From positions 192,265-256,264 of the forward strand of contig NZ_AOIQ01000006.1 in the NCBI RefSeq assembly GCF_000337515.1: a stretch of 64,000 nt of DNA, in the 5' to 3' direction. A program made the translations under genes and the position numbers. This document shows, one piece after another, positions 1 to 64,000 of the stretch (the stretch's first letter is position 1; the number at the start of each line of letters is the position of its first letter). The stretch comes from Halovivax asiaticus JCM 14624 (lineage in GTDB: Archaea; Halobacteriota; Halobacteria; Halobacteriales; Natrialbaceae). The notes under the pieces were generated by a model. The model was given only the letters and a program-made list of their open reading frames with translations, ran no database searches and was not told where the DNA came from.

Positions 1-814
1 CCCCCACGAGGACGATGTCGATCTGTTTGTCGAGGACGTTCGCCCCGCGCGTCGCGGTAAGCGGGACGGCGTAGCCGACGAGCCGACGGGCCAGGCCCGG
101 TTCCATCTCCGCGGACGGTTCGTGTGCCTCGTAAACGAGCACGTACATCGCCACGAGGCCGAAGACGGCGGCGATCCCGTACCCGACGACGTAACCGACG
201 AACGCACCCAGCGCACCGAACCCGGCCAGGACGAACGCGACGGCGAAGACGAGGCGACCGACGCCGCCGAGCGCCCTGACGGTCGCGCTGTAGCCGAGTC
301 GGTTCGATCCCTGGAAGACGATCTCCGGAAAAACGGCGAAGGACTTGGCGACGACGAGCAACGCGCCAGCGGCGAAAAACGGTTCCGCGGCCGGTTTCCC
401 GAGGGCCGCGGCGAGCGGTGCCGCGACGACGAACAGGACCCCTCCCACGAAGGAGACGACGGCCAGTTTGTAGCCGAGGACGTGTCGCAGGAGGTGTGGG
501 ATCTGGCCGGGGTCCATCTCGCCGTACTCGGCGATGTAGCGCGCGGCGGACTTCCCGAGTCCGAGATCCGCGGCCAGCTGGACGACCGCCAGCACTCCGA
601 TCGACCAGAACAGGAGCCCGTACGCGTCAGGGTCGAGGAAGACGCGGGCGAGCAGCACCATCAGCAGCGCGCTCGAAAGCATGTACGCCGCTCTGGCGAC
701 GAGCGTCGCGGCGAATCCGCGGACGATGTGATCGAGTGAGCGCATAGAGGCCACCAGCGAGCGTGCCAGCACAGACTGCCGTCGGCGACGTCGACCGGTT
801 CGTCGGGCGGTCAT
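1..814 (-). CDS. Polysaccharide flippase-like membrane protein (C-terminus outside window)
   Basis: The minus-strand frame is open from an ATG at 814 to the left edge, so the protein is truncated at its C-terminal end. About 270 residues are visible. After an Arg-rich start they form repeated hydrophobic membrane segments separated by short charged loops. The loop after the second segment (LADLGLGKSAARYIAEY) is typical of the Wzx/RfbX oligosaccharide flippases of the MOP superfamily, which move lipid-linked sugars across the membrane for S-layer glycosylation or exopolysaccharide. A second in-frame ATG at 745 gives a start just before the first conserved segment and may be the true one; the extra 23 residues are mostly Arg. 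No other glycosylation gene is in view, so the substrate is unknown. Confidence 0.72.
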   Translation of the reverse strand, partial: MTARRTGRRRRRQSVLARSLVASMRSLDHIVRGFAATLVARAAYMLSSALLMVLLARVFLDPDAYGLLFWSIGVLAVVQLAADLGLGKSAARYIAEYGEMDPGQIPHLLRHVLGYKLAVVSFVGGVLFVVAAPLAAALGKPAAEPFFAAGALLVVAKSFAVFPEIVFQGSNRLGYSATVRALGGVGRLVFAVAFVLAGFGALGAFVGYVVGYGIAAVFGLVAMYVLVYEAHEPSAEMEPGLARRLVGYAVPLTATRGANVLDKQIDIVLVG

Positions 815-988
815 AGAATTGTTATCTGGGCCGATCAGCGGGCAGGGAGAGCTTACGAGGCCGATGAATCACACGATGGGCGACCTGCAGCCCACCACCA
901 ACTGATGGCGCCTGGGCCGGTGGCCCGACACCCACGTCGGGTACAAGAACGGACGAGGACAGCCGATCCGATGGTGAAGAGCGCCGCC

Positions 989-1741
989 TCAGAGATAGGA
1001 AGCGTCCCAGCGAGTGGCTTTCCGCTTGTTGCCACAGACGTTACACTCGATGCGACCCATGGCATCCATCGCGTTGTCGAGCGTCTCGCAATTGCCACAG
1101 AACCAGCCGAAGCGGTCGGTTTCGTCGCGGGACTCGTACGCGCTGTAGAACGGCGCCTTCGATCCCCGGTCGGCTTCGCCGTAGCTAACGAACACCGTGG
1201 CGCCGTCTTCGAGGTGCCGTTCTTCGATCGCCCGCCACTCGGCGTCCGCGTCGTCACTCTCCATGTAGACGTTCTCGGTGTACGTGTCCGCACCGATCTG
1301 AATGCTGCGCGTACCCGCGCGTTCGAAGCCGTGTTCCTCGTAGAATCGGGTCCCGTCGTCGTTACCCTCAAGGACGAACCCGCGAATTCGCTCGGCGCCG
1401 GCATCGAGCAACGCTTCCCGCGTGCGGGTCAAAAGCCGAGAACCGAGGCCGGCACCTCGCTCGTCCGGGCGGACGTGCAACCAGTGAAGGTGGCCGATCG
1501 TCTCCACGTCACCGACCACCTCGGACTGACTGAATCCAGCCGGTTGGTCGTTCTCGGCGATCAGGACGATCGTGTCGTCGCTCTCGACGAGATCGGACGT
1601 GGCCTCGTCGCTGTACCACTGTGCCAGGGCATCCTCGATCGTCTCCTCCGAGAGAAAGGACGTGTACGACGCGGTTACCGACTCTTCGGCCATCGACCGA
1701 ATCGCCTCCGTATCTGCCGCGGTTGCCTCGCGAAACTCCAT
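989..1741 (-). CDS. GNAT acetyltransferase fused to a C-terminal zinc ribbon (DUF5816-like)
   Basis: The protein has 250 residues from the ATG at 1741; an in-frame ATG at 1789 would add 16 residues that do not look like the family. Residues 1-150 are a GNAT N-acetyltransferase domain: the acetyl-CoA loop appears as RPDERGAGLGSRLL and is followed by FYEEHGFERAG. The last 65 residues carry two Cys pairs (FCGNC and CNVCGNKRK), a small zinc ribbon resembling the haloarchaeal stand-alone family I recall as DUF5816. GNAT enzymes transfer acetyl from acetyl-CoA to amines; the substrate cannot be read here. The zinc ribbon may bind nucleic acid or a partner protein. The gene stands alone, convergent with no visible partner. 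Confidence 0.8.
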   Translation of the reverse strand: MEFREATAADTEAIRSMAEESVTASYTSFLSEETIEDALAQWYSDEATSDLVESDDTIVLIAENDQPAGFSQSEVVGDVETIGHLHWLHVRPDERGAGLGSRLLTRTREALLDAGAERIRGFVLEGNDDGTRFYEEHGFERAGTRSIQIGADTYTENVYMESDDADAEWRAIEERHLEDGATVFVSYGEADRGSKAPFYSAYESRDETDRFGWFCGNCETLDNAMDAMGRIECNVCGNKRKATRWDASYL

Positions 1742-2041
1742 ATCCGGGCGAATCACAGCCACGTACAAAACGTTCGCCCCCCGACGCACGTTTCGAGGGA
1801 GCCCGCACTCACCACGGCACGGGCGGAAAGATGGTCGCTGGTCCCGCTCTGTGACTGTAGTGTTCCTTTTGTAGCGTCCCCATAGGCAATATCAGCACAG
1901 AAGTGCAAACAGCGGAGACACCCTTCGCCGACCTCCCGGTCAACGCCGACACCACCGGCAGAAACGAGGGCATGTGGGCACGACGCATACGCACCACTAA
2001 CGCAAGCACACTTTATAACCGCGCCAAAAAAAGGACGAAAC
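1742..2041. other. Intergenic region between divergent genes
   Basis: About 300 bases separate the divergent acetyltransferase and deacylase genes. The right end holds the deacylase TATA box. On the left, a T-rich stretch on the minus strand near 1760-1770 may serve the acetyltransferase. The rest shows no convincing reading frame, repeat or RNA structure. Confidence 0.4.
2012..2018 (+). promoter_or_regulatory. TATA box of the deacylase gene
   Basis: TTTATAA lies 24-30 nt before the ATG at 2042, in otherwise GC-rich DNA. This is the archaeal TATA spacing expected for a leaderless or nearly leaderless transcript. Confidence 0.65.
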
Positions 2042-3118
2042 ATGACCGACGGGACGTCGAACGGGGAGCAGCCGGAACCGTTCACGTACGACGGCACGCG
2101 GGTCGAGCCCGGCGAGGCCGTGAACGACCGGTACCGGATCAGTGAGACCTATCTCGGTGACCCGATTCGCGTCCCGGTCACGATCATCAACGGTGCCCAC
2201 GCTGGCCCGACAGTGTTTCTCTCCGCGGCTGCCCACGGGGACGAACTCAACGGCATCGAAGTCGTCCGCGAAGTGGCCCACGACTGGGATCACGCGGACC
2301 TACACGGGACGCTCGTCTGTCTCCCGGTGTTGAACGTCCCGGGCTTCCTCGCACAGGAACGGTATCTGCCCATCTACGATCGGGACCTCAACCGGTCGTT
2401 TCCGGGTCACGAATCCTCTACGAGCGCGAAACGGATGGCGCATCGACTCTTCACCTCGTTCGTCGATCCATGCGATTTCGGCCTCGACTTCCACACGTCG
2501 ACGCGCGGGCGGACGAACATGCTTCACGTTCGGGCAGACACCGACAATCCCGCCGTAAAACGCCTCTCACACGCATTCAGTTCGAACGTAGTCATCGACG
2601 GATCCGGTCCCAGCGGATCGTTGCGCAGGGAGGCGACCGAAGCCGGCGTGCCGACGATCACGATCGAGATGGGCAAAGCCCATCGCTTCCAGCGATCGTT
2701 GATCGATCGAGCGCTGACCGGCGTCGCAAGCGTCCTCGCCGAGGTGGGCTGTCATCCAGATTCCGCCGTCCACTGGCCCGGGTGGCGGACGGTCATCAAC
2801 GATTCGGACGAGAAAACCTGGCTCCGGGCCGACGCCGGTGGCATCGTCGACATGAAGCGCGGCCGCGGCGAGCTCGTCCACGAGGGCGACGTGATCTGTA
2901 CCATCACGAACCCGTTCAAAGAGAAAGACGACATCGTCCCCGTCACGGCACCGTTCACCGGCTTGATCGTCGGCGTCCTGGAGAACCCGGTCGTCTACCC
3001 CGGCAATCCCGTCTGCCACCTCGTCGCGCTCGACGACACCACCTTACGGGCGCTCGAACACGAAATCGAATCCTCGCTCTCGATCTTTGCCGGCGGACGC
3101 GGTCGAAACGACGGCTGA
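2042..3118 (+). CDS. Succinylglutamate desuccinylase/aspartoacylase family protein
   Basis: This 358-residue protein belongs to the AstE/AspA zinc carboxypeptidase-like superfamily, which removes acyl groups from N-acylated amino acids or similar amides. The zinc site is visible: AAAHGDE near residue 60 gives the first His and Glu, DFHTSTRG near residue 150 gives the second His, and TIEMGK near 220 carries the catalytic-type Glu. The C-terminal 110 residues ([18 protein letters not shown] onward) form a barrel-sandwich-like tail typical of the prokaryotic DUF-type members, not of true mammalian aspartoacylase. The true substrate is not predictable from sequence. Its own TATA box sits upstream and the sdh operon follows 172 nt later, so it is probably monocistronic. 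Confidence 0.85.
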
Positions 3119-3253
3119 AACGGTAGTTGTGTTCCCCTCCCGTGCACACCGACGATTTGTACCCGATTGCTGGACCGTACCGTGTGTCGGAGACAGTGAT
3201 TCTCCTCAAGATTTGGTTTCCGGCAACGGCGGCGCCCAGCGACGGAAAGTAAC

Positions 3254-3260
3254 TACTATA
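3254..3260 (+). promoter_or_regulatory. Probable promoter of the sdhCDBA operon
   Basis: An A/T-rich element (CTACTATACC context) lies about 31-37 nt before the sdhC ATG at 3291. It is the only TATA-like stretch in the 172-nt gap before the operon. All four sdh genes follow with gaps of no more than 2 nt. Confidence 0.5.
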
Positions 3261-3290
3261 CCACCGGGGTTCGACGCATCTGGTGAGAGT

Positions 3291-3716
3291 ATGAGCGAGT
3301 CTTACAACCGTGGCCTGATCGAAGACTTCGGTCGGTGGCGGGAGTTCGCGCCCGGGATGTGGGCGTGGATCCTCCACAAGTTCACCGGCTGGATTCTCAT
3401 CGGCTACCTGTTTACCCACATCGCCGTGCTGAGCAACGCGCTCGGCGCCGCCGGTAACGAGGCGAAGATCGCTGCCGGGGAGGACATCTATACGACGACG
3501 CTGCAGGGACTCGAAGGGCTGTTCCTCATTCGCGTCCTCGAAGTCGGCCTGCTCGCGGTCGCCGTCTTCCACATCTTGAACGGTGTCCGACTCCTGATGA
3601 TCGACCTCGGTATCGGACTGGAAGCCCAGGACAAGAGCTTCTACATCTCGCTGGTCGTCACCGCGGCGATCACGGTCGCGAGCGTGCCGACCTTCATGAC
3701 AGGGGTGGGCGCCTGA
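3291..3716 (+). CDS. sdhC: Succinate dehydrogenase cytochrome b556 subunit SdhC
   Basis: SdhC has 141 residues and is the first gene of the sdhCDBA operon. It is an integral membrane subunit that anchors the catalytic SdhAB dimer and takes part in quinone reduction. Three hydrophobic segments are visible, and the region [13 protein letters not shown] near residues 22-34 is the conserved entry to the first helix, followed by a His (LFTHI) suited to heme ligation. The start was placed at ATG 3291 because upstream in-frame codons run through the promoter and do not resemble the family. Its TGA shares one base with the sdhD ATG, so the two are translationally coupled. Confidence 0.9.
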
Positions 3717-4081
3717 TGGCCGAACGCTACTCCAGTTTCACCCCCGGCGGCACCGGCTGGCTGCTCCAGCGCGTGACCGCTGCGTTCCTCGTGGTGACGC
3801 TCGCGTTTCACTTCTTCCTGCTTCACTTCGTCAATCACGCCTACGAGATCACGTTCGCTGGCACGCAGATGCGCATGGAGAACGTTGGCTACCTGATCAC
3901 GATGGTTCTCTTCCTCTGGGCAGCCGCGTTCCACGGAGTCAACGGCGTCTACAACGCGCTCGTCAACCAGGGACTCTCCGGGACGCCAAAGCGGATCGTG
4001 CTCGCAGTACTGAGTCTCGCCGGCCTGGCACTGGTCGCACAGGGAACCTACGTGGCACTCGTCATGAACGGGATGATATAA
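3716..4081 (+). CDS. sdhD: Succinate dehydrogenase membrane anchor subunit SdhD
   Basis: SdhD has 121 residues with three predicted membrane helices. It pairs with SdhC to form the membrane anchor of complex II. The N-terminus (GGTGWLLQRVTAAFLVV) and the histidines in the first helix region (FHFFLLHFVNHAY) fit quinone/heme-binding anchor subunits of the archaeal SdhD type. The stop codon overlaps the sdhB start at 4081, indicating tight coupling. Function follows from operon position and hydropathy, since anchor subunits diverge strongly in sequence. Confidence 0.88.
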   Translation: MAERYSSFTPGGTGWLLQRVTAAFLVVTLAFHFFLLHFVNHAYEITFAGTQMRMENVGYLITMVLFLWAAAFHGVNGVYNALVNQGLSGTPKRIVLAVLSLAGLALVAQGTYVALVMNGMI

Positions 4082-4971
4082 TGAGCACCCAACAGGAACA
4101 ACCGACGGACGCCGACGACGCTGGAACAGGGCAGGCAGACGACGCGGCGGACGCCGGTCCCTCCCCGCAGGATCGCCGAATGGACAAGAAGGCTGATCGG
4201 CGGATCGAACGGGAACGAGCGGCGGGCGCGACCGACGCCGACGCCGAGACGGTCCACCTGAAGGTGTTCCGGTACGATCCGGAAGTCGAGGGGAAGCAGG
4301 AACCACGGTTCGACGACTTCCACGTTCCCTTCGAGAAGGGGATGACCGTCCTCGACGCGCTGATCTACGCGCGCGACGAGTTCGATCCCTCGCTCACCTT
4401 CCGACACTCCTGCCGACAGGCGGTCTGTGGCTCGGACGCGTTCTTCGTCAACGGCCGTCAACGTCTGGGCTGTCAGACACAGATTTCGGATCTCGACGGC
4501 CCGGTGCGCGTCGAACCGCTCCCCCACCAGGACGTGGTCAAGGACCTCGTCGTGGACATGGAGCACTTCTACGAGCAGATGCACGCGGTCGAACCGTACT
4601 TCCAGGAAGAAGACCTCCCGGACGGCGACCTCGAAGAACAATATCAGACCCGGGAGAACCGCGAGAAGGTCAAGATGTCAACGCGCTGTATCTGGTGTGG
4701 CGCGTGCATGTCCTCGTGTAACATCGCGGCGGGCGACAACGAGTACCTCGGCCCGGCGGCGATCAACAAGGCCTACCGCTTCGCCATGGACGACCGCGAG
4801 GGCGAGGAACTCAAAGAGCACCGACTACGCATCATGGAGCAAGAACACGGCGTCTGGCGCTGTCAGACGCAGTTCTCCTGCACCGAGGTGTGTCCGAAAG
4901 ACATCCCCCTCACCGAGCACATTCAGGAACTCAAGCGTGAGGCGGTCAAGAAGAACCTGAAATTCTGGTAA
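4081..4971 (+). CDS. sdhB: Succinate dehydrogenase iron-sulfur subunit SdhB
   Basis: SdhB (296 residues) carries electrons from the SdhA flavin to quinone. The N-terminal ferredoxin-like domain has SCRQAVCGSDAFF and a later Cys (RLGC). As in E. coli SdhB, the third position of the [2Fe-2S] motif is Asp, not Cys. The C-terminal domain has CIWCGACMSSC and CQTQFSCTEVCP, the ligands expected for [4Fe-4S] and [3Fe-4S] clusters. An acidic, low-complexity extension of about 55 residues precedes the ferredoxin domain, a common halophile adaptation. It overlaps sdhD by one base and lies 2 nt before sdhA. Confidence 0.95.
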   Translation: MSTQQEQPTDADDAGTGQADDAADAGPSPQDRRMDKKADRRIERERAAGATDADAETVHLKVFRYDPEVEGKQEPRFDDFHVPFEKGMTVLDALIYARDEFDPSLTFRHSCRQAVCGSDAFFVNGRQRLGCQTQISDLDGPVRVEPLPHQDVVKDLVVDMEHFYEQMHAVEPYFQEEDLPDGDLEEQYQTRENREKVKMSTRCIWCGACMSSCNIAAGDNEYLGPAAINKAYRFAMDDREGEELKEHRLRIMEQEHGVWRCQTQFSCTEVCPKDIPLTEHIQELKREAVKKNLKFW

Positions 4972-4973
4972 CC

Positions 4974-6824
4974 ATGTACGAACACGACGTCATCGTAGTT
5001 GGCGCCGGCGGCGCCGGGCTCCGCGCGGCGATCGCCGCACACGAAGCCGGAGCGGACGTGGCGATGGTCACGAAACTCCACCCGGTCCGCAGCCACACCG
5101 GCGCGGCCGAGGGGGGTATCAACGCCGCGATCCGCGACGGCGACGACTGGGAACTGCACGCCTACGACACCATGAAGGGGTCGGACTACCTCGGCGACGC
5201 GCCAGCGATCGAGACGCTGGCACAGGACTCGCCCGAGGACACGATCACCTTAGAACACTGGGGGATGCCGTTCTCCCGCGAGGAGGACGGCACCGTCTCC
5301 CAGCGACCGTTCGGCGGCCTCTCCTTCCCGCGGACGACCTACGCCGGGGCCGAAACCGGTCACCACCTGCTGCACACGATGTACGAGCAGGTCGTCAAGC
5401 GCGGGATCCAGGTCTACGACGAGTGGTACGTGATGAACCTCGCCGTGACGGACGAGCCCGATCCGAACGATCGATCCTGTCACGGCGTCGTCGCCTACGA
5501 CGTCCAGTCGGGACAGATACAGGGCTTCAAAGCGAACGACGGAGTCATCCTCGCGACCGGTGGGCCCGGTCAGGCCTTCGATCACACGACGAACGCCGTC
5601 TCCTGTACCGGTGACGGCCAGGCGATGGCCTATCGTGCTGGCGTCCCGCTCGAGGACATGGAGTTCGTCCAGTTCCACCCGACGACGCTGCCCAGCACTG
5701 GCGTCCTCATCTCCGAGGGTGTCCGTGGCGAGGGCGGCATCCTCTACAACGAGGACGGCGAGCGGTTCATGTTCGAACACGGCTACGCCAACAACGACGG
5801 CGAGCTCGCCTCTCGAGACGTCGTTTCGCGGGCGGAACTCACCGAGGTCAACGAGGGACGCGGCGTCGAAGACGAGTACGTCAACCTCGACATGCGCCAC
5901 CTCGGCGAAGAACGCATCATGGACCGCCTCGAGAACATTCTGCACCTCGCGGAGGACTTCGAGGGCGTCGACGGCCTCGTCGAACCGATGCCGGTCAAGC
6001 CGGGCCAGCACTACGAGATGGGCGGCATCGAGACCGACGAAAACGGCGCTACCTGCGTCGACGGCCTCTACGCCGCCGGCGAGTGCGCCTGCGTCTCCGT
6101 TCACGGTGCGAACCGCCTCGGTGGCAACGCGCTGCCCGAGCTCATCGTCTTCGGCAAGCGCGCCGGCCGCCACGCCGCGGGCGAGGAGCTGGGAGCGGCC
6201 GAGATTCTGACGGGTTACGGCGACGACGTCGAAGACGAGACCGACGTCGGGGCACCCGTCGAGCCGGGCCTCGCAGGCATCGACGAGACGAGTCCCGCAA
6301 GCGGTGTCGCAGCCGACGGCAGCGGACAGACGATGGCAAGCGACGCCGTCCTGGAGCAGGCGGTCGAGGCCGAACGCACCCGCGTCGACCACCTGATGGA
6401 TACCGACGACGGTGTCAACCACGCCGACATCCGCTCGAAGCTCCAGCGAGCGATGACGGACTACGTCAACGTCTTCCGCACGGAAGACGGTGTCAAGAAG
6501 GCCCTCGAGATCATTCGTGAGTGCCGCGAGGAGTACCAGCGCGTCGGCGTCTCGGATCCCTCCCGGACGTTCAACACGGATCTGCAGATGACCTACGAGA
6601 CGCGCAACCTGATCGACGTCGCCGAGACGATCGCCCTCGGGGCGCTCGTCCGCAACGAGTTCCGCGGTGCCCACTGGCGCCAGGAGAACCAGATTCGCGA
6701 CGACGAAAACTGGCTCAAACACACGATGATCACCTGGGACGACGGTGCACCGTCGATCTGGTATCGCCCGGTGATCCTCGAAGGCGAAGAGAAGACCTAC
6801 GAGCCGAAGGTTCGCAGCTACTGA
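4974..6824 (+). CDS. sdhA: Succinate dehydrogenase flavoprotein subunit SdhA
   Basis: SdhA (616 residues) oxidises succinate to fumarate in the TCA cycle and respiratory chain. The N-terminal dinucleotide-binding loop is VVGAGGAGLRAAIA. The His of RSHTGAAEGGI is the usual covalent FAD attachment site. Substrate-site motifs HPTTLPSTGVLISEGVRG and GANRLGGNALPE are present. An acidic insert of about 55 residues near 415-475 lies between the FAD domain and the helical C-terminal domain and is longer than in bacterial homologues. It is the last gene of the operon; the convergent XapX gene ends 61 nt downstream. Confidence 0.96.
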   Translation: MYEHDVIVVGAGGAGLRAAIAAHEAGADVAMVTKLHPVRSHTGAAEGGINAAIRDGDDWELHAYDTMKGSDYLGDAPAIETLAQDSPEDTITLEHWGMPFSREEDGTVSQRPFGGLSFPRTTYAGAETGHHLLHTMYEQVVKRGIQVYDEWYVMNLAVTDEPDPNDRSCHGVVAYDVQSGQIQGFKANDGVILATGGPGQAFDHTTNAVSCTGDGQAMAYRAGVPLEDMEFVQFHPTTLPSTGVLISEGVRGEGGILYNEDGERFMFEHGYANNDGELASRDVVSRAELTEVNEGRGVEDEYVNLDMRHLGEERIMDRLENILHLAEDFEGVDGLVEPMPVKPGQHYEMGGIETDENGATCVDGLYAAGECACVSVHGANRLGGNALPELIVFGKRAGRHAAGEELGAAEILTGYGDDVEDETDVGAPVEPGLAGIDETSPASGVAADGSGQTMASDAVLEQAVEAERTRVDHLMDTDDGVNHADIRSKLQRAMTDYVNVFRTEDGVKKALEIIRECREEYQRVGVSDPSRTFNTDLQMTYETRNLIDVAETIALGALVRNEFRGAHWRQENQIRDDENWLKHTMITWDDGAPSIWYRPVILEGEEKTYEPKVRSY

Positions 6825-6885
6825 TCGTCCCGACGTCGGAATTTGCACCACGCCGGTCCGAGAACGCAGTCTTTTCGACGATCCG

Positions 6886-7092
6886 TTAGAAGCCGAGTGC
6901 CTCGACGAGATTGATACTGATTCCCAGTGCCCCGACGAGTTTGTACCCGAGGAAGATGCCAACGATCCCGAGGAGCCCAGGTAATTCCGGTGGGGCGGGG
7001 ATCGGAATCGAAAGCATTCGGAACACTCCACCAGTGAGCACACCCGTTGCCAGTGCGAAGACGGCGAGTTGTGTCGTCATCGATTCGAGCAT
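6886..7092 (-). CDS. XapX domain membrane protein
   Basis: This 68-residue protein consists of two hydrophobic helices around a conserved Pro-rich turn (IPIPAPPELPGLLGIVG followed by IFLGYKLV), the signature of the short XapX family. XapX proteins are small membrane proteins, first noted near xanthosine phosphorylase genes, with no established biochemical role. An in-frame ATG five codons in (7077) is an alternative start. The gene is convergent with sdhA and has no obvious partner. Confidence 0.8.
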   Translation of the reverse strand: MLESMTTQLAVFALATGVLTGGVFRMLSIPIPAPPELPGLLGIVGIFLGYKLVGALGISINLVEALGF

Positions 7093-7257
7093 GGGGAGAG
7101 GCTACCTAAAGTGATGCGCACAACGTGACACCCAGTGCCGGCGACGATTGGACTGCGAGCAGCGCTGGGTTGCGAAGCCGTACACAGATCGACAGCAACC
7201 AGTTTTCGTTCAAAATCGATACGGCCACAGGTTCGGGAACCGCTGATCGACACGCTC

Positions 7258-8067
7258 TCAGAGTTCGATTCGCTCGACCAGTTGTTCGCGGTTCTCGTTA
7301 GTGTTGACCGCGACGATTCGGACGTGGTCTTCGAGCATCGACCGCTCGAGTTTGGCCTTCAGGAGGTTGTCGACCTGATAGACGCCGGCGGCGTTCGTCA
7401 TCGCGATCTCGACCATGACGGGGCTCGATTCGCCCTCGTGGAGCGAGACGCGACTGATCGCCTGGCTGGAAAGCGTGTTGATTCCGCGGCCACCCTGCTC
7501 GTACGGGATGCGCGAGCGCCCGCGTTCCATATCGAGTGCATCCGCGACCCGAATGACGCCGGCTTCGAGCGTCAACGGATCGACAGGGGTGTGGTGACAG
7601 AGGATCGCGTGCAGGACTTCACCCTTTACCCTGACGGCATCGACGGTGTCGTAGAACTCGGGGAGGATTCGATCGAGGATGTCCGAGGCGAGCGGAACGG
7701 AGTAGAACGGGTGGCGATCCCGGTGGACAACGTGCCCGACGTCGTGCAACGTAGCCGCGAGGGCGATTATCACGGCCTCATCGGCTTCGGCGAGTCCCTG
7801 CTGACGAGCCCCGTTGAAGGTCACTGAGCTGGCTTTAAGCAAATCGTACAAACACAGCGCCCGGTTACGAACGATTTCGATGTGTTTTGGTCCGTGATCG
7901 TTGTATCGCATCCGATCGACGGCGTTGACGTTCTGGGCCTCGAGAAATGTCTGAATCTCAGCGTCGTCGGCGATAAACTCGAGAATCGAGTTGACGGGCC
8001 CGTCGGGAAAGGCGTGGGCTGCGTCGGGGTCGTAGGTCCGGTACCCTTCGCTCGTCGGTTCGGTCAT
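7258..8067 (-). CDS. HD domain phosphohydrolase-like protein
   Basis: The 269-residue protein carries an HD-superfamily metal site: His in HGPKHIE near residue 60, HDVGH near residue 105, then CHHTP near 155 and a later Asp in RVADALDME. HD proteins hydrolyse phosphomonoesters or phosphodiesters of nucleotides; the substrate is not predictable. The C-terminal 80 residues (ISRVSLHEGE onward) look like a small alpha/beta regulatory domain. The ATG at 8067 is preferred because the longer frame to 8112 adds a basic stretch atypical of the family. The gene is divergent from tatA. Confidence 0.78.
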   Translation of the reverse strand: MTEPTSEGYRTYDPDAAHAFPDGPVNSILEFIADDAEIQTFLEAQNVNAVDRMRYNDHGPKHIEIVRNRALCLYDLLKASSVTFNGARQQGLAEADEAVIIALAATLHDVGHVVHRDRHPFYSVPLASDILDRILPEFYDTVDAVRVKGEVLHAILCHHTPVDPLTLEAGVIRVADALDMERGRSRIPYEQGGRGINTLSSQAISRVSLHEGESSPVMVEIAMTNAAGVYQVDNLLKAKLERSMLEDHVRIVAVNTNENREQLVERIEL

Positions 8068-8320
8068 ACCCGATTCTCGACTGGCACGGCCAAAAGCCCA
8101 CCGCACAGCCACCGAAGGGGAGACAGCTCACCCGCTGAATTCAGTCGTGGCCAGCCATCGACAACTGGACGATTGAGATCGGTTCCAATGCACTGGCAAT
8201 CGAACACGCAACGCCAATAATACTGCATTTCCAACCCCACACACTACGGCCCCACCTATTGTAAATAAGTAGTATGGGAAACAGATCACTCGTTCGCGGG
8301 ACCGCGCGCTCCAAAAAGGT

Positions 8321-8326
8321 TATAAT
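8321..8326 (+). promoter_or_regulatory. TATA box of tatA
   Basis: TATAAT lies 27-32 nt before the ATG at 8353. This spacing argues against a start at 8326, which would overlap the TATA element. Confidence 0.65.
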
Positions 8327-8352
8327 TGCCAGTCGATAAGGATCGGATAGAG

Positions 8353-8664
8353 ATGGTACCCGAAACCATACCACTGTTCGTGCCAATGCCGGGTGCGATG
8401 GAGCTTGGCGTGATCCTGTTCATCGCCATCCTGTTGTTCGGCGCCAACAAGATCCCGAAGCTAGCTCGATCCACCGGTGAAGCCATGGGCGAATTCCAGA
8501 AGGGGCGAGAAAAGGTCGAGACGGAACTCGAAGAAATGCGTGAAACCGGAAACTACGACGACTCGTCGTCCGACGATGACTTCGTCGACACCGAGCCCGT
8601 CACGTCGGAGGACGGCTCAGACACGACGACCGCGGAGGAGAGCACCGAAGCGGAATCCCAATAA
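8353..8664 (+). CDS. tatA: Twin-arginine translocase subunit TatA/TatE family
   Basis: The 103-residue protein has a short N-terminal segment with a single membrane helix (MELGVILFIAILLFGANK), the FG hinge, and an amphipathic helix (LARSTGEAMGEFQKG). The rest is an acidic Asp/Ser/Glu tail. TatA oligomers form the conduit through which folded proteins with RR signals cross the membrane. Haloarchaea send most of their secretome by Tat, and this window contains several likely substrates (31884, 40613, 51484 and 60859). No tatC lies nearby. The start at 8353 was chosen because of the promoter spacing. Confidence 0.9.
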   Translation: MVPETIPLFVPMPGAMELGVILFIAILLFGANKIPKLARSTGEAMGEFQKGREKVETELEEMRETGNYDDSSSDDDFVDTEPVTSEDGSDTTTAEESTEAESQ

Positions 8665-8677
8665 TCTGTTTTCGCCG

Positions 8678-8750
8678 GGACGTGTGGCCTAGCGGAGAGG
8701 GCAGAAGGTTCCTAACCTTCTGATCACGGGTTCGAATCCCGTCACGTCCG
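8678..8750 (+). tRNA. tRNA-Arg (anticodon CCT)
   Basis: A complete 73-nt cloverleaf is readable. The acceptor stem GGACGTG pairs with CACGTCC and is followed by discriminator G. The anticodon stem GAAGG/CCTTC encloses the loop TTCCTAA, giving anticodon CCT (reads AGG). The T stem ACGGG/CCCGT encloses TTCGAAT. CCA is not encoded and no intron is present. The gene starts 13 nt after tatA and may be processed from its transcript; a run of T follows the 3' end. Confidence 0.95.
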
Positions 8751-9136
8751 TTTTCCACCGAGCGGATCCCCACCACGCCCGTTCACCGTTACCTCCGTCA
8801 ATGGAACGCGTGTGACGGCAGCGGATGTGGGTAGTGGCGGGCGCGGCGGAAATGCACCCGGCGCTCGCCCCTAAACCACAAATTATTGATGATTCTAACG
8901 GCGAGGAGCGACAGAAGGTATCACCACAATCACGAAAACGTGTTGAAGCGTGTGGAAAAATATAACCTAACTGGGTGGACAGTACAAGATATCAATGAAT
9001 CGCAGGCTGGGGGCAGGTACCGCGTTCGGTGATGGCCACCTGAGATGGAGGGAAGGCGAGTGCGACGACGAATCCGTTATCAGGACCGATAATCTACGGA
9101 TGAAACTTTTTACGGGGGAGTACTTCGGGGGCGTTA
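8751..9136. other. Intergenic region upstream of the pilus-like locus
   Basis: This 386-base gap is lower in GC than its surroundings. It contains two TATA-like elements: AAAAATATAA near 8957-8966 and CTTTTTA at 9106-9112. A 50-codon frame opens at ATG 8995, about 30 nt after the first element, and ends at 9147, overlapping the ATPase start out of frame. It has no recognisable motif, so it is not called as a gene here. No RNA gene or repeat was recognised. Confidence 0.4.
9106..9112 (+). promoter_or_regulatory. TATA box of the pilus-like operon
   Basis: CTTTTTA lies 25-31 nt before the ATG at 9137, consistent with a leaderless start for the first gene of the operon. A second, stronger-looking element 150 nt further upstream could give a longer transcript. 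Confidence 0.55.
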
Positions 9137-12100
9137 ATGGCTATTGACGAGGGCGACCACGCCGGCGGGTCGGAATTTTCTGACGCTGGGCCGTCAGATT
9201 CGACCCCGGGTGGTGACGAAACGAGCGGGCCCACGAGCGGGGCCGACGTTCGTGTCGGGAACTACACGTGGGCAGATTTCATGGCGGAGTACGGGTACGA
9301 AGACGAGATCGACGCGCTGTACCCGGAAGACAAGGAAGTAAGCGGACAGCTCGGCCTCGATGCCGATGGAACGGCCGGGACCCCAACTCGCGAAGAGTGG
9401 AACACCGTCGACTTCGATCCTACGGCACACCTCGGTTTCCACCCGACAGAGCTCGACGAGCAGATTACCGAGTTGTACGCACCGAACGCGAAGTTTCTCT
9501 GGGAACGCTTTCTCGAGTACGTCGATCCCGAGACGACGCCCGTCACAAAAGACGTCTATACCTGGGAACACTACAAGTGGGAGTACTACTACGAAGACGA
9601 CGGAAGTCGACCCAGGTCGGGTGGTGAAATCGATCGGTTCGACGGCGAGCAGGCGCTCGGGTTCGATCCCGATCGGATCGAGGAACACGTCCACGCGGCC
9701 GGAAATGCCGCGATGGAACTCGACGAACTCGTCGATGAACGGACCGTCAACGTCAACGAAGAAGTAGACGAAGACGAGTTCTTCTCCACGGACAACGGCA
9801 ATACGACCGTCGCCAACCGATACGACCTGGAGAAGGCCGTTCCGTTCGAAAAGAAGACACACTTCGTCGAGACGGAGCGCTACTGGGTGAACAAACCCTA
9901 CGCGTTCGTCGTCATCTTCCACTCCGAAAAGGAAAACGAGACGAAATACTACGCCGTCGAGCCGTACTGCAACGAGATCGAGACCGAGCTGCAGGAGTTC
10001 CTCTCGGGGAAACTCAGGACGGCGATCAAGTACGCCGACGACAGCGTGAAGACCAGTACGGACGAGGAGGGTCGTCGGAGCGTCATCGAACGCGAAACCC
10101 GTCGGTTGCTGAAACGGTACGATCTGTTCGAAGGGACCCAGAACGAGACGACGATGGGGATCGTCGAAACCGTCAAACAACTGTTCGGAGACGACGAAGA
10201 CGACGAAGACGAAGCGCCACAAGCGCCCACCCAACTCGAGGGCATGTCGGTCCGGCCCGAGCCGGTTATCCTCGAAGAAGATCCCGATACCGTCTCCGAG
10301 TATCAGGTCGAAAAGCTGCTGTACCTCCTGAAACGCGACTTCATCGGCTACGAGCGGATCGACCCGATCAAACACGACATCAACGTCGAGGACATCTCGT
10401 GTGACGGGTACAATTCACCCGTCTTCGTCTACCACTCCGGCTACGAACAGATCATCTCGAACATCTATCACGGCGAGGACGACCTAGACGACTTCGTCGT
10501 CAAACTGGCTCAGCGGTCCGGAAAGGGGATCAGTAAGCGACTCCCGCAGGTCGACGCGACGCTTCCCGACGGCTCCCGAGCACAACTCACGCTCGGCAAG
10601 GAGGTCTCCGATCACGGGACGAACTACACGATCCGACAGTTCAAGGACGTCCCGTTCACGCCGATCGACCTCATCAACTGGAACACGTTCAGTTTGGACG
10701 AGATGGCCTTCCTCTGGCTCTGCATCGAGAATCACAAGAGCCTGATCTTCGCCGGTGGGACGGCATCGGGGAAGACGACGTCGCTGAACGCCGTCTCGCT
10801 GTTCATCCCGGCGAACACCAAGATCGTCTCGATCGAGGACACGCGCGAGGTCGAGTTACCGCAGCGTAACTGGATCGCGTCGATGACCCGGCCCTCGTTC
10901 GCTGACGACTCGACAGGCGACATCGACGAGTTCGACCTGCTGGAGGCCGCACTGCGTCAGCGGCCGGACTACATCGTCATGGGTGAGATCCGTGGTGAGG
11001 AGGGGCGGACGCTGTTCCAGGTCATGTCGACGGGTCACACCACCTACACCACGTTCCACGCAGACTCCGTCGACGAGGTCCTCAAACGGTTCACGACGGA
11101 CCCGATCAACGTCTCGAAGACGATGTTCACCGCGCTGGATCTCGTTTCCATCCAGACCCAAACGCGCGTGCAAGGGCGGAAGGTCCGCCGGAACAAGTCG
11201 CTCACCGAGATCAACCACTACGAGGCCGAAAACGACGAGATCAACGTCCAGGACGTCTATCAGTGGCAGGCCGAGACGGACGAGTATCTCAAGATGGGCG
11301 ATTCGAACACACTCGACGAGATCATGTTCGACCGGGGCTGGAATCACGAGAAGCTCCAGGAGGAACTCTTCAAACGGAAGACGATCCTCGCGTACCTCAT
11401 CCGGAACGGCCTCAACACGTACGCCGAAGTCGCCGCGACCGTTCAAGCGTTCATCAACGATCCGGAGACGATCCTGACGCTCATCGCCAACGGGCAGCTC
11501 GAGAACAGCCTCGACGATCTCCGCGAGATGGAGAGCGTGCTGATCGACGTCGACCCGGAGAAAGAGGAACTGGTGCCCCGGCCGGACGCCTCCTCGGAGA
11601 CGTACAACCTCTCGATGGACATCCTCGAACGGGCCGAAGAGTCACTGTTCGACGAATATCGAGGGAACGTCCCTAGCGGGCTCGCAAGTGCAATCGGAGA
11701 CGTCGAAGAGGAGACGGCCGACGACGAAACGGACGCCCTGTTCGAATTCGATGCGGCCGAAGCGAAAGACAACCAGGAAGATTTCTGGGCTTCAGACGAC
11801 GGAGAATCGGTCTCGTTCGACGAATCGGGCGGGGGTGGCGGGTCAGGAGCAACGGCGGCCGGAGGCGACACGACGGTCGAAGCGCCGGCGTGGCTCGAGG
11901 GAGAGCAACCGACCGGGACAGCGAGTGCGGACTCCGCCGTTGGAGGGCAGCGTGGGACCGACCAGCTCGAGACTACCGAACGCCCGCCGCTCGACGGCGA
12001 CGTAGGGACCATCGACGGGTCGATCACCCAAGAGGAAAGCACTGGGGAGACGACAGCAACCCCGGGACAGTCTGCCGAGGACGAGGGAACCCTCTCACTC

Positions 12101-12805
12101 GAGGAACCAACCGGCGACACTGACGGGCCGAGTGAGGGAAGTGCCGGCGATGAGGAAGAATCCGGCGGTCTCGACGCCCTCTTCACGGACATGGACGACA
12201 CACTTGCAGCGCTCGAATCCGACGAACCCGTGCCTGCGCCGGAGCAGGGACAAGACGAGGACAGTAAGCCTGATACGTCGGGGTTCGACGAGATGTTCCC
12301 GAGTTCGGACGCCGAGTCCATCTTCGCGACCGGCGAATCAACGGAAGACGAATCAGAACCCGACTGGGGACTCGGGACGCGGTCGGAATCAGTACGGAGA
12401 GACGACACGTCGCCATCTGCTGGCGAATCGGTCAATACGGCTGGTCCCGAGTCCACATCGGCAGACGAGACGAGTGGGCAGACCGATACTGACGAGGAAA
12501 CGACGTGGGTCGAAAGTGAACCACAGCCGGTAGACGACGAATCTGGCCGGGTCGACTCGCAGCCGGGATCACCTGACGATGGTGATGACTCGATCTTCGG
12601 CACCGACGACTCGTCGCCGTTTACCGACGCGGACCCTGCAAAGGAGGCCGATGCTGGCGAATCGGTATTCGACTCCGGATCGGACGACGAGGAGTCGATA
12701 TTCGCCGCGAGTGACGAACCGGAAACGACCGAGGAAGACGAGAGAACGAAGAGAGACGAGGAGGGGACGGATACCGAGCGTGACGACGGGGAGGCCGATC
12801 GATGA
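9137..12805 (+). CDS. pilB: Type II/IV secretion-type ATPase (PilB-like) with long acidic C-terminal tail
   Basis: The 1,222-residue protein contains a VirB11/PilB/ArlI-family ATPase core. The Walker A motif is GGTASGKTTSLNAV near residue 540, the Asp-box and Walker B region is DYIVMGEIRGEE near 612, and the His box STGHTTYTTFHAD follows. The first 240 residues are acidic and contain a twice-repeated tryptophan motif (Y.WADF / YTWEHY). From about residue 845 to the end the chain is low-complexity Asp/Glu/Ser/Thr/Gly, probably disordered. The enzyme is expected to power assembly of a type IV pilus or pilus-like structure at the inner face of the membrane. It overlaps the platform gene by 4 nt. 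It could instead serve a related secretion or archaellum-like machine, but the neighbours favour a pilus. Confidence 0.85.
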   Translation: MAIDEGDHAGGSEFSDAGPSDSTPGGDETSGPTSGADVRVGNYTWADFMAEYGYEDEIDALYPEDKEVSGQLGLDADGTAGTPTREEWNTVDFDPTAHLGFHPTELDEQITELYAPNAKFLWERFLEYVDPETTPVTKDVYTWEHYKWEYYYEDDGSRPRSGGEIDRFDGEQALGFDPDRIEEHVHAAGNAAMELDELVDERTVNVNEEVDEDEFFSTDNGNTTVANRYDLEKAVPFEKKTHFVETERYWVNKPYAFVVIFHSEKENETKYYAVEPYCNEIETELQEFLSGKLRTAIKYADDSVKTSTDEEGRRSVIERETRRLLKRYDLFEGTQNETTMGIVETVKQLFGDDEDDEDEAPQAPTQLEGMSVRPEPVILEEDPDTVSEYQVEKLLYLLKRDFIGYERIDPIKHDINVEDISCDGYNSPVFVYHSGYEQIISNIYHGEDDLDDFVVKLAQRSGKGISKRLPQVDATLPDGSRAQLTLGKEVSDHGTNYTIRQFKDVPFTPIDLINWNTFSLDEMAFLWLCIENHKSLIFAGGTASGKTTSLNAVSLFIPANTKIVSIEDTREVELPQRNWIASMTRPSFADDSTGDIDEFDLLEAALRQRPDYIVMGEIRGEEGRTLFQVMSTGHTTYTTFHADSVDEVLKRFTTDPINVSKTMFTALDLVSIQTQTRVQGRKVRRNKSLTEINHYEAENDEINVQDVYQWQAETDEYLKMGDSNTLDEIMFDRGWNHEKLQEELFKRKTILAYLIRNGLNTYAEVAATVQAFINDPETILTLIANGQLENSLDDLREMESVLIDVDPEKEELVPRPDASSETYNLSMDILERAEESLFDEYRGNVPSGLASAIGDVEEETADDETDALFEFDAAEAKDNQEDFWASDDGESVSFDESGGGGGSGATAAGGDTTVEAPAWLEGEQPTGTASADSAVGGQRGTDQLETTERPPLDGDVGTIDGSITQEESTGETTATPGQSAEDEGTLSLEEPTGDTDGPSEGSAGDEEESGGLDALFTDMDDTLAALESDEPVPAPEQGQDEDSKPDTSGFDEMFPSSDAESIFATGESTEDESEPDWGLGTRSESVRRDDTSPSAGESVNTAGPESTSADETSGQTDTDEETTWVESEPQPVDDESGRVDSQPGSPDDGDDSIFGTDDSSPFTDADPAKEADAGESVFDSGSDDEESIFAASDEPETTEEDERTKRDEEGTDTERDDGEADR

Positions 12806-14868
12806 GCGTCGAAGGCTCGACCGCCTCCGACGGGAAGTTCGGCGACTCCGATATGCTCGGAGATACCTTCTATCCGGTGTACGAGAGGCTCTTCAGCGAG
12901 GATAGCCAGTTCGCCTCGGACGTCGAGACGAAACTCGCCCAAGGCCGGATGACCGACACCGTCGAGATGTACCTCTCGCGAGCGATCGGCATCGGGTTTA
13001 TCAGCGGACTCTTCCTGTGGATCCTGGGTCTCCTGGTCGGCTGGGGGCTGTTCGGAACGGGGATCATCACCGTCGACACGATCATCGGTGTGCCCGTACC
13101 GAACGAGCAGGTGCTGTCGGTGTGGGAGACGATAAAAATCCCGACGTTGATCGTGGTGTGTGGGATCGTGTTCGGTTCACTCGGATTCCTCCTCGGATTC
13201 GGTTCGCTGGTCGCCGTCCCCTACTCTCGGGCATCGGCACGAAAACGCGAGATCAACATGCTCCTAACCGATGCCGTATCGTTCATGTACGCGCTGTCGG
13301 TCGGGGGCCTGAACCAACTCGAGATCCTCCAGGCGATGGCCGAGGCGGACGACACGTACGGAGAGGTCTCGAAAGAGTTCCAAAATATCGTCAACGAGAC
13401 CGAGTACTTCGATACGGATTACCGGACGGCGATCCGTAATCAGGCGATCGAAACGCCGAGTGACGAACTCTCGCAGTTCCTGACGGACATGCTCTCGATC
13501 GTCAACAGCGGCGGAGACATGAAGAGTTTCCTGCAGGACAAGAAAGAAAAGCACATGCGGACGGCCAAGCAGCAACAGGAACTCACCCTCGAAACCCTCG
13601 AGTTGTTCGGGGAGATGTACATGACGCTCTCGCTGTTCCCGCTGCTGTTGATCATCATCCTGGTGATCATGCAGATGATGCCGAACTCGAGCGCGTCGCC
13701 GAACATGATCTTCGTCGCCGTCTATGGGCTCATCCCCCTCACAGGTGTCGGGTTCATTATTCTGGTTTCGACGGTCAAACACGACGAGGTGGGTGACGGC
13801 TATCTCAGCCCCGATGGTGGGCATCAGCGGCTCGAAGCGACCCAAAACAAGGGGTTGCTCGATCTCGGACTGATCGAACAGTTCACGGGGACGCACAGTG
13901 TCTTCGATCGAATTAAAAATCGAGAAGGGACCTACGAAACGCTCGGGGTGCTGAAAGATCCACATCTCTTCTTCCGGGAGCACCCGCTGATGACACTCAC
14001 GTTGACAGTGCCGGCGGTGCTGGTGACCATCACCGCCGCGATGGTAAACGGCATCGTCCCGACGTCCTGGGGCGGGCTCGTCGACGACCCGGTCTGGGGG
14101 ACGTTCATGTACGTCTACATGCCCGTGTACGTCATACTCGTTCCACTGGCCATCTTTTACGAGTGGAATCTTCGATCCCGTAACGGAGTCGTCGCGACAC
14201 TTTCGGAAGACCTGCGAAAGCTATCGAGTGCGAACGACACCGGCCTCACGCTCTTGGAGTCTCTGCAATCGGTTTCTTCCACCACCAGTGGGACCCTCGC
14301 ACGTGAGTTCGAAGAGATGCACACGAAGGTCAACTACGGGATGAACCTGAAGGAGGCGATGATCGAGTTCAACAACAAGTATCACATCCCCCGTCTGGCC
14401 AGGTCGGTCAAGTTGATCACGAAAGCTCAAGAAGCGTCGAACCAGATTTCGAACGTTCTCAGGACCGCCGCCCGTGCGAGCGAGAACCACGACGACATCG
14501 AGCGAGATCGAAAATCACGGACCCGGATGCAGATCGTGATCATCATCATGACGTTCATGACGATGCTCGCGGTCATCGCGATCTTGCAGACACAGTTCCT
14601 GAACACGATGGCCGATCTTGGCTCGCAAAGCAACGTCGACTCCTCGGCGATGGAAGGGGCTGGCGGGAGCGGCATGTCCCAGATGAACTTGACGGAGAAC
14701 ATCGACGTCGACCAGATGGGGCTGTTGTTCTTCCACGCGATCACACTCCACGCCATCCTCTCGGGGTTCATCAGCGGCTATATCCGCGATGCGAACCTGA
14801 TGAGCGGACTGAAATACGTCGTCGGACTCTCGACGGTTGCACTCGTCGCCTGGGCATTCGTCTCGTAA
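12802..14868 (+). CDS. pilC: Type IV pilus membrane platform protein with two T2SSF domains (PilC-like)
   Basis: The 688-residue integral membrane protein carries two type II secretion F domains, at about residues 150-280 and 465-590, each preceded and followed by clusters of hydrophobic helices. This PilC/TadB/ArlJ-type protein forms the membrane platform on which the ATPase acts to polymerise pilins. A Met-rich segment near 600-630 (MSQMNLTENIDVDQMG) lies between the last helices. The start overlaps the ATPase stop (ATGA), which implies a stoichiometric partner. Five prepilin-like genes follow directly. Confidence 0.88.
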   Translation: MSVEGSTASDGKFGDSDMLGDTFYPVYERLFSEDSQFASDVETKLAQGRMTDTVEMYLSRAIGIGFISGLFLWILGLLVGWGLFGTGIITVDTIIGVPVPNEQVLSVWETIKIPTLIVVCGIVFGSLGFLLGFGSLVAVPYSRASARKREINMLLTDAVSFMYALSVGGLNQLEILQAMAEADDTYGEVSKEFQNIVNETEYFDTDYRTAIRNQAIETPSDELSQFLTDMLSIVNSGGDMKSFLQDKKEKHMRTAKQQQELTLETLELFGEMYMTLSLFPLLLIIILVIMQMMPNSSASPNMIFVAVYGLIPLTGVGFIILVSTVKHDEVGDGYLSPDGGHQRLEATQNKGLLDLGLIEQFTGTHSVFDRIKNREGTYETLGVLKDPHLFFREHPLMTLTLTVPAVLVTITAAMVNGIVPTSWGGLVDDPVWGTFMYVYMPVYVILVPLAIFYEWNLRSRNGVVATLSEDLRKLSSANDTGLTLLESLQSVSSTTSGTLAREFEEMHTKVNYGMNLKEAMIEFNNKYHIPRLARSVKLITKAQEASNQISNVLRTAARASENHDDIERDRKSRTRMQIVIIIMTFMTMLAVIAILQTQFLNTMADLGSQSNVDSSAMEGAGGSGMSQMNLTENIDVDQMGLLFFHAITLHAILSGFISGYIRDANLMSGLKYVVGLSTVALVAWAFVS

Positions 14869-14870
14869 TC

Positions 14871-15398
14871 ATGCACATCGGCCACCTTACAGACGCCGCC
14901 GACGATCGCCCCTCGACCAGCAGCGCGTCGGAGCGTGACCGCGGCCAGACCGTCCAGGACTTCGCCGTGGGGATCGGAATCTTCCTGCTCGCGATCGCGT
15001 TCGTCTTTTCGTTCGTCCCCTCGATCATCACGCCGTTCGAAGACGCCGGGGGCGCCGAAACCGCCCAGGCCGACCGTATCGCGGCGACGATCGTGGAGAA
15101 TGCGTCGACGGAGACGACGAACGAGTTGGACTGGGCGGCGTTATCGACCTACGACGGGAGCGATAGCGAGGAACTCGCAGACGAACTCGGCCTCAAAAAG
15201 ACTGGTAGTACCGCGATCACACACGTAAACATAACTCTAATCGAGATCGAGGACGTGGCAGCCGACGACCCCAAGCTCGTCCTCGCTGGTGGTGACGACT
15301 ACGACGACCAAATCGGATCGAGTGCGAGCAGGATCGTAACGACAGACGATCAGTCGCAATGTGAGACAGCTTGTAAACTCGTCGTGAGGGTGTGGTAA
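14871..15398 (+). CDS. Prepilin-like protein 1 of the pilus locus
   Basis: The 175-residue protein has a charged N-terminus followed by DRGQTVQDFAVGIGIF and a roughly 20-residue hydrophobic helix. An Arg-Gly pair directly before a hydrophobic helix is the class III signal layout cut by archaeal prepilin peptidase PibD, probably between Gly and Gln. The remainder is a soluble acidic domain with two Cys (CETACK) near the C-terminus that may form a disulfide. It begins 2 nt after the platform gene. I recall a haloarchaeal family of this kind as DUF7287 but could not check. It is probably a minor pilin or assembly factor. Confidence 0.72.
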   Translation: MHIGHLTDAADDRPSTSSASERDRGQTVQDFAVGIGIFLLAIAFVFSFVPSIITPFEDAGGAETAQADRIAATIVENASTETTNELDWAALSTYDGSDSEELADELGLKKTGSTAITHVNITLIEIEDVAADDPKLVLAGGDDYDDQIGSSASRIVTTDDQSQCETACKLVVRVW

Positions 15399-15400
15399 GG

Positions 15401-16024
15401 ATGGATCGACAATCCAACCGACGCGACGAACGCGCCCAGGCGTTTACGCTCGAGGGGCTCGTCAGCGCCATCATCGTGCTCACGGCAGTCCTCTTTGCCC
15501 TCCAGGCGGTCGTCATCACCCCAACGACGGGTGGTGCCGTCGACCGTGCGGCAATGGGACAGGACGAACAGGAGATTCGCGACGCCCTGATCGTCGCCGG
15601 TGAGAAAGGCAACCTCTCCGATCTGGTCCGATACTGGAATCCAGATTCGGGTGAATGGGAAGAAGCAAACGCTCCGGGGCCCGGCGCGTACAACAGTAGC
15701 CGGTTCGCCGAGTTGAGCGATTTCGGCACAATACTCGACCAGCACATCGTCGAAGCTGGCGGGAAATCCTACAACGTCGAATACATCGCCTACGATCCGT
15801 CGTCCGGATCGAGAACGTCCGAGCAGATAGTCAGAATGGGTGGCGGTGCCAGTGACTCGGTCGTGTCCGCAAGCTACACGGTCCTCGTCCACGAGGAGCA
15901 AAATCTCCATACCTCGAGAGCGTTCGAAGGCAACGGTGACTCTATCGAATCAACACCCGCGTATCCGTTCAAGCCCGACACGGATGCGTACACCCTCGTG
16001 GAGGTGCGTGTCACAGTATGGTAA
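15401..16024 (+). CDS. Prepilin-like protein 2 of the pilus locus
   Basis: From the ATG at 15401 (2 nt after the previous stop) the protein has 207 residues. The N-terminus reads RRDERAQAFTLEGLVSAII, where RA|QAFTLEG resembles the bacterial type IV pilin FTLIE motif, including a Glu at the fifth position after the likely cut, ahead of a single hydrophobic helix. The rest is a soluble domain with Tyr- and Ser-rich stretches and a C-terminal strand (YTLVEVRVTVW). The stop overlaps the next gene. It resembles the haloarchaeal family I recall as DUF7288. A major- or minor-pilin role cannot be separated by sequence. Confidence 0.72.
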   Translation: MDRQSNRRDERAQAFTLEGLVSAIIVLTAVLFALQAVVITPTTGGAVDRAAMGQDEQEIRDALIVAGEKGNLSDLVRYWNPDSGEWEEANAPGPGAYNSSRFAELSDFGTILDQHIVEAGGKSYNVEYIAYDPSSGSRTSEQIVRMGGGASDSVVSASYTVLVHEEQNLHTSRAFEGNGDSIESTPAYPFKPDTDAYTLVEVRVTVW

Positions 16025-16416
16025 TCGACAGACCAACCTCAGACCGCGGCCAGCTCGTGCTCATCGGCGCCATCTCGCTCGCGTTCATCCTACTCGGCGT
16101 CGTTATCGTCTTCAACAGCGTCCAGTATACGGAGACGATCGATAGCGGCGGAGCCAGTGACGACATCTCGGAGATTCGGACGATCGAATCTGAGATACAG
16201 ACGAACCTGGACACCTTGAGCGAAAATGAATCGATAAATGACGGTACGGTTGAATATTACATCAAGGAGGAATACGCACCGCAGAAGGCAGCAGAAGGGC
16301 CGATACACATCTCTTATGTCCAAAGTAGTTACGCACCTGGATCTCCAGACACATTCAAAATAAATATCACGACGACCGAGATTACCGTGACAAAAGAGAT
16401 CGAGGTGGATACATGA
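16018..16416 (+). CDS. Prepilin-like protein 3 of the pilus locus
   Basis: This short protein of 132 residues has an N-terminus reading TSDRGQLVLIGAISLAFILL, a class III signal with a likely cut after the Gly, then a single helix and an acidic soluble domain ending in a Thr/Glu-rich strand (TTTEITVTKEIEV). Codon use is visibly more AT-rich than in the flanking genes between 16200 and 16400. It overlaps the previous gene by 7 nt and the next by 4 nt, so all are likely made from one transcript. It resembles the family I recall as DUF7261; function is inferred from context only. Confidence 0.7.
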   Translation: MVIDRPTSDRGQLVLIGAISLAFILLGVVIVFNSVQYTETIDSGGASDDISEIRTIESEIQTNLDTLSENESINDGTVEYYIKEEYAPQKAAEGPIHISYVQSSYAPGSPDTFKINITTTEITVTKEIEVDT

Positions 16417-16880
16417 TGAATTTCGCCCGCGACGATCGAGGGGTCTCCATTGCGGTAACTCACGTCCTCACCGTCGGCATCACCGCAATATTGATCTCCG
16501 GGTTGTTGATCGCGGGGTCGACGCTACTCGAAACGGAGCAGGAACGGTCGACCGAGTCGACCCTCGAGACGATCGGCGAGCGCCTCGCTGGCGAGATCGC
16601 GGCCGTCGATCAAACGACAGATGGGGACGATTCGATCACGGTGACGACCAGCCATCAGCGATCCGTCGGTGGATCGGGGTACACCGTGAGTTTGACCGAC
16701 AACTGTGGGAAATATCCACTCATCGACAGTTCCCCATGTCTCGTCCTCGAAGCATCCGCGACTGAACCCGTCGCAATCCCACTCGCTCTCGAGGGCGACA
16801 TCGACACAGCAACAGTAGACGGTGGGGAAATTCAGGTGAAACGCAAATCGGGCGGCAACATCACACTGGAGGACAGCTGA
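16413..16880 (+). CDS. Prepilin-like protein 4 of the pilus locus
   Basis: The 155-residue protein begins NFARDDRGVSIAVTHVLTV, an RG|VS class III site followed by a 20-residue hydrophobic helix. A coiled-coil-like Glu-rich segment (ETEQERSTESTLETIGERL) follows, then a beta-rich domain with two Cys (DNCGKY, SSPCLV). The order helix, then amphipathic spine, then beta domain, is that of type IV pilins. It resembles the family I recall as DUF7266. It overlaps its upstream neighbour by 4 nt and its downstream neighbour by one base. Confidence 0.7.
   Translation: MMNFARDDRGVSIAVTHVLTVGITAILISGLLIAGSTLLETEQERSTESTLETIGERLAGEIAAVDQTTDGDDSITVTTSHQRSVGGSGYTVSLTDNCGKYPLIDSSPCLVLEASATEPVAIPLALEGDIDTATVDGGEIQVKRKSGGNITLEDS
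16868..16873 (+). promoter_or_regulatory. Shine-Dalgarno-like site before prepilin-like protein 5
   Basis: GGAGGA lies 6 nt before the ATG at 16880, inside the previous coding sequence. It supports that start codon and internal translation initiation in the polycistronic message. Confidence 0.5.
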
Positions 16881-17617
16881 TGAACGATCACACGTTACTC
16901 CACGACGACCGGGCCGTGAGCGAACTGGTCGGCTTCGTCATCGTCTTCGGGATCATCATCGGATCGGTCGGAATCCTGTATATGACCGGCTTCTCCGCGA
17001 TGGGAGCCGTCCAGGAGCAAGAGCAGACGAGAAACGCCGAGCGAGCGATGGACGCCCTTGCAGAGAATCTGAACGACATCGTCGAGACAGAGGGAGTCGC
17101 ATATCGCGCTGGCGAAATGAGTCTCCGGCAAGGAACACTCTCGTCGACGGATAACGAGACCACAGTTGCAGTCAAAGTTCAGAATAAAAACTGGATCAAC
17201 GCATCCGGTACACTCAATTACAAAACAGGCGATACAGAGATCGTCTACGAAGGCGGTGCAGTCGTCCGTTCGACAGAGAGCGGTGCCTGGACGATCAGAG
17301 AGCCACTGATCCGATGTACGGAGAATACAGCGATCATCTCACTGGTCCAGCTTGAGGTAGACGAAACGGCCGTGAGCTCTGCGGGGACGCGAGCAATCTC
17401 CGCAACGCACTCCGAGACGACGGTCGATAGATTCAAAGAGGATACGGTGACGATCACGGTCGACTCTCCACGCGCCGAGGCCTGGGAACGCTCACTCGCT
17501 GCCGGTGAGTGGGAACACGGAGGAGACGATGCCGACGGAAAAGTGACCTGCAATCTCGGTGGGGGAGACAATACCATAATCGTCAGAACGACGACGATGG
17601 ACCTCGATTACTCGTAA
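16880..17617 (+). CDS. Prepilin-like protein 5 of the pilus locus
   Basis: This 245-residue protein is the largest of the five. Its N-terminus LLHDDRAVSELVGFVIVF closely matches the haloarchaeal pilin consensus (DDRAVSP...), with a likely PibD cut between Ala and Val, and is followed by a long hydrophobic helix and a large extracellular beta-rich domain. The strong pilin-type signal makes it a candidate main or tip pilin of this locus. It resembles the family I recall as DUF7289. A Shine-Dalgarno-like GGAGGA precedes it. It ends the operon and is convergent with the gene at 17633-18712. Confidence 0.74.
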   Translation: MNDHTLLHDDRAVSELVGFVIVFGIIIGSVGILYMTGFSAMGAVQEQEQTRNAERAMDALAENLNDIVETEGVAYRAGEMSLRQGTLSSTDNETTVAVKVQNKNWINASGTLNYKTGDTEIVYEGGAVVRSTESGAWTIREPLIRCTENTAIISLVQLEVDETAVSSAGTRAISATHSETTVDRFKEDTVTITVDSPRAEAWERSLAAGEWEHGGDDADGKVTCNLGGGDNTIIVRTTTMDLDYS

Positions 17618-17632
17618 CCGTCGATTCTCGCG

Positions 17633-18712
17633 TTAGTTCGACCAGTCACCACGGAGCATGACGCGGAGCCCCGCTCTCGACGCAAGTGCCTCCACGCGCT
17701 GTCGTCTGTCCGCCACCGAGCCGGACGTATTGACGTAGAGACCGTTTGGGAGTTGCTCGTAGGCGTCCCACACGGCGCCATCACTGTCGACCGGTTCGTC
17801 GTGGACGACGGTCGAACCGCCGTCTGGTCCCCACGGGAGGCGGATACCAGACAGCCCACGTTCGAAGAAGTACGCCGCCGCTTCTACCAGCGCGCCCGCC
17901 GACGTCGAGTGGGCGACCGCACCGATGGATCCACGGTCGTTGAACACCCGAACAACGAACTCTCCCGTCTCGTCGGACGCCGGCAAGATGGAGTCCGGCC
18001 GATCGTGTGCTGGTCCATCGGGTTCAGCCGCCGGATCCGATTCAGACGCTGGGGATGGCGATGCAACTTGACCGCTCGATTCCATCCCTGATCCGCCCGC
18101 CGTGCCAGCGTCGTCGATAGCCGCTAACAGGGCCGGGAGCGATGCTTCGTCGACGGGCGGGCTCGATCCAAGCTCTTCCGTAAGGATGGATTCGATCGAC
18201 GATGCGATTTCTGTCCCCGAAACAGCGATCCGGCGTCGTCGCACCGACTCAGTCGGAATGTCTCGGCAATGAGTCGTGACCGCGTCGTGGGAGAGTGGTG
18301 CAAACTGGCCAGTACGAGTCGGAATCGATTCGTGATCGATCTCGACACGATCCGATCCATCTCCAGCGAACAGAACGAACCGGCGGCCGTTCGAGTACAT
18401 CGCCCGATCGATTCCCGACTGTCGCATCCCAGCGGCGATCTTGTCCTGTCGAGCAGCCGAAAGTGACTGATCGGCAGGCTCCGCCACGACGAGTACCGCC
18501 GGTGTCGACGGCGACGAACCCACGACGAGGATCGAATCGTATTCGAACTGTCCGATCGAACCCCGCCCGGTTGCTGCGTCGATATCCCATCCGAGGTGGG
18601 TCCAGAGCGGTTGGAATACCCAGGAGAGTGTCTCCCGACGTGACCGCGGTGGCGCCACCGAAAGCACTCGATCGAGGCGTGTCGCGTACCGATCTAGTGC
18701 AAACTCGCTCAT
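17633..18712 (-). CDS. Unknown protein downstream of cheR; N-terminus resembles a degenerate restriction-type nuclease fold
   Basis: The family of this 359-residue protein was not recognised. Residues 20-115 (start RSRRETLSWVFQPLWTHLGWD, then YDSILVV and VLVVAEPAD) follow the layout of the type I restriction HsdR N-terminal PD-(D/E)xK domain. The expected E-x-K is E78-P-A80, so the catalytic lysine is missing. A Ser/Pro/Asp-rich linker at about 205-245 leads to a C-terminal alpha/beta domain (FVVRVFNDRGSIGAV onward). It lies 120 nt downstream of cheR in the same orientation and may be the last cistron of the chemotaxis operon. A role in signalling is possible but unproven. Confidence 0.6.
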   Translation of the reverse strand: MSEFALDRYATRLDRVLSVAPPRSRRETLSWVFQPLWTHLGWDIDAATGRGSIGQFEYDSILVVGSSPSTPAVLVVAEPADQSLSAARQDKIAAGMRQSGIDRAMYSNGRRFVLFAGDGSDRVEIDHESIPTRTGQFAPLSHDAVTTHCRDIPTESVRRRRIAVSGTEIASSIESILTEELGSSPPVDEASLPALLAAIDDAGTAGGSGMESSGQVASPSPASESDPAAEPDGPAHDRPDSILPASDETGEFVVRVFNDRGSIGAVAHSTSAGALVEAAAYFFERGLSGIRLPWGPDGGSTVVHDEPVDSDGAVWDAYEQLPNGLYVNTSGSVADRRQRVEALASRAGLRVMLRGDWSN

Positions 18713-18832
18713 ATGGACTCACGGACACCCATCCCCATGTAGTTCCCGCATTCACCGTTCGAAGGCTGTAATACTACAGTGGCCACGGATACGGTCTGAC
18801 GCCCCTCGACACCCGCCAACTTTCGTGGCCTT

Positions 18833-19648
18833 TCAAACGGAGTCGTCGGCAGCCAACGTGTAAATGCGCAATCGACCATCGTGAACCGCAAAGAGTGATT
18901 TCAGTTCCGGTGGGATCGTCTCCGCTTTTCCGATAACCAGGTAGCCATCCGATTGTAACGATCGACCGAGGGTTTTGAGAATCGGCGCTTTGTACGACGG
19001 ATCGATGTAGATAAACAGATTTCGACAGATTACGAGATCGAATCCGGCCTTCGGTTGGTCGTTTATCAGGTCGTGGCGTTGAAACGTGACGTTCTCTCTC
19101 GGTGTCTCCGTCACGTGAAAGGCGCCGTCACGTTGTGTGACGTACTCCTCCGGTGACTCGAGGAAGTCTAGTTGGCCCTCGATATCCGTCGTTCGGGACT
19201 GTTCGTACACACCAGCTCGAGCCGTTTCGAGTGCTGGCGGACTGATATCTGTCCCGAGTACGAAGAGGTCAGAGGCATCGATACGCGGATCCTCGTGAGC
19301 GAGCATCGAAATCGAGTACGTCTCCCGGCCGTCGGCACAGGCTGCAGACCAGACATGGATCGAACCGGGCGACTGCGAGAGCGTGACGAGAACCTCACGA
19401 ATTCCCTCCCAGACGTCCGGATTGCGGAAGAACCCAGTGACGTTGATCGAGAGTGAATCCAAGATTGCTTCCTGTTCGTCCGAATCCGCTGCGAGCAACT
19501 CGTGATAGTCGTCGTACCCGTCGCTACCGGTCCGGCGAATGCGTGAAGAAATGCGCCGATCGAGATAACTATCGTTGTAGTGACTCGTCGCAAATTCGAG
19601 TTCATCCTCGACGAACGAACAGATCGATTCGAACCCGACGTCGGTCAC
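18833..19648 (-). CDS. cheR: Chemotaxis protein methyltransferase CheR
   Basis: CheR (271 residues) methylates glutamates of methyl-accepting transducers with S-adenosylmethionine. The N-terminal helical domain (residues 1-80, RRISSRIRR) contacts the receptor. The SAM-binding domain contains SINVTGFFRNPDVW, WSAACADGRETYSI and DLVICRNLFIYID. The typical WSAGCSTGEE motif has become WSAACADGRE; the acidic SAM-ribose contacts appear retained. It overlaps cheD by 4 nt and works with CheB and CheD in adaptation. Confidence 0.93.
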   Translation of the reverse strand: MTDVGFESICSFVEDELEFATSHYNDSYLDRRISSRIRRTGSDGYDDYHELLAADSDEQEAILDSLSINVTGFFRNPDVWEGIREVLVTLSQSPGSIHVWSAACADGRETYSISMLAHEDPRIDASDLFVLGTDISPPALETARAGVYEQSRTTDIEGQLDFLESPEEYVTQRDGAFHVTETPRENVTFQRHDLINDQPKAGFDLVICRNLFIYIDPSYKAPILKTLGRSLQSDGYLVIGKAETIPPELKSLFAVHDGRLRIYTLAADDSV

Positions 19649-20157
19649 AGCTCCGTCACTCCGATATCTTCGTTACCCTTGATGAGGAGTGTACCCGTCT
19701 CTGGCGTGAATTCGACCGTTCGGCCGTGACTACCGCCGACGTCTTCGGCGACGAGCGGAACCCCGAGTTTCTCGAGTTCCTCGCGGGCTGCGTCGGCGTT
19801 TCGTTTCCCAACGCCCTCGCCGAAACTCTCGAACTGAAACATGTCGCTGCCGCCAGCAATCTTCGCCTCCACGTCCGTGTAGGTCGCCCCCCGCTCGACC
19901 ATGCGCCGGAGCAAAGCCCTGATAGCCGTGTCGACGTACTTGCCGGGTTTGAGATCACTGTTTTCGGCTGCGTCACCGTCGGGTAACATCGTGTGTGCGA
20001 GACCGCCGACTGCGGTTCCCGGATCGTACAGGGCGATTGCCAGACACGACCCCAAGCCGTAGGATTTCAGTGTATCAGTACCCTCCGAAACGACGAGTTC
20101 AGAGATGCCGACTTGTACCGATTCGGGAGCTCCGGGTTCGCTTCCGTACGTCTTCAT
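19645..20157 (-). CDS. cheD: Chemoreceptor glutamine deamidase CheD
   Basis: CheD (170 residues) deamidates receptor glutamines and, in archaea and Bacillus, works with CheC to tune CheY dephosphorylation. The catalytic Cys is C38 in YGLGSCLAIALYD, the His is H55 in LAHTMLP, and the GGSHGRTVEF motif is near the C-terminus. Length and motifs are normal for the family. It overlaps both neighbours by 4 nt (two-domain CheC upstream, CheR downstream), so the proteins are probably made in fixed ratio. Confidence 0.94.
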   Translation of the reverse strand: MKTYGSEPGAPESVQVGISELVVSEGTDTLKSYGLGSCLAIALYDPGTAVGGLAHTMLPDGDAAENSDLKPGKYVDTAIRALLRRMVERGATYTDVEAKIAGGSDMFQFESFGEGVGKRNADAAREELEKLGVPLVAEDVGGSHGRTVEFTPETGTLLIKGNEDIGVTEL

Positions 20158-21395
20158 GTTCCCTCGAGGTCGGCGAACTCGGCGGTCGTTGGCGTTTCGT
20201 CGATCCGGCTCACGTCCAGATCGTTGAGCGCGCGTTCGAGATCGGATTCGTCCGGGATCGCGTAGACGTCGCAGTCGAACGCCTGGCCGTCGGCGACGAC
20301 CGTCGTGTCGAAGACGAAGGCGTAATCCTGACTCTCACCGAGCTGAATCACGACGGGGTCGACGGCGGCCGCACCGATGTCGTGGATGAACTCCGGCGTC
20401 GAGTGATCGATCGTCGTATCGAGGACGTTCGCCCACCCGTCGAGGAAGCCACTCGCCATGATGTTGCCGAGTTCCTTGATCGCGCTCCGGTCCATCTCCG
20501 TGAACTCGTCGGATTCGTCGTCGGTCTCCATCGGAACCATCGCGTCGACGATCTCCCGGGCAGACTGTTCGTCGAACAGGAACAGCAGGTACCCACTCGG
20601 CGTCCCGTCGAATTCGAAGGCGACCCCGACGAGCGGCTCGTTCGCTACCTCCTGCGGAATCGCTTCGAGGGAGACGAAGTTGAGGCGTCTGATCTCGACG
20701 GTGGTGTCGATGCCAGTCAACGTCGTCGCCGTCTTGGCGACTTCCTCCGCGCCCTGTTCGGCCATCCGGTCGAATCCTTCGAGTTTGTCGTACTCGATAC
20801 CCTCGTTCGACCGAAGGCGTTCGAGCAAGACGGCCATCGACTCGTGTTCGGGGAAGAGGTAGTGCCGGAAGCCGGTTTCGGCGCCGACGGCTTCGATGTG
20901 GCTCTGGAAGACCAGCGCGAGGTCGTCGTCGCTCGGTGCTTCCTCCAGATCGCCGAAGAAATCCGCCGCCGTCGTCCCGCTCTGGAACTCCGGCGTGGAG
21001 ACGTCGATAGCTGTCTCCAGGACGTCTGCCCAGCCGTCGACGAACCCGTTGTTCATAATCTGGCCCAGCTCAGTCGCGGCCGATTGGCTCAGTTCGTCTC
21101 CAAGTCCAGCGTCGGAATCGCCCAGAAGCGCTTCGATGATGGTTTCTGCACTCCCCCGATCGAAGACGAGAATCGAGTGGCCGTCGATACCACCCGATAG
21201 TTCGACACGGACGCCGACGTTCTCGGTCCCGTCGTCGAAATCGTGGCGGATCTCGGTGCCCCGCATGAAGTTGAGTTTAGTAACGCCTACCTGGGTGTCC
21301 ACGCCGGTCATTTGCGTCAACCGACCCGCCGCCAGGCCCGCACCTTCCTGCGCCATTCGGTAGAAGGTGCCGAGGGCGTTTACGTCGAGTTTCAT
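20154..21395 (-). CDS. cheC: Two-domain CheC-family CheY-P phosphatase/adaptation protein
   Basis: The 413-residue protein is a tandem duplication of a CheC unit of about 200 residues. CheC/CheX/FliY phosphatases use the motif [DS]-x3-E-x2-N-x22-P. The second unit has it intact (SAIKELGN, then 22 residues, then P). In the first unit the key Asn is Gln (SAATELGQ, 22 residues, P), so that site is probably weak or dead. The protein likely removes phosphate from CheY-P and binds CheD. It overlaps the single-domain cheC upstream and cheD downstream by 4 nt each. Confidence 0.9.
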   Translation of the reverse strand: MKLDVNALGTFYRMAQEGAGLAAGRLTQMTGVDTQVGVTKLNFMRGTEIRHDFDDGTENVGVRVELSGGIDGHSILVFDRGSAETIIEALLGDSDAGLGDELSQSAATELGQIMNNGFVDGWADVLETAIDVSTPEFQSGTTAADFFGDLEEAPSDDDLALVFQSHIEAVGAETGFRHYLFPEHESMAVLLERLRSNEGIEYDKLEGFDRMAEQGAEEVAKTATTLTGIDTTVEIRRLNFVSLEAIPQEVANEPLVGVAFEFDGTPSGYLLFLFDEQSAREIVDAMVPMETDDESDEFTEMDRSAIKELGNIMASGFLDGWANVLDTTIDHSTPEFIHDIGAAAVDPVVIQLGESQDYAFVFDTTVVADGQAFDCDVYAIPDESDLERALNDLDVSRIDETPTTAEFADLEGT

Positions 21396-21997
21396 GCAGT
21401 TTGTGGTTCGATACCGTTTACCATCCCGACGAACTCTTCTAGGTCAGGGAACGCGTAGATCTCTGCTTCGATCTGATAGCTCGGAACGGACAACTCCGAA
21501 TCGAAGAACAGAGCGAGATCGTCCCCGCCCAGTCCCGCCGTCCTGACGACGATGTCACCCGCAGGGGCGTACACGAGTTGGGGGGCCGCCGTGTCGATCG
21601 CCCGGCCGAGGACGTCCGCCCAGCCGTCGATGAACCCGGAGGCCATCATGTTCCCCATCTCCTCGACGGCGCTTCTGGCCATCTTTCCGGAGACGTTTCC
21701 CATATCGTCGACCACGTCACGAAGCATCAGCGCCGTTATCTTCTTCGCACTCGCCTCCGGGAACAGGATGAGAATGTGGCCGTGTGGCTCGTCCAGTAGT
21801 CTGACGCGCACGCCAACACGTTTGCCGGCGTCCAGTTGTGACTTGATGTCGTCGACGTCGATGAAGTTCGTCTTCGTCACCTCCATTCGAGCGTCCTCGC
21901 CGGTCAGTTTGCCCATGTTGTCGGCGACACCGTTCGTCCCAACCTTCGCCATCTCGTTGATGAAGCTCAGTTTTCGAATATCGACTTTTAGCGTCAT
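21392..21997 (-). CDS. cheC: Single-domain CheC-family phosphatase
   Basis: The 201-residue CheC-family protein contains one intact phosphatase motif (SAVEEMGN, 22 residues, P). It is similar in order and spacing to each half of the neighbouring two-domain protein, so the two genes arose by duplication. Haloarchaea commonly carry several CheC paralogues. It lies 43 nt after cheA, the only real gap in the operon, and this gap carries a strong Shine-Dalgarno-like site. Confidence 0.9.
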   Translation of the reverse strand: MTLKVDIRKLSFINEMAKVGTNGVADNMGKLTGEDARMEVTKTNFIDVDDIKSQLDAGKRVGVRVRLLDEPHGHILILFPEASAKKITALMLRDVVDDMGNVSGKMARSAVEEMGNMMASGFIDGWADVLGRAIDTAAPQLVYAPAGDIVVRTAGLGGDDLALFFDSELSVPSYQIEAEIYAFPDLEEFVGMVNGIEPQTA

Positions 21998-22002
21998 TCG
22001 TT

Positions 22003-22010
22003 GATCCTCC
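22003..22010 (-). promoter_or_regulatory. Shine-Dalgarno site before cheC
   Basis: On the minus strand GGAGGATC ends 5 nt before the ATG at 21997. Most cistrons of this operon are reached by 4-nt overlaps; this one follows a 43-nt gap and would need its own ribosome binding site. Confidence 0.65.
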
Positions 22011-22040
22011 GAAATCGGTCTGCGTGCCAGTTTTTCATTG

Positions 22041-25000
22041 TTACAGGGTACTCACGTCGAGGATAGTAATAACTTCCCCCCGACCGCGGACGGTCGCCCC
22101 GCTGATACCCGGAACGTTGCGCATGAATCCTTCGAACGGCGTGATCACGACCTCACGACGAGTGCGAACGACGTCACACTTGAGTGCGACCGGACGCACG
22201 TCGTCACGAACCCGGACGAGCATCCCGTCTGTGTCACCCGACCGGGCTGCATCCACCTCGAGCGCCGACGAGAGGTCGACGACCGGGAGGGACTCCTCAC
22301 CATCCTCGTGGACGAGTTCGCCGTCGGACTCGACGACGTCCGCACCGTCGACCACGTCCCTGACGACGTCGACGGGGATGCCGAACTGCTCGCCATCGCT
22401 CTCGACGAACAACACGTCGTCCACGGCGACACTCACCGGGAGGGTCATCGTGACCGTCGTGCCGTCGCCCGGCTCACTGTGGACCGATACCGTTCCGTTC
22501 AGTTCGTCGACGGTGCGGCGAACGACGTCCATCCCGACGCCGCGACCGCTGACGTCGGTGACCTGCTCTTTGGTGGACAGTCCCGAGTTGAAGACCAGGT
22601 CGTACGCCTCTTCGTCCGACAACTCCTCAGCTTCTGCTCGCGTGAGGATGTCCGCATCGACGGCCTCCTCCCGAAGTCGATCGGCGTCGAGGCCGGATCC
22701 GTCGTCTGCGATGTCGATCGTGACCCGGTTCTGTGTCCGGTTCGCACTGAGTTGGATCGTTCCTTCGGGATCCTTCCCGGCAGCCTTCCGTGATTCGACG
22801 GACTCGATGCCGTGATCGACGGCGTTTCTGACCAGATGGATGAGCGGATCACCGATCCGATCGAGGACACCACGATCCAGTTCGACGTCGGCGTTCGACT
22901 GATCGAACGTCACCTGTTTGTCCTGTTCACGGGCCAGGTCACGAACCACGCGCGGCAGCCGGTTCGTCACCGTCTGGAGCGGGACGAGTCGCACGTCCAT
23001 CACGGTCTCTTGCAATTCTGTCGTGAAGTCTTCCAGATCGTCGAGTTCCCGCTCCAGTGTTTCGTACGGTTCCCGCGAATCGATCGCCGATCGGAGTCGC
23101 ACCCGTGACGTAACGAGCCCCTCGACGAGTTGCAAGAGCGAGTCGACCTGGTCTCGTTCGACGCGAACCGACTGGGAGTGCGCCTCGAGTTCGGTGTCGG
23201 TGTCCGGTGACGCTTCGGTGGGAACGGAGATATCCGGGACCGCCATCTCCGGAAGGCCAGCTAGCACCTCGTCTTCTGGGTCGTCACCAGCGTCGAAATC
23301 CGTCCCGCTCGTGTCGATCTCGTCCGCCTCGGTCTGGAACGACGCCGATTCATCGCCCTCCGAGTCGAAGGCCGACTCGCTTTCCGCCTGAGAACCAGCA
23401 CCGAACTCGTCGGCTGGCGTGGCATCGAGTCCGAAATCGTCGGAATCGAGGTCGAGGTCGGCATCGAACGCCGAGCCACTCGTCGCGTCGGTCGACTCGA
23501 CGTCGCTACTCGTATCGGATGCGACAGCGTCGATATCGTCAGCGAACGCCGTATCGTCGGAGTCGTCCGTAAACGAGATCTCATCGTCGAGATCACTATC
23601 GAACGCATCGTCGGACCCAAACTCGGTATCCTCGGAGGGTTCGTCATCGGTTTCGAGTCCGGAGAGGTCGACGGTCGACTCGTCGTCTGACCCAAAGCCG
23701 ACGGACGACGGTTCGTCGTCGATCGCGTCACCGAACCCGTCGTCAGGTTCGACGCCCGATTCGGTGTCACCGAACTCTCCATCGGACTCGACACCCGATT
23801 CGACGTCACCGAACTCGTCAGGTGATTCGCCGTCCGATTCGACGTCGTCTGCGTCGGACGACGCGGGTTCGGACACCATGTCGGACTCGTCGGAGGCTGA
23901 ATCGAACGGTGCGTCGTCGAAGCCGAGTGCCTCCGAGTCGTCCTCGGCAGTATTCTCGGTCGATTCAGCGAACGAATCCGCCAGCCCGTGATCGTCGTCC
24001 GCCGTATCAACGTCGTCGGCCGACACAGCCGACTCACGGTCTTCGGCCGATTCGTCGGCTGGATCTTCATCCTCGTCCACGAGCGGTTCGGTCAACCACT
24101 CGGCCCGCGAATCGACGTCGTCAGCCGACGCCGGATCTGCAGTAGCGTCGGTCTCTGCAGCGACCGTCTCCGATGGGCCAGACTGGTCCGACCCCGGTGA
24201 CGTGTCGCCGTCCCAGGTGGCCGCCATATCGGCCGACGAATCGGCGGTTATCTCGTCCGAATCCTCGTTCTGGGTCAGTTCGTCGAGACCTGTCGAGAGG
24301 TCGAACGCAGGCGGGTCACCGTCAGTCGACTGATCGTCGCTGTCAGCCGTTGCCTCAGCTGTGTCGGGAAGTGGGTCAGCCGAGGGCTCCGCGGTGTCAG
24401 TGAGTGCGTCGGCATCGCCCTCCAGTTCGTCAGGCGAGTTCGACGCGGAAATCGGCTCGTCCTCGTCTTGCTCGCTATCGGCGGCATCCACCGGGGCCTC
24501 CGTCTCCGCATCGGCAGACGAAGGACTGGTCGGATCGGCCGCCTCGTCGGCTATGGGGCCAGGGGCTGAAGAGAACTCGTCACCGTGCCCGACGTCAGTT
24601 CCTTCCTCGGGTGTGGGTTCGGACCCAGGGATACCTGACTCGGCGTCATCGTCGGCCGAGTGCTCGTCGTCCGACACCGACTCGGCTGTGACGGTTGCAG
24701 CCGGTTCGTCGGCCGACTCGGTACCGTCGTCAGGCCCTCCTTTGATCTCGTCGGCCGAGCCGGCGGACTCGTCGATCGAATCCATCTCGGCGTCGGCCTG
24801 CGCGGGTTCGTCATCGACGGCCAACGGGTCGTCGTCGGCCGATCCCGGCTCGTCGTCACCGTCGATCGGTTCTGGTGTCGGATCTGGCGACCGCGCCGTG
24901 TAACCGTCACCCTCTTCCGCGACTGCATCCGCATCATCCACCTCGGCAGCCGGGCCAGTGTCGTCGGCCAGGTCGATCGCGGTCGGTGACAAGTCAGCGT

Positions 25001-26804
25001 CAGTGTCCGCGCCGGGCTGAAGTGACGGCTCGGATTCGACCGCCTCGTCGGCTTCGATTGGGGTCGTTCCGTCGTCAGCCACTGGCTCGTCAGTCACCGC
25101 CAGCTCGTCGTCGACTGTGGAATCGGATTCTTCGACGGGAGGCACAGCATCACCATCTGCCGGTGGTGCGACGGTTACGTCGTCCCCACCCTCATCGGGT
25201 TCAGCATCCGCTCGATCGACATCGGATGGAGATTCGACGATATCAGACCTGCCTGCACCTTCCTCGACTGCCGTGTCTGCCGAATTGGCAGCCGGTTGGT
25301 CGGCCGCTGTGTCATCTCCAGAGTCAGTCGTGGCTCCACCGAACAGTTCGTCGGCGAAGGCTGACGACTCGGCGGCCGAAGCCGACGAATCGCTACTCGA
25401 CTCCGCCGCTTCGGGTGACTCCGTATGATCGGTGCCCGTCGCATCGGCCGCCACTCCAGCACCCTCGGCGGACCCGGCGTCGGAATCGGTAGGTGTGGAA
25501 TCAGGTGCTGCAGACGCGCCACCCGCTGCAGGCTCGTCACTCTCAGGTGCGCCCCAGGTGGGAGCCGAAGCGTCGGCGGACTCGGCGGGTGTCGCTTCGG
25601 TGTCGATCGGATCAGAGGGGTCGGGTTCGTCGAGGTCGAGGAACGACGGGTCGTCCACGTCGACGTCCTCGCCGAGAAGTTCGTCCATCCCGACCTCTTC
25701 TTCGTCGAACTCGTCGAATTCGAGTGCTTCGAGTTCGTCCTGGAGCTCGTCGAATCCGACCATATCGACTTCCTGTTTGAGTTCGTCGAAGACAGCACCT
25801 GCATCCTCGACATTGTCCTCGTCGTCGGCCGTCGGTTCCTGATCGGGTTCCGGGTCCGCAGTGGAGGGTTCGTCGGCCGATTCCGGAATGAGATCGTCGA
25901 ACGAACCGGCGTCACCGATGTCCTCGAACTCGCTGGTGTCGTCGATCTCGTCGGCGAGCGCGTCGATGTCGTCGAGTTCGGTGAACTCGTCGAGTAGGTC
26001 GTCGACGGACATCTCGTTCGCCTGGTCGGTCGAGAGATCGGACCCCAAATTCTTCTCGACGGAGGAGAACGAGCCGTCCGCTCCCGAGTCGAGTTCGTCG
26101 GTGACGCTGAGAATGCTGAACGCTTCGACGGCACCGACCGGTTCGAGGGCGGCCGAAATGGCCGTCTCGTCGACTGCCGCGGCGAAGACGGCGTCGATCC
26201 GGTTACCGTGTTCTTCGTTCTCGATGGCAGTTCGCGAGGGATCCGTCCCGATGAGATCGAAGGCGTCGACGAGCGCCTCGATCACGACCAATCCGTTGTT
26301 CAGTTCGTCGCTATCGGCGATCGCCATCCGAACGAGATAGGCGTCGTGAGCCGAATTTGCTGGCGGATCGAAACGGGTGAGAATCGCTTCGCGCTCTCCC
26401 GGCGATGGTGGTGTCACGTCGGGCGAGTCGTCTGTGAGCGGTTCCCGGAGGGAAGCGATGACGTCCGCCGGATCGGTTCGAATTGCACCGTCGCGGGCGA
26501 CTTCGTCGACCATTCGCTCGAGACAGTCCACCGCAGCGAACAACGTATCCATTCGCTCCGGTGAAACCTCGACAGTGCCGGCGCGAATCCCGTCCAGAAC
26601 GTCCTCGATCGCGTGTGCCAGGTCGCTCGCCCGTTCGAGCCCCATCGCCCCGGCGTTGCCCTTCACCGTGTGGGCCGTCCTGAAAATGTCCTGCACGACC
26701 TCGTCGTCCGCCGGCGAACGTTCGAGATCGAGCAACAAGTTGTTCAGCGTCGTTATTGCCGCTTCGGTCTCGTCGACGAATTCGCGCACGTAGTCATCCA
26801 TCAC
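22041..26804 (-). CDS. cheA: Chemotaxis histidine kinase CheA with giant acidic linker
   Basis: CheA phosphorylates CheY and CheB in response to transducers. At 1,587 residues it is more than twice the usual 650-700. Residues 1-140 form the HPt domain, with phosphorylation site H45 in FRTAHTVKGNAG. Residues about 148-250 may be a P2-like response-regulator docking domain. From about 255 to 1,205 the chain is almost entirely Asp, Glu, Ser, Ala, Thr and Gly with short internal repeats (EFGDVESGVESDG-type). The dimerisation domain follows, then the kinase domain with N box HLVRNAVDHGIE, G1 DDGSGLD and G2 GRGVGMDVV, and finally a CheW-like domain. All catalytic motifs are intact. It overlaps cheB by 4 nt. 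Confidence 0.95.
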   Translation of the reverse strand: MMDDYVREFVDETEAAITTLNNLLLDLERSPADDEVVQDIFRTAHTVKGNAGAMGLERASDLAHAIEDVLDGIRAGTVEVSPERMDTLFAAVDCLERMVDEVARDGAIRTDPADVIASLREPLTDDSPDVTPPSPGEREAILTRFDPPANSAHDAYLVRMAIADSDELNNGLVVIEALVDAFDLIGTDPSRTAIENEEHGNRIDAVFAAAVDETAISAALEPVGAVEAFSILSVTDELDSGADGSFSSVEKNLGSDLSTDQANEMSVDDLLDEFTELDDIDALADEIDDTSEFEDIGDAGSFDDLIPESADEPSTADPEPDQEPTADDEDNVEDAGAVFDELKQEVDMVGFDELQDELEALEFDEFDEEEVGMDELLGEDVDVDDPSFLDLDEPDPSDPIDTEATPAESADASAPTWGAPESDEPAAGGASAAPDSTPTDSDAGSAEGAGVAADATGTDHTESPEAAESSSDSSASAAESSAFADELFGGATTDSGDDTAADQPAANSADTAVEEGAGRSDIVESPSDVDRADAEPDEGGDDVTVAPPADGDAVPPVEESDSTVDDELAVTDEPVADDGTTPIEADEAVESEPSLQPGADTDADLSPTAIDLADDTGPAAEVDDADAVAEEGDGYTARSPDPTPEPIDGDDEPGSADDDPLAVDDEPAQADAEMDSIDESAGSADEIKGGPDDGTESADEPAATVTAESVSDDEHSADDDAESGIPGSEPTPEEGTDVGHGDEFSSAPGPIADEAADPTSPSSADAETEAPVDAADSEQDEDEPISASNSPDELEGDADALTDTAEPSADPLPDTAEATADSDDQSTDGDPPAFDLSTGLDELTQNEDSDEITADSSADMAATWDGDTSPGSDQSGPSETVAAETDATADPASADDVDSRAEWLTEPLVDEDEDPADESAEDRESAVSADDVDTADDDHGLADSFAESTENTAEDDSEALGFDDAPFDSASDESDMVSEPASSDADDVESDGESPDEFGDVESGVESDGEFGDTESGVEPDDGFGDAIDDEPSSVGFGSDDESTVDLSGLETDDEPSEDTEFGSDDAFDSDLDDEISFTDDSDDTAFADDIDAVASDTSSDVESTDATSGSAFDADLDLDSDDFGLDATPADEFGAGSQAESESAFDSEGDESASFQTEADEIDTSGTDFDAGDDPEDEVLAGLPEMAVPDISVPTEASPDTDTELEAHSQSVRVERDQVDSLLQLVEGLVTSRVRLRSAIDSREPYETLERELDDLEDFTTELQETVMDVRLVPLQTVTNRLPRVVRDLAREQDKQVTFDQSNADVELDRGVLDRIGDPLIHLVRNAVDHGIESVESRKAAGKDPEGTIQLSANRTQNRVTIDIADDGSGLDADRLREEAVDADILTRAEAEELSDEEAYDLVFNSGLSTKEQVTDVSGRGVGMDVVRRTVDELNGTVSVHSEPGDGTTVTMTLPVSVAVDDVLFVESDGEQFGIPVDVVRDVVDGADVVESDGELVHEDGEESLPVVDLSSALEVDAARSGDTDGMLVRVRDDVRPVALKCDVVRTRREVVITPFEGFMRNVPGISGATVRGRGEVITILDVSTL

Positions 26805-28015
26805 TGATCACCTCTATTGACAGCGGTCGCCGCTATCGCATTGGCCACGATGCGGGCCGGAAGCGACGTCGCGGGGACGGTCTCGTCGACGGCCCCGGTT
26901 TCGATCGCCTGTTTCGGGATTCCGAAGACAGGACTCGTGGCTTCGTCCTGTGCCAGCGTGTGGCCGCCGGCCTCGTGTATCGCTTCGATACCGTGTGCAC
27001 CGTCTCGGCCCATGCCGGAGCAGACGACACCGACGAGATTTGGCGGTCGCATCTCGGCGATCGACTCCATCGTCACGTCGATCGAGGGGCGGACCCCGTG
27101 AACACGCGGTGCGGTCGACCGTTCGATCTCGACGGCGTCCGTCGAGACACTGGCGACCTCGATATGTGCACTTCCGGGGGCGACGACGGCCTCACCTGCG
27201 CCGATACGGTCGGCCATACCGGCCTCCCGGACCGCGTACTCGCTCTTTCGGTCGAGCCGAGCGGCAAAGCGCTCCGTGAACCCAGCCGGCATGTGCTGGA
27301 CGACGACGATGCGAGCACCGAGCGCTTCTGGAAGTGCTCCGAGTATCCCTTCGACGATTCGCGGCCCGCCCGTCGACGCGCCGATGACAATCGTCGGGGG
27401 CTCGTCCGGGACCTGTGGCACGTCGATCGGGACATCCGGCCACGCACCGATAACGTCCGACCGACCACCCACTGCCGGGGGTGCTGGAGAGGCGTCCGGC
27501 CCAGCGGCCGATCCGCTGGTCGAGACGTCCGTTCCGCCGTCCGAGGTTCCCGACGCGAGTGTCCGCGTCCGCGTTCGAGACCGATGGGCCGCAGCCGTCG
27601 TCTGTGCGAGCGCGAGCGCGGAGGTACTGGCCGCGGACAGTTCGTCGACGGTTCCGATCAGTTCGTCGGTGAGGTCCGAGATCGTCCGATCGCCGGACCC
27701 GTCCGGCTTCTCCATGATCGCCATCGCGCCACGGTTTAACGCCTCCATCGAAGCGTCGGCCCCGTCGTCCGTGTGAACGCTCAACATGAGAATTGGAGTC
27801 GGGGTAGCGGCCATAATCCGTTCCGTAGCTTCGATGCCACCGATACCGGGCATTTCGACGTCCATCGTGACGACGTCGGGCTCACATTCGGCCACGGCAT
27901 CGACCGCCGAACTGCCATCTGCGGCGGTCTCGACCTCGTACCCCGCTTCGTCGAGTTCCTCACCGAGGACGGTTCTGATGAACGGTGAATCGTCGACGAC
28001 CAGTACTCGCGTCAT
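26801..28015 (-). CDS. cheB: Chemotaxis methylesterase/response regulator CheB
   Basis: CheB (404 residues) demethylates transducers when phosphorylated by CheA. The receiver domain (1-120) has DD at 8-9 and the phosphoacceptor D52 in VVTMDVEMPG. A linker of about 75 residues, rich in Ser, Thr, Arg and Gly, is longer than in bacterial CheB. The esterase domain carries the Ser-His-Asp triad in GASTGGP, VVQHMPAGFT and GMGRDGAHG. It overlaps cheY and cheA by 4 nt on either side. Confidence 0.95.
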   Translation of the reverse strand: MTRVLVVDDSPFIRTVLGEELDEAGYEVETAADGSSAVDAVAECEPDVVTMDVEMPGIGGIEATERIMAATPTPILMLSVHTDDGADASMEALNRGAMAIMEKPDGSGDRTISDLTDELIGTVDELSAASTSALALAQTTAAAHRSRTRTRTLASGTSDGGTDVSTSGSAAGPDASPAPPAVGGRSDVIGAWPDVPIDVPQVPDEPPTIVIGASTGGPRIVEGILGALPEALGARIVVVQHMPAGFTERFAARLDRKSEYAVREAGMADRIGAGEAVVAPGSAHIEVASVSTDAVEIERSTAPRVHGVRPSIDVTMESIAEMRPPNLVGVVCSGMGRDGAHGIEAIHEAGGHTLAQDEATSPVFGIPKQAIETGAVDETVPATSLPARIVANAIAATAVNRGDQ

Positions 28016-28374
28016 GCAGCGACGACGTCAGCGAGAGCTTTCCGAACACTCGGCTCTTCGAACGGTTTGGTCACGTACCCATCCGCTCCGGCCTTGACAG
28101 CGAGTTTCATCTTTTCGCGCTGGCCGACGCTTGTACACATGATGACGCGCGAGCGGGGATCCAACTTCTTGATCGCGGCCGTCGCCTTGATCCCGTTGCA
28201 CTTTGGCATCACGATGTCCATCATGACGATGTCGGGGTTCTCTTCTTTGTACAGTTTTACCGCCTCGGCTCCGTTCGACGCCTCGCCGACGATGCGATAG
28301 TCGTCCTCCAGAATCTGACGAAGGAGATTTCGCATAAAATGGGAGTCGTCGACGATAAGCACCCCTTGCGACAT
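28012..28374 (-). CDS. cheY: Chemotaxis response regulator CheY
   Basis: CheY (120 residues) is a stand-alone receiver that carries the signal from CheA to the motor; in archaea this needs an adaptor such as CheF, not seen here. The acidic pocket is D9-D10, the phosphorylation site is D53 (VMMDIVMP), and the switch residues are T81 and K103 (VTKPF). It is the promoter-proximal gene of the operon. The AT-rich upstream region contains a 16-bp palindrome. Confidence 0.95.
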   Translation of the reverse strand: MSQGVLIVDDSHFMRNLLRQILEDDYRIVGEASNGAEAVKLYKEENPDIVMMDIVMPKCNGIKATAAIKKLDPRSRVIMCTSVGQREKMKLAVKAGADGYVTKPFEEPSVRKALADVVAA

Positions 28375-28776
28375 TTAGTTGTACACCAACGTCTGATAGA
28401 AATACGACGACCATAAATGCTGTCTCCCGATTATCAGTCGTGATAAACTGACCGGTCTCGAGAACGGGTCCACTGGAATCGCTGCCCCAATCGAGTTTCG
28501 GCATACAATACGGTCTAGCGAACAGAGACTGCGTAACGGATACGTCACCCCCAACGGGCGCACGAGCCGAATTGAAAGTCTTTCAGATATGTCATCACCC
28601 CGTATACGAACAGCCGGAAGAATCAGGGATACATCGTGATAATCGATCTCGAAACCCGTCCGGTCTGGACGGATCGTCGAACCGACTCGCGACAACGAGA
28701 GTCGGGGCGACATCCAAGCAGGATTTCGCGGGGTGTGATTTCGCGTGCCAATTCCCCGGGAGCGGATTCGAAGATG
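28375..28776. other. Intergenic region between cheW and cheY
   Basis: These 402 bases hold no convincing gene; the frames present lack haloarchaeal codon bias. The cheY-proximal part is AT-rich with two TATA-like candidates (near 28396-28406 and 28412-28420, minus strand) and the 16-bp palindrome. Near the cheW stop, CCGACTC at 28682-28688 pairs with GAGTCGG at 28699-28705. This 7-bp hairpin with a 10-nt loop may help separate the two transcripts. Confidence 0.4.
28431..28446. promoter_or_regulatory. Palindrome upstream of the cheY operon
   Basis: TTATCA-GTCG-TGATAA is a perfect 6-bp inverted repeat 57-72 nt upstream of the cheY start, beyond the likely TATA position near 28396-28420. It could be an operator for the chemotaxis operon. 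No regulator is identified. Confidence 0.35.
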
Positions 28777-29565
28777 CTACTCCGCAGCCGCGCGATCGAC
28801 CGGATCCCGGTCGTCGACAGGCCGACCGGACGCCAGGAGGAAGGCGTCCACGTCAAGGACAGGCGTAATCTCGACCTCGATCTCCTCCGAGTCGGACGGC
28901 GAGTCACGGTTGGTCGAGGTCGGCTCGTCGGAAGCATCCTCGTCGAGCGAGAACTCGCCGACGATCACGCCCGACTCGTCCGGCTCGGGAGTCGATTGTG
29001 CCCGCCCGAGTCCTGGCTCTCGCACTGGATCGTCGGATTCGTCGGGTGACTCGTCGGCGACCATGGAGTCGACGAGGTTGCCTCGCGTGCGCTTCTCGAC
29101 GCGAATCGCCCCACTGATGAGCGGATGCGCGAGTGCCGTTCCATCCCGTTCGTCCTCGCCGTATGCGGACTGGTCGAAGACTCCGTCCTCCGGGACGGCC
29201 TCCACGCCGATCACTTCGTCGACGTGAACTGCCGACGGTTGGTCACGATCGTCGAATACGAGCAACGTCTGTGCGTCCGATCGCCCGCCACTGTCCGGGA
29301 AGTGGACGTGCGGATCGACCAGCGTCGTAATCTGCCCCCGAATGTCGGTTACGCCCTCGACGGCAGGCGACGATCGCGGCACCCGTGTGACGTCGACCGC
29401 GCGATTGATGACGGACCCGACAGCCGTTACCGGAATCGCCAGCCGATGGTCGCCGATCTGAACGATCGTAAATCGTTCGTAGACCTCTTCGTCCGGTGAC
29501 TCACCCGTTTCCCCCTCGCTGTCCCCCTCGGCGTCTCGCACTCCGTCGGGGAGATCCGAAGACAT
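28777..29565 (-). CDS. cheW: Chemotaxis coupling protein CheW with acidic insert
   Basis: CheW links transducers to CheA. From ATG 29565 the protein has 262 residues against about 150-160 for typical CheW. The core starts at YERFTIVQIGDHRLAIP near residue 30 and contains the conserved VEGVTDIRGQITTLVD region. An acidic insert of about 70 residues (Asp/Ser/Glu/Pro) interrupts the domain before the last strand (EVEITPVLDVDAFL). This start was chosen because a TATA box lies 28 nt upstream; the longer frame to 29610 would run into it. It is transcribed separately from cheY. Confidence 0.88.
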   Translation of the reverse strand: MSSDLPDGVRDAEGDSEGETGESPDEEVYERFTIVQIGDHRLAIPVTAVGSVINRAVDVTRVPRSSPAVEGVTDIRGQITTLVDPHVHFPDSGGRSDAQTLLVFDDRDQPSAVHVDEVIGVEAVPEDGVFDQSAYGEDERDGTALAHPLISGAIRVEKRTRGNLVDSMVADESPDESDDPVREPGLGRAQSTPEPDESGVIVGEFSLDEDASDEPTSTNRDSPSDSEEIEVEITPVLDVDAFLLASGRPVDDRDPVDRAAAE

Positions 29566-29593
29566 GTTCGTCTCGACGTATCCCCGTGGACGG

Positions 29594-29600
29594 TTAAAAC
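29594..29600 (-). promoter_or_regulatory. TATA box of cheW
   Basis: On the minus strand, GTTTTAACC context centred here lies about 28-35 nt before the ATG at 29565, a standard archaeal promoter spacing. Confidence 0.6.
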
Positions 29601-29768
29601 TGTGCCCCAACGCGACCGGTCAGCGGTCGCGACCGTTCGGCGATCAGTTAGCGATTGCGGCCGTTCGGCGACCAGTCAACGGTCACGTTCAGTGAATTCA
29701 TTCCGCTGGCTTTCGGCAGATCCATTCGGAAGGATTCGGCGGAGTCACTCCACTGAAACTCGACAGAT

Positions 29769-30515
29769 TCACTCCGATGGATCGTCTTCGATACCCATCT
29801 CGGCCCGCTGGCGTCGTAACTGCGCCAGGCGCCGGTACGTAACGGCGGCAGCGATGCCACCACCGACGACGGCCAGTACGATGGCCCCGTAGAAGATCCA
29901 GATATCACGTTCGTGATAGTACTGCAGTGAGAGGGGCTCGTCGACCGATTCCCACTGGAGCGTCTCCGTGTCCCCGTGGATCGACCGGTCGAACCCACCG
30001 GGAGACACTGAACCGAGAATCAGCGACGAAGAGCGGTGATCCGCCGGCAAGGTGACGTTGTACGATCCCGACCGGAACGCAGGAAGGGAGAACGATTTCT
30101 TCCCGGCGGCTCCCGAGAACGCGACCGTCCCGTTCGATGCTGGGAGACTGATCGTGGTCTGCGACTGACCCCGGTCGACGGCAAGGTCCGATCCGCTGAC
30201 GACCGTGCCGTTCGCGTACCAGAATCTGACACTCTCGATGTCGAGCGGGCTATCGCTGAACAAGCCACTTCTGTACACGTCGATTTCGTCGGTATCTTCG
30301 AGATCGTAGACCGCCGCGAACGACCCATCGTCGAGCAGGCCGCCAGCCTCGAGATCGATCGCGACGGTGGCGTTTCGCTCTCTGAGGTCCGAATAGTCGT
30401 ACTCGCTATCGAGTTGCTCGTCGGGAATCTGGTTCGAGGTGCAGCCGGCGACGAGGAGGAGTGCGGTGACTGCGAGTGCAGCGAGAACGAGCCGCCGATT
30501 CGGTACCGAAACCAT
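29769..30515 (-). CDS. Membrane-anchored lipoprotein of unknown function (DUF5803-like)
   Basis: The 248-residue protein has a hydrophobic signal ending in a lipobox (LLLVAGC, Cys near 22), so it is probably lipidated and faces outward. It has a beta-rich ectodomain, then near residue 210 a single membrane helix (WIFYGAIVLAVVGGGIAAAV) followed by a short Arg-rich cytoplasmic tail. The family is conserved in haloarchaea; I recall it as DUF5803 without confirmation. No function is known. It is the third gene of an apparent tfe-DUF2110-lipoprotein operon, starting 1 nt after the DUF2110 stop. Confidence 0.7.
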   Translation of the reverse strand: MVSVPNRRLVLAALAVTALLLVAGCTSNQIPDEQLDSEYDYSDLRERNATVAIDLEAGGLLDDGSFAAVYDLEDTDEIDVYRSGLFSDSPLDIESVRFWYANGTVVSGSDLAVDRGQSQTTISLPASNGTVAFSGAAGKKSFSLPAFRSGSYNVTLPADHRSSSLILGSVSPGGFDRSIHGDTETLQWESVDEPLSLQYYHERDIWIFYGAIVLAVVGGGIAAAVTYRRLAQLRRQRAEMGIEDDPSE

Positions 30516-30516
30516 A

Positions 30517-31185
30517 TCAGGGAACGACACACAGCAATTCCGCCGGCAGGTACGAGCCGACGCTCGCGAGGAGCCCTGGCGGATCCGTGTCTTCCGTCGC
30601 GACGACACTCTGTTCGAGCAGTCCGAGCCGTTCGACGGTGACGTAGTCCTGGGCGTGCCCGGCCCGGTTGAGCGTCGCCCGAACCTCACCTCTCGTCGCG
30701 CTATTAACGTTCAACCGACCGTCGCCACGCGTCCACTCGTAGAGGCGGTCACGTTCGGCGTCCGAGAGGCGACTCGGGTCGTCGCCGCCGTAGACGAACT
30801 CCATCGGGAGGTGCTGGACCAGTCCGAAGCGCTCGCGGATCTGTCCGGGCGTACCCGGACCGAGACCGATCTCGTCGGCCGCGATCCGAACCGGTTCGCC
30901 AGCGTCGATGACGAAACCGTCCTCGTCCCAGGCGTCGAGCGTTCCAACGGCTGTCGCCCCGGGTTCGAGCTCCGTGATTTCGCCCCACTCGTCTCTGAGG
31001 AGGTTTCGTGCCACGACGGCGTCGTCACCGTCGACGGTGACACTCGGGAAGTCGTCGTGTCTAACACCGATCTCGTAGGTGACGTCTAACTCGCCAAGCG
31101 CGTTCTCGACGAGTGACTCCAGTGAGCGGAGCGTACGCTCGCGGGCGTCGCCCTGCACGTACACCTTGGATGCGAGAACGACCAT
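30517..31185 (-). CDS. DUF2110 family protein
   Basis: The 222-residue archaeal protein of unknown function matches the DUF2110 layout: an N-terminal alpha/beta segment (VLASKVYVQGDARERTLRS), a central beta-rich region (VIDAGEPVRIAADEIGLGPG), and a C-terminal NVNSATRGEVRATLNRAGH segment that looks like a small helical nucleic acid-binding unit. Its stop-to-start junction with tfe shares one base, and this pairing with transcription factor E recurs in haloarchaea. A role linked to transcription is plausible but untested. Confidence 0.8.
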   Translation of the reverse strand: MVVLASKVYVQGDARERTLRSLESLVENALGELDVTYEIGVRHDDFPSVTVDGDDAVVARNLLRDEWGEITELEPGATAVGTLDAWDEDGFVIDAGEPVRIAADEIGLGPGTPGQIRERFGLVQHLPMEFVYGGDDPSRLSDAERDRLYEWTRGDGRLNVNSATRGEVRATLNRAGHAQDYVTVERLGLLEQSVVATEDTDPPGLLASVGSYLPAELLCVVP

Positions 31186-31709
31186 CAGGCCTCGGCGCCG
31201 ACGTTGAGTTCGTCTTCGAGCGCGGCGATACGCTCGTCCATCGACGAGACGAGGCGATCGTTGTCCATCGCGTCCATCGGCGTCCCACACTCCGGACACT
31301 CGAACCCGAAGTCCATCGCCTCACCGAACTCGAATCGGATCGAGCAAATTTCACAGAGGTAAAATTCGTGGGTACGTTCGTACTCGCGGCGGTCGCTGAG
31401 TGCCTCGTAGAGGCGGTGAAGCTCCGATTCAAGGTTCTCCGGGATGTTGTCGTACTCGAAGGTCCAGAGGTAGGTGAGCCAGCCGGAGTCCTCGTCGCGC
31501 AGCCGTCGATAGCTCGCGAGATCGTTCTCGTACAGGATGAACAGCGATCGACGGACGTCGTTCAACTCGAGATCGAGTTCCTCGGCGAGTTCCTCGTCGG
31601 TCACCTCGCCTTCGGGCGGAGCGGCCGCGACGGGCATCCCCTTCGGCCCGACCAGTTCGTGGAGGTACTTCTGTATGACCGGGTCCTCGAGGAGATCCTC
31701 AAAAGCCAT
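31185..31709 (-). CDS. tfe: Transcription initiation factor E (TFE alpha)
   Basis: TFE (174 residues) is the archaeal homologue of TFIIE-alpha; it helps TBP, TFB and RNA polymerase open promoters. The N-terminal winged helix (residues 35-110) has the helix EVTDEELAEELDLELNDVRRS. A coiled segment follows, then a zinc ribbon with four Cys (YLCEICSIRF, FECPECGTPMD). Length and domain order are normal. A TATA-like TTAATT lies about 25-30 nt upstream, giving a leaderless start. Confidence 0.95.
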   Translation of the reverse strand: MAFEDLLEDPVIQKYLHELVGPKGMPVAAAPPEGEVTDEELAEELDLELNDVRRSLFILYENDLASYRRLRDEDSGWLTYLWTFEYDNIPENLESELHRLYEALSDRREYERTHEFYLCEICSIRFEFGEAMDFGFECPECGTPMDAMDNDRLVSSMDERIAALEDELNVGAEA

Positions 31710-31883
31710 TGGGTGACGATAACCCGATCAGCCAATTAAGTCTTTTGAGAGCGCGCGGTGCAGATCGATCGGGATGCTCTGACACGCCGGCCCCTCTCAC
31801 CGGCCGAATCGCACCGAAAACCACATAAATTGCTTGCAGTCGACCGGTCGGAACATTTCGAGGAGATTCGAATACCGCCGCCC

Positions 31884-32186
31884 ATGGATGCACCCCATCC
31901 ACTCGATCGACGACAGTATCTGACCGTCGCCGGAGCCGCCCTCGGCACCGTCGCACTCGCGGGCTGTGGTGACGACGGTGGCGGCCCCGAGGACGACAAC
32001 GGTGACACCGGCGACGACACCGGCACTGACGACACTGGTGGCATCGGCGACGACAACGAATCAGACGACGGGATGGACGACAACGAATCAGACGACGGCG
32101 TCGATGGCAACGAGTCGGACGATGGGATGGGCGGCAACGAGTCGGACGATGGCACGAACGGAAACGAGTCCGACGACGGCGCGTGA
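31884..32186 (+). CDS. Small Tat lipoprotein built of NESDDG repeats
   Basis: The 100-residue protein starts with a Tat signal (LDRRQYLTVAGAALGTVALAGC) whose lipobox Cys is near residue 28. After cleavage the mature chain is only acidic low-complexity sequence: Gly/Asp-rich, then five copies of an (N)ESDDG unit separated by one to three residues. No folded domain is evident. It is probably an exported, lipid-anchored acidic tether, perhaps glycosylated or cation-binding. A TATA-like ACATAAATTG lies near 31822-31831. The repeat count may vary between strains. Function unknown. Confidence 0.6.
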   Translation: MDAPHPLDRRQYLTVAGAALGTVALAGCGDDGGGPEDDNGDTGDDTGTDDTGGIGDDNESDDGMDDNESDDGVDGNESDDGMGGNESDDGTNGNESDDGA

Positions 32187-32532
32187 GACACGACCCACTG
32201 TGTGACACGACCAGTGTCGATCGTCACGTGCGCACCACTGTCGACGATCGTCATGTGCCCACCACTGCGACAACCGATACGCCGCGTGATCGCGACCGTG
32301 ACGTGACGCGTGCTCGCGACCTCGGCCTGACGCGTAATCGACCGTCACGACCGAAATCGAATCGAGTCGGAAGCCCCCTGCCGCTCCGTCGTCGATGAGT
32401 GCGTCGCCCTGCCCCCGCGACTCACATTCTTCTGTGCCTCCAGCCTCGCCGTCAGCGAACGACACCACAGAGGATGTACTGATTCCAACGGGCCCGACAC
32501 CGCAATAGATCGAATCGGACCTGTCGTCCCGA
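32187..32532. other. Intergenic region downstream of the repeat lipoprotein
   Basis: These 346 bases hold no convincing gene. The left part contains a 23-nt element at 32218-32240 repeated at 32245-32267 with two mismatches (core CGATCGTCA), followed by CG-rich degenerate sequence. The trm56 gene ends on the other strand at 32533. No promoter or RNA is evident. Confidence 0.4.
32218..32267. repeat. Two 23-nt imperfect direct repeats
   Basis: Positions 32218-32240 and 32245-32267 match at 21 of 23 bases, with a 27-nt period. They lie in the non-coding stretch just after the NESDDG repeat gene and may be a decayed extension of local repeat activity. Confidence 0.6.
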
Positions 32533-33081
32533 CTACTCCTCGCTCACGGGCAAGACCAGTTTGCCCGTCTCCTTCGGGACGACTCTCCGCGAGGCATCCA
32601 CCCACTCGCGGTCGAGTTCGTCGCCGTCGAACAACCGATCGAGGAAGACGGCGAGCCCCGCGATCTCGGAGTGGGGCTGGTTCGTCACCGCGACGTTCCA
32701 GTCGGCCTGTTCGTACATCTCGAAGGGGACCTTCTCCGCGCCGACGACGACCAGGAGCGGGTCGTCTCCCTCCGTCACGGTCGATCGAATCTCCGACTCG
32801 ACGGTCTGGACGGGTTCGCCGTACATCGTCAGGTGGGCGATCGGACCCTCCCAGTTTCGCACGACGGCCGCCGGTTTCTCCACCAGTTCTGCAAAGAAGG
32901 GGCCGCCGAACCGGTCGGTGATGTCCTCGGCGGTCTCGACGGCGTCGGTCGCGTTGTCGGGAAAGATGACGCGATCGGCACCGAGCGCCCGTGCGGTCAA
33001 TCCGACGTGGGTCGTCATCCGGTCATCGCGGCCCGGCCGGTGACCCAGCCGGCAGACCACGACCTCGGGAAACTGCTCCAT
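32533..33081 (-). CDS. trm56: tRNA (cytidine(56)-2'-O)-methyltransferase Trm56
   Basis: Trm56 is an archaeal SPOUT (alpha/beta knot) enzyme that 2'-O-methylates C56 in the T loop of tRNA using S-adenosylmethionine. The 182-residue protein shows the family start VVVCRLGHRPGRDDRMTTH, then VGLTARALGAD, and the knot region LLVVVGAEKVPFEMYEQADW followed by NVAVTNQPHSEIAGLA. The ATG at 33081 puts the first strand at residue 7; an in-frame ATG at 33105 would add eight residues. It lies downstream of the RHH gene and the GA repeat on the same strand. Confidence 0.92.
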   Translation of the reverse strand: MEQFPEVVVCRLGHRPGRDDRMTTHVGLTARALGADRVIFPDNATDAVETAEDITDRFGGPFFAELVEKPAAVVRNWEGPIAHLTMYGEPVQTVESEIRSTVTEGDDPLLVVVGAEKVPFEMYEQADWNVAVTNQPHSEIAGLAVFLDRLFDGDELDREWVDASRRVVPKETGKLVLPVSEE

Positions 33082-33164
33082 ATCGGAGTCTCGTCCGGCG
33101 ATCATATGTGCGTTCGGTTTCGATTGTGCCGGGGTGATTCACAATCAACGAGCCGTCTGGCGGA

Positions 33165-33448
<284 letters not shown>

Positions 33449-33453
33449 GAGAG

Positions 33454-35343
33454 TCACCGTCCGTGCCGTGTCAGGCAGTGGGGGAGCCCGATCAGTTCCA
33501 CCGGCTCGGAGTTGTCCGGCGAGTAGACGACCAGTTGACCCTTCTCCATGTACGGGACCTTCGATTCGAGCGAGCGCGGGATGTTGACGCTCTTGATGGC
33601 GTCCTCGTCGCCGAGGTTGAGGACGACCGTCGTGTTGATCTGTTTGAAGACGGCGTCGTCGATGTCCTGGGGATCCTGCGTGACGAGGAACAGGCCGAGG
33701 CGCTCCTTGCGACCCTGCTTCGCGGCTTCGGTGAATTTCCCGATGACCTTGCGCGCCTGGACGGAATCGGCGTCCGTGAGGAAGTTGTGTGCCTCGTCCA
33801 TTCCCAGCAGGAGGGGCGTCTCTTCGATCCGGTCGAACGTCGGATCGTTCGAGAGTTTCTCGTCGATGAGGAGACTCGACAGGGCGAGGACGACTGCCTC
33901 CGTCGCCCGCGAATCCGAGAGGTGGTACGTCGGGACGACCGAGAGACGGCCGGGTTTGACGAACTCGTGGACGAGGTCGGTGATCGGCTGGGCCGACTGA
34001 TCGAACAGGTGGCCGAAGCCCAGCACCCGGCGGCGGACGGCGTCGAACGTCGCCTCGTGGACGAGGCCGCTCTCGTCGAGTTCCTCGCGGAGCGCCGGGT
34101 CGTCGAGAAAGGTCGTGAACTCGTCGTAGGTCGCGTCCCCGCCGTAGTTTCGCTCGAAGCGTGGCAGGAGGACGGAGACGAGCGCACCGTACTGGTTGTC
34201 GTTGAGACCGCTCCCGGCGACGAGCCACGGGTTGTCCTTCACCATCGAGAAGGGGATTGTGAACTCGATCTGCTCGGCGCGGTGGTGGTCCGCCGCGTAG
34301 GTCGACGAGCCCACCTTCGGGACGAACGCCACCGTATCGTCGTGCCCGCCGTGGGCGATTCCCTCGCGATCCAATCGGCGAGCGAACGCGTCGTCGTAGT
34401 CCCCGTCGTCGTGCATCTGGGCGTACTCGTCCTGCGGGTCGAACTGGACGACGGCGGGGCGGACCTCGCGACCGTCACCCATCGGGTAGCGTCGCTCCTC
34501 GTCCAAAAATTGCCGGAGGACGTTCTTCGCGGCGTGGGTCTTCCCCGACCCCGTCCCCCCGGCGACGAGGGTGTGCCGGAAGACGAGCGGATCGCCGGAG
34601 TCGTAGTCGTCGTTCAGTCGGTAGTCGATCGTCGGTGGCTCCGCGGCGGTGCGGACTTTCTCCCCGCCGACGGCGAGGTGGCCGAGGAAGATCCCACCCT
34701 CGGGCATCTTCAAACCGGTCTTGATCTGCGTCGGGTCGCTCGCCCGTTCGAGCGTCGTCTGGGGCTTCGGCACGCGGTCGGTCATCCGTCGCTTGAGTTC
34801 GCCATCGTCGCCGGACTGCGTCCGGCTGCCAGATGAGCTTTGCTCATCGCTGTCCTCGTACAGCACCGCGACAGGTTCGAGACTCGCGACGAACTTGTAG
34901 TCGGCCTCCTCGAAGTCGTCGGTGCCCATCGCCCGGCGCGCGTGGATCTCCGTCGCGTCGTCGGCGTGAAACTGCTGGGCGTACTCGAGGCCTGTGATCC
35001 GACAGAACAGCAACTCGTCGTCGGGATACGGTGCGATCAGGTAGCTCCCGATGCGGACCAGCGAGCGGTTCTCTCGCGTGACGTACGCCTGCAACGTCGT
35101 GTCTTCGCCGTCCTCGGTCACACGGAGGCCACGCGAGACCGAGAGCGCACCGATCCCCGCTTCCTCTGCAGTGGATTCCACCGTCGTCCGTTCGAACGCG
35201 TCGTCCCGGTCCGTCGACTCGGACGCCTCGGCGCCTCCCCCGGTCGCTGTCGTCGCGTCTCCGTCCGATTCGGCCTGGGGTGCCCCCGCATCCGACGACT
35301 CGTCGGACTCGGCGTAACTCTCGAAATCCCCAAGGTCAGTCAT
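33454..35343 (-). CDS. herA: HerA family DNA translocase/helicase
   Basis: HerA is a hexameric FtsK/VirB4-like translocase that works with nuclease NurA (and Mre11-Rad50) in resecting DNA ends for homologous recombination. From ATG 35343 the protein has 629 residues. The first 75 are acidic and low in complexity, followed by a HAS-barrel-like region. Walker A is GGTGSGKTHAAKNVL near 265, Walker B is LLLGMDEAHNF near 515, and the sensor region VTQDPQDID follows. A C-terminal strand-loop extends over the neighbouring subunit in the family. nurA lies upstream on the same strand with two genes between. Confidence 0.9.
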   Translation of the reverse strand: MTDLGDFESYAESDESSDAGAPQAESDGDATTATGGGAEASESTDRDDAFERTTVESTAEEAGIGALSVSRGLRVTEDGEDTTLQAYVTRENRSLVRIGSYLIAPYPDDELLFCRITGLEYAQQFHADDATEIHARRAMGTDDFEEADYKFVASLEPVAVLYEDSDEQSSSGSRTQSGDDGELKRRMTDRVPKPQTTLERASDPTQIKTGLKMPEGGIFLGHLAVGGEKVRTAAEPPTIDYRLNDDYDSGDPLVFRHTLVAGGTGSGKTHAAKNVLRQFLDEERRYPMGDGREVRPAVVQFDPQDEYAQMHDDGDYDDAFARRLDREGIAHGGHDDTVAFVPKVGSSTYAADHHRAEQIEFTIPFSMVKDNPWLVAGSGLNDNQYGALVSVLLPRFERNYGGDATYDEFTTFLDDPALREELDESGLVHEATFDAVRRRVLGFGHLFDQSAQPITDLVHEFVKPGRLSVVPTYHLSDSRATEAVVLALSSLLIDEKLSNDPTFDRIEETPLLLGMDEAHNFLTDADSVQARKVIGKFTEAAKQGRKERLGLFLVTQDPQDIDDAVFKQINTTVVLNLGDEDAIKSVNIPRSLESKVPYMEKGQLVVYSPDNSEPVELIGLPHCLTRHGR

Positions 35344-35493
35344 ACGGTCACAGTGAAACCGCTGCCTAAAACACGTTTCCCCTCCGCGGCAGACGCTCGT
35401 CAGACGCGGGGCTGTCACGACCTGCTGATGAGAAAATACGAACGGCCCACCGCCCCGATGACACTATTCCTGCCCCCGCTCGCGCAATTCTCC

Positions 35494-36147
35494 TCACTCG
35501 TCGCCAACGGGGGACAGGGCGGTGCTCGTCACTGTCCCAGTCTCCTCGTCGTACGTCAAGAGGCCGGCGTCATCGAGCGCCGGGAGGTGGGAGTGGACGA
35601 GCGAGATTCGAACCCGATCCATCGTCTGCGCGGGAGGTGAGGAACTCCCTCCACCCGTCTCGAACGACGCAACCTGTCTGGCGAGCGTGTCGATAGAGAG
35701 TGGCGTATCATACTCCTCGACAAGTTCGAGAACCTGCCTGCGCCGCGGGTCCGACAGCGTCCGGATGTGGCGTGTCGACGCCGTCGGATGCGCCTCGCCG
35801 ACTGTCTCGCGAAGCTCCTCGGACGAAACGTCGGGGTGGAGCGCCACCCAGTCGGCCTCGTGCTCCCACTCGACGAGCGAGCGAGCGGCCAAGGCGGGCA
35901 GGTGGGCATGCTGCAGCGACGTCTGGACGCGCCGTTGCTCCCGCCGAGACACCGCCGACACGTCCGTCTCGCGTTCGAGCGCCCTGACGTGGCTGGCGAG
36001 ATCCTCGACGCGCATCGACTCGTCGCGTCGGGCGAGTGCTGTGAGGGTAGCGATCCGCCGCGGACTCGATAGCGCCTGGATGTGATCGACCGAGCCGGAC
36101 ACGTCGAGCCCGTGTTCGGATCGGTTATTTGGGGGCGGAAAATCCAT
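35494..36147 (-). CDS. Tandem winged-helix (DUF7344-type) protein
   Basis: The 217-residue protein has two similar units, about residues 20-110 and 125-205. Each starts with a helix pair of the type HIQALSSPRRIATLTALA / HIRTLSDPRRRQVLELVE and ends with a strand pair reached through (V/I)(Q/S)L.H.HLPAL. This is the winged-helix unit common in haloarchaeal regulators that I recall as DUF7344. It is probably a DNA-binding regulator, with the duplication giving a dimer-like monomer. A TATA-like GACTTTTCC lies about 25-30 nt upstream. It sits between nurA and herA, so regulation of DNA-end processing is a fair guess. Confidence 0.75.
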   Translation of the reverse strand: MDFPPPNNRSEHGLDVSGSVDHIQALSSPRRIATLTALARRDESMRVEDLASHVRALERETDVSAVSRREQRRVQTSLQHAHLPALAARSLVEWEHEADWVALHPDVSSEELRETVGEAHPTASTRHIRTLSDPRRRQVLELVEEYDTPLSIDTLARQVASFETGGGSSSPPAQTMDRVRISLVHSHLPALDDAGLLTYDEETGTVTSTALSPVGDE

Positions 36148-36282
36148 ACAGAGTGCTCGAACGCGGGACGGAAAAGTCTCACCCCGTCGATAGATGGCCG
36201 GCGATGCGACCGAATTGCGTGGGTCGCCGGCCTCCAGTCCCCCGTAGCCACGCCAGAACTCCTCGATCGACATGCAGGTCGG

Positions 36283-36633
36283 TTACTGCCGACGCTCTCC
36301 CGCTTCGTCGACTGGTTCGACGGAAAGTTCGACGCTGTCGGCGTCCACGCCGATGCGACGGAACTGCGTCCGGACGTGTTCGGTCGCGGCGTCGATCGCG
36401 CACTCTTTTGTGTCGAAGCCACGCGGGAGCGGCGTCTCGAACGCGACGTTGACGACACGGTCCTCGAGTTCGAGTCGCGAGCCGCCGCTCGAAACCTCGT
36501 AGAACTCGTCACAGATCCAGACGTAAGCCGCGTCGCCGTCCGGCGCGCCGCGAAACCGCGGCGCCTCCTCGCCGCGCTCGTAGATCGTGCCGGTGAGTTC
36601 CGTCCCGCCCGCCTGACCCCGCACCGTAAGCAT
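36283..36633 (-). CDS. Small conserved-type protein between nurA and the winged-helix gene
   Basis: The family of this 116-residue protein was not firmly recognised; a haloarchaeal family DUF7113 near nurA comes to mind but could not be checked. It is beta-rich at first (MLTVRGQAGGTELTGTIYE, then AYVWICDEFYEVSSGG) with a helix near 80-95 (KECAIDAATEHVRTQFRR). No catalytic motif or membrane segment is visible. It starts about 90 nt after nurA ends, in the same direction, so it is probably co-transcribed with nurA. Confidence 0.68.
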   Translation of the reverse strand: MLTVRGQAGGTELTGTIYERGEEAPRFRGAPDGDAAYVWICDEFYEVSSGGSRLELEDRVVNVAFETPLPRGFDTKECAIDAATEHVRTQFRRIGVDADSVELSVEPVDEAGERRQ

Positions 36634-36724
36634 GGTTGTCGTACGCCGCCAGTTGGCAAAAGGGATCCGGCGATCTGTCTCGGCCAGTGCGAATTCCGTT
36701 CCGTTCCAAGAACCCGACGCTCCC

Positions 36725-38017
36725 TTACCTGAGCCCAGCCGAGTCGAACGGTCGGCCGTCGTCTCCCCAGCGACGATCGTCGTAATCGCGCTCCGCCGTC
36801 GTCGCGAACCGCTCCTCGAACGTCTCGCGGAGGGAGGCTTTCTCCGGCGCGCTGATACGCGCCAGCTCGTCGGCCTTCTCCACGACCGGTGGCGGCCCCC
36901 GCGAGGTCGCGACCTCGGCGAGGAGGTGACGGGTGAGCGCCTCGCGCACCTCGGCATTACGGGTGAACGCGTACGGCGCTTCGATCCGGTAGCAGAGGTC
37001 GGTTCGCGGGTCGTAGACGACGAAGAACGTAACTTCGTAGCACGCCGGATCCAGCGTTCGCTCGACGCCGAGTGCGTCCCCGTCGATCGACATCGGGCCG
37101 TCGACGCCGCCTCGCGAGCGAAACCAGCCGGTGTACGTAAGGGCGTCCGTCTCGCGGTCGAACTGTCGGCCGTCCGGGCCAGTGCCCGACTCGCCGCGTT
37201 CGAGGACGCGGGTAAAGAAGGCGGTGTCGTCGGTCCACGGCGTCTCCATCCCGTGTTCGGCGACCGTTCGCGAGAGGACACGTGTGGCAGGGTTCTTGAC
37301 GAAGCCGACGAGGGGGACCGATCGCTCGACGAACGACTCGACGAGCCGGACGTATTTTTCGAGGACCGATCGGGGCTGACGTTCGGTCACCAGCAGTTCG
37401 GCCAGATCCGAGTGTTGATCCGCCCACCGGAGCAGCCCACGGGGGTACAGCGGTCCGTCGAGAACGAGCAGATCGTCGACGGCGTCCGCGTGGGATAGGG
37501 CGTGCTCACCTTCGGCCATGTACAGCGCCAGCGCGTGGACGACGCCCTCCGCGAAGCGCGGGAGTGACGGAACCTTCACGGCACGGCTTCGGCTGTAGCC
37601 CGCGTCGAACGTGTCCCAGCGGTCGTTGACGCTCGCCGTCGCGTCGTTCGAGTGGACGGTTGCGACGACCGTCCGCGACCGGTGGAGATCGAGCGTCGAC
37701 GGCGAGGAGGCCATCGCGGCCTGCGCGATATCGATGACCAGCCCGTTCCGGAACGACGTGGGGTTGATCGTCCCGGCATCGAGGCCGTGCTGGGTCGGAA
37801 AGGGCCGCTCCGAGAGAGCGATCCGCTCGATATCGACGAGGTGCCGACTCACGTCCTCGATCGGCTCCAGCACCACTCGGTCGCCATCGGTCAGTGGGTC
37901 GAGAAACTCCGCCCAGACCGTCTCGGCGAGCTCCCGGTGGTCCTGTTCTGAGGCACCCTGATCGATCCGTCGTGCGAGGCGGGCGATGCCGTCGAAGTGC
38001 ACCGGATCGAGCGTCAT
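36725..38017 (-). CDS. nurA: DNA double-strand break repair nuclease NurA
   Basis: NurA is a 5'-to-3' single- and double-strand nuclease that partners HerA. The 430-residue protein has the family's acidic active-site pattern: an RNaseH-like core with GLVIDIAQAAMA near 100 and LLVLDGPLYPRGLL near 190, then a conserved C-terminal strand with YEVTFFVVYDPRT and YRIEAPYAF. ATG 38017 (MTLDPVHFDGI) was chosen over the very long upstream extension of the frame, which is antisense to gpmI. It is divergent from gpmI and heads the nurA-small protein-winged helix-herA cluster. Confidence 0.88.
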   Translation of the reverse strand: MTLDPVHFDGIARLARRIDQGASEQDHRELAETVWAEFLDPLTDGDRVVLEPIEDVSRHLVDIERIALSERPFPTQHGLDAGTINPTSFRNGLVIDIAQAAMASSPSTLDLHRSRTVVATVHSNDATASVNDRWDTFDAGYSRSRAVKVPSLPRFAEGVVHALALYMAEGEHALSHADAVDDLLVLDGPLYPRGLLRWADQHSDLAELLVTERQPRSVLEKYVRLVESFVERSVPLVGFVKNPATRVLSRTVAEHGMETPWTDDTAFFTRVLERGESGTGPDGRQFDRETDALTYTGWFRSRGGVDGPMSIDGDALGVERTLDPACYEVTFFVVYDPRTDLCYRIEAPYAFTRNAEVREALTRHLLAEVATSRGPPPVVEKADELARISAPEKASLRETFEERFATTAERDYDDRRWGDDGRPFDSAGLR

Positions 38018-38182
38018 GTGTCGGGGGACCGATGCCAGCGGCAAAAAGGTCGCGGTCGGTCCTGCAGGACGAGGTGGCCTCGCTCGGACGGGCGACTGGC
38101 AACGGTGTCGGTGCCAGCAACACACCAGTCGACACGACCGGGGAGCGACAGCTAATTGGTCGCGTGTCGAGTCGCCTGTACC

Positions 38183-39799
38183 ATGGACGCGGCGCTGATC
38201 GTACTCGACGGCTGGGGACTCGGTCACGACGACCCGCTGTGGGATCGCCTGGCCGAGGGAGGGTCCAGTTCGACAGATCGTAACGACGAGGATGGAGGGG
38301 CAGCCACTCGGCCAGCGAACGGCGGCCGAAACGCCGTCGCCACGGCGGAGACGTCGACGTTCGATCGGCTGGTCGACCGGGGCGCGGTCTCGACGCTCGA
38401 CGCCGTCGGCCGGACCGTCGGCCTCCCGGCCGGCCAGATGGGCAACAGCGAGGTCGGTCACCTGACGATCGGCGCCGGCCGCGTCGTCGACCAGGAGTAC
38501 ACGCGAATTACGGACGACATCGCCGACGGCCACCTCGGAGAGAACGAAGCCATCGACGACGCGTTCGAGTACGCGCGGGCGAACGACGGGCGGGTCCACT
38601 TTCTGGGACTCGTCAGCGACGGCGGCGTTCACTCGGACCAGGCCCACCTCCACGCCCTGCTCGAACTCGCCGTCGACCGCGACGTCGAGGCGGTGACCCA
38701 CGCGATCACGGACGGCCGAGACACGGCCCCGACCGGCGGTCGCGAGTACCTCCAGGCGCTCGAATCCGCCGTCGACGCCGCAGGGACCGGGGACGTCGCG
38801 ACGGTCTCCGGGCGCTACTACGCGATGGATCGCGACCAGAACTGGGAACGAACGAAACGCGCCTACGACGCGATCGTCGAGAGAGAGGCGGCGTACGAGG
38901 CACCGTCGGCCCTCGCAGCTGTCGAACAGTCGTACGAGCGCGGCGACACCGACGAGTTCGTCGAACCGACGATCGTCGCCGACCGGCCGGCCATCGACGA
39001 CGGCGATGCGGTCGTCTGGTTCAACTTCCGCGCCGACCGCGCCCGACAGTTGACGCGATTGCTGGCCGATATCCGTCCGGACGACTGGGCGGACGCGTTC
39101 GAAATCAGCCCGCCGGAGACGCAGGTGGTGATGCTGACCGAGTACGACCGGACGTTCGACCTCCCCGTCGCGTATCCGCCCCACCAGCCCGCAAACGTTC
39201 TGGGCGAGGTGCTCGCAGCGGCCGGGGCGACGCAGTTGCGCATCGCCGAATCGGAGAAGTACGCCCACGTGACGTACTTCCTGAACGGCGGCCGCGAGGT
39301 TGAGTTCGACGGCGAACGACGCGAGATCGTCGAGAGTCCCGACGTCCCGACCTACGACGAACGACCTGAGATGAGCGCAGCCGGCGTCACGGACACCGCG
39401 ATCGAGCGCCTCAGGGCGGACGATCCTGACGTCCTCGTGCTCAACTACGCCAATCCAGACATGGTCGGGCACACGGGGGACTTCGATGCGGCCGTCGAAG
39501 CCGTCGAAGCCGTCGACACCCAGCTCGGACGGCTCCTCGAATCGATCGCGGACGCGGGGGCCCACGCCCTCGTCACCGCCGATCACGGCAACGCCGACGA
39601 CATGGGGACGGCGTCTGATCCTCACACCGCCCACACGACGAATCCTGTCCCGGTCGTGTACGTCTCCCCCGACGGAACTGCCGACGATCGGACCCTCCAC
39701 GACGGCGGCACGCTCGCCGATCTCGCCCCGACGGTGCTGACGCTCACTGGAATCGATCGACCGGCAGCGATGACCGGCCGCCCGTTGTTGGACGGCTGA
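38183..39799 (+). CDS. gpmI: 2,3-bisphosphoglycerate-independent phosphoglycerate mutase
   Basis: GpmI (538 residues) interconverts 3- and 2-phosphoglycerate with two Mn ions. Metal and Ser-nucleophile sites are visible: VLDGWG at the start (Asp), the phosphoserine in GQMGNSEVGH, HAITDGRDTAP, NFRADRARQLTR, EKYAHVTYFLNGG, and the final NPDMVGHTG and VTADHGNAD. An acidic insert of about 30 residues follows the first metal motif and is absent from bacterial enzymes. The start at 38183 fits because DGWG follows at once; an AT-rich CTAATTGG lies about 27 nt upstream. Confidence 0.95.
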   Translation: MDAALIVLDGWGLGHDDPLWDRLAEGGSSSTDRNDEDGGAATRPANGGRNAVATAETSTFDRLVDRGAVSTLDAVGRTVGLPAGQMGNSEVGHLTIGAGRVVDQEYTRITDDIADGHLGENEAIDDAFEYARANDGRVHFLGLVSDGGVHSDQAHLHALLELAVDRDVEAVTHAITDGRDTAPTGGREYLQALESAVDAAGTGDVATVSGRYYAMDRDQNWERTKRAYDAIVEREAAYEAPSALAAVEQSYERGDTDEFVEPTIVADRPAIDDGDAVVWFNFRADRARQLTRLLADIRPDDWADAFEISPPETQVVMLTEYDRTFDLPVAYPPHQPANVLGEVLAAAGATQLRIAESEKYAHVTYFLNGGREVEFDGERREIVESPDVPTYDERPEMSAAGVTDTAIERLRADDPDVLVLNYANPDMVGHTGDFDAAVEAVEAVDTQLGRLLESIADAGAHALVTADHGNADDMGTASDPHTAHTTNPVPVVYVSPDGTADDRTLHDGGTLADLAPTVLTLTGIDRPAAMTGRPLLDG

Positions 39800-39932
39800 T
39801 TCGAACCGCCGTACCCAACCTCCCACCTGGTCGTGGATTCACCATCGAACGGACTCGGGTCCACTCGTGAGTACTCAATAGCCCTCATATAAACGATAAA
39901 CAGCCCTACGGCTGTCCACCGACACACGGCCC

Positions 39933-40352
39933 ATGGCCACGTCCACCCACAACTCGGATCCGGAGGGAACCGTCGTCGAATCGTACGGCTTCGGCGTCTC
40001 GATCGTCGAGTGCCAGGCAGACGAGCCGTCGCCTCGATACCGGTTCGTCGCACCCCAGCACACCGATATCACGTTCGACAGACCCGCGGACGCACGCCTG
40101 TACGCCGACGTCTACTTCGACGTGAACGGGTTCGTCGAGGCCGACACGGGCGCACGCGGGGTTCCGCCGGAGATCGTGCAGGCCGGCAAAGATACGCTCG
40201 CAGCCTACCTCGTCACGATGGAGTGGGCGGACGAGAACTGGGTCGCGTCCTTCTACGGAACGACACCGACGGTCATCGACCGATACTGCTCGTGGGTGCG
40301 CCATCGTGCCGACGAAATCCGTGAGGAAGCTCCCGACGCCGGAGCCGACTGA
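39933..40352 (+). CDS. Unknown small soluble protein
   Basis: The 139-residue protein was not recognised. It is acidic with no membrane segment. A beta-rich front (VVESYGFGVSIVECQ, then ARLYADVYFDVNGF) leads into two helices (EIVQAGKDTLAAYLVTMEW and VIDRYCSWVRHRADEI). Aromatic residues are abundant (Tyr, Trp, Phe), suggesting a compact fold. Codon use matches its neighbours. TATA-like elements lie at 39887-39894 and 39895-39901. No neighbour suggests a pathway. Confidence 0.6.
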   Translation: MATSTHNSDPEGTVVESYGFGVSIVECQADEPSPRYRFVAPQHTDITFDRPADARLYADVYFDVNGFVEADTGARGVPPEIVQAGKDTLAAYLVTMEWADENWVASFYGTTPTVIDRYCSWVRHRADEIREEAPDAGAD

Positions 40353-40570
40353 CGACTGCAAACGGACAGCCCCGGTGAGACGGACAGAACTCGACCGAAC
40401 TGCTGATTCGGCCCTCGTTTTGCAACCCGTCTCGACGACGTGACCCACAGCGTAGCCCCATTCCGACAGTGACTGATCACTGCCAAGCACTCCGGACCGA
40501 TACATAGTCTCCGGATGGGACTGTTTCACGTCGGGGTCGAAGCGACGGGATCATACCACCCGATACCCAT

Positions 40571-40578
40571 ATTATAAA
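40571..40578 (+). promoter_or_regulatory. Promoter of the PhoX-type phosphatase gene
   Basis: ATTATAAA lies 35-42 nt before the ATG at 40613, followed by a second AT-rich stretch at 40583-40599. Together they make the most AT-rich 30 nt in this part of the window, as expected for a regulated gene. Confidence 0.55.
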
Positions 40579-40612
40579 ACTCCTTTATTTTACTAATTAA
40601 CACTCCATCTGC

Positions 40613-43243
40613 ATGGTGAAATTCACCAGACGCAACCTGCTTGCATCGTCGACTGCGGCGGCACTAGGGGCGGGCGTCGTCGGCTCCGTCCAGGCCAGCG
40701 AGAAACCGGACGAACACGCGACGCCCGAGGCGCCGTACGTGAACGGCCGACTCACCCGATTCCTGACCACGGCCCGTGGCGCGGAGGTGACCGGCCCGTT
40801 CGTCTTCGACACCGGCGAACTGCTCTACAGCGTCCAGCACCCGAGCCGTGACAACCCGGCACCGTACGATCAGGCAGGTGTCGGCGTCTTCGAGGGCTTC
40901 CGGTTCGACTTCGATGGGGCGACGCCCGAATTCACGGAACTCGAACCGCCGCGATCGGACGCCGAGCGGGGACGTGTTCGATCCGCAGCCGGTGACTTCT
41001 CCTACCTCGTCCGGGAAGGAGAGGAGATCAACGGTGGCACCGAGCGATGGGGTCGCCCGCAGACGCCTGATGGAACGGACCTCTCGGACCTCGTCGGCGA
41101 GCGCTTCGAGGAGGTGGGCTACAATCCGGACATGAACTTCTTTGTACCGACCGACGACGATGGGATGGAGGGGTACCTCTTTACGAACAACGAGACCACG
41201 CCGGGAGCGATCTCGCGAACGCCGCTCAGCCGGGACGACGGCGGCGACTGGGAGGCCGACCTGGAGAACGCGATGGAACTCGAGAACACCGACGCCTTCC
41301 GCGACATCGGTGGGACGAAGATCAACTGCTACGGAGATCTTACTCCTTGGGAGACGCCACTCTCGGCGGAGGAAGACTACGGACACCCACGCGTCAACGG
41401 ACTCGCGACGGTCAGCGACATCGTGGATGCCGGCAGCGGCGTCGGCCTCCGCGGCGGGAGCGAGTTCTACAACCGCCCGAACCTGACCGACGTCGAATCG
41501 TCACTTGAGGACGTCTTCGGCGAAGACGCCTGGTCCCCGATGGGGCTGTGGGCCAACAGTGGCGTCGAACGGCTGGCGTACTACCTCGGCGCGGAGCCGA
41601 TCGACCGCACGGACGACGAGAACAGCGCGACGCCGATCGACGACAACTTCCCAAACCGCTACCGATACGGGAAGATCGTCGAGGTTACGAAGCCGACGGC
41701 CGACGAGCCAGTCCCCGTCAAACACCACGTCTTCGGCCGCGCCGCCTGGGAGTGTCCAGAGGTGCTGCCCGACGAGCGAACGGTCTACCTCGCCTCCGAC
41801 GGCGGCGCGAAGGGTATCTACAAGTTCGTCGCCGAGGAGCCCATCCCGAGTTACGACAGCCGGATGGACGTTCGCGGAACGCTGTACGCGGTGAAAGCGA
41901 CCGAGGTCGGCGAGGGGACCGTCGGCGAGACCGACCTCGACGTCGAGTGGCTCGAACTCGGCACGGCGAGCAACGCCGAGGTCGAGTCCTGGATCGCCGA
42001 CTACGACGACGTCACCCAGATAGACTACCTCGAGACCCACGCCGAAACCGACTGGGAGGAAGACCTCGAAGCGGCCCTCGCCGAGGCCGACGAGACCGTC
42101 GCGATCGAGGGCAACCAGGACTACATCACCGACGAGGAGATCGTCGAGTGGGCTAGCCAGTACGAAGCACGCGGGCCCGACGACGTCGACGAGGAACTCC
42201 GTCGCGTGCCGTTCCTCGAAACCCGCGCGGCAGCCAAAGAGATCGGGGCCAGCGTCGAGTTCAACAAAGCCGAAGGCATCGACTCCGTCGCCGACGCCGA
42301 ACCCGGCGACTTCGTCTACTTCGGCATCTCCTCGCTCAGCGGATACATGACCGACGACCGGGGCGAACTCCGATTCGACGAGGTTGACTCCGGGGTCGTC
42401 TATCGGGGCCGCCTCGACGAAAATTACGACGTCTCCCGACTGGAACCGGTCATCGTCGGGCCGAACGCGAGCGATCCTAGTTCCCTGCAGGACGTCTCGC
42501 TCATCAACGTCGACAACGTCTACGTGATGGACGATGGGCGCGTGCTGTGCTGTGAGGACAAGGGAAGCTTCGGCCGCTCGTACCCCAACGACGCGATGTG
42601 GGTCTACGAACCGCCGGCCGAACTCGACGTCGAGTCGCTGGCCCTGTCACACGGGTCGACGGGGACGCTCGACCTGCGCGTCTCCAACCTTCGCGACGGA
42701 CTCGCAGGTGGTCGACTCACGGTCTCGGTCTCGCACACCGACGTCGCATCGATCACCGATGCGACCTACACAGACGACGTCTCGCTCACCAGCGACCCGA
42801 AAATCGCCGCCGACGGAAGCGCCGTCGAGTTCCGGTTCGCCGACGTCGAAAACGAGATCGAACCGGGGACGAGCGAGGTGACCCTCGCCTCGATCGAGCT
42901 CGAGGCGACCGGCACTGGAACGACCGACGTGTCGGTCGACGTCCACGCGTTCGACGACGACGCGGGCCAGCCGGTCGAGCCGGCGCCCTACCCCGGCGTG
43001 GTCGTCACCGGACCGCCCGCGATCGGCGACGGCTCCGGCAGCGGCCGGGCGCCGACCGATCCCGACGACGATGGTCGCTTCGAGGACGTCAACGGGAACG
43101 GCCGCCTTGACTACGACGACGTGGTCACCCTGTTCGAACGACTCGACTCGGAGGCCGTGCAGCTCAACGCGGACGCGTTCGACTTCAACGACAACGGCCG
43201 GATCGATTACGACGACGTCGACGCACTCGCTGACGAACTGTGA
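40613..43243 (+). CDS. Secreted PhoX-type alkaline phosphatase with cohesin-like domain and dockerin
   Basis: The 876-residue exported protein has a Tat signal (FTRRNLLASSTAAALGAG). Residues about 40-665 match the PhoX/DUF839 family of Ca/Fe-dependent alkaline phosphatases, which release phosphate from organic esters outside the cell. Residues about 667-805 form a cohesin-like beta domain (GLAGGRLTVSVSHTDVAS, then DVENEIEPGTSEVTLASIE) that aligns with a domain in the next gene. The last 58 residues are a dockerin: two F-hand Ca loops, DVNGNGRLDYDD and DFNDNGRIDYDD. It overlaps the next gene by 4 nt (GTGA). PhoX activity is inferred; the C-terminal modules imply tethering to a cohesin partner. 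Confidence 0.85.
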   Translation: MVKFTRRNLLASSTAAALGAGVVGSVQASEKPDEHATPEAPYVNGRLTRFLTTARGAEVTGPFVFDTGELLYSVQHPSRDNPAPYDQAGVGVFEGFRFDFDGATPEFTELEPPRSDAERGRVRSAAGDFSYLVREGEEINGGTERWGRPQTPDGTDLSDLVGERFEEVGYNPDMNFFVPTDDDGMEGYLFTNNETTPGAISRTPLSRDDGGDWEADLENAMELENTDAFRDIGGTKINCYGDLTPWETPLSAEEDYGHPRVNGLATVSDIVDAGSGVGLRGGSEFYNRPNLTDVESSLEDVFGEDAWSPMGLWANSGVERLAYYLGAEPIDRTDDENSATPIDDNFPNRYRYGKIVEVTKPTADEPVPVKHHVFGRAAWECPEVLPDERTVYLASDGGAKGIYKFVAEEPIPSYDSRMDVRGTLYAVKATEVGEGTVGETDLDVEWLELGTASNAEVESWIADYDDVTQIDYLETHAETDWEEDLEAALAEADETVAIEGNQDYITDEEIVEWASQYEARGPDDVDEELRRVPFLETRAAAKEIGASVEFNKAEGIDSVADAEPGDFVYFGISSLSGYMTDDRGELRFDEVDSGVVYRGRLDENYDVSRLEPVIVGPNASDPSSLQDVSLINVDNVYVMDDGRVLCCEDKGSFGRSYPNDAMWVYEPPAELDVESLALSHGSTGTLDLRVSNLRDGLAGGRLTVSVSHTDVASITDATYTDDVSLTSDPKIAADGSAVEFRFADVENEIEPGTSEVTLASIELEATGTGTTDVSVDVHAFDDDAGQPVEPAPYPGVVVTGPPAIGDGSGSGRAPTDPDDDGRFEDVNGNGRLDYDDVVTLFERLDSEAVQLNADAFDFNDNGRIDYDDVDALADEL

Positions 43244-44070
43244 GCCCAGCGAGCCGACCGAACGACGGGACCGGGTGGCTCACGGAGTGCGAGCCAGCGA
43301 CGTGGTCGGACGAGCGTGGAGTACTGCCCCGGTTCGTCTCGATCGCTGCACTCGTCTGTCTCACGATGAGCGCAGTGGCCATTGGGGCCCCGGTCGACGC
43401 GGCAACGGTCGTCGACGAGCGCACGGACACTGCTGCCGTGGCGCACCTCGATCGGTCCGACACCGATCTGACGGCCGCGACCGCCACGCCCCAGGGAGAC
43501 GAGAGCGCGACAGCACAGATGGACGGACGCATCGAACTGGGTGACGCTCCCGTCGACCCCGGGGAGAACGCGTCGATTCCCCTCGTGTTGGGCGAGGCGC
43601 CGGCCGGGCTCGCCGGGTTCGAGGTGACGGTCTCCGTCGCGGACGAACACGTGGCGTCGATCGAGAGCGCGGCGTATCCGGACACGCTGGCCATGACGGA
43701 ACGCCCGATGGTGAGCACTGACGGACGATCGATCACGCTCGAAGCCGTCGATCTCGAAAACGAAATTACGGCCGGTGCGGCGGACGTCACGCTGGCGACG
43801 ATCGAGGTCTCGGGGAACGAAGTCGGCACTACAGCCGTTCGCGTGACGGATGCACGGCTCGACGCGGACGGTGGCACACCGATCGCAGTCGAACCCACAG
43901 CGGGGACGATCACCGTTGGGGACGGCACCGGCGAAAGCAGCTCGCCCGGCGGTGGCGACGCGGACGGGATCGGCTCAACCGTCAATGAGAAACTCCCCGG
44001 TTTCGGCGGCGTAGCCGCACTCGTGGCCCTCGGGTGGGTCGGGTGGCGACGACGGGTTCGGCCCACCTGA
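43240..44070 (+). CDS. Surface-anchored cohesin-like protein with PGF-CTERM signal
   Basis: Starting at GTG 43240, the 276-residue protein has an N-terminal hydrophobic segment (RFVSIAALVCLTMSAVAIGA) for export. A cohesin-like domain occupies about residues 92-228 (GLAGFEVTVSVADEHVAS, DLENEITAGAADVTLATIE), then a Gly/Ser-rich linker. The C-terminus is PGFGG, a hydrophobic helix and WRRR: the PGF-CTERM layout processed by archaeosortase A and lipid-anchored to the surface. It overlaps the PhoX gene by 4 nt, so the two products should be made together. The likely role is a surface receptor for the dockerin of its neighbour. An internal ATG at 43366 is a less likely start. Confidence 0.8.
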   Translation: MSPASRPNDGTGWLTECEPATWSDERGVLPRFVSIAALVCLTMSAVAIGAPVDAATVVDERTDTAAVAHLDRSDTDLTAATATPQGDESATAQMDGRIELGDAPVDPGENASIPLVLGEAPAGLAGFEVTVSVADEHVASIESAAYPDTLAMTERPMVSTDGRSITLEAVDLENEITAGAADVTLATIEVSGNEVGTTAVRVTDARLDADGGTPIAVEPTAGTITVGDGTGESSSPGGGDADGIGSTVNEKLPGFGGVAALVALGWVGWRRRVRPT

Positions 44071-44073
44071 GCG

Positions 44074-44173
44074 GCACCGCGTCCGTTCGACCAGATCGAC
44101 GCCGCGTCCGTCCGACCCGAGTGACGCCGCGTTTGGTCTATCTAAGCGACACCGCGTTCGATCTCCCGGATTG
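44074..44173. repeat. Four 25-bp degenerate tandem repeats
   Basis: An ACGCCGCGT-type core recurs with an exact 25-base period at about 44075, 44100, 44125 and 44150. The first two units are the most alike. The array begins 4 nt after the cohesin gene stop and ends about 80 nt before the antiporter start. It has no coding sense and may act in transcript ending or simply reflect slippage. Confidence 0.75.
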
Positions 44174-44218
44174 ACATCGATACAGGGACAGCACAACCGC
44201 GCCGGCTGGCACCGACCA

Positions 44219-44224
44219 TTTTAT
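44219..44224 (+). promoter_or_regulatory. TATA box of the CaCA antiporter
   Basis: TTTTAT lies 28-33 nt before the ATG at 44252, supporting that start and separate transcription from the upstream PhoX/cohesin genes. Confidence 0.6.
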
Positions 44225-44251
44225 CCAGCGACGTTTCGAACGCTTCACGAA

Positions 44252-45262
44252 ATGTTCACGGTACTCGGACTGCTCGCCCTCGCCGTCGTCGGGACCGGCA
44301 TCGTGTGGATCGGGAGCAGGTGGCTCGAAGACGCGGCAGCCAAGCTCGCCGGCGCGTACGGCATCCCATCGGTCGTTCACGGGGCGATCATCGCTGCCGT
44401 CGGGTCGAGTACGCCCGAGTTGATGAGCGTGTTACTCTCGGCTACCCGTGGCGAGTTCGAACTCGGTGTCGGCGCGATCGTCGGCTCCGCGGTGTTCAAC
44501 CTCCTCGTTATCCCGGGTATCGCCGTCGTGATCGGCAGCGGGATCGAGACGAACCGAGACCTGGTCTACAAGGAAGCACTCTTCTACATGCTCGCGGTCG
44601 CGACGCTGTTGCTCACGTTCTCGCTCGCGGTCATCTACTACCCCATCGACGTCGCCAACGGCCGGATAAGCGGTGAGGTGACGCGAGCACTCGCACTCGT
44701 GCCGATCGTCCTGTACGTGCTGTACGTGTTCACCCAGTATCTCGACGCCTCGGAGTCCGGGACCGTCCCCGACGAGGGCATCGACCTCGCCCGGAGCTGG
44801 GGGCGCTTTCTCGTCGGACTGGTGCTGATCGTCGTCGGTGTCGAGGGGCTCGTCCGGGCTGCTGTCGGCCTCGGCGACGCCTTCGGGACGCCGTCGTTCC
44901 TCTGGGGGATGACCATCGTCGCTGCCGGGTCGAGCCTCCCGGACGCGTTCGTCAGTATCACTGCCTCCCAGTCGGGCCGACCGACGGTCTCGATCGCGAA
45001 CGTCCTCGGCTCCAACACGTTCGATCTGCTCGTGGCGATTCCGGTCGGGATTCTCGTCGCCGGCTCCCTCTCGATCAGGTTCGATCACGTCGTCCCAATG
45101 ATGGCCTTCCTCGTCGTCGCGACGGTCATCTTCTTCACGATCTCCCGGACAAAGATGTTCCTCTCGCGGCGCGAAGGGTGGCTCTTGCTCGTCCTCTACG
45201 GCGGGTTCGTCGCCTGGCTTATCACGGAAAGCGTCGGACTCACGCGCGTACTGCCGACGTGA
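44252..45262 (+). CDS. Calcium/sodium antiporter (CaCA family)
   Basis: The 336-residue membrane protein has about ten helices in two inverted halves. The alpha repeats that line the ion path are clear: GSSTPELMSVLLSA with GSAVFNLLV in the first half, and AAGSSLPDAFVSITAS with GSNTFDLLV in the second. Both Glu and Asp ion ligands are kept. Members such as YrbG/NCX export Ca2+ or other cations against Na+ or H+. A dockerin and a PhoX enzyme, both Ca-dependent families, are encoded just upstream, but a link is only a guess. Confidence 0.9.
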   Translation: MFTVLGLLALAVVGTGIVWIGSRWLEDAAAKLAGAYGIPSVVHGAIIAAVGSSTPELMSVLLSATRGEFELGVGAIVGSAVFNLLVIPGIAVVIGSGIETNRDLVYKEALFYMLAVATLLLTFSLAVIYYPIDVANGRISGEVTRALALVPIVLYVLYVFTQYLDASESGTVPDEGIDLARSWGRFLVGLVLIVVGVEGLVRAAVGLGDAFGTPSFLWGMTIVAAGSSLPDAFVSITASQSGRPTVSIANVLGSNTFDLLVAIPVGILVAGSLSIRFDHVVPMMAFLVVATVIFFTISRTKMFLSRREGWLLLVLYGGFVAWLITESVGLTRVLPT

Positions 45263-45361
45263 CCGTCCACCGTCGTCGGGGCAACGGGTTCGCCGTCGGC
45301 GATAGCGGCAGAAACCGACGCGATAGCGAGCTACAACCGATACCCGGTCGCACGGACGTGT

Positions 45362-46645
45362 ATGGCAGACGACGAGACACCGCGATTCGACACGCGGACG
45401 ATCCACGCTGGACAGGCGTCCGACCCGACGACCGGCGCTCGGGCCCCACCGATCTACCAGACGACGTCCTACGAGTTCGAAGACACCGATCACGCCGCCG
45501 CCCTCTTCGGCCTGGAGGAGTTTGGCAACATCTACTCGCGGATCATGAACCCGACGAACGCGATGTTAGAAGAGCGCGTCGCGAGTCTCGAAGGCGGAGT
45601 GGGTGCGCTCGCAACCGCGTCCGGGATGGCGGCCTTCGATCTCGCGACGTTCATGCTGGCGGAAGCCGGCGACAACATCGTCTCCGCCTCGTCGCTCTAC
45701 GGCGGGACGTACACCTACCTCAGCCACACCGTCGCGCGCCGCGGGATCGAGACGAAATTCGTCGATACGCTCGACTACGAGGCCTACGACGCGGCGATCG
45801 ACGACGACACCGCGTTCGTCCACCTGGAGTCGATCGGGAATCCCGCGCTGGTGACACCGGACCTAGAGCGGATCGCGGACATCGCCCACGATCACGATGT
45901 TCCGCTGTTCGTCGACAATACCTTCGCGACGCCGTACCTCTGTAATCCGATCGAACACGGCGCCGACCTCGTCTGGCACTCCACGACGAAGTGGCTCACC
46001 GGCGCCGGGACAACCGTCGGCGGAATTCTGGTCGACGGGGGCACCTTCCCCTGGGACGAAGGCGACTATCCCGAGATCGCCGAACCGAACCCCGCCTACC
46101 ACGGCGTCAACTTCTACGAAACATTTGGCGAGCAGGCGTTCTCGATCGCCGCACGCACGCGCGGGCTGCGCGATCTCGGTAACCAGCAAGCACCGTTCGA
46201 CGCCTGGAACACCCTCCAGAAGCTAGAATCGCTCTCGCTCCGGATGGGTCGCCACTGCGAGAACGCACAAATCGTCGCCGAGTATCTCGACGAGCATCCC
46301 GACGTCGCCTGGGTCACTTATCCGGGGCTCGAATCCCACGAGACGCACGACACCGCCTCCGAGTATCTGGATGGTGGCTACGGCGGCATGCTCACCTTCG
46401 GCCTCGAAGCCGGCTACGATGGCGCCGAGACCGTCTGCAACGAGGTCGAGTTGACGAGCCTGCTCGCCAACGTCGGCGACGCGAAGACGCTCATCATCCA
46501 CCCCGGGAGCACGACCCACCAGCAGCTGACCGAGGACGAGCAGCTCGCGAGCGGCGTCACGCCCGATCTCGTCCGTCTGTCAGTCGGCATCGAGGACCCC
46601 GCGGACATCGTCGCAGACCTGGAACAGGCGATCGACGCGGTGTGA
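45362..46645 (+). CDS. metY: O-acetylhomoserine sulfhydrylase / O-acetylhomoserine aminocarboxypropyltransferase
   Basis: The 427-residue PLP enzyme of the Cys/Met metabolism family makes homocysteine from O-acetylhomoserine and sulfide. The Schiff-base Lys is K210 in [10 protein letters not shown]; the phosphate-binding region [16 protein letters not shown] and [15 protein letters not shown] are intact; a C-terminal substrate region includes [10 protein letters not shown]. Length and the SRIMNPTN motif favour MetY over cystathionine gamma-synthase, which is shorter. A homoserine acetyltransferase is often next door in haloarchaea but is not seen here. Confidence 0.9.
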
Positions 46646-46742
46646 ACGGGCGAGTCGTCGCTCGACACGGTTCAAATCGACCAGGTCAGTTGCGCGGTGG
46701 AATTGCAGAAGTCGTTTGCCGCTCACGCTCGAATCACGCCGT

Positions 46743-47267
46743 ATGACCGCGGACGCCACCATTCGCCGCGCGACCCCCGAGGACGCCGCTGCGATCGCCG
46801 CCTGTTATCGAGACGCCTACCGCGTCGGTGCCGAGCGCGGGTTTCCGACGCGGATGACCGAGATCGGGGCCGACACGGTTCGTGAGTGGCTCGACGCCGA
46901 TGCTGTCACGCTCGTCGCCGAGCCAGGCGAGACCAACGTCGGTGACGGGAGGAGTGGTGGCACGGAGCCGGACGGTAGTCAGCCGGTCGTCGGCACCGTT
47001 CGCCTGCTCGAAGAACGCGAGACGCCGTACATCGAACGGCTGGCCGTCGTCGAATCGTGGCAGGGGAGCGGACTCGGCCAACGACTGTTCGATCGGGTCG
47101 AATCGATCGCTCGATCGCGCGGCTACGACACCGCACAGTTGACGACCTACGACACGCACCCGTTCCTCCACGAGTGGTACGAAAGTCAGGGATACGAGCC
47201 GATCGAGACCCACGAGAAACCGGATCGGCCCTTCGATTACGTGACGATGGAGCGGCGATTCGAGTGA
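46743..47267 (+). CDS. GNAT family N-acetyltransferase
   Basis: The 174-residue single-domain GNAT protein has the acetyl-CoA loop VVESWQGSGLGQRLFDRV near residue 105 and the family's closing strand (HEWYESQGYEPIETH). A short Gly-rich acidic loop (VGDGRSGGTEPDG) is inserted before the third strand. The ATG at 46743 places the first strand (ATIRRATPEDAAAI) at residue 4. The acceptor is unknown. It follows metY by about 97 nt and may have its own promoter. Confidence 0.82.
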   Translation: MTADATIRRATPEDAAAIAACYRDAYRVGAERGFPTRMTEIGADTVREWLDADAVTLVAEPGETNVGDGRSGGTEPDGSQPVVGTVRLLEERETPYIERLAVVESWQGSGLGQRLFDRVESIARSRGYDTAQLTTYDTHPFLHEWYESQGYEPIETHEKPDRPFDYVTMERRFE

Positions 47268-47339
47268 GGAAGCACACCGGACGATCGGTATCGATCGACG
47301 ACGACCGAGTGACGGCGACCGAGCGACGGCGTCCCGGCC

Positions 47340-48290
47340 CTACACGACGCGGTTTCGCATCTCTTCGGGCGTCCCGGCGACGAAATGGTCGTAATTCTCG
47401 ATGAAGATTTCGGCGACGCGATCGTAGTAGTGCGGCGTCGAACCCGAGACGTGTGGCGTCACCAGCACGTTGGGAAGATCCCACAGCGGCGAGTCGTCGG
47501 GCAAGGGTTCGGTCGAGAAGACGTCGAGTGCCGCACCGGCGAGGCGACCCTGCTGGAGGGACTCGACGAGGGCATCCTCGTCGACCACGTCGCCTCGGGC
47601 AATGTTGACGACGACCGCGTCGCGCGGCATCGTTCGCATCGCCGACCGATCGATCAGGCCGCGCGTCTCGTCGGTGAGCGGGCAGGCGACGACGAGATAG
47701 TCGGTCTGGCGAAGGACCGCGTCCAGTTCGTCGGCCGGATAGACTTCGTCGACGGCGTCGGGCGCAGTCGACGGATCACGTTTCGTCCCGACGACGTGAC
47801 AGCCGACGGCCGCGGCGAGTTCGGCGATCCGACCGCCGATCGCACCCAGACCGACGATCCCGACGGTCTTGCTCGCCAGTTCGCCGCCGCTCTCGCGGAG
47901 CCAAAGTCCCTCGCGCTGGCGATCCCGGGCGGCGAAGAGGTCGCGCTCGATGCCGAGCATGGCCCCGAGTGCCCACTCGGCGATCGGCTGCGCGTGGACG
48001 CCCGAGGCCGTCGTGAGGGTGATCCCGGCTGCCTCGAGGGCGTCCAGATCGTAGTGATCGTAGCCGGCCGTCGATCCCTGCACCCACCCCAAATTCGAGG
48101 CACGATCGAGCCACTCCTCCGGAACGCTCGGTGAGAGTGCCGCCGTCGCCGTTTCGATACCCGAGAGCGTTTCGTCGGGCGTAGTCGCGACGGTCACGTC
48201 GGCGTCGTCGAGTTCGTCGAACCGGACGGCGAGGCGCTCGCGATCCGCCCGGTCGTAGCGGTGGGGAATCAGAATCTCGTGACTGCTCAT
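47340..48290 (-). CDS. D-2-hydroxyacid dehydrogenase
   Basis: The 316-residue protein is of the NAD(P)-dependent D-2-hydroxyacid dehydrogenase family. The coenzyme loop is GIVGLGAIGGRIAELA near 140. Catalytic residues appear as Arg in NIARGDVVDEDALV, Glu within the following loop, and His in VTPHVSGSTP. It reduces 2-ketoacids such as pyruvate or branched ketoacids; the specific substrate is not readable. The basic TKRD after the second strand suggests NADPH preference. The aldehyde dehydrogenase gene lies just upstream on the same strand. Confidence 0.9.
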   Translation of the reverse strand: MSSHEILIPHRYDRADRERLAVRFDELDDADVTVATTPDETLSGIETATAALSPSVPEEWLDRASNLGWVQGSTAGYDHYDLDALEAAGITLTTASGVHAQPIAEWALGAMLGIERDLFAARDRQREGLWLRESGGELASKTVGIVGLGAIGGRIAELAAAVGCHVVGTKRDPSTAPDAVDEVYPADELDAVLRQTDYLVVACPLTDETRGLIDRSAMRTMPRDAVVVNIARGDVVDEDALVESLQQGRLAGAALDVFSTEPLPDDSPLWDLPNVLVTPHVSGSTPHYYDRVAEIFIENYDHFVAGTPEEMRNRVV

Positions 48291-48415
48291 GTCCGTGGTG
48301 GAGACAGGCGATCAAGTCGACTCTTTCGATCCCGGCGCGTTCGGGCCGATGGGCCGACGCAGCGCGACGAACTCGTACGCGAATGGCCACTCGTACGCAG
48401 GACGAGTTTTCGCGA

Positions 48416-49888
48416 TCAGAACGGGTACTGTCTCGGTTCGCGCTGTATCGAGATCCACTTGGTCGTCGTCAGTTCGTCGAGGATCGAGTCGGCGTTGTAG
48501 CGCCCGAGGCCGGAGTGCTTCATCCCGCCGAAGGGAACGTGCGGTTCGTCGTTGATCGGCTGGTCGTTGATGTGAATCATGCCCGTCTCGATGCCGTCGG
48601 CGATACGTCGCGCCTGCGCCTCGTCGTCGGAGTGAACGGAGCCCGACAGACCATGGATGGTGTCGTTCGCGAGGTCGATCGCCTCGGCGTCATCGGCGTA
48701 CGGGATGATGGGCGCGATGGGCCCGAAGTGTTCGTTACACGCGGCGGCCATGTCGTTGCTCGCGTCGGAGAGGACCGTCGGTTCGACGAGCAACCCGTCA
48801 CTCTCGCCGCCAGTCTCGACGGTCGCGCCGGCGTCGACGCTCTCCGTGACGAATTCGAGCATCTGGTCGCGCTGGCTCTCGTCGATGATCGGCCCGATAA
48901 CCGTCTCCTCGTCACGCGGATCGCCGGCCGGCAGATTCGCCGCACGATCCGCGAGGGCGTCGACGTACTCGTCGTACAGCGATTCGTGGACCAGGTGGCG
49001 ATTGATCGAGATGCAGGCCTGTCCCTGGTGGAGGAAGGAGCCGAAGACGCCGCCGTCGACCGCCCGATCGAGGTCGGCGTTCTCGGTGACGACGTGGACG
49101 TTGTTCCCGCCGAGTTCGAGGGCGGGAAGCGCGGTATTGCCGGCCGCCTTCCGCGCCACCCGCTGACCGATCTCCGTCGATCCGGTGAACGCCAGGACGC
49201 GTGGCGTCTCGTGCTCGGCCACGGCGTCACCGATCTCGGACCCCCGGCCCGGAACGACGTTCAGGACGCCGTCGGGGAGGCCGGCCTCGTCGAAGAGACG
49301 GGCGAGCAAAAGGCCGCCGGTGATCGGCGTGTTCGAGGCGGGTTTCAGGACGACCGCGTTCCCCGCTGCTATCGCCGGTGCCACGGCGCGCATCGAGAGG
49401 TGAAAGGGGAAGTTCCACGGCGAGATCACGCCGACGACACCCACTGGCACGCGTTCGACGACGTTCTCCTTTCCGGGGACGATCGAGTCGCGGTGCTGGC
49501 CCGTCATCGTGAACGGGTAACTCGCCGCCTGCTGCATCATCCCCTTCGCCGTCTGCAACTCGGCGACCGCCTTGACCGACGCACTGCCCGATTCGATCGC
49601 CAGCAGTTCGACGACGTCGTCCCAGTGATCTTCGAGTAATCGGAGCGCGCGAGTGACGACGCCGGCGCGCCGCTGCGGCGGTTGCTCGGCCCAGGACCCC
49701 TGGGCCCGCTCCGCAGCCCGATAGGCCTCGTCGACGTCGTCCGGCGTCCCCGCGGAAACACGTGCGATCGTGTCGCGGGTATACGGGTTCGTGACGTCGA
49801 TTGTGTCACGGTCATCGCGGTCGATCCACTCGCCGTCTCTGTAGAGTGCGGTCCAGCCGGAATCGGGTGACAGGGGAAGATCCGCCAT
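48416..49888 (-). CDS. NAD(P)-dependent aldehyde dehydrogenase
   Basis: The 490-residue aldehyde dehydrogenase oxidises an aldehyde to the acid. The catalytic Glu is in ALELGGNN, the nucleophile Cys is near 290 in HQGQACISINR, and the oxyanion Asn is in ISPWNFPFHLS. The C-terminal oligomerisation segment is PHVPFGGMKHSGLGR. The first residues (LPLSPDSGWTALYRDGEW) support the ATG at 49888. Substrate class (vanillin-, benzaldehyde- or general-type) cannot be resolved. It precedes the hydroxyacid dehydrogenase by about 125 nt on the same strand. Confidence 0.92.
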   Translation of the reverse strand: MADLPLSPDSGWTALYRDGEWIDRDDRDTIDVTNPYTRDTIARVSAGTPDDVDEAYRAAERAQGSWAEQPPQRRAGVVTRALRLLEDHWDDVVELLAIESGSASVKAVAELQTAKGMMQQAASYPFTMTGQHRDSIVPGKENVVERVPVGVVGVISPWNFPFHLSMRAVAPAIAAGNAVVLKPASNTPITGGLLLARLFDEAGLPDGVLNVVPGRGSEIGDAVAEHETPRVLAFTGSTEIGQRVARKAAGNTALPALELGGNNVHVVTENADLDRAVDGGVFGSFLHQGQACISINRHLVHESLYDEYVDALADRAANLPAGDPRDEETVIGPIIDESQRDQMLEFVTESVDAGATVETGGESDGLLVEPTVLSDASNDMAAACNEHFGPIAPIIPYADDAEAIDLANDTIHGLSGSVHSDDEAQARRIADGIETGMIHINDQPINDEPHVPFGGMKHSGLGRYNADSILDELTTTKWISIQREPRQYPF

Positions 49889-49966
49889 ACGGACCCCACC
49901 CCGCCCGAGCAGATAATCGGCGGACCGGCGCACGCAACCGGCCGAAAGCGACGGGCGGGGTCGCCA

Positions 49967-50407
49967 CTACAGTTCCGCATTCGGCATGAGGAACGAAAGC
50001 GAGACGTACACGACTGCGGCGACGAGAAGGCCAATCGGAAGAGCCGGGACGAGCGACTGCTCGACGAAGAGGTAACTCAAATACGAAAGTCCCCCGGCAG
50101 AAAGCGCAAACCCGGCGGCCAGACGGTGAAATCCGCGGAACGGGTGGCGATCTGTGTCGGATTCCATCCCCTGGAGTCCGCCGTCTACGGTGGAACTTGC
50201 GACGAACAGCGGTAGAAACAGGAAGACGCCAGTTCCAACGAAGAGACCGGCAAGCGCCCCCAGGAACGGATCGTCAAGCACGAAAAATCCGACGGCGCCG
50301 AACGCGACGACGTCCATGAGGCCGAACGCTGCCCCCAGCAGGTTCGGCGTGAGTGGGCCGTCTTCGAAGGAAGTCTGTCCCTCCGTCGTCTCTGCTGACG
50401 AGTTCAT
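49967..50407 (-). CDS. Small membrane protein with four helices, unknown function
   Basis: The 146-residue protein has four hydrophobic segments of about 20 residues: two after residue 20 (LGAAFGLMDVVAFGAVGFF and ALAGLFVGTGVFLFLPLF) and two near the C-terminus (AAGFALSAGGLSYLSYLF and ALPIGLLVAAVVYVSLSFL). The loop between the pairs is charged and probably cytoplasmic. No family was recognised. In-frame ATGs at 50434 and 50482 would extend it with an Arg-rich leader; 50407 is preferred. It ends 78 nt upstream of the aldehyde dehydrogenase start, same strand. Confidence 0.65.
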   Translation of the reverse strand: MNSSAETTEGQTSFEDGPLTPNLLGAAFGLMDVVAFGAVGFFVLDDPFLGALAGLFVGTGVFLFLPLFVASSTVDGGLQGMESDTDRHPFRGFHRLAAGFALSAGGLSYLSYLFVEQSLVPALPIGLLVAAVVYVSLSFLMPNAEL

Positions 50408-50523
50408 ACGTTCCCGTCGAGAAGACTGACGCATAATTCTACCTACTCGGGTCGAAAATCCGTGCTGCCCTGTCCCGGACACCAGCTATCGGACCAGAAA
50501 CGAACGAGCCAAAACGCCAGTTC

Positions 50524-51345
50524 TCACTCACCCGTACGGAAGGAGAGATCCAGCGAGGGAGCGGAGTGCGTGAGACTCCCCATCGAGACCACGTCCACGC
50601 CCGTCGCCGCGTAGTCGGCGACCGTCTCCATCGTAATCCCGCCGCTCGCCTCGGTCAGGGTGTCGTCGTGACCGGCTTCGGCGAGTCGATCGAGCGCGTT
50701 CCGGACGGTGTCCGGATCCATGTTGTCGAGAAGGACGATATCCGCTCCGGCGGCCGCGGCTCTCGGTGCGTCCGCCGGCGTCTCGACTTCCACCTCGAGT
50801 TTGGTCGTGAATGACACGCGGTCGTCGAAGTGCTCGACTGCCTTCTCGAGGCCCATCTCGGTGATGTGATTGTCCTTCACCATCACCGCGTGTGAGAGAT
50901 CGAGGCGATGCGTGTCGCCGCCGCCCGCGACGACGGCCCGCTTCTCGAGTCCCCGTAACCCGGGCGTGGTTTTGCGGGTGGCGGCGACGCGGGCCGATTC
51001 GTCGGCCTGTCGAGCGAGTTCGACTGTCCGGTGCGTGCGAGTGGCGATCCCCGACGCGTGTCCGGCGACGTTGACGGCGACGCGCTCACCCCTGAGAACG
51101 TCGCGTGCGGGGCCCTCGACCGAAAAAATCGTCTCTCCGGCGTCGAACGACGTCCCGTCGGCGACGCGATCGGTCACGTCGACGTCCAGATACTCGAAGA
51201 CACGCTCGGCAGCGTCGAGGCCGGCCGCGACGCCGGCCGCTTTCGCGACGAGGCGCCCGGTGGTCTCGCCGGGGACCTGATTCGTCACGTCGTGATGACC
51301 CAGGTCCTCCCGGAGCCAGCCCTCGATCTGGGAATCGGTGATCAT
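50524..51345 (-). CDS. nadC: Nicotinate-nucleotide pyrophosphorylase (quinolinate phosphoribosyltransferase)
   Basis: NadC (273 residues) converts quinolinate and PRPP to nicotinate mononucleotide, CO2 and pyrophosphate, the third step of de novo NAD synthesis. Family motifs are VAGHASGIATRTH, ATRKTTPGLRGLEKRAV (PRPP and quinolinate contacts), GGGDTHRLDLSHAVMVKDNH, and the phosphate-binding TEASGGITMETV. Haloarchaea usually carry nadA-nadB-nadC in one operon; here a divergent lipoprotein gene separates nadC from nadB. Confidence 0.95.
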   Translation of the reverse strand: MITDSQIEGWLREDLGHHDVTNQVPGETTGRLVAKAAGVAAGLDAAERVFEYLDVDVTDRVADGTSFDAGETIFSVEGPARDVLRGERVAVNVAGHASGIATRTHRTVELARQADESARVAATRKTTPGLRGLEKRAVVAGGGDTHRLDLSHAVMVKDNHITEMGLEKAVEHFDDRVSFTTKLEVEVETPADAPRAAAAGADIVLLDNMDPDTVRNALDRLAEAGHDDTLTEASGGITMETVADYAATGVDVVSMGSLTHSAPSLDLSFRTGE

Positions 51346-51483
51346 TGCGTCGGTGAGGGGTTCGCCGGCAGCCGTTTATCGCCACCGGTTTTGTCGTGTA
51401 GCGACCCCCGTTCTCCGAGGCGCCGTGGAGCGTCGATCACTCGAACGGTACAGATTTCATCCTCGGGCGAGAAGTGACGGGAA

Positions 51484-52761
51484 ATGCGTCGGGGACGGCG
51501 AACACGACGGCAGTTCGTTCGAGCGGGGGCGGCCGCCCTCGGCGCCACGCTCGCCGGGTGTTCGAATCGGAACCCGACCCCCACGTCCGAGCAGTTTCGG
51601 TTCGAGGGCGTCGGCGACGGGTTCGTCGAGCGGACCGAGACGGTCTACGACCGCCTGACGGACATCGTCGGGGCGTCGATACACGAACGGACGACGATCG
51701 AGCGCATCACACCCTCGGAGATGCGAGAGCGCGCCGAGACCTATCCGGTCGTCGGCGGATCGAGGACCCAGAAACTCGCCTATCGGGCGCTCGGACTCAC
51801 GGAGCGACTGGATGCAGACCGGTCGTTCGAGTTCGCGGGTTCCTACGATCCGGCGTCGACGACGATCCGACTGGTCGGGACGGACGACGCAGCCATCGAC
51901 GATCAATTACTCGCGCACGAGCTCTTCCACGCGATCCAGTTCCAGACTGGGAGCCTCGACGAGTGGAACCGCAGCTGGTCGGTCGGCTTCGACCGCTACA
52001 GCGCTCAGCAGGCGGTCGTCGAGGGGACAGCGATGTTCGTCGAAGACGAGTACGTCGACGGCTGCGGCGGAGACTTCGCTCACTGTCAACTCGCAGACCC
52101 CACCCGCATCAGTCCAGGATCGCTCGACCCGGCACTCTTGCTCCAGTACGGCTCGTACTTCAACGGCTACGACTTCGCGTCGGCCCTCGCGGCCCGCGGC
52201 GGCTGGGAGCAAATCTGGGCGAGTCACGACGACCCACCCATCTCCTCGGGGCAGATCCTGCATCCGGCGTGGTATCCGGATCGACATCCCGAACCGGTTA
52301 CGGCCCCATCAGAACCGGGTGACGGCTGGACCCTGCTCGACACCGAGCGGCTCGGGATGCAGGCACTCTTTACGACCCTTTGGCAGGCGGGCGCCCTTCC
52401 CACCGAGGCGGTCTACACTCGCAGTCCGGAGGCGACGGACGAGGTGTACGCCTCGCTGATCCGCTACCGCGCTCCCGTGACCGACCAGTGGCGCGGGGAC
52501 GCGTTCACCGGGTTCGAACGCGACGATGGCGCCTACGGGTGGTACTGGCGGATCCGGTTCGCCGACACTGCGGCCGCCGAAACTGGCTTCGAGCACGTCC
52601 GTCACTGGGCCGAATCACGCGGGGCCCAGACGGACCGCGAAAACGTCTGGACCAGCGACGGTCGCTACGAAGCGATCGGACTGGACGACGAGGACGTGCT
52701 CGTATGGATGGCACCTGAACTCGCTGATTTCGCCGCTCTCGCTCCCGAGTACTGGGAGTAA
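51484..52761 (+). CDS. Tat lipoprotein with HExxH metalloprotease motif (Hvo_1808-like surface protein)
   Basis: The 425-residue protein begins with a Tat lipoprotein signal (RTRRQFVRAGAAALGATLAGC). The mature part contains LLAHELFHAIQF near residue 146, an HExxH zinc motif, followed about 35 residues later by VEGTAMFVEDEY, whose Glu could be the third ligand. This is the layout of gluzincin-type surface proteases. I recall similar haloarchaeal proteins as the Hvo_1808 family. It is probably anchored outside the cell and may process proteins at the surface. It sits, in the opposite direction, between nadC and nadB. Confidence 0.78.
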   Translation: MRRGRRTRRQFVRAGAAALGATLAGCSNRNPTPTSEQFRFEGVGDGFVERTETVYDRLTDIVGASIHERTTIERITPSEMRERAETYPVVGGSRTQKLAYRALGLTERLDADRSFEFAGSYDPASTTIRLVGTDDAAIDDQLLAHELFHAIQFQTGSLDEWNRSWSVGFDRYSAQQAVVEGTAMFVEDEYVDGCGGDFAHCQLADPTRISPGSLDPALLLQYGSYFNGYDFASALAARGGWEQIWASHDDPPISSGQILHPAWYPDRHPEPVTAPSEPGDGWTLLDTERLGMQALFTTLWQAGALPTEAVYTRSPEATDEVYASLIRYRAPVTDQWRGDAFTGFERDDGAYGWYWRIRFADTAAAETGFEHVRHWAESRGAQTDRENVWTSDGRYEAIGLDDEDVLVWMAPELADFAALAPEYWE

Positions 52762-52853
52762 CGAATCGGGAATGGAGTCGACGAGCTACTGTCGACAGCT
52801 GGTATCCCGTCGCTCGTTGCGGAAACTGATGACAGAGAAGTGCTCGCCGGTGG

Positions 52854-54407
52854 TTACTGGCCCGGGGCTTCGTTTGCCACCGAGTCGTCGACGACGTGGT
52901 GACAGCCGACGGATTCAGGGTTCTCACGAGCGGCCTGGGCGATCAGCAGGGCAGTCACACAGGCGTTGCGGAGTTCGTACAGCGACCGGGAGGTACGTGT
53001 CCTGGTGTATGCGTCGACCTCGCCCTTGAGACGCCGGAACACGCTCCCGGCCCGGGCGACGTCGTCGAGGTCGCGTTCGAGACCGAGTGACGCGTCCATC
53101 GTCCGGCGCAGTCGGGTGAACTTCTCGCCGGCGAATCGTGCCGGAAGTTCGGGGTCAGTGTTTCTGAGTTCCGGCGGATCGACGGTCTCGGGGCCAACCG
53201 GCTCGACGGAGCCGGCGTCCGCCGCGGTCTCGCCCGATCGGAGCCCCCAGACCAGCCCTTCGAGGAGACTCGTGCTGGCCAGGCGATTCGCCCCGTGAAC
53301 GCCCGTCCGGGAACACTCGCCGACTGCGAAGAGATTTGCGAGCGACGTCCGGCCACGATCGTCGACGTGGATACCGCCGCAGAGGAAGTGTTCACACGGC
53401 GCGACCGGAATGCGCTCGGACTCGATACCGCGATCCACACACTTGCTGGCCAGATTCGGGAACGCATCGGCGAACGGTTCCGCGAGCGTACTCACGTCCA
53501 GGAACACCTCACCGGTCCGGTCACGTTCGTCGGCGACGGCCCGCGCGACGACGTCGCGCGGTGCGAGTTCGGCGTCCGGATGAACGTCGGGCATGAATCT
53601 CTCCTCATCAGCGTTCAGCAGGTGAGCGCCTTCGCCCCGGAGGGCCTCCGAGAGCAAGAACGGATCTTCGCCCGCGTAGGCCGTCGGGTGAAACTGGACG
53701 TACTCCATGTCCGCGACATCGGCCCCGGCCAGTGCGGCCATGGCGATGCCGTCCCCCGTCGCGCCGTCCGGGTTCGTCGACCGACCGTAGAGCGAGCCGA
53801 TGCCGCCGGTCGCGAGGATCGTCCGCGTCGCGTAGATCGGATGGCCGGAGGGGGTTTCGTCGGTCAGGACGCCGTGGACCGCCCCCTCGTGAGTGAGCAG
53901 ATCGAGCGCGGCAGTGTCGTCGCGAACGTCGATCCGGTCGTGGTCGTCGACGTACTGCAAGAACGGCCGGAGAATGTGCGTTCCCGTCGAGGCGTCGACG
54001 TGGAGGATCCGCTCGGTGGAGTGGGCCGCCTCGCGCGTGTAATCGAACTTCTCCCCCTCGCGGTCGAAATCGACGTCGAGCGTGTCGACGAGGACGTCCT
54101 GGACGGCCTCGTCGGCGTTCTCCACCAGGACGTCGACCGCCGCGTCGTCGGCAGTTCCGGCACTCGCTGCGAGCACGTCCTGCTTGAGCGATTCCGGATC
54201 ACCTCGTGTGGTCGAGATGCCTCCCTGTGCCCAGTCGGTACTCGCTTCGTCCGGCCGGCTGGCCTTCGTCAACAGACAGACCGCAGCACCGTCCCGGGCC
54301 GCGCCGAGCGCGGCGGCACAGCCGGCGATCCCGGAACCGACGACGAGAACGTCCGTCCGATCGTCCGTCTCCGCAGTCGGTGCAGCCGCGGGGTCGTCGT
54401 TCACCAT
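52854..54407 (-). CDS. nadB: L-aspartate oxidase
   Basis: NadB (517 residues) oxidises L-aspartate to iminoaspartate using FAD, the first step of de novo NAD synthesis. The FAD loop DVLVVGSGIAGCAAAL starts near residue 20. Characteristic motifs are TDWAQGGISTT, FHPTAYAGEDPFLLSEALRG, GGIHVDDRGRTSLANLFAVGE and GANRLASTSLLEGLVWG. The C-terminal helical domain (RRTMDASLGLERD) is intact. The start at 54407 was chosen because the frame upstream overlaps nadA. It lies 4 nt after nadA. Confidence 0.95.
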   Translation of the reverse strand: MVNDDPAAAPTAETDDRTDVLVVGSGIAGCAAALGAARDGAAVCLLTKASRPDEASTDWAQGGISTTRGDPESLKQDVLAASAGTADDAAVDVLVENADEAVQDVLVDTLDVDFDREGEKFDYTREAAHSTERILHVDASTGTHILRPFLQYVDDHDRIDVRDDTAALDLLTHEGAVHGVLTDETPSGHPIYATRTILATGGIGSLYGRSTNPDGATGDGIAMAALAGADVADMEYVQFHPTAYAGEDPFLLSEALRGEGAHLLNADEERFMPDVHPDAELAPRDVVARAVADERDRTGEVFLDVSTLAEPFADAFPNLASKCVDRGIESERIPVAPCEHFLCGGIHVDDRGRTSLANLFAVGECSRTGVHGANRLASTSLLEGLVWGLRSGETAADAGSVEPVGPETVDPPELRNTDPELPARFAGEKFTRLRRTMDASLGLERDLDDVARAGSVFRRLKGEVDAYTRTRTSRSLYELRNACVTALLIAQAARENPESVGCHHVVDDSVANEAPGQ

Positions 54408-54411
54408 CGAC

Positions 54412-55545
54412 TCAGACCTCCAGCATCCGTTCGAGGGCGACGCCAGCGAGTTCCTTCTCGTCGGCCGCGACCTCAATGACGTTTCGTTCCCGACCCGCTA
54501 CTAATTCTTCCAAGACCCAGGCAAGGTAGTTCGGATCGATCTGGCGCATGGCGTTGCAGTCCATGCAGGCGTCGCCGCACAGCGGGAGCACCTCGACCTC
54601 GGGATGCCAGCGCTGGAGGTGCTCGGTCAGGTGGATCTCGGTGCCGATCGCCCACGTCTCGCCAGGATCCGCTGTCTCGATCGTCTCGCAGATGGTACTC
54701 GTCGAACCGACGACGTCGGCAGCTTCGACGACCTCGCGACGACACTCCGGATGGACGACGACCCGGGCGCCCCGGTGGTCCTCGCGCACCTGTTCGACGT
54801 GTTCGGCGGTGAAGCGCTCGTGGACCTGACAGTAGCCGTCCCAGCAGATGATGTCGGACTCGACGACCTCGTCCGGGTCCTTCCCCGCAGGGTCCCAGGG
54901 ATCCCACGTCGCCACCTCGTCCTCCATCCCGAGTCGGTGAGCCGTGTTCTCTCCGAGGTGCTTGTCCGGCAGGAAGAGCACCTTGTCACCGCGTTCGAAC
55001 GCCCATTCGAACGCGCGGTGGGCGTTCGAGGAGGTACAGACGAGGCCGCCCTGACTCGCACAGAATGCCTTCAGGTCGGCGTAGGAGTTCATGTACGTGA
55101 TCGGGATGATCTCCGCGTCGGGTGCGGCGGCCGTGATCTCGGCCCACGCGGCATCGACCTGCAGGGCCTCGGCCATCCCCGCCATCGGGCACGACGCTTC
55201 CATACTCGGAAGGATCACGGTCTGGTCGTCGTCCGTGATGATATCCGCGGACTCGGCCATGAAGGTGACGCCGCCGAAGATCACGTACTCGGCGTCGGCC
55301 TCGGCGGCTCGTTTCGACAACTCGTAGGAGTCCCCGACGAAATCGGCGTGTTCGACGATCTCTCGACGCTGGTAATTGTGTCCCAGGACGACGGCTTCGT
55401 CGCCGAGTTCGTCGAGCGCCGCTTCGATGCGCGGCGTGCGCTCGGATTCCGACAACGTTCGATACTCCGGGGGGAGCTGTTCTAAGGTGTCGTACTTGAA
55501 CAGGCTCAAATCCGTCTCGATATCCGCTGTATCCATCGTAACCAT
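54412..55545 (-). CDS. nadA: Quinolinate synthase
   Basis: NadA (377 residues) condenses iminoaspartate with dihydroxyacetone phosphate to quinolinate with a [4Fe-4S] cluster. Cluster Cys candidates are in [20 protein letters not shown] and [12 protein letters not shown]. The substrate-binding [19 protein letters not shown] is present. ATG 55545 is used; 55536 is nearly as good. The longer frame to 55581 would start before the transcript expected from the TATA box at 55591-55599. It is divergent from nikR. Confidence 0.94.
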
Positions 55546-55590
55546 GGGGCCACCAGGTGATACCACAGGGTCAGGGCGCATCCATGAAAA

Positions 55591-55599
55591 GATTTTATC
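55591..55599 (-). promoter_or_regulatory. Promoter of nadAB
   Basis: On the minus strand GATAAAATC lies about 46-54 nt upstream of the nadA ATG at 55545. Transcription would start near 55565, leaving a short 5' leader. It is the only clear TATA element on this strand in the nadA-nikR gap. Confidence 0.55.
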
Positions 55600-55771
55600 T
55601 TCAATCGGCGGTTTCGAGTGAGGTTGTGCAAACAGTTACCGGACGGCCGACGCAGGCCGGTGTCCGTAGGTTCCCGAGGCTACCGATGAGAGACGGGCGT
55701 TTGGACTCCCCCTTCTCGACCCGAGCCAGTGGCTGCCCGGCAATACGCACAATCTCGGCTGTCTCCGTACA

Positions 55772-55779
55772 TTTTAATA
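55772..55779 (+). promoter_or_regulatory. TATA box of nikR
   Basis: TTTTAATA lies 24-31 nt before the nikR ATG at 55803, predicting a leaderless transcript. An inverted repeat, AGCCA-G-TGGCT at 55724-55734, lies upstream and could be an operator. Confidence 0.65.
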
Positions 55780-55802
55780 ACAGCGCCCCCGAGTATTAGC
55801 AT

Positions 55803-56234
55803 ATGACAGTTGTTAGCGTCTCGATGCCGGACGAACTCTTAGACCGGTTGGACCAATTCGCCGACGAACACGGGTACACGGGCCGAAGCGAGGTCGTTCG
55901 AGAAGCATCACGCTCACTCCTCGGCGAGTTCGAAGAAACCAGACTCGAGGATCGGACGCTCATGGGCGTCGTCACCGTCCTCTTCGATTACGAGACGACC
56001 ACGGTCGAAGAGCGGATGATCTCGCTGCGCCACGAGTACGAACAACTCGTGACATCGAACTTCCACAGTCACGTCGGCGATCACTTCTGTATGGAGCTGT
56101 TCGTCCTCGAAGGGCAGCTAGAAGAGATTTCCACGTTCGTCGGTAAAATTCGCGCGACCAGCGACATCCTCACCGTCGATTACTCGGTCCTTCCGGTCGA
56201 CGACGTCGATCCGCTGCAGACGGGATCGACGTGA
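55803..56234 (+). CDS. nikR: NikR-type nickel-responsive regulator
   Basis: The 143-residue protein has an N-terminal ribbon-helix-helix DNA-binding domain ([18 protein letters not shown]) and a C-terminal ACT-like domain. The square-planar nickel site of NikR is complete with native spacing: H77, H88, H90 and C96 (equivalents of E. coli H76, H87, H89, C95). NikR tetramers repress nickel uptake when Ni is plentiful. No nickel transporter is in view, so targets must lie elsewhere, unless it affects the divergent nadA. Codon use is ordinary. Confidence 0.9.
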
Positions 56235-56411
56235 GACCGGAACAGACAGGCGCTCCCGCTGGGTGATTGCCAGACCAGTGGAGTGGGTTCATCACGGTGC
56301 CGGCTGTAGTGGACGGACGAACGTGTCGGGTGTAATGGACCGGCGACGGGGCTGGAATGCGATCGTGAGCAGAAAGACTCTTTTTCCGGACGCGAGTCGA
56401 TACGAACGACA

Positions 56412-57146
56412 ATGGAGCGTCCCTACGAGGTTCTCGGTCTCTCATCGGACGCGTCGCTCGCGACGGTCCGACAGCGGTATCGGGCGCTCCTGACCGAGCA
56501 CCACCCGGATCAGGGTGGCTGCCGCGAGCAGTTTCTCGAACTCAAAGCGGCCTACGAGTCGATCACCGGCGAACAACCGCCCGATCACTCGACGTCACAG
56601 ACGATGGCCGTGGACACGCGATCACCGGACGCCCCGACCTTCGAAATCGAGGCGGAATCGTCCCCCACGCGACCCCTGTCCGTGACAGGCGACCTCCTCG
56701 CACTCGCACTCGTGGGGTTCGACGAGGCGGTCGACATCTCTCGCCTCGTCGAGACACCGGGGACCAGACCGGCGCTCGAACGAGCCGTCGCGGCCTTCGA
56801 GGTCAGAAACACGACCTCCCAGCCCCGGCAATGGCGTGGCCCATCGCAGACGCGCTTTATCGGCACCGACGGCTTCATGTACGAGGCCTCGACCCTCCTC
56901 ACGCCGGGGCGAACGTCACTTCCCGAGACGTGGTGGCCAGGGTCGGCGGTGCTCGAACCGGGCACGGGAGTACGTGCGATCGTCGTCGCAAATCAGCTGC
57001 CAGCGTCGGTTACCGTCGACCGCGTGGTCTACACCCAGCACGGATCGACAGGCGGAGAACCGACGACCGAACGCTATCGGTTCGACCTGACTCGCGAAGC
57101 ACGCAAACGACTCGATCACCTTCCCTTCGAACTCGAAGCCGAATGA
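56412..57146 (+). CDS. J-domain protein with unknown C-terminal domain
   Basis: The 244-residue protein begins with a J domain (residues 1-58): YEVLGLSSDASLATVRQRY, the essential HPD in TEHHPDQGG, and the last helix ELKAAYESI. It lacks the Gly/Phe and zinc-finger regions of DnaJ. After an acidic linker, residues about 90-240 form a beta-rich domain of unknown type. It would stimulate a DnaK ATPase at a place or client set by that domain. A TATA-like CTTTTTC lies 26-32 nt upstream. No dnaK is near. Confidence 0.82.
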   Translation: MERPYEVLGLSSDASLATVRQRYRALLTEHHPDQGGCREQFLELKAAYESITGEQPPDHSTSQTMAVDTRSPDAPTFEIEAESSPTRPLSVTGDLLALALVGFDEAVDISRLVETPGTRPALERAVAAFEVRNTTSQPRQWRGPSQTRFIGTDGFMYEASTLLTPGRTSLPETWWPGSAVLEPGTGVRAIVVANQLPASVTVDRVVYTQHGSTGGEPTTERYRFDLTREARKRLDHLPFELEAE

Positions 57147-57198
57147 GTCGCGCCACGGAAGGCAAGAGGGAAAGCGATCGACTCGAAAGAACCACGTA

Positions 57199-57777
57199 AT
57201 GAGTACTGTCCGACTTCGCGAGTGGATCCGCACCCGGACGGCGGCGAGTACGATCGTCCTGACCGTACTCGGGTACGGACTCGTCCTCGGAACTTTCCTC
57301 CTCGACGTACCGATCTACCCGGATCTCACCCAGGGCCAGACCAACTTCCTCACGCACGCAATCGCCGTCATCAACGCGACGACGACCGCCCTGCTGATCG
57401 CGGGTTGGTACTGGATCCGGAACGGTCGGGTGAACGCACATCGACGCGCCATGGCCGGCGCCTTCGGGACGATCTTGCTGTTCTTGGTCGTCTACCTCCT
57501 CAAAGTGGGCGGTGGCGGGACGAAGTACTTCGAGGGGCCCGACCCCGCGTACTACGCGTACCTCCTCATGCTCGCCGTCCACATCGTGCTATCGATGGTC
57601 GCGGTGCCGGTCGTCCTCTACGCGCTCTTGCTCGGCCTGACCCGGACGCCAGCGGAGTTGCGTGACAGCATCCACGCTCGCGTCGGTCGAGTCGCCGCCG
57701 GATCGTGGATCCTGAGTCTCGTCCTCGGAATTGTGACGTACCTCATGCTCAACCACATCTGGGGATACACGTTCTGA
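57199..57777 (+). CDS. DUF420 family membrane protein
   Basis: The 192-residue protein has five membrane helices with His residues at helix ends (FLTHAIAVIN, NAHRRAMAG, LMLAVHIVLSM, MLNHIWGY). The pattern matches DUF420, related to Bacillus YozB and often found near cytochrome oxidase and heme A/O synthesis genes. The heme O synthase gene in this window lies 5 kb away. A role in oxidase biogenesis is inferred from family context only; the conserved histidines could bind heme or copper. Confidence 0.82.
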   Translation: MSTVRLREWIRTRTAASTIVLTVLGYGLVLGTFLLDVPIYPDLTQGQTNFLTHAIAVINATTTALLIAGWYWIRNGRVNAHRRAMAGAFGTILLFLVVYLLKVGGGGTKYFEGPDPAYYAYLLMLAVHIVLSMVAVPVVLYALLLGLTRTPAELRDSIHARVGRVAAGSWILSLVLGIVTYLMLNHIWGYTF

Positions 57778-57824
57778 CCGAAACGGCCACCTGATCCCAC
57801 CGAACGCTTCGACGCGCAGCCGAC

Positions 57825-58622
57825 TCACGATTCAGTCTGCGGAATCGACCGGGCACCGATCCAGAACAGGACGAGCGACGCGCCCGTGAGGACGAGCAGG
57901 TTCCCGATCACCGGGTCGAAGCCGAGAACGGGGCCGTAGTCGGCTGCCGGATACGTCGCCGCCCGAACCCCGCGAGCGAAGTACGAGAGCGGTGAGAGAT
58001 CGACCAGCGGGAGGAACCACGCGGGCAGCTGCGACGGATTCACGAACGTCGCGGAGAGAAAGAGCACCGGCAACCCGATCGCGTTGCTCGCCGCCACGGC
58101 GCCGTCCTGCGATTCGGTGTAGCTCCCGAGGGCTGCACCCAGTCCGCAGAAGCCGACGACGCCGACGAGAACGTACACGAGTAACAGCGGCGAGAGCGCG
58201 ACGGTCGCACCGGTGAGAGCGACGACAAGCACGAGGATCAGCGCGGCCGCGATCGTGATGATGACCGCGTTGACGATCGTCTGCGCCAGGAGCCACTCGG
58301 TGCGTCCGAGCGGCGTCGTCGCGAGCTTCTCGAATCGGTTGCCCTCCCGATGGCGAGCCACCTCGCTGCTCATCCGGGAGAGGGGCGTAAAGAGCACGAC
58401 GGTGGCGAGGTAGCCGGGGACGTAGTAACCCGCCGGTTCCGCGAACAGCCCGCCACTGCCCGAGCTGGTCCGAACGAGCGCCCCGAAGATGATCACGAGG
58501 ATCGCCGGGAAGAAGAACGTGAAGAAGACGGCCGTCCGCCGCCTGACGAACGCCCGCCAGCCGGCACTCACCGCACCGCGGATCCGGCGAACGCGTGCGG
58601 CGGGCGAGTCGACGGCCGTCAC
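57825..58622 (-). CDS. ABC-2 type transporter permease
   Basis: The 265-residue integral membrane protein has six predicted helices. After an N-terminal Arg-rich cytoplasmic stretch, FFTFFFPAILVIIFGAL is the first helix, and EGNRFEKLATTPLGRTEWL is the conserved coupling region of ABC-2 permeases. It forms an exporter with the ATPase encoded just upstream (4-nt overlap). Substrates of this class include drugs, lipids and polysaccharides; nothing here decides which. Confidence 0.88.
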   Translation of the reverse strand: MTAVDSPAARVRRIRGAVSAGWRAFVRRRTAVFFTFFFPAILVIIFGALVRTSSGSGGLFAEPAGYYVPGYLATVVLFTPLSRMSSEVARHREGNRFEKLATTPLGRTEWLLAQTIVNAVIITIAAALILVLVVALTGATVALSPLLLVYVLVGVVGFCGLGAALGSYTESQDGAVAASNAIGLPVLFLSATFVNPSQLPAWFLPLVDLSPLSYFARGVRAATYPAADYGPVLGFDPVIGNLLVLTGASLVLFWIGARSIPQTES

Positions 58623-59638
58623 GGTCGACCACCTCCCACATCGGAGATCGGCGGATTCGACGTCACACTCGCCTCACCAGCGACCGACTCGGGACCGCCC
58701 GTCACGGCATCGGTCTCCGCGTCCGCGAGCGCGTAGTAAACAGCTTCGAGGCCAGGTTCCGTCCAACGGAGGCCGGTGTACTCGATTCCTGCCGTCGACA
58801 GGTCGTCCGCCACCGACCCGATGTCGGTTGGATCGACGTCGTGGACGACCAGGCGCGATCGGTCACGCTCGATCCGGTTGGGGAGTGTTTCGCGCGCTGT
58901 AGCGACGAGATCAGCCGCCGTCATCGGGGACTCGGTATCGGTCTCCGTCTCGGCCAGGTCGACCACGAGCCGGTCCGACCCGGCGTGGCGATCGACGAGC
59001 GCGGCCGGCGACCCAACGTCGAGAACGGTGCCGTCGGCGAGCAGGCCGACACGATCTGCCAGTCGCTCGGCCTCCGCCATGTCGTGGGTCGTGAGAAGGA
59101 CGGTCGTGCCATCAGCCGCGAGGTCCTCGATCAACCGGTGGATCGTCCGTCGACCGGCGGGGTCGATCCCCGTCGTCGGTTCGTCGAGCACGAGCACGTC
59201 AGGGTCGTTGAGCAGCGTGCTCCCGACGCACGCACGGCGCTGCTGGCCCCCGGAGAGGTTCTCGTACCACGTCTCCGCCGAGTCTGCGAGCCCGACCTCG
59301 GCCAGTACGGTGTCGGGATCGCGCGACTCCGGATACAGCGACGCGTAGTAGGCGAGTAGTTCGCGTGCGCTCAGTCGGTCGGGCGGCGAGAACGACTGGG
59401 GGAGCACGCCGAGGCGGCTGGCGTCGACGTCGGCAGGTGCGGTCCCGAGCACGGAGACCGAGCCCGAATCTGGGGAGACGGTTCCGGTGAGCGCTCGAAC
59501 GAGTGTCGTCTTGCCGGCGCCGTTCGGCCCGATGAGCGCGAACACCTCGCCCGCGTCGATCGAGAGCGACGCGCCGTCCAGGGCGACCGTCTCGCCGTAC
59601 CGCTTGGCCACGTCCTCGGCCACGACGACCGGATTCAT
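58619..59638 (-). CDS. ABC transporter ATP-binding protein
   Basis: The 339-residue ATPase has Walker A GPNGAGKTT near 40, signature LSGGQQRRACVG near 135, Walker B VLVLDEPTTGID and switch His in LLTTHDMAEAE. The last 110 residues after GSPAALVDRHAG form the extra domain found in DrrA/CcmA-type ABC-2 exporters. The ATG at 59638 puts the first strand at once in register. It overlaps the permease by 4 nt, so the pair forms one exporter. The F420-type oxidoreductase is divergent. Confidence 0.9.
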   Translation of the reverse strand: MNPVVVAEDVAKRYGETVALDGASLSIDAGEVFALIGPNGAGKTTLVRALTGTVSPDSGSVSVLGTAPADVDASRLGVLPQSFSPPDRLSARELLAYYASLYPESRDPDTVLAEVGLADSAETWYENLSGGQQRRACVGSTLLNDPDVLVLDEPTTGIDPAGRRTIHRLIEDLAADGTTVLLTTHDMAEAERLADRVGLLADGTVLDVGSPAALVDRHAGSDRLVVDLAETETDTESPMTAADLVATARETLPNRIERDRSRLVVHDVDPTDIGSVADDLSTAGIEYTGLRWTEPGLEAVYYALADAETDAVTGGPESVAGEASVTSNPPISDVGGGRP

Positions 59639-59777
59639 GCGCCGGGGTACGCAACCGGCCGGGGTAAGGCGTTCGATTCCGGGACTCGATCGAGGAACCG
59701 ATGGCCAGTCCTGATCGGACCTATTCCCCATGGCAGGCCCAACCGATATGCGTCGGCCCGTGGTCGACGCTGTCACC

Positions 59778-60734
59778 ATGACGAACGTCGGCTATACCCT
59801 GTCCAGCGAGGAGCACGGCCCGGACGCATTGATCGAACAGGCCAGGCGCGCGGAAGCGGCCGGGTTCGACTTCGTCTCGATCTCCGATCACATCCACCCG
59901 TGGGTGACAGCCCAGGGCGAGTCACCGTTCGTCTGGACGACCCTCGGCGGTATCGCCACTGCAACTGACGAGATCGACGTCGGCGTCGGCGTCACCTGCC
60001 CGACCATGCGCATCCATCCGGTGAACGTCGCCCACGCCGTCGCCACCGTCGCCGTCCTCCTTGGCGATCGGTTCACGTTCGGCGTCGGGACGGGAGAAAA
60101 CCTGAACGAACACGTGACCGGCGAACGCTGGCCAGAGCACGCGGTCCGACTCGAGAAGCTGGCGGAAGCGCTCGACGTGATGCGGTCGCTCTGGACCGGT
60201 GAGAACACGAGTCACCGCGGTGACCACTACACGGTCGAGAACGCGAAACTGTTCACCTGCCCCGACGAGCAACCCACGACCGTCGTGAGCGCGTTCGGCC
60301 CGAAAGCGGCCCGATGGGCGGCCGACCACGGCGACGGGCTCTGGTGTTCGGGCCCGAAGGGAGACGTCGTCGACGCGTTCGAGAACGCTGGCGGTTCAGG
60401 ACCCCGGATCACCCAGCTCCACGGCTGTTACGCCGAGAGCGAGTCCGCGGCAGTCGACACGATCTACGAGACCTGGCCGAACGGTTCGCTCCCGGGCGAA
60501 CTGGGCCAGGAACTCCCCACGCCGAAACACTTCGAACAGGCCGCGGCCATGGTCGACCGCGACGACATCGCCGAGTCGGCGACGCTCACCGATCCCGATC
60601 CGGAACCCTGGATCGACTCGTTCGAGACCGCCGTCGACGCCGGCTTCGACCACGTTTACTTCCACCAGATCGGCCCCGACCAGGAAGCGTTCTTCGAGTT
60701 CTTCGAAGACGAACTGGCACCGAAACTCGGCTGA
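59778..60734 (+). CDS. F420-dependent LLM class oxidoreductase (TIGR03557-like)
   Basis: The 318-residue luciferase-like monooxygenase-fold protein resembles the F420-dependent glucose-6-phosphate dehydrogenase/TIGR03557 group. The N-terminus TNVGYTLSSEEHGPDALIEQA, ISDHIHPWVTAQGESPFVW and FGVGTGENLNEHVTG are typical. It probably uses coenzyme F420, which haloarchaea make, to oxidise or reduce an unknown substrate. ATG 59778 matches the family's usual N-terminus; 59748 and 59730 are alternatives. Confidence 0.85.
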   Translation: MTNVGYTLSSEEHGPDALIEQARRAEAAGFDFVSISDHIHPWVTAQGESPFVWTTLGGIATATDEIDVGVGVTCPTMRIHPVNVAHAVATVAVLLGDRFTFGVGTGENLNEHVTGERWPEHAVRLEKLAEALDVMRSLWTGENTSHRGDHYTVENAKLFTCPDEQPTTVVSAFGPKAARWAADHGDGLWCSGPKGDVVDAFENAGGSGPRITQLHGCYAESESAAVDTIYETWPNGSLPGELGQELPTPKHFEQAAAMVDRDDIAESATLTDPDPEPWIDSFETAVDAGFDHVYFHQIGPDQEAFFEFFEDELAPKLG

Positions 60735-60827
60735 GAGCGAGGCGTGATGGAGGTCGGGACGCCATCCGATTTCCCCGTCGTCCAGTTCCCATGGACCCCT
60801 GCCAGCGGCGCACCACCGTCGCCGGCG

Positions 60828-60834
60828 TTTATTA
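60828..60834 (+). promoter_or_regulatory. TATA box of the DUF192 lipoprotein gene
   Basis: TTTATTA lies 25-31 nt before the ATG at 60859, a standard leaderless-promoter spacing. Confidence 0.6.
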
Positions 60835-60858
60835 CTCGGAGTGGTGTAGACCGACCGC

Positions 60859-61413
60859 ATGGGGCGTGGCGATCCCGCGCGAACCCGACGCAACTACCTC
60901 GCGACCGTCGGGGCGACGGCTACGGCCGTCGGATTGAGCGGGTGTACCGGCGGCGAGCCCCAGCCGCCGAACGAATCGACGAACGAGACCGCGCCCGTGT
61001 CCGACGAGCGACCGGTTTTCCCCGGGTACGAGACGACGCCGGTGACCGTCTCGACGCCGGACGGGGAGCGGCTGGGATCCGTCACAGCCGCGGTCGCTGA
61101 CACGGACGAGTTGCGGCAGCTGGGCCTGAGCGCCACCGAGTCCCTCGCCGACGACCACGGGATGCTCTTCATCTTCGACCGCGTCGCCGACCGGACCTTC
61201 GTCATGCGTGAGATGGACTTCGGGATCGACATCGTCTACGCCGACGCGTCGGGGACGATCACGCAAATTCACCGTGCACCGGCCCCCGACCCCGACGAGG
61301 ACGGTGAGGAACATCGCTATCCTGGTCGAGGCCAGTACGTCCTCGAAGTGACACTCGACTGGACGACCGAGCGGGATGTCGAATCCGGCGATCGGCTCGA
61401 CTGGGGTAAGTGA
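60859..61413 (+). CDS. DUF192 family lipoprotein
   Basis: The 184-residue protein has a Tat-like lipoprotein signal (TRRNYLATVGATATAVGLSGC; lipobox Cys near 29) and an acidic spacer. The DUF192 domain begins near residue 60 with VTVSTPDGERLGSVTAAVA and includes DHGMLFIFDRVADRTFVMR and IVYADASGTI. DUF192 proteins are small beta domains exported or membrane-bound in many prokaryotes, of unclear function. The protein would be anchored outside the membrane. Confidence 0.85.
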   Translation: MGRGDPARTRRNYLATVGATATAVGLSGCTGGEPQPPNESTNETAPVSDERPVFPGYETTPVTVSTPDGERLGSVTAAVADTDELRQLGLSATESLADDHGMLFIFDRVADRTFVMREMDFGIDIVYADASGTITQIHRAPAPDPDEDGEEHRYPGRGQYVLEVTLDWTTERDVESGDRLDWGK

Positions 61414-61506
61414 CACACCGATATCGGCGTCGCTTCTCCCGGCCGAGACGGCGGCCACGGGTGGAACCGCACGCCACGAGCAGGGAGTGTTCCGCCACCC
61501 GAGGGG

Positions 61507-61512
61507 TTTTTT
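61507..61512 (+). promoter_or_regulatory. TATA-like element of the aldo/keto reductase
   Basis: A run of six T lies 28-33 nt before the ATG at 61540 and is the only AT-rich stretch in this intergenic gap. It may also end the upstream transcript. Confidence 0.45.
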
Positions 61513-61539
61513 CGGTGCCGATGAAACACCCACCCGCCT

Positions 61540-62529
61540 ATGGAGTACGTCACGCTCGGCAACACCGGCACGACGGTATCGCGACTCTGCTTCGGCACCT
61601 GGCGCTTCGGCAAGCGCCACGGTGACGAGGTCGAAACCACGAAGGAGGAAGCCCACGACCTCCTCAACGCCGTCGCGGACCACGGAATCAACTTCATCGA
61701 CACGGCGAACGTCTACGGCGATCCCGACGGCACGAGCGAGGAGTGGATCGGCGAGTGGCTGGAGGGCCGAAACCGTGAGGACTTCGTCCTCGCTTCGAAG
61801 GTCTACTTCCCGTTCGACGGCTGGGGCGAACCCGGTCCGAACGACTCCGGGCTCGGACGCAAGCACATTCGCCGTCAGATCGAGGGGACGCTCGATCGGC
61901 TCGGAACGGACTACCTCGACCTCTATTACATCCACCGCTGGGACGACGAGACACCCATCCGCGAGACCATGCAGACGCTGACGGAGCTCGTCCGCGAGGG
62001 GAAAGTCAACTACCTCGGCGCCTCGTCGATGGCCGCCTGGAAGTTGACCAAGGCGCTGTGGACCAGCGACGTCGAGGGGTTGGAGCGCTTCGACGTCACC
62101 CAGCCGATGGTCAACGCCGCTCACTACGATCAGGTCGGGGACTACCTCGATCTCTGTGCCGATCAGGACCTCGCCGTCTGCCCCTACTCGCCGCTGGCCG
62201 GCGGCTTCCTCACCGGGAAGTACGACCGCGCCGACGACGGCTCCGTCGAAGCCCCGGACGGGTCGCGCGCGACGCTCGAAGATCGCTTCGGCGAGTACTA
62301 CGCGACCGACACCGCCTGGAACGTCCTCGACGCGGTCGAGGCCGTCGCCGACGAACGGGACGCGACGCCCGCGCAGGTCTCGCTGCGCTGGCTGATGGAC
62401 CAGGATCGATTCACCTGCGTGCCGATCGTCGGCGCGCGGACGCCCGAACAACTCGAGGAAAACGTCGGTGCCGTGGACGTCGAACTTACCGACGACGACT
62501 TCGACCGGATCGCCGACGCTCGGCAGTAA
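61540..62529 (+). CDS. Aldo/keto reductase
   Basis: The 329-residue AKR superfamily TIM barrel has the catalytic tetrad in view: Asp and Tyr in NFIDTANVYGDP, Lys in LASKVYFPF, His in YYIHRWDDETP. The NADPH region near the C-terminus is VPIVGARTPEQLEENVGA. The type resembles YajO/Kv-beta-like reductases that reduce sugar or small aldehydes and ketones. The native substrate is unknown. It is convergent with the heme O synthase gene. Confidence 0.92.
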   Translation: MEYVTLGNTGTTVSRLCFGTWRFGKRHGDEVETTKEEAHDLLNAVADHGINFIDTANVYGDPDGTSEEWIGEWLEGRNREDFVLASKVYFPFDGWGEPGPNDSGLGRKHIRRQIEGTLDRLGTDYLDLYYIHRWDDETPIRETMQTLTELVREGKVNYLGASSMAAWKLTKALWTSDVEGLERFDVTQPMVNAAHYDQVGDYLDLCADQDLAVCPYSPLAGGFLTGKYDRADDGSVEAPDGSRATLEDRFGEYYATDTAWNVLDAVEAVADERDATPAQVSLRWLMDQDRFTCVPIVGARTPEQLEENVGAVDVELTDDDFDRIADARQ

Positions 62530-62589
62530 CAACCGCTACGGGTTTTCTTTGCCTCGTTTCGAGCGTCGATCGTCACCGGTGGGCTTGGC

Positions 62590-64000
62590 TTACAGGACGA
62601 GCATCGCGTCGACGAGAATCGAGACGAGGACGGCACCGAGGAAGGCGTTCGAGGCGTGGAAGGTGCGCATCGCTGCGCGTTCAGTCTGGGTGAAGTGTAG
62701 TTCCACGGCTGCCCAGAGGAAGATCGCCCCGAAGACGGCGACGGCTCCCGCGTAGATGGCGCCGAGGTCGGTGACCCAGGCGAGTCCGGCGGCGCCGACG
62801 AGGGTCGCTCCGAGGTAGTAGACGATGTGTTTTCGCGTGACAGTTTCACCGCGAACGACCGATAGCATCGGAAAACCGCCACGCTCGTAGTCGTCGCGGT
62901 AGGCCAACGCCAGGTTGTAGAAGTGCGCCGGCGTCCAGAGGAAGATAAGTCCCGCGAGCGCGAGGGCGGGGACGCCGATCTCGTTCGTGACGGCCGCCCA
63001 CCCGATGAGCGCCGGGAGCGCGCCGGCGAAGCCACCGATGACCGTATTCTGGACCGTATTGGGTTTCAACACTAGCGTGTAGACGACGCTGTAGAAGGCG
63101 ATCGCGAGCAGTCCGAGTGCGGCCGCGAGGACGTTGACGGTGAGAAAGACCGAGAGCGAGGCGCCCGCGAGGAGGAAGCCGAACAGGATGGCGTTTCTGA
63201 CCGGGACGAGATCCAGCGCCAGGGGTCGATCGGACGTCCGATTCATCCGTCGATCGACGTCTCGTTCGAGGACGTGATTGAACGTGCCCGACGCCCCGAT
63301 CGCGAGAACCCCGCCGGCAAGTGTCGCAACGACGGTCCCCGCGTCGAGAGCAGGGCCGGCGGCGAGTGCCATCCCAGCCGCGGCGACGAGACAGAGGAGC
63401 CACATCAATCGCGGTTTGGTCATCGAGAGATAGGCTTTCGCGAGGAGGCGAACGCGTCCGAGGCGGCTCTCGGGGAGTGATCGTCCGGCCGTTTCCGCGG
63501 CATCGACTACGGGTTCAGCGGGTGTCGTGGCGACGGAACGGTCGATCGACTCCGCCGTTCCCGTGGCCAGTTCCAGGTCCCAGGCGAGTGCGAGGACGAC
63601 GGCACCGAAAACGACCACGCCGAGCGCGAGGTGGAGGCCGGGAACGATCGCGTCAGGCCCCATCGTCGCCGTCACGGCGCCGACGGCGATCTGCACGCCG
63701 TAGAGGACGAGTCCGAGCGAGAGTGTGTAGCGAACACGTCGAGAGCTGTCCCCGAGCCAGGCGACCGCCGTCGAGACGAGAACGAGGCCGGCGACGACAA
63801 GTGCGGCGATCCGGTGTCCCAGGGCGATCGCCAGTTCGGTCTCGGTAATCGGATCGACCGGCTGGCCACACCCGGGCCAGGTCGAACACGAGGCAGCGGC
63901 CTCGGTGATCGACGTCGTCGCCCCAACGAGAATCAGTAGATAGACGCCAAGGGCCGTCGCCGTGAGGAGCCCCGTAAATCGCGAGGTGCTCTCGATCGGC
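62590..64000 (-). CDS. ctaB: Heme O synthase with fused N-terminal CtaA-like domain (5' end outside window)
   Basis: The minus-strand frame stays open from the stop at 62590 through the right edge; the N-terminus is cut off. About 470 residues are visible. The C-terminal 290 form a CtaB/COX10 protoheme farnesyltransferase: KPRLMWLLCLVAAAG, NHVLERDVDRRMNRTSDRPL (the Mg-diphosphate NxxxDxxxD site) and a second Asp motif near YRDDYERGG. The first 190 residues contain four helices with GHRIAALVVAG and PGLHLALGVVVFG, matching half of CtaA/COX15 heme A synthase. The protein makes heme O (and perhaps helps heme A) for cytochrome oxidases. The Met at 63696 is internal, not the start. Confidence 0.9.
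   Translation of the reverse strand, partial: PIESTSRFTGLLTATALGVYLLILVGATTSITEAAASCSTWPGCGQPVDPITETELAIALGHRIAALVVAGLVLVSTAVAWLGDSSRRVRYTLSLGLVLYGVQIAVGAVTATMGPDAIVPGLHLALGVVVFGAVVLALAWDLELATGTAESIDRSVATTPAEPVVDAAETAGRSLPESRLGRVRLLAKAYLSMTKPRLMWLLCLVAAAGMALAAGPALDAGTVVATLAGGVLAIGASGTFNHVLERDVDRRMNRTSDRPLALDLVPVRNAILFGFLLAGASLSVFLTVNVLAAALGLLAIAFYSVVYTLVLKPNTVQNTVIGGFAGALPALIGWAAVTNEIGVPALALAGLIFLWTPAHFYNLALAYRDDYERGGFPMLSVVRGETVTRKHIVYYLGATLVGAAGLAWVTDLGAIYAGAVAVFGAIFLWAAVELHFTQTERAAMRTFHASNAFLGAVLVSILVDAMLVL

Follow-up and report, generated by a model that had tools for sequence, protein, structure and literature searches.

Five consecutive open reading frames on the plus strand of the Halovivax asiaticus window (the whole stretch of 64,000 nucleotides that was analysed), at positions 14871-17617, very probably code for the pilins of a type IV pilus of the PilB4-C4 kind. 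We assign a probability of about 80% to the explanation as a whole, and a clearly lower one to its division of labour, in which gene 4 would supply the main pilin and the other four genes minor pilins. The locus matches the haloarchaeal PilB4-C4 type, which is already recognised; new here are the counts of conserved gene order and content, the spread of the block beyond the class, and the long DUF7289 pilins that bear VWA domains.

Class III Signals of the Pilin Block

All five class III motifs quoted by the first-pass annotation were found in the window, each within its own open reading frame (Table 1). Adjoining genes of the block share 1-7 bases or have 2 bases between them. The motif is kept by 71-78 homologues of each gene, counting same-strand homologues whose profile match starts at position 8 or earlier, in loci that the adjacent PilC gene was used to fetch. 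An Arg/Lys-Gly/Ala pair occupies -2/-1 in 78/78 homologues of gene 1, 77/78 of gene 2, 75/75 of gene 3, 75/76 of gene 4, and 71/72 of gene 5, and the three homologues lacking it all have Ser at -1. Across positions +7 to +22, the 376 motif-bearing homologues contain no Asp, Glu, Lys, or Arg, a count that rests on the choice of pair: if more than one pair was close to the start, the script chose whichever was followed by the least charged stretch. Given this retention in homologues, the signals, as judged from sequence, exceed chance. The five thus show a feature expected of type IV pilins, an uncharged helix after a class III signal.

Table 1. Features of the probable PilB4-C4 locus in the window; a slash marks the predicted cleavage site, and signed positions are relative to it.
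Feature	Positions	Strand	Length and start	Pfam match	Predicted site	Acidic residue near site
PilB4-type assembly ATPase	9137-12805	+	1222 aa	T2SSE, E 1e-30		
PilC4/TadC-type platform membrane protein	12802-14868	+	688 aa	T2SSF (two stretches), E 4.4e-30		
Pilin gene 1	14871-15398	+	175 aa	DUF7287, E 2.3e-42	G25/Q26 (RG/QTVQDF)	Asp at +5
Pilin gene 2	15392-16024	+	210 aa, GTG start	DUF7288, E 1.4e-46	A15/Q16 (RA/QAFTLEG), numbered from the GTG start	Glu at +6
Pilin gene 3	16018-16416	+	132 aa	DUF7261 (short form), E 1e-6	G11/Q12	none
Pilin gene 4	16413-16880	+	155 aa	DUF7266, E 2.5e-15	G10/V11 (RG/VSIAVT)	
Pilin gene 5	16880-17617	+	245 aa	DUF7289, E 3e-74	A12/V13 (RA/VSELVG)	Glu at +3

Residues around the predicted site are conserved gene by gene. 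Gln at +1 accompanies Asp at +5 in 78/78 homologues of gene 1, and the motif together with Gln at +1 occurs in 75/75 homologues of gene 3, whose Pfam match in the window covers only profile positions 2-55 of 169. The acidic position differs along the block (Asp at +5, Glu at +6, none, none, and Glu or Asp at +3 for genes 1-5).

Sequence Relationships of the Five Pilins

The expectation that the genes would be left without functional annotation was borne out: Pfam names them as DUFs only, and NCBIfam gave a single irrelevant match (E 0.085), far below the cut-off. The view that they share little beyond the signal holds in part. Genes 4 and 5 look related by sequence, since 23 of 31 DUF7266 members match DUF7289 with E values of 1 or less, the best being 1.8e-4. 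A weak resemblance also links genes 1 and 2 (hhalign E 3e-4, probability 39%).

Gene 2 had been likened to bacterial FTLIE-type pilins, whose mature proteins carry Phe at +1 and Glu at +5. This comparison was not supported. With the cut placed after Arg-Gly/Ala, Gln is at +1 and Glu at +6 in 77/77 homologues, and +3 is Tyr (35), His (33), or Phe (9); the acidic residue of pilins is described at +5 (PMC4371748). A search with 62 members placed no bacterial pilin family among the best 25 of 28 families listed, and a bacterial pilin was likewise absent from the matches listed by Foldseek and VIA-align. A bacterial origin of gene 2 was therefore dropped, there being no confident structure match either. 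The Q-x-x-x-D-F start of gene 1 resembles that of TadE, one of the TadE/TadF minor pilins of Tad (T4cP) systems, but its 39 members gave no TadE family match at E up to 1, and this assignment was also abandoned.

None of the five reaches the curated cut-off for PF07790 (Pilin_N, PilA-type). Eight of 31 DUF7266 members match PF07790 weakly (best E 3.8e-4), although the window member does not. The genome has six PF07790 matches, all away from the operon, and its sole Peptidase_A24 match, above cut-off, also lies away from the locus. To call the five genes a full pilus was thus an overstatement.

Predicted Structures

Structure prediction had been proposed as a check for pilin beta domains, and a helix followed by strands was obtained in both modelled pilins. 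The gene 5 model (pLDDT 91.6, pTM 0.82) has a single 60-residue helix and then a strand-rich domain. The gene 2 model (pLDDT 85.6) has helices at 12-41 and 46-71, three shorter helices, and then four strands. Both models therefore display the type IV pilin layout of a long N-terminal helix before a beta-sheet domain. Overall, the long helix of the gene 2 model is broken, and small helices and a sheet follow it.

Comparisons with solved structures gave no confident relatives. In sequence searches, the profiles built for genes 1, 2, and 5 reached at best E 0.08, and Foldseek returned no solved structure at E ≤0.001 (best 0.56 for gene 2; best 1.6e-3, to a non-pilin, for gene 5). VIA-align scores were within chance. 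Gene 2 reached Z 5.6 at most, to unrelated proteins, and gene 5 no more than 2.8, its top row being one chain from a model of the Xcp pseudopilus. Ribosomal-protein and sensor-domain matches to gene 2 (Z < 6) were rejected as chance. Archaellum proteins were absent from the matches listed in these comparisons; a missing entry in such lists does not mean that the folds differ.

The Assembly Motor and Related Loci

The proposal that the five prepilin-like genes belong to one pilus system is supported by the ATPase and platform protein genes directly upstream and by the gene order, unchanged in all 75 usable loci. The T2SSE core of the ATPase spans residues 465-684, with long extensions at both the N- and C-terminus. 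Its match to Pfam PilB3_C is marginal (E 4e-6; 27.3 bits against a cut-off of 27), and the NCBIfam archaellum-motor model covers only residues 255-773 (E 2e-118; 396 bits, below the 550-bit cut-off). A PilB match occurs in 78 of 80 loci around a related PilC, and the platform protein is 53-89% identical to 13 aligned relatives.

The PilB4-C4 locus was modelled by Makarova et al. 2016 around the Haloferax volcanii ATPase HVO_1160 (clade 2, Figure 4B; PMC4858521), with a distant PilA relative, arCOG03926, as predicted major pilin. By its description, that locus likewise has an ATPase with extra N- and C-terminal regions, a TadC-like partner, and its own pilins; in the window, too, a TadC-like platform protein adjoins the ATPase as expected. 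Loci of other Haloferax species (L127, L130, L132-L134, L140, L151) have the same genes in the same order, some as overlapping or extended open reading frames, and their PilB frames measure 1097-1184 aa, apart from that of L133 at 682 aa. The window lineage differs from the Haloferax locus in its short gene 3 and in an unrelated convergent gene that replaces the long DUF7289 neighbour and is followed here by chemotaxis genes.

The PilB3-C3/PilA adhesion pilus has a homologous ATPase and platform family. In contrast to the window, however, the Haloferax PilB3-C3 locus lacks pilins (PMC4858521), and another contig of the Halovivax genome carries a gene pair that matches PilB3_C strongly.

Conservation of the Locus

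Gene order after PilC was the same in all 75 usable loci, and 72 of them contained all five genes; usable loci had at least 3.6 kb downstream of PilC, which left out 5 of the 80 fetched through PilC. Gene 3 was undetected in 2 of these 75 and in 5 of 40 hand-picked loci. Among genomes of other classes of the phylum, all 12 untruncated regions picked had the block in the same order together with a sixth, long DUF7289 pilin. Of the 75 loci, 15 lacked both a long convergent DUF7289 gene and the Natrialbaceae neighbour. Eight of 40 loci, each from the family to which the window belongs, have CheR downstream, and we set aside the adjacent chemotaxis cluster as a functional partner on this count, in which most regions reach just a few kb downstream and absence elsewhere is not implied.

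Six of the hand-picked loci (L046, L047, L049, L054, L067, L068) carry a pilin set in regions where neither PilB nor PilC was detected; the pilins therefore need not use a neighbouring motor. In Haloferax, PilB3-C3 could take the place of PilB1-C1 (PMC6491452), a further point against the proposed assembly.

Proposed Assembly and Alternative Filaments

Each precursor would be inserted through Sec with its N-terminus inside, and a prepilin peptidase, for which the one Peptidase_A24 gene is the candidate, would cut it just ahead of the hydrophobic helix. The ATPase PilB4 would then work on the PilC4 platform to assemble the cleaved pilins into a single fibre. Gene 4, whose family shows a faint PilA likeness, is the leading candidate for the main subunit. 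Genes 1, 2, 3, and 5 would supply the minor pilins, which would initiate or cap the fibre and possibly display a longer DUF7289 pilin that has a binding domain, giving the fibre an adhesive role. Bacterial filaments, as described in PMC10191384, have a minor-pilin tip complex whose cap subunit lacks Glu5. We put forward the tip-complex division of labour tentatively; an earlier review, at odds with this division, saw the PilB4 pilus as made of two relatively large pilins (PMC4371748).

The layout proposed by Makarova et al. 2016 (PMC4858521), in which the five pilins are mixed along one heteropolymeric pilus that has no dedicated tip complex, is a possibility that we regard as somewhat doubtful. 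It agrees with the joint encoding and conserved order of all five genes, but their differing sizes and acidic positions near the cut site suggest unequal roles, and gene 3 is missing or halved in some loci.

Two other filaments resemble the locus in their parts. Because the type II secretion core, according to PMC10191384, also comprises five pilins, one ATPase, and one platform protein, and because the operon has no PF07790 pilin, the five could form a short export pseudopilus instead of a long surface pilus. We consider this unlikely, as no cargo or export gene is evident within the operon and published work ties the Haloferax PilB1-C1 and PilB3-C3 pairs to adhesion (PMC6491452). A DNA-uptake filament resembling the bacterial Com pilus (five pilins, ATPase, platform protein, prepilin peptidase) is very unlikely: the component count equals that of the eight-part Com pilus as given in PMC10191384, with five pilins, PilB, and PilC together here and one Peptidase_A24 gene elsewhere, yet an equal count is not homology, and the locus shows no competence gene.

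Returning to the proposed PilB4-C4 pilus with minor pilins at its tip, several unequal minor pilins made together also characterise the bacterial tip complexes PilHIJK and Streptococcus sanguinis PilABC. The S. sanguinis modular pilins, as PMC8179133 and PMC10191384 present them, include one bearing a VWA domain. The archaeal long pilins differ in being built on a DUF7289 carrier, and no sequence or confident fold match to the bacterial complexes was found. A few long DUF7289 pilins bear VWA domains, two of them in the Halovivax asiaticus genome; with their exchangeable end domains, such pilins could act as sticky tips. A broader conjecture, which we hold with considerable reserve, is that DUF7287-7288-7261-7266-7289 plus a long DUF7289 pilin constitute an ancient, phylum-wide six-pilin module, the archaeal counterpart of the minor-pilin tip complex of bacteria. 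In that case the long DUF7289 proteins would be modular pilins whose C-terminal part is swapped (VWA, CARDB, DUF7305, DUF7308) to alter tip binding, and the tip proteins of this genome would be encoded apart, on contig C21.

Biological Implications

To our knowledge, the haloarchaeal PilB4-C4 pilus has no assigned job. PilB4 was detected in cells grown in GMM medium, as reported in PMC7305310, and Haloferax gibbonsii pilB4-C4 was down during infection by virus HFTV1, according to PMC12542753. Of the 116 genomes of the class, 110 have a DUF7288 match above the cut-off and 92 an archaellum motor, defined by the NCBIfam cut-off of 550 bits; at E 0.001 the archaellum-motor model matches 116/116 genomes because PilB proteins are homologous to it. 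This distribution suggests that the PilB4-C4 pilus probably serves something basic. The constant order of the genes, together with the long pilins that bear VWA domains, offers concrete targets for deletion and protein localisation.

Operon Organization and Predicted Processing Sites

The five small genes behind PilC (genes 1–5) are a real, conserved pilin set of an already recognised pilus type. They lie on contig 6 of the 3.24 Mb genome, as the last of seven plus-strand genes that follow one another nearly without gaps (Table), and NCBIfam provided a name for none of the five. The first-pass annotation had quoted class III motifs in these genes, all of which were confirmed in the window sequence. 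The cut-site residues are conserved in almost every homologue of the five pilins. Gene 1 carries Gln+1 and Asp+5 (78/78 homologues), gene 2 carries Gln+1 and Glu+6 (77/77), and gene 3 carries Gln+1 (75/75), its +3 and +5 positions being hydrophobic. Val+1 occurs in 54 of 75 gene 4 homologues, with no acidic residue among those listed at +3, +5, and +6, and Glu or Asp occupies +3 in 61 of 71 gene 5 homologues.

The predicted structure of gene 5 (pLDDT 91.6, pTM 0.82; good confidence) contains a helix at 10–69, followed by 13 strands and one short helix. That of gene 2 (pLDDT 85.6, pTM 0.71) contains helices at 12–41 and 46–71, three shorter helices, and four strands. Both models fit the general pilin plan, with the helix first and the sheet after. 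Structure-library searches with the two models returned zero significant matches, so we infer this plan from the secondary elements alone.

Table. Coordinates of the features discussed (window positions unless a locus is named)
Feature	Coordinates	Strand	Remarks
230-aa gene	7135–7827	+	No Pfam match
Type II/IV secretion ATPase (PilB)	9137–12805	+	Pfam
Platform protein (PilC)	12802–14868	+	Pfam; two T2SSF stretches
DUF7287, DUF7288, DUF7261, DUF7266, DUF7289 (genes 1–5, in order)	up to 17617	+	Pfam
Gene 3	16018–16416	+	Short form, 121 aa mature
'dn' gene, 359 aa	17633–18712	−	No Pfam match at E 0.01; convergent with the pilin operon; unrelated to long DUF7289
Chemotaxis cluster: CheR, CheD, two CheC/CheX, CheA, CheB	18833–28015	−	Immediately follows the pilus operon
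Three tandem long DUF7289 pilins (501, 806, 878 aa)	L181 5336–12484, contig C21		DUF7289 match; same genome as the window
DUF7289 protein, 1295 aa	L048 6740–10627		CARDB repeats; adjoins a pilin set
DUF7289 protein, 1260 aa	L067 4862–8644		CARDB repeats; adjoins a pilin set

Conservation and Variation of the Pilin Block

The platform-protein alignment was scanned against one public genome collection, which gave 291 confirmed loci. The 80 best, selected via PilC and not via the pilins, were kept, with their organisms named. Five of the 80 ended too early and were set aside, leaving 75 with at least 3.6 kb beyond PilC. The order PilC-1-2-3-4-5 was kept in all 75 for whichever genes were found, and 72 contained the full set. 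Among the 75, gene 3 went undetected in L128 and L157, and gene 5 in the draft L123; the loci lacking a detectable gene 3 are those of Halobacterium bonnevillei and Halospeciosus flavus. The 72 complete loci include a gene 5 ORF of just 95 aa (L098) and a gene 4 ORF of 72 aa (L149).

We also hand-chose 40 loci of the class Halobacteria, a non-random set drawn mostly from places where DUF7288 and DUF7289 sit near each other; gene 3 was found in 35. Its mature length is two-peaked, with 20 of 111 homologues short (110–163 aa) and 91 long (at least 251 aa), some genomes being in both sets and hence counted twice. Of the 40 loci, 11 have a homologue of the 230-aa gene upstream of PilB, and one further locus has it at another position.

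Behind gene 5, the 75 PilC-fetched loci carry a head-on long DUF7289 gene (26 loci), a 'dn' gene (30 loci, which we take to be Natrialbaceae), or neither (15 loci); four were too short to tell. CheR was located near the pilin set in 8 of the 40 hand-chosen loci, all from the window's family, the Natrialbaceae, to which Natronorubrum and Natrinema also belong. The CheA of the window's chemotaxis cluster has 1587 aa, and ∼980 residues separate its P2 and dimerisation matches. One genome, which appears to belong to Haloarculaceae, holds two pilin sets: L184 is complete with PilB and PilC, while L185 has two long DUF7289 genes, with PilB and PilC not found within the 14 kb examined. Having two sets in one genome means that the pilin block can be duplicated and relocated as a whole.

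Long DUF7289 Relatives

Class III-like signals are present in all three C21 proteins, with Ser occupying −1 in one of them; PilB and PilC were unrecognised in the 19 kb examined around the three genes. In two of the proteins, a VWA domain lies close to the C-terminal end (E 7e-19 and 4e-17), and two contain DUF7305. We domain-scanned ten further proteins, nine of which are long DUF7289 proteins of other genomes; these nine showed the extra domains DUF7308 (2), DUF7305 (4), CARDB (2), and VWA (1). The CARDB-bearing proteins of L048 and L067 are adhesin-like.

A VWA profile built from three long DUF7289 proteins matched 5 of 86 long DUF7289 ORFs; some genomes occur in more than one set and are thus counted repeatedly among the 86. 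The matches were the three source proteins and two more, from Haloferax elongans and Haloferax mucosum, indicating that VWA is rare among these ORFs. All five contain DRSGS or DESGS (DRSGS in the C21 pair), a D-x-S-x-S pattern like that of VWA metal sites. The motif precedes the Pfam-aligned stretch in two cases (the 878-aa protein and L074), which leaves its position in the fold uncertain. A VWA protein adjoins the five-pilin set in three genomes (L074, L140, and L151).

The VWA-bearing proteins recall bacterial modular pilins, in which a pilin carries a grafted VWA domain (PMC8179133); the word "archaea" is absent from the main text of that paper. VWA-bearing archaeal pilins were described in none of the titles or abstract openings among the literature matches listed, and such reports may still exist.

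Distribution Across the Class and Phylum

In an evenly drawn sample of 116 class genomes, DUF7289 was present in 113 and DUF7288 in 111 (110 above the cut-off); the archaellum-motor model exceeded its cut-off in 92. For both DUF7287 and DUF7288, Haloferax volcanii was the only match in the 14 named control genomes, and DUF7289 matched this species and Methanosarcina acetivorans. Across 294 phylum genomes, DUF7287 was found in 193 (178 above the cut-off), many of the weaker matches spanning just the N-terminal third of the profile, and the gene 2 model matched 165 at E 0.001. Two genomes of one genus, G044 and G072, have a PilB-type ATPase match without DUF7288, and G072 also lacks DUF7289; here the pilins may have been lost and the motor retained.

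Outside the class, we examined 16 regions selected for gene 1 and gene 2 matches. Judging from the make-up of the phylum, our guess is that their genomes are mostly methanogens. Contig ends interrupted four (L167, L178, L179, and L180), and the counts use the other 12. Genes 1, 2, 3, and 5 were ordered in all 12 (weakest gene 3 match, E 2e-4), with a same-strand long DUF7289 gene (422–589 aa) downstream in each. Gene 4 was matched by its own profile in nine. In L169 the ORF in its slot was assigned to DUF7289, in L177 the ORF there matched no profile and showed a class III pattern, and in L172 nothing was detected.

Relation to the Published PilB4 Pilus

Makarova et al. 2016 (PMC4858521) set the PilB4 locus apart as a type that encodes pilins of its own and describe extra end domains in the halobacterial PilB4 ATPase. 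They propose a single major pilin, related to PilA, alongside a minor pilin of ∼250–550 aa that is rich in beta structure and often duplicated, and their passages on this locus leave the remaining pilin roles open. The same paper mentions vWA proteins as regulators and as TadG, a component of bacterial pili. Pohlschroder and Esquivel 2015 (PMC4371748) report expression of pilB4 and pilC4 and suggest that two pilins of relatively large size make up the PilB4 structure. Denise et al. 2019 grouped two haloarchaeal adhesion pili as the "Halo pilus", sister to the archaellum, and excluded minor pilins from their trees. PilB4 was detected only in GMM-grown cells by the Archaeal Proteome Project (PMC7305310), and pilB4 and pilC4 were downregulated during HFTV1 infection (PMC12542753). 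The five DUF numbers were absent from the literature searched. The present analysis describes the parts list, the order, and the spread of the pilin set.

Follow-up and report, generated by a model that had tools for sequence, protein, structure and literature searches.

A closely related known system is that of Archaeoglobus fulgidus, in which an X-cohesin-dockerin protein adjoins a protein with a further cohesin. This pair was reportedly described in Bayer 1999, Haimovitz 2008 and Voronov-Goldman 2011, with 2xdh as its structure, and the title of the first report is said to call the modules an "enigmatic vestige". We know of no phosphatase cargo or phosphate regulon reported for the A. fulgidus pair. 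Binding has been reported for archaeal cohesin-dockerin pairs (PMC9012536, PMC9705933), and the A. fulgidus pair has been put to use for surface tethering in E. coli (PMC9705933). The combination of an X-cohesin-dockerin gene with a cohesin gene is also present, with other cargo, in other Halobacteriota, and is widespread in the phylum. An earlier interpretation of the locus studied here, made from the nucleotide sequence (the sequence-only reading), held that an operon of this kind built around a phosphatase had not been described. In the literature searched, we found nothing linking cohesin-dockerin modules to phosphatases or giving them this role in haloarchaea, and no cohesin-related paper naming AF2375. 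The gene pair is of a kind known in archaea from A. fulgidus, and its phosphatase-dedicated haloarchaeal version appears to be undescribed in that literature.

The window, a 64,000-nucleotide stretch of the Halovivax asiaticus JCM 14624 genome, contains two forward-strand genes that we consider likely to form a phosphate-regulon surface-display cassette, in which the dockerin of an exported phosphatase would sit on an anchored cohesin, with possible daisy-chaining. Gene 1 (positions 40613-43243, 876 aa) encodes a PhoX-cohesin-dockerin protein and is kept in relatives. Gene 2 (43240-44070, 276 aa) has a GTG start and encodes an anchored cohesin that is 84% identical to its counterpart in a congener across residues 1-276. 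Among the named loci gathered with PhoX, that of Halovivax sp. KZCA124 is the nearest by identity (77%). The ORF calls reproduce the coordinates of the sequence-only reading and its 4-nt overlap between the genes, and its interpretation is supported by the present analysis, with binding, calcium dependence and chain assembly as predictions. The Tat signal region FTRRNLLASSTAAALGAG (40613-40700, forward strand) has a twin-arginine motif that can be read directly and is kept in relatives, and it has no lipobox cysteine. Residues 221-651 (41273-42565) match the PhoX catalytic domain PF05787 with 79.8 bits against a Pfam cut-off of 24 (E 3e-22). The family profile of this domain also finds the Pseudomonas fluorescens PhoX structures 3zwu/4amf in the PDB, as distant matches (E 2e-9). 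Cys239, in NCYGDLSPWETPLSAEE, aligns to the Cys/Glu active-site motif NCANGKTPWGTYLTCEE of 4amf and is invariant in the PhoX alignment of relatives. Gene 1 is a predicted Tat-exported PhoX-type alkaline phosphatase, with predicted phosphomonoesterase activity. Since it lacks a lipobox, the enzyme has no visible anchor unless it is docked. A 139-aa protein encoded at 39933-40352 matches no Pfam or NCBIfam family; in 81 of 84 loci a homologue of it is encoded no more than 1.5 kb from PhoX, whether PhoX has the tail described below or lacks it. It is an undescribed conserved PhoX companion.

Each of the two proteins contains one beta domain of the same kind. The cargo-borne domain, coh1, covers residues ~669-805 of gene 1 (42617-43027, forward strand), and the anchor-type domain, coh2, covers residues ~91-228 of gene 2 (43510-43923, forward strand). 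As the sequence-only reading had claimed, the two align with each other (38% identity over 120 ungapped residues, E 1e-21), and their family profiles match with a probability of 99.9 (E 8e-37). Models were computed with AlphaFold2 from alignments built from the window sequences and sequences of related loci, giving a pLDDT of 84 and a pTM of 0.62 for coh1 and a pLDDT of 90 (89.8) for coh2. In Foldseek comparisons with the PDB, the first 46 matches of coh1 and the first 50 of coh2 are cohesins, among them the Archaeoglobus cohesin 2xdh (E 2e-9 for coh1 and 4e-8 for coh2), and the TM-score normalised to the target is 0.7-0.8 for most single-domain cohesin matches. A CARDB/Ig fold for the two domains, which the sequence-only reading had named as a refutation of its view, was rejected by the fold search, and Pfam gave only sub-threshold Big_2/SrfB noise. 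In single-sequence searches, coh1 and coh2 of the window have no Pfam cohesin match above threshold, which counts against the display reading; PF00963 matches 5 of 42 coh1 orthologues (best 2.2e-6) and 3 of 37 coh2 orthologues (best 1.7e-3) at E<=1. Sequence-profile searches of the PDB with these domains did not find cohesins, so the case for cohesins rests on fold comparison. Given the cohesin matches of both confident models, the fold question is settled in favour of the cohesin beta-sandwich for the two modelled domains.

The C-terminus of gene 1 (residues 813-876, 43049-43240, forward strand) is a dockerin with two calcium loops, following the cohesin as the sequence-only reading had described. 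Loop 1, DVNGNGRLDYDD (43085-43120), and loop 2, DFNDNGRIDYDD (43181-43216), both read directly on the forward strand, follow the pattern DxNxNGxxDxxD, and 11 of 18 residues of the second repeat are the same as in the first. The Asp/Asn calcium ligands are invariant across 38 aligned dockerins, which thus contain the duplicated F-hand loop of type I dockerins (PF00404). An extra DxDxDG motif (DPDDDG, 43058-43075, forward strand) lies ahead of loop 1, with D4, D8 and G9 invariant and D6 near-invariant in the alignment. Dockerin_1 matches all 38 family dockerins (best 5e-7); the gene 1 dockerin itself scores 13-17.8 bits against the Pfam cut-off of 22.9, and those of three other loci (L175, L187, L188) score above it. 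The gene 2 protein has an N-terminal hydrophobic export segment (residues ~29-50, 43324-43389, forward strand, read directly), and an acidic linker connects coh2 to a C-terminal anchor (43996-44067, forward strand). The sequence-only reading had named this a PGF-CTERM anchor. A PGF-like motif, a TM helix and an arginine tail can indeed be recognized by eye, but the TIGR04126 score of 14.6 bits is below the curated cut-off of 24.5, so the name is correct only in part and the protein was not assigned to that family. The TM helix and arginine tail are present in most orthologues, and the distant homologues of gene 2 retain both with the PGF motif lost.

The H. asiaticus genome (99.3% complete) has a single dockerin and just two cohesins of this family, and all three lie in this operon, so that the dockerin can meet only coh1 or coh2. 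This inventory of two single cohesins and one dockerin differs from a cellulosome, with its multi-cohesin scaffoldin and dockerin-bearing carbohydrate enzymes. Among 392 genomes of the order, the gene 2 domain is found in 112 and the cohesin-dockerin tail in 149. The sequence-only reading had suggested a search for the same pair in other haloarchaea, and the pair proved to be conserved. In 80 named haloarchaeal loci, gathered with a PhoX alignment, the full tail is present on 47 PhoX genes, and for 42 of these the gene cluster includes an anchored cohesin (immediately next to PhoX in 41 cases, and in one case with PhoX as the first of a tandem pair), compared with 0 of 35 tailless PhoX genes (Fisher p 4e-18, with loci treated as independent and shared ancestry uncorrected). 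Some loci have tandem PhoX-cohesin-dockerin genes served by one anchor gene. Broken cassettes were also seen, with the anchored cohesin split into two ORFs (L068, 7200-8014) or PhoX split (L144, 3824-6603; Halostagnicola sp. A56). Haloarcula pellucida (L193:1975-11416, L113) has a PhoX-cohesin protein without a dockerin and no anchor cohesin, and elsewhere three multi-cohesin ORFs, two of them with a dockerin.

The remaining five tail-bearing loci, from four genomes, have no adjacent coh2, which counts against the display reading, and a coh2-type cohesin was not found anywhere in these four genomes. The anchor is thus dispensable there, and coh1 is the sole candidate partner, which suggests that coh1 can receive a dockerin as well, or that the tail works otherwise. 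These genomes favour an alternative in which the dockerin pairs only with PhoX cohesins, in cis or between molecules, to give capped monomers or soluble homo-oligomers; in that case, the anchored cohesin would be a minor partner or serve something else. This alternative also draws on the separation of the cargo-borne and anchored cohesins into distinct clades, with 96 of 99 and 62 of 72 sequences, respectively, in pure clades. However, the anchored cohesin is tied to the tail, the H. asiaticus genome has no other family dockerin for its anchored cohesin, and the linker between coh1 and the dockerin is short in many orthologues, which disfavours binding in cis. We therefore regard PhoX-only pairing as unlikely, and docking on the anchored cohesin remains the preferred reading.

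The same cohesin-dockerin tail is also attached, in other genomes, to PhoD phosphatases, 5'-nucleotidases, SNase-containing and choice_anch_I proteins, as well as to one GH5 enzyme and to PKD proteins, and a subtilase and a second GH5 enzyme have the dockerin alone. Some types of cargo, SNase-type proteins among them, come with an adjacent anchored cohesin of their own; the SNase domain proteins concerned, with DUF4350/GIFT-like domains, were found at four loci (L176, L178, L180, L071). This spread of cargo bears on the idea that the tail is a structural or calcium-storage module stabilising PhoX in brine, gene 2 being a duplicated domain without a docking role. PhoX enzymes need calcium, and three DxDxDG-type motifs are present in the dockerin, but unrelated enzymes bear the same tail, hosts of equal salinity often have PhoX paralogues without it, and the anchored gene is missing at every tailless locus, making this idea quite improbable. 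A role of the dockerin in binding substrate or envelope (polysaccharide or S-layer), such as the substrate-binding role proposed for haloarchaeal type I dockerins (PMC10963439, PMC13260240), is very improbable: the same operon encodes a cognate cohesin, cohesins are the classical partners of dockerins, and binding of archaeal pairs has been reported. One Haloplanus genome (G373) has four cohesin-dockerin proteins (PhoX, PhoD, 5'-nucleotidase and choice_anch_I) and a single anchored cohesin. The four dockerins are 60-84% identical to each other, and the cohesins, including that of the anchor, 26-47%. The four-to-one stoichiometry makes sense if the enzymes chain through their own cohesins, the alternative being competition for one anchor. 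Larger proteins with these modules were also noticed. One haloarchaeal protein combines a dockerin with five cohesins and, having two GH5-type dockerin proteins and a single-cohesin gene beside it (L181:5602-8700), looks like part of a real scaffoldin cluster, and another Halobacteriota genome (L228) encodes two very large cohesin-dockerin proteins (1743 and 2173 aa) near each other.

The link to phosphate comes from the promoter. The phoX ATG is preceded, at a distance of 43 nt, by the rare element TATTATAAA (40570-40578, forward strand), which is the sole copy in the window, with 0.00 expected. Of 105 distinct phoX upstream regions, 65 contain TATTATAA, compared with 0.8 expected, and it lies exactly at -43 in 63 of 73 occurrences; it is also found upstream of some PhoD and choice_anch_I tail genes. 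In the H. asiaticus genome, TATTATAAA has four copies and the reversed control seven, so the genome-wide count is not above control. Another copy (L237:2040) is at -42 of a gene that matches PstS; a permease gene comes next, and a PhoU-like ORF lies further downstream (read by eye). As TATTATAAA is common to the phoX operon and pstS, the operon probably belongs to the phosphate regulon, and the sharing of the promoter suggests induction by phosphate limitation. We propose TATTATAAA as a candidate haloarchaeal phosphate-regulon promoter element, which may act as a specialised TATA region.

The display reading draws together the cohesin folds, the dockerin family matches, the exclusivity of the modules to a single operon and their co-occurrence across loci, as well as the separate cohesin clades, the tail on other enzymes, the Haloplanus stoichiometry, the element shared with pstS and the missing lipobox. 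In the proposed mechanism, Tat would export PhoX, already folded in the cytoplasm, in soluble form, and the gene 2 product would present its cohesin from the membrane. The C-terminal dockerin of PhoX, once charged with Ca2+, would then dock on this cohesin, keeping the phosphatase at the cell surface, where freed phosphate could be taken up by the Pst transporter and not lost. The coh1 domain would offer a second socket for more dockerin-bearing enzymes, PhoX in this genome and PhoD, 5'-nucleotidase or others where present. As a more tentative extension, haloarchaea could build a phosphate-starvation-induced multi-enzyme complex on their surface for scavenging phosphoesters, with phosphatases, nucleotidases and nucleases daisy-chained from one anchored cohesin in a cellulosome-like manner and with no scaffoldin.

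So far, cohesin-dockerin pairs have had no clear purpose in archaea. An operon that combines a defined enzyme with two cohesins and one dockerin, has a promoter element in common with pst and is conserved in dozens of haloarchaeal species makes the question of purpose testable, in hosts that are culturable and partly tractable (Haloarcula, Natrinema, Halorubrum). If chains do form, they would represent a scaffoldin-free surface multi-enzyme complex dedicated to phosphorus and not carbon, and could supply salt-stable docking pairs.

Compared with known systems, the window shares with A. fulgidus the architecture of an X-cohesin-dockerin gene beside a cohesin gene. It differs in that the cargo is a PhoX-type phosphatase, that the pair extends across many haloarchaeal genera, and that its cohesins are only ~16% identical to 2xdh. 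With the type I clostridial cellulosome it has in common the folds, the duplicated calcium-loop dockerin and, as proposed here, the docking of an enzyme on a surface-bound cohesin; the cellulosome, however, combines a multi-cohesin scaffoldin with carbohydrate enzymes, whereas here the anchor and each enzyme bear a single cohesin. The bacterial PhoX of P. fluorescens belongs to the same catalytic domain family and has the conserved cysteine-containing motif, but its structures contain neither cohesin nor dockerin, and gene 1 has both. Archaeal cohesin-dockerin proteins are also found in ANME and methanogens (PMC9012536), and in other Halobacteriota some of them adjoin anchored cohesins. Their cargo consists of transport-binding proteins and PKD, propeller or S-layer domains, whereas that of the window is a phosphatase.
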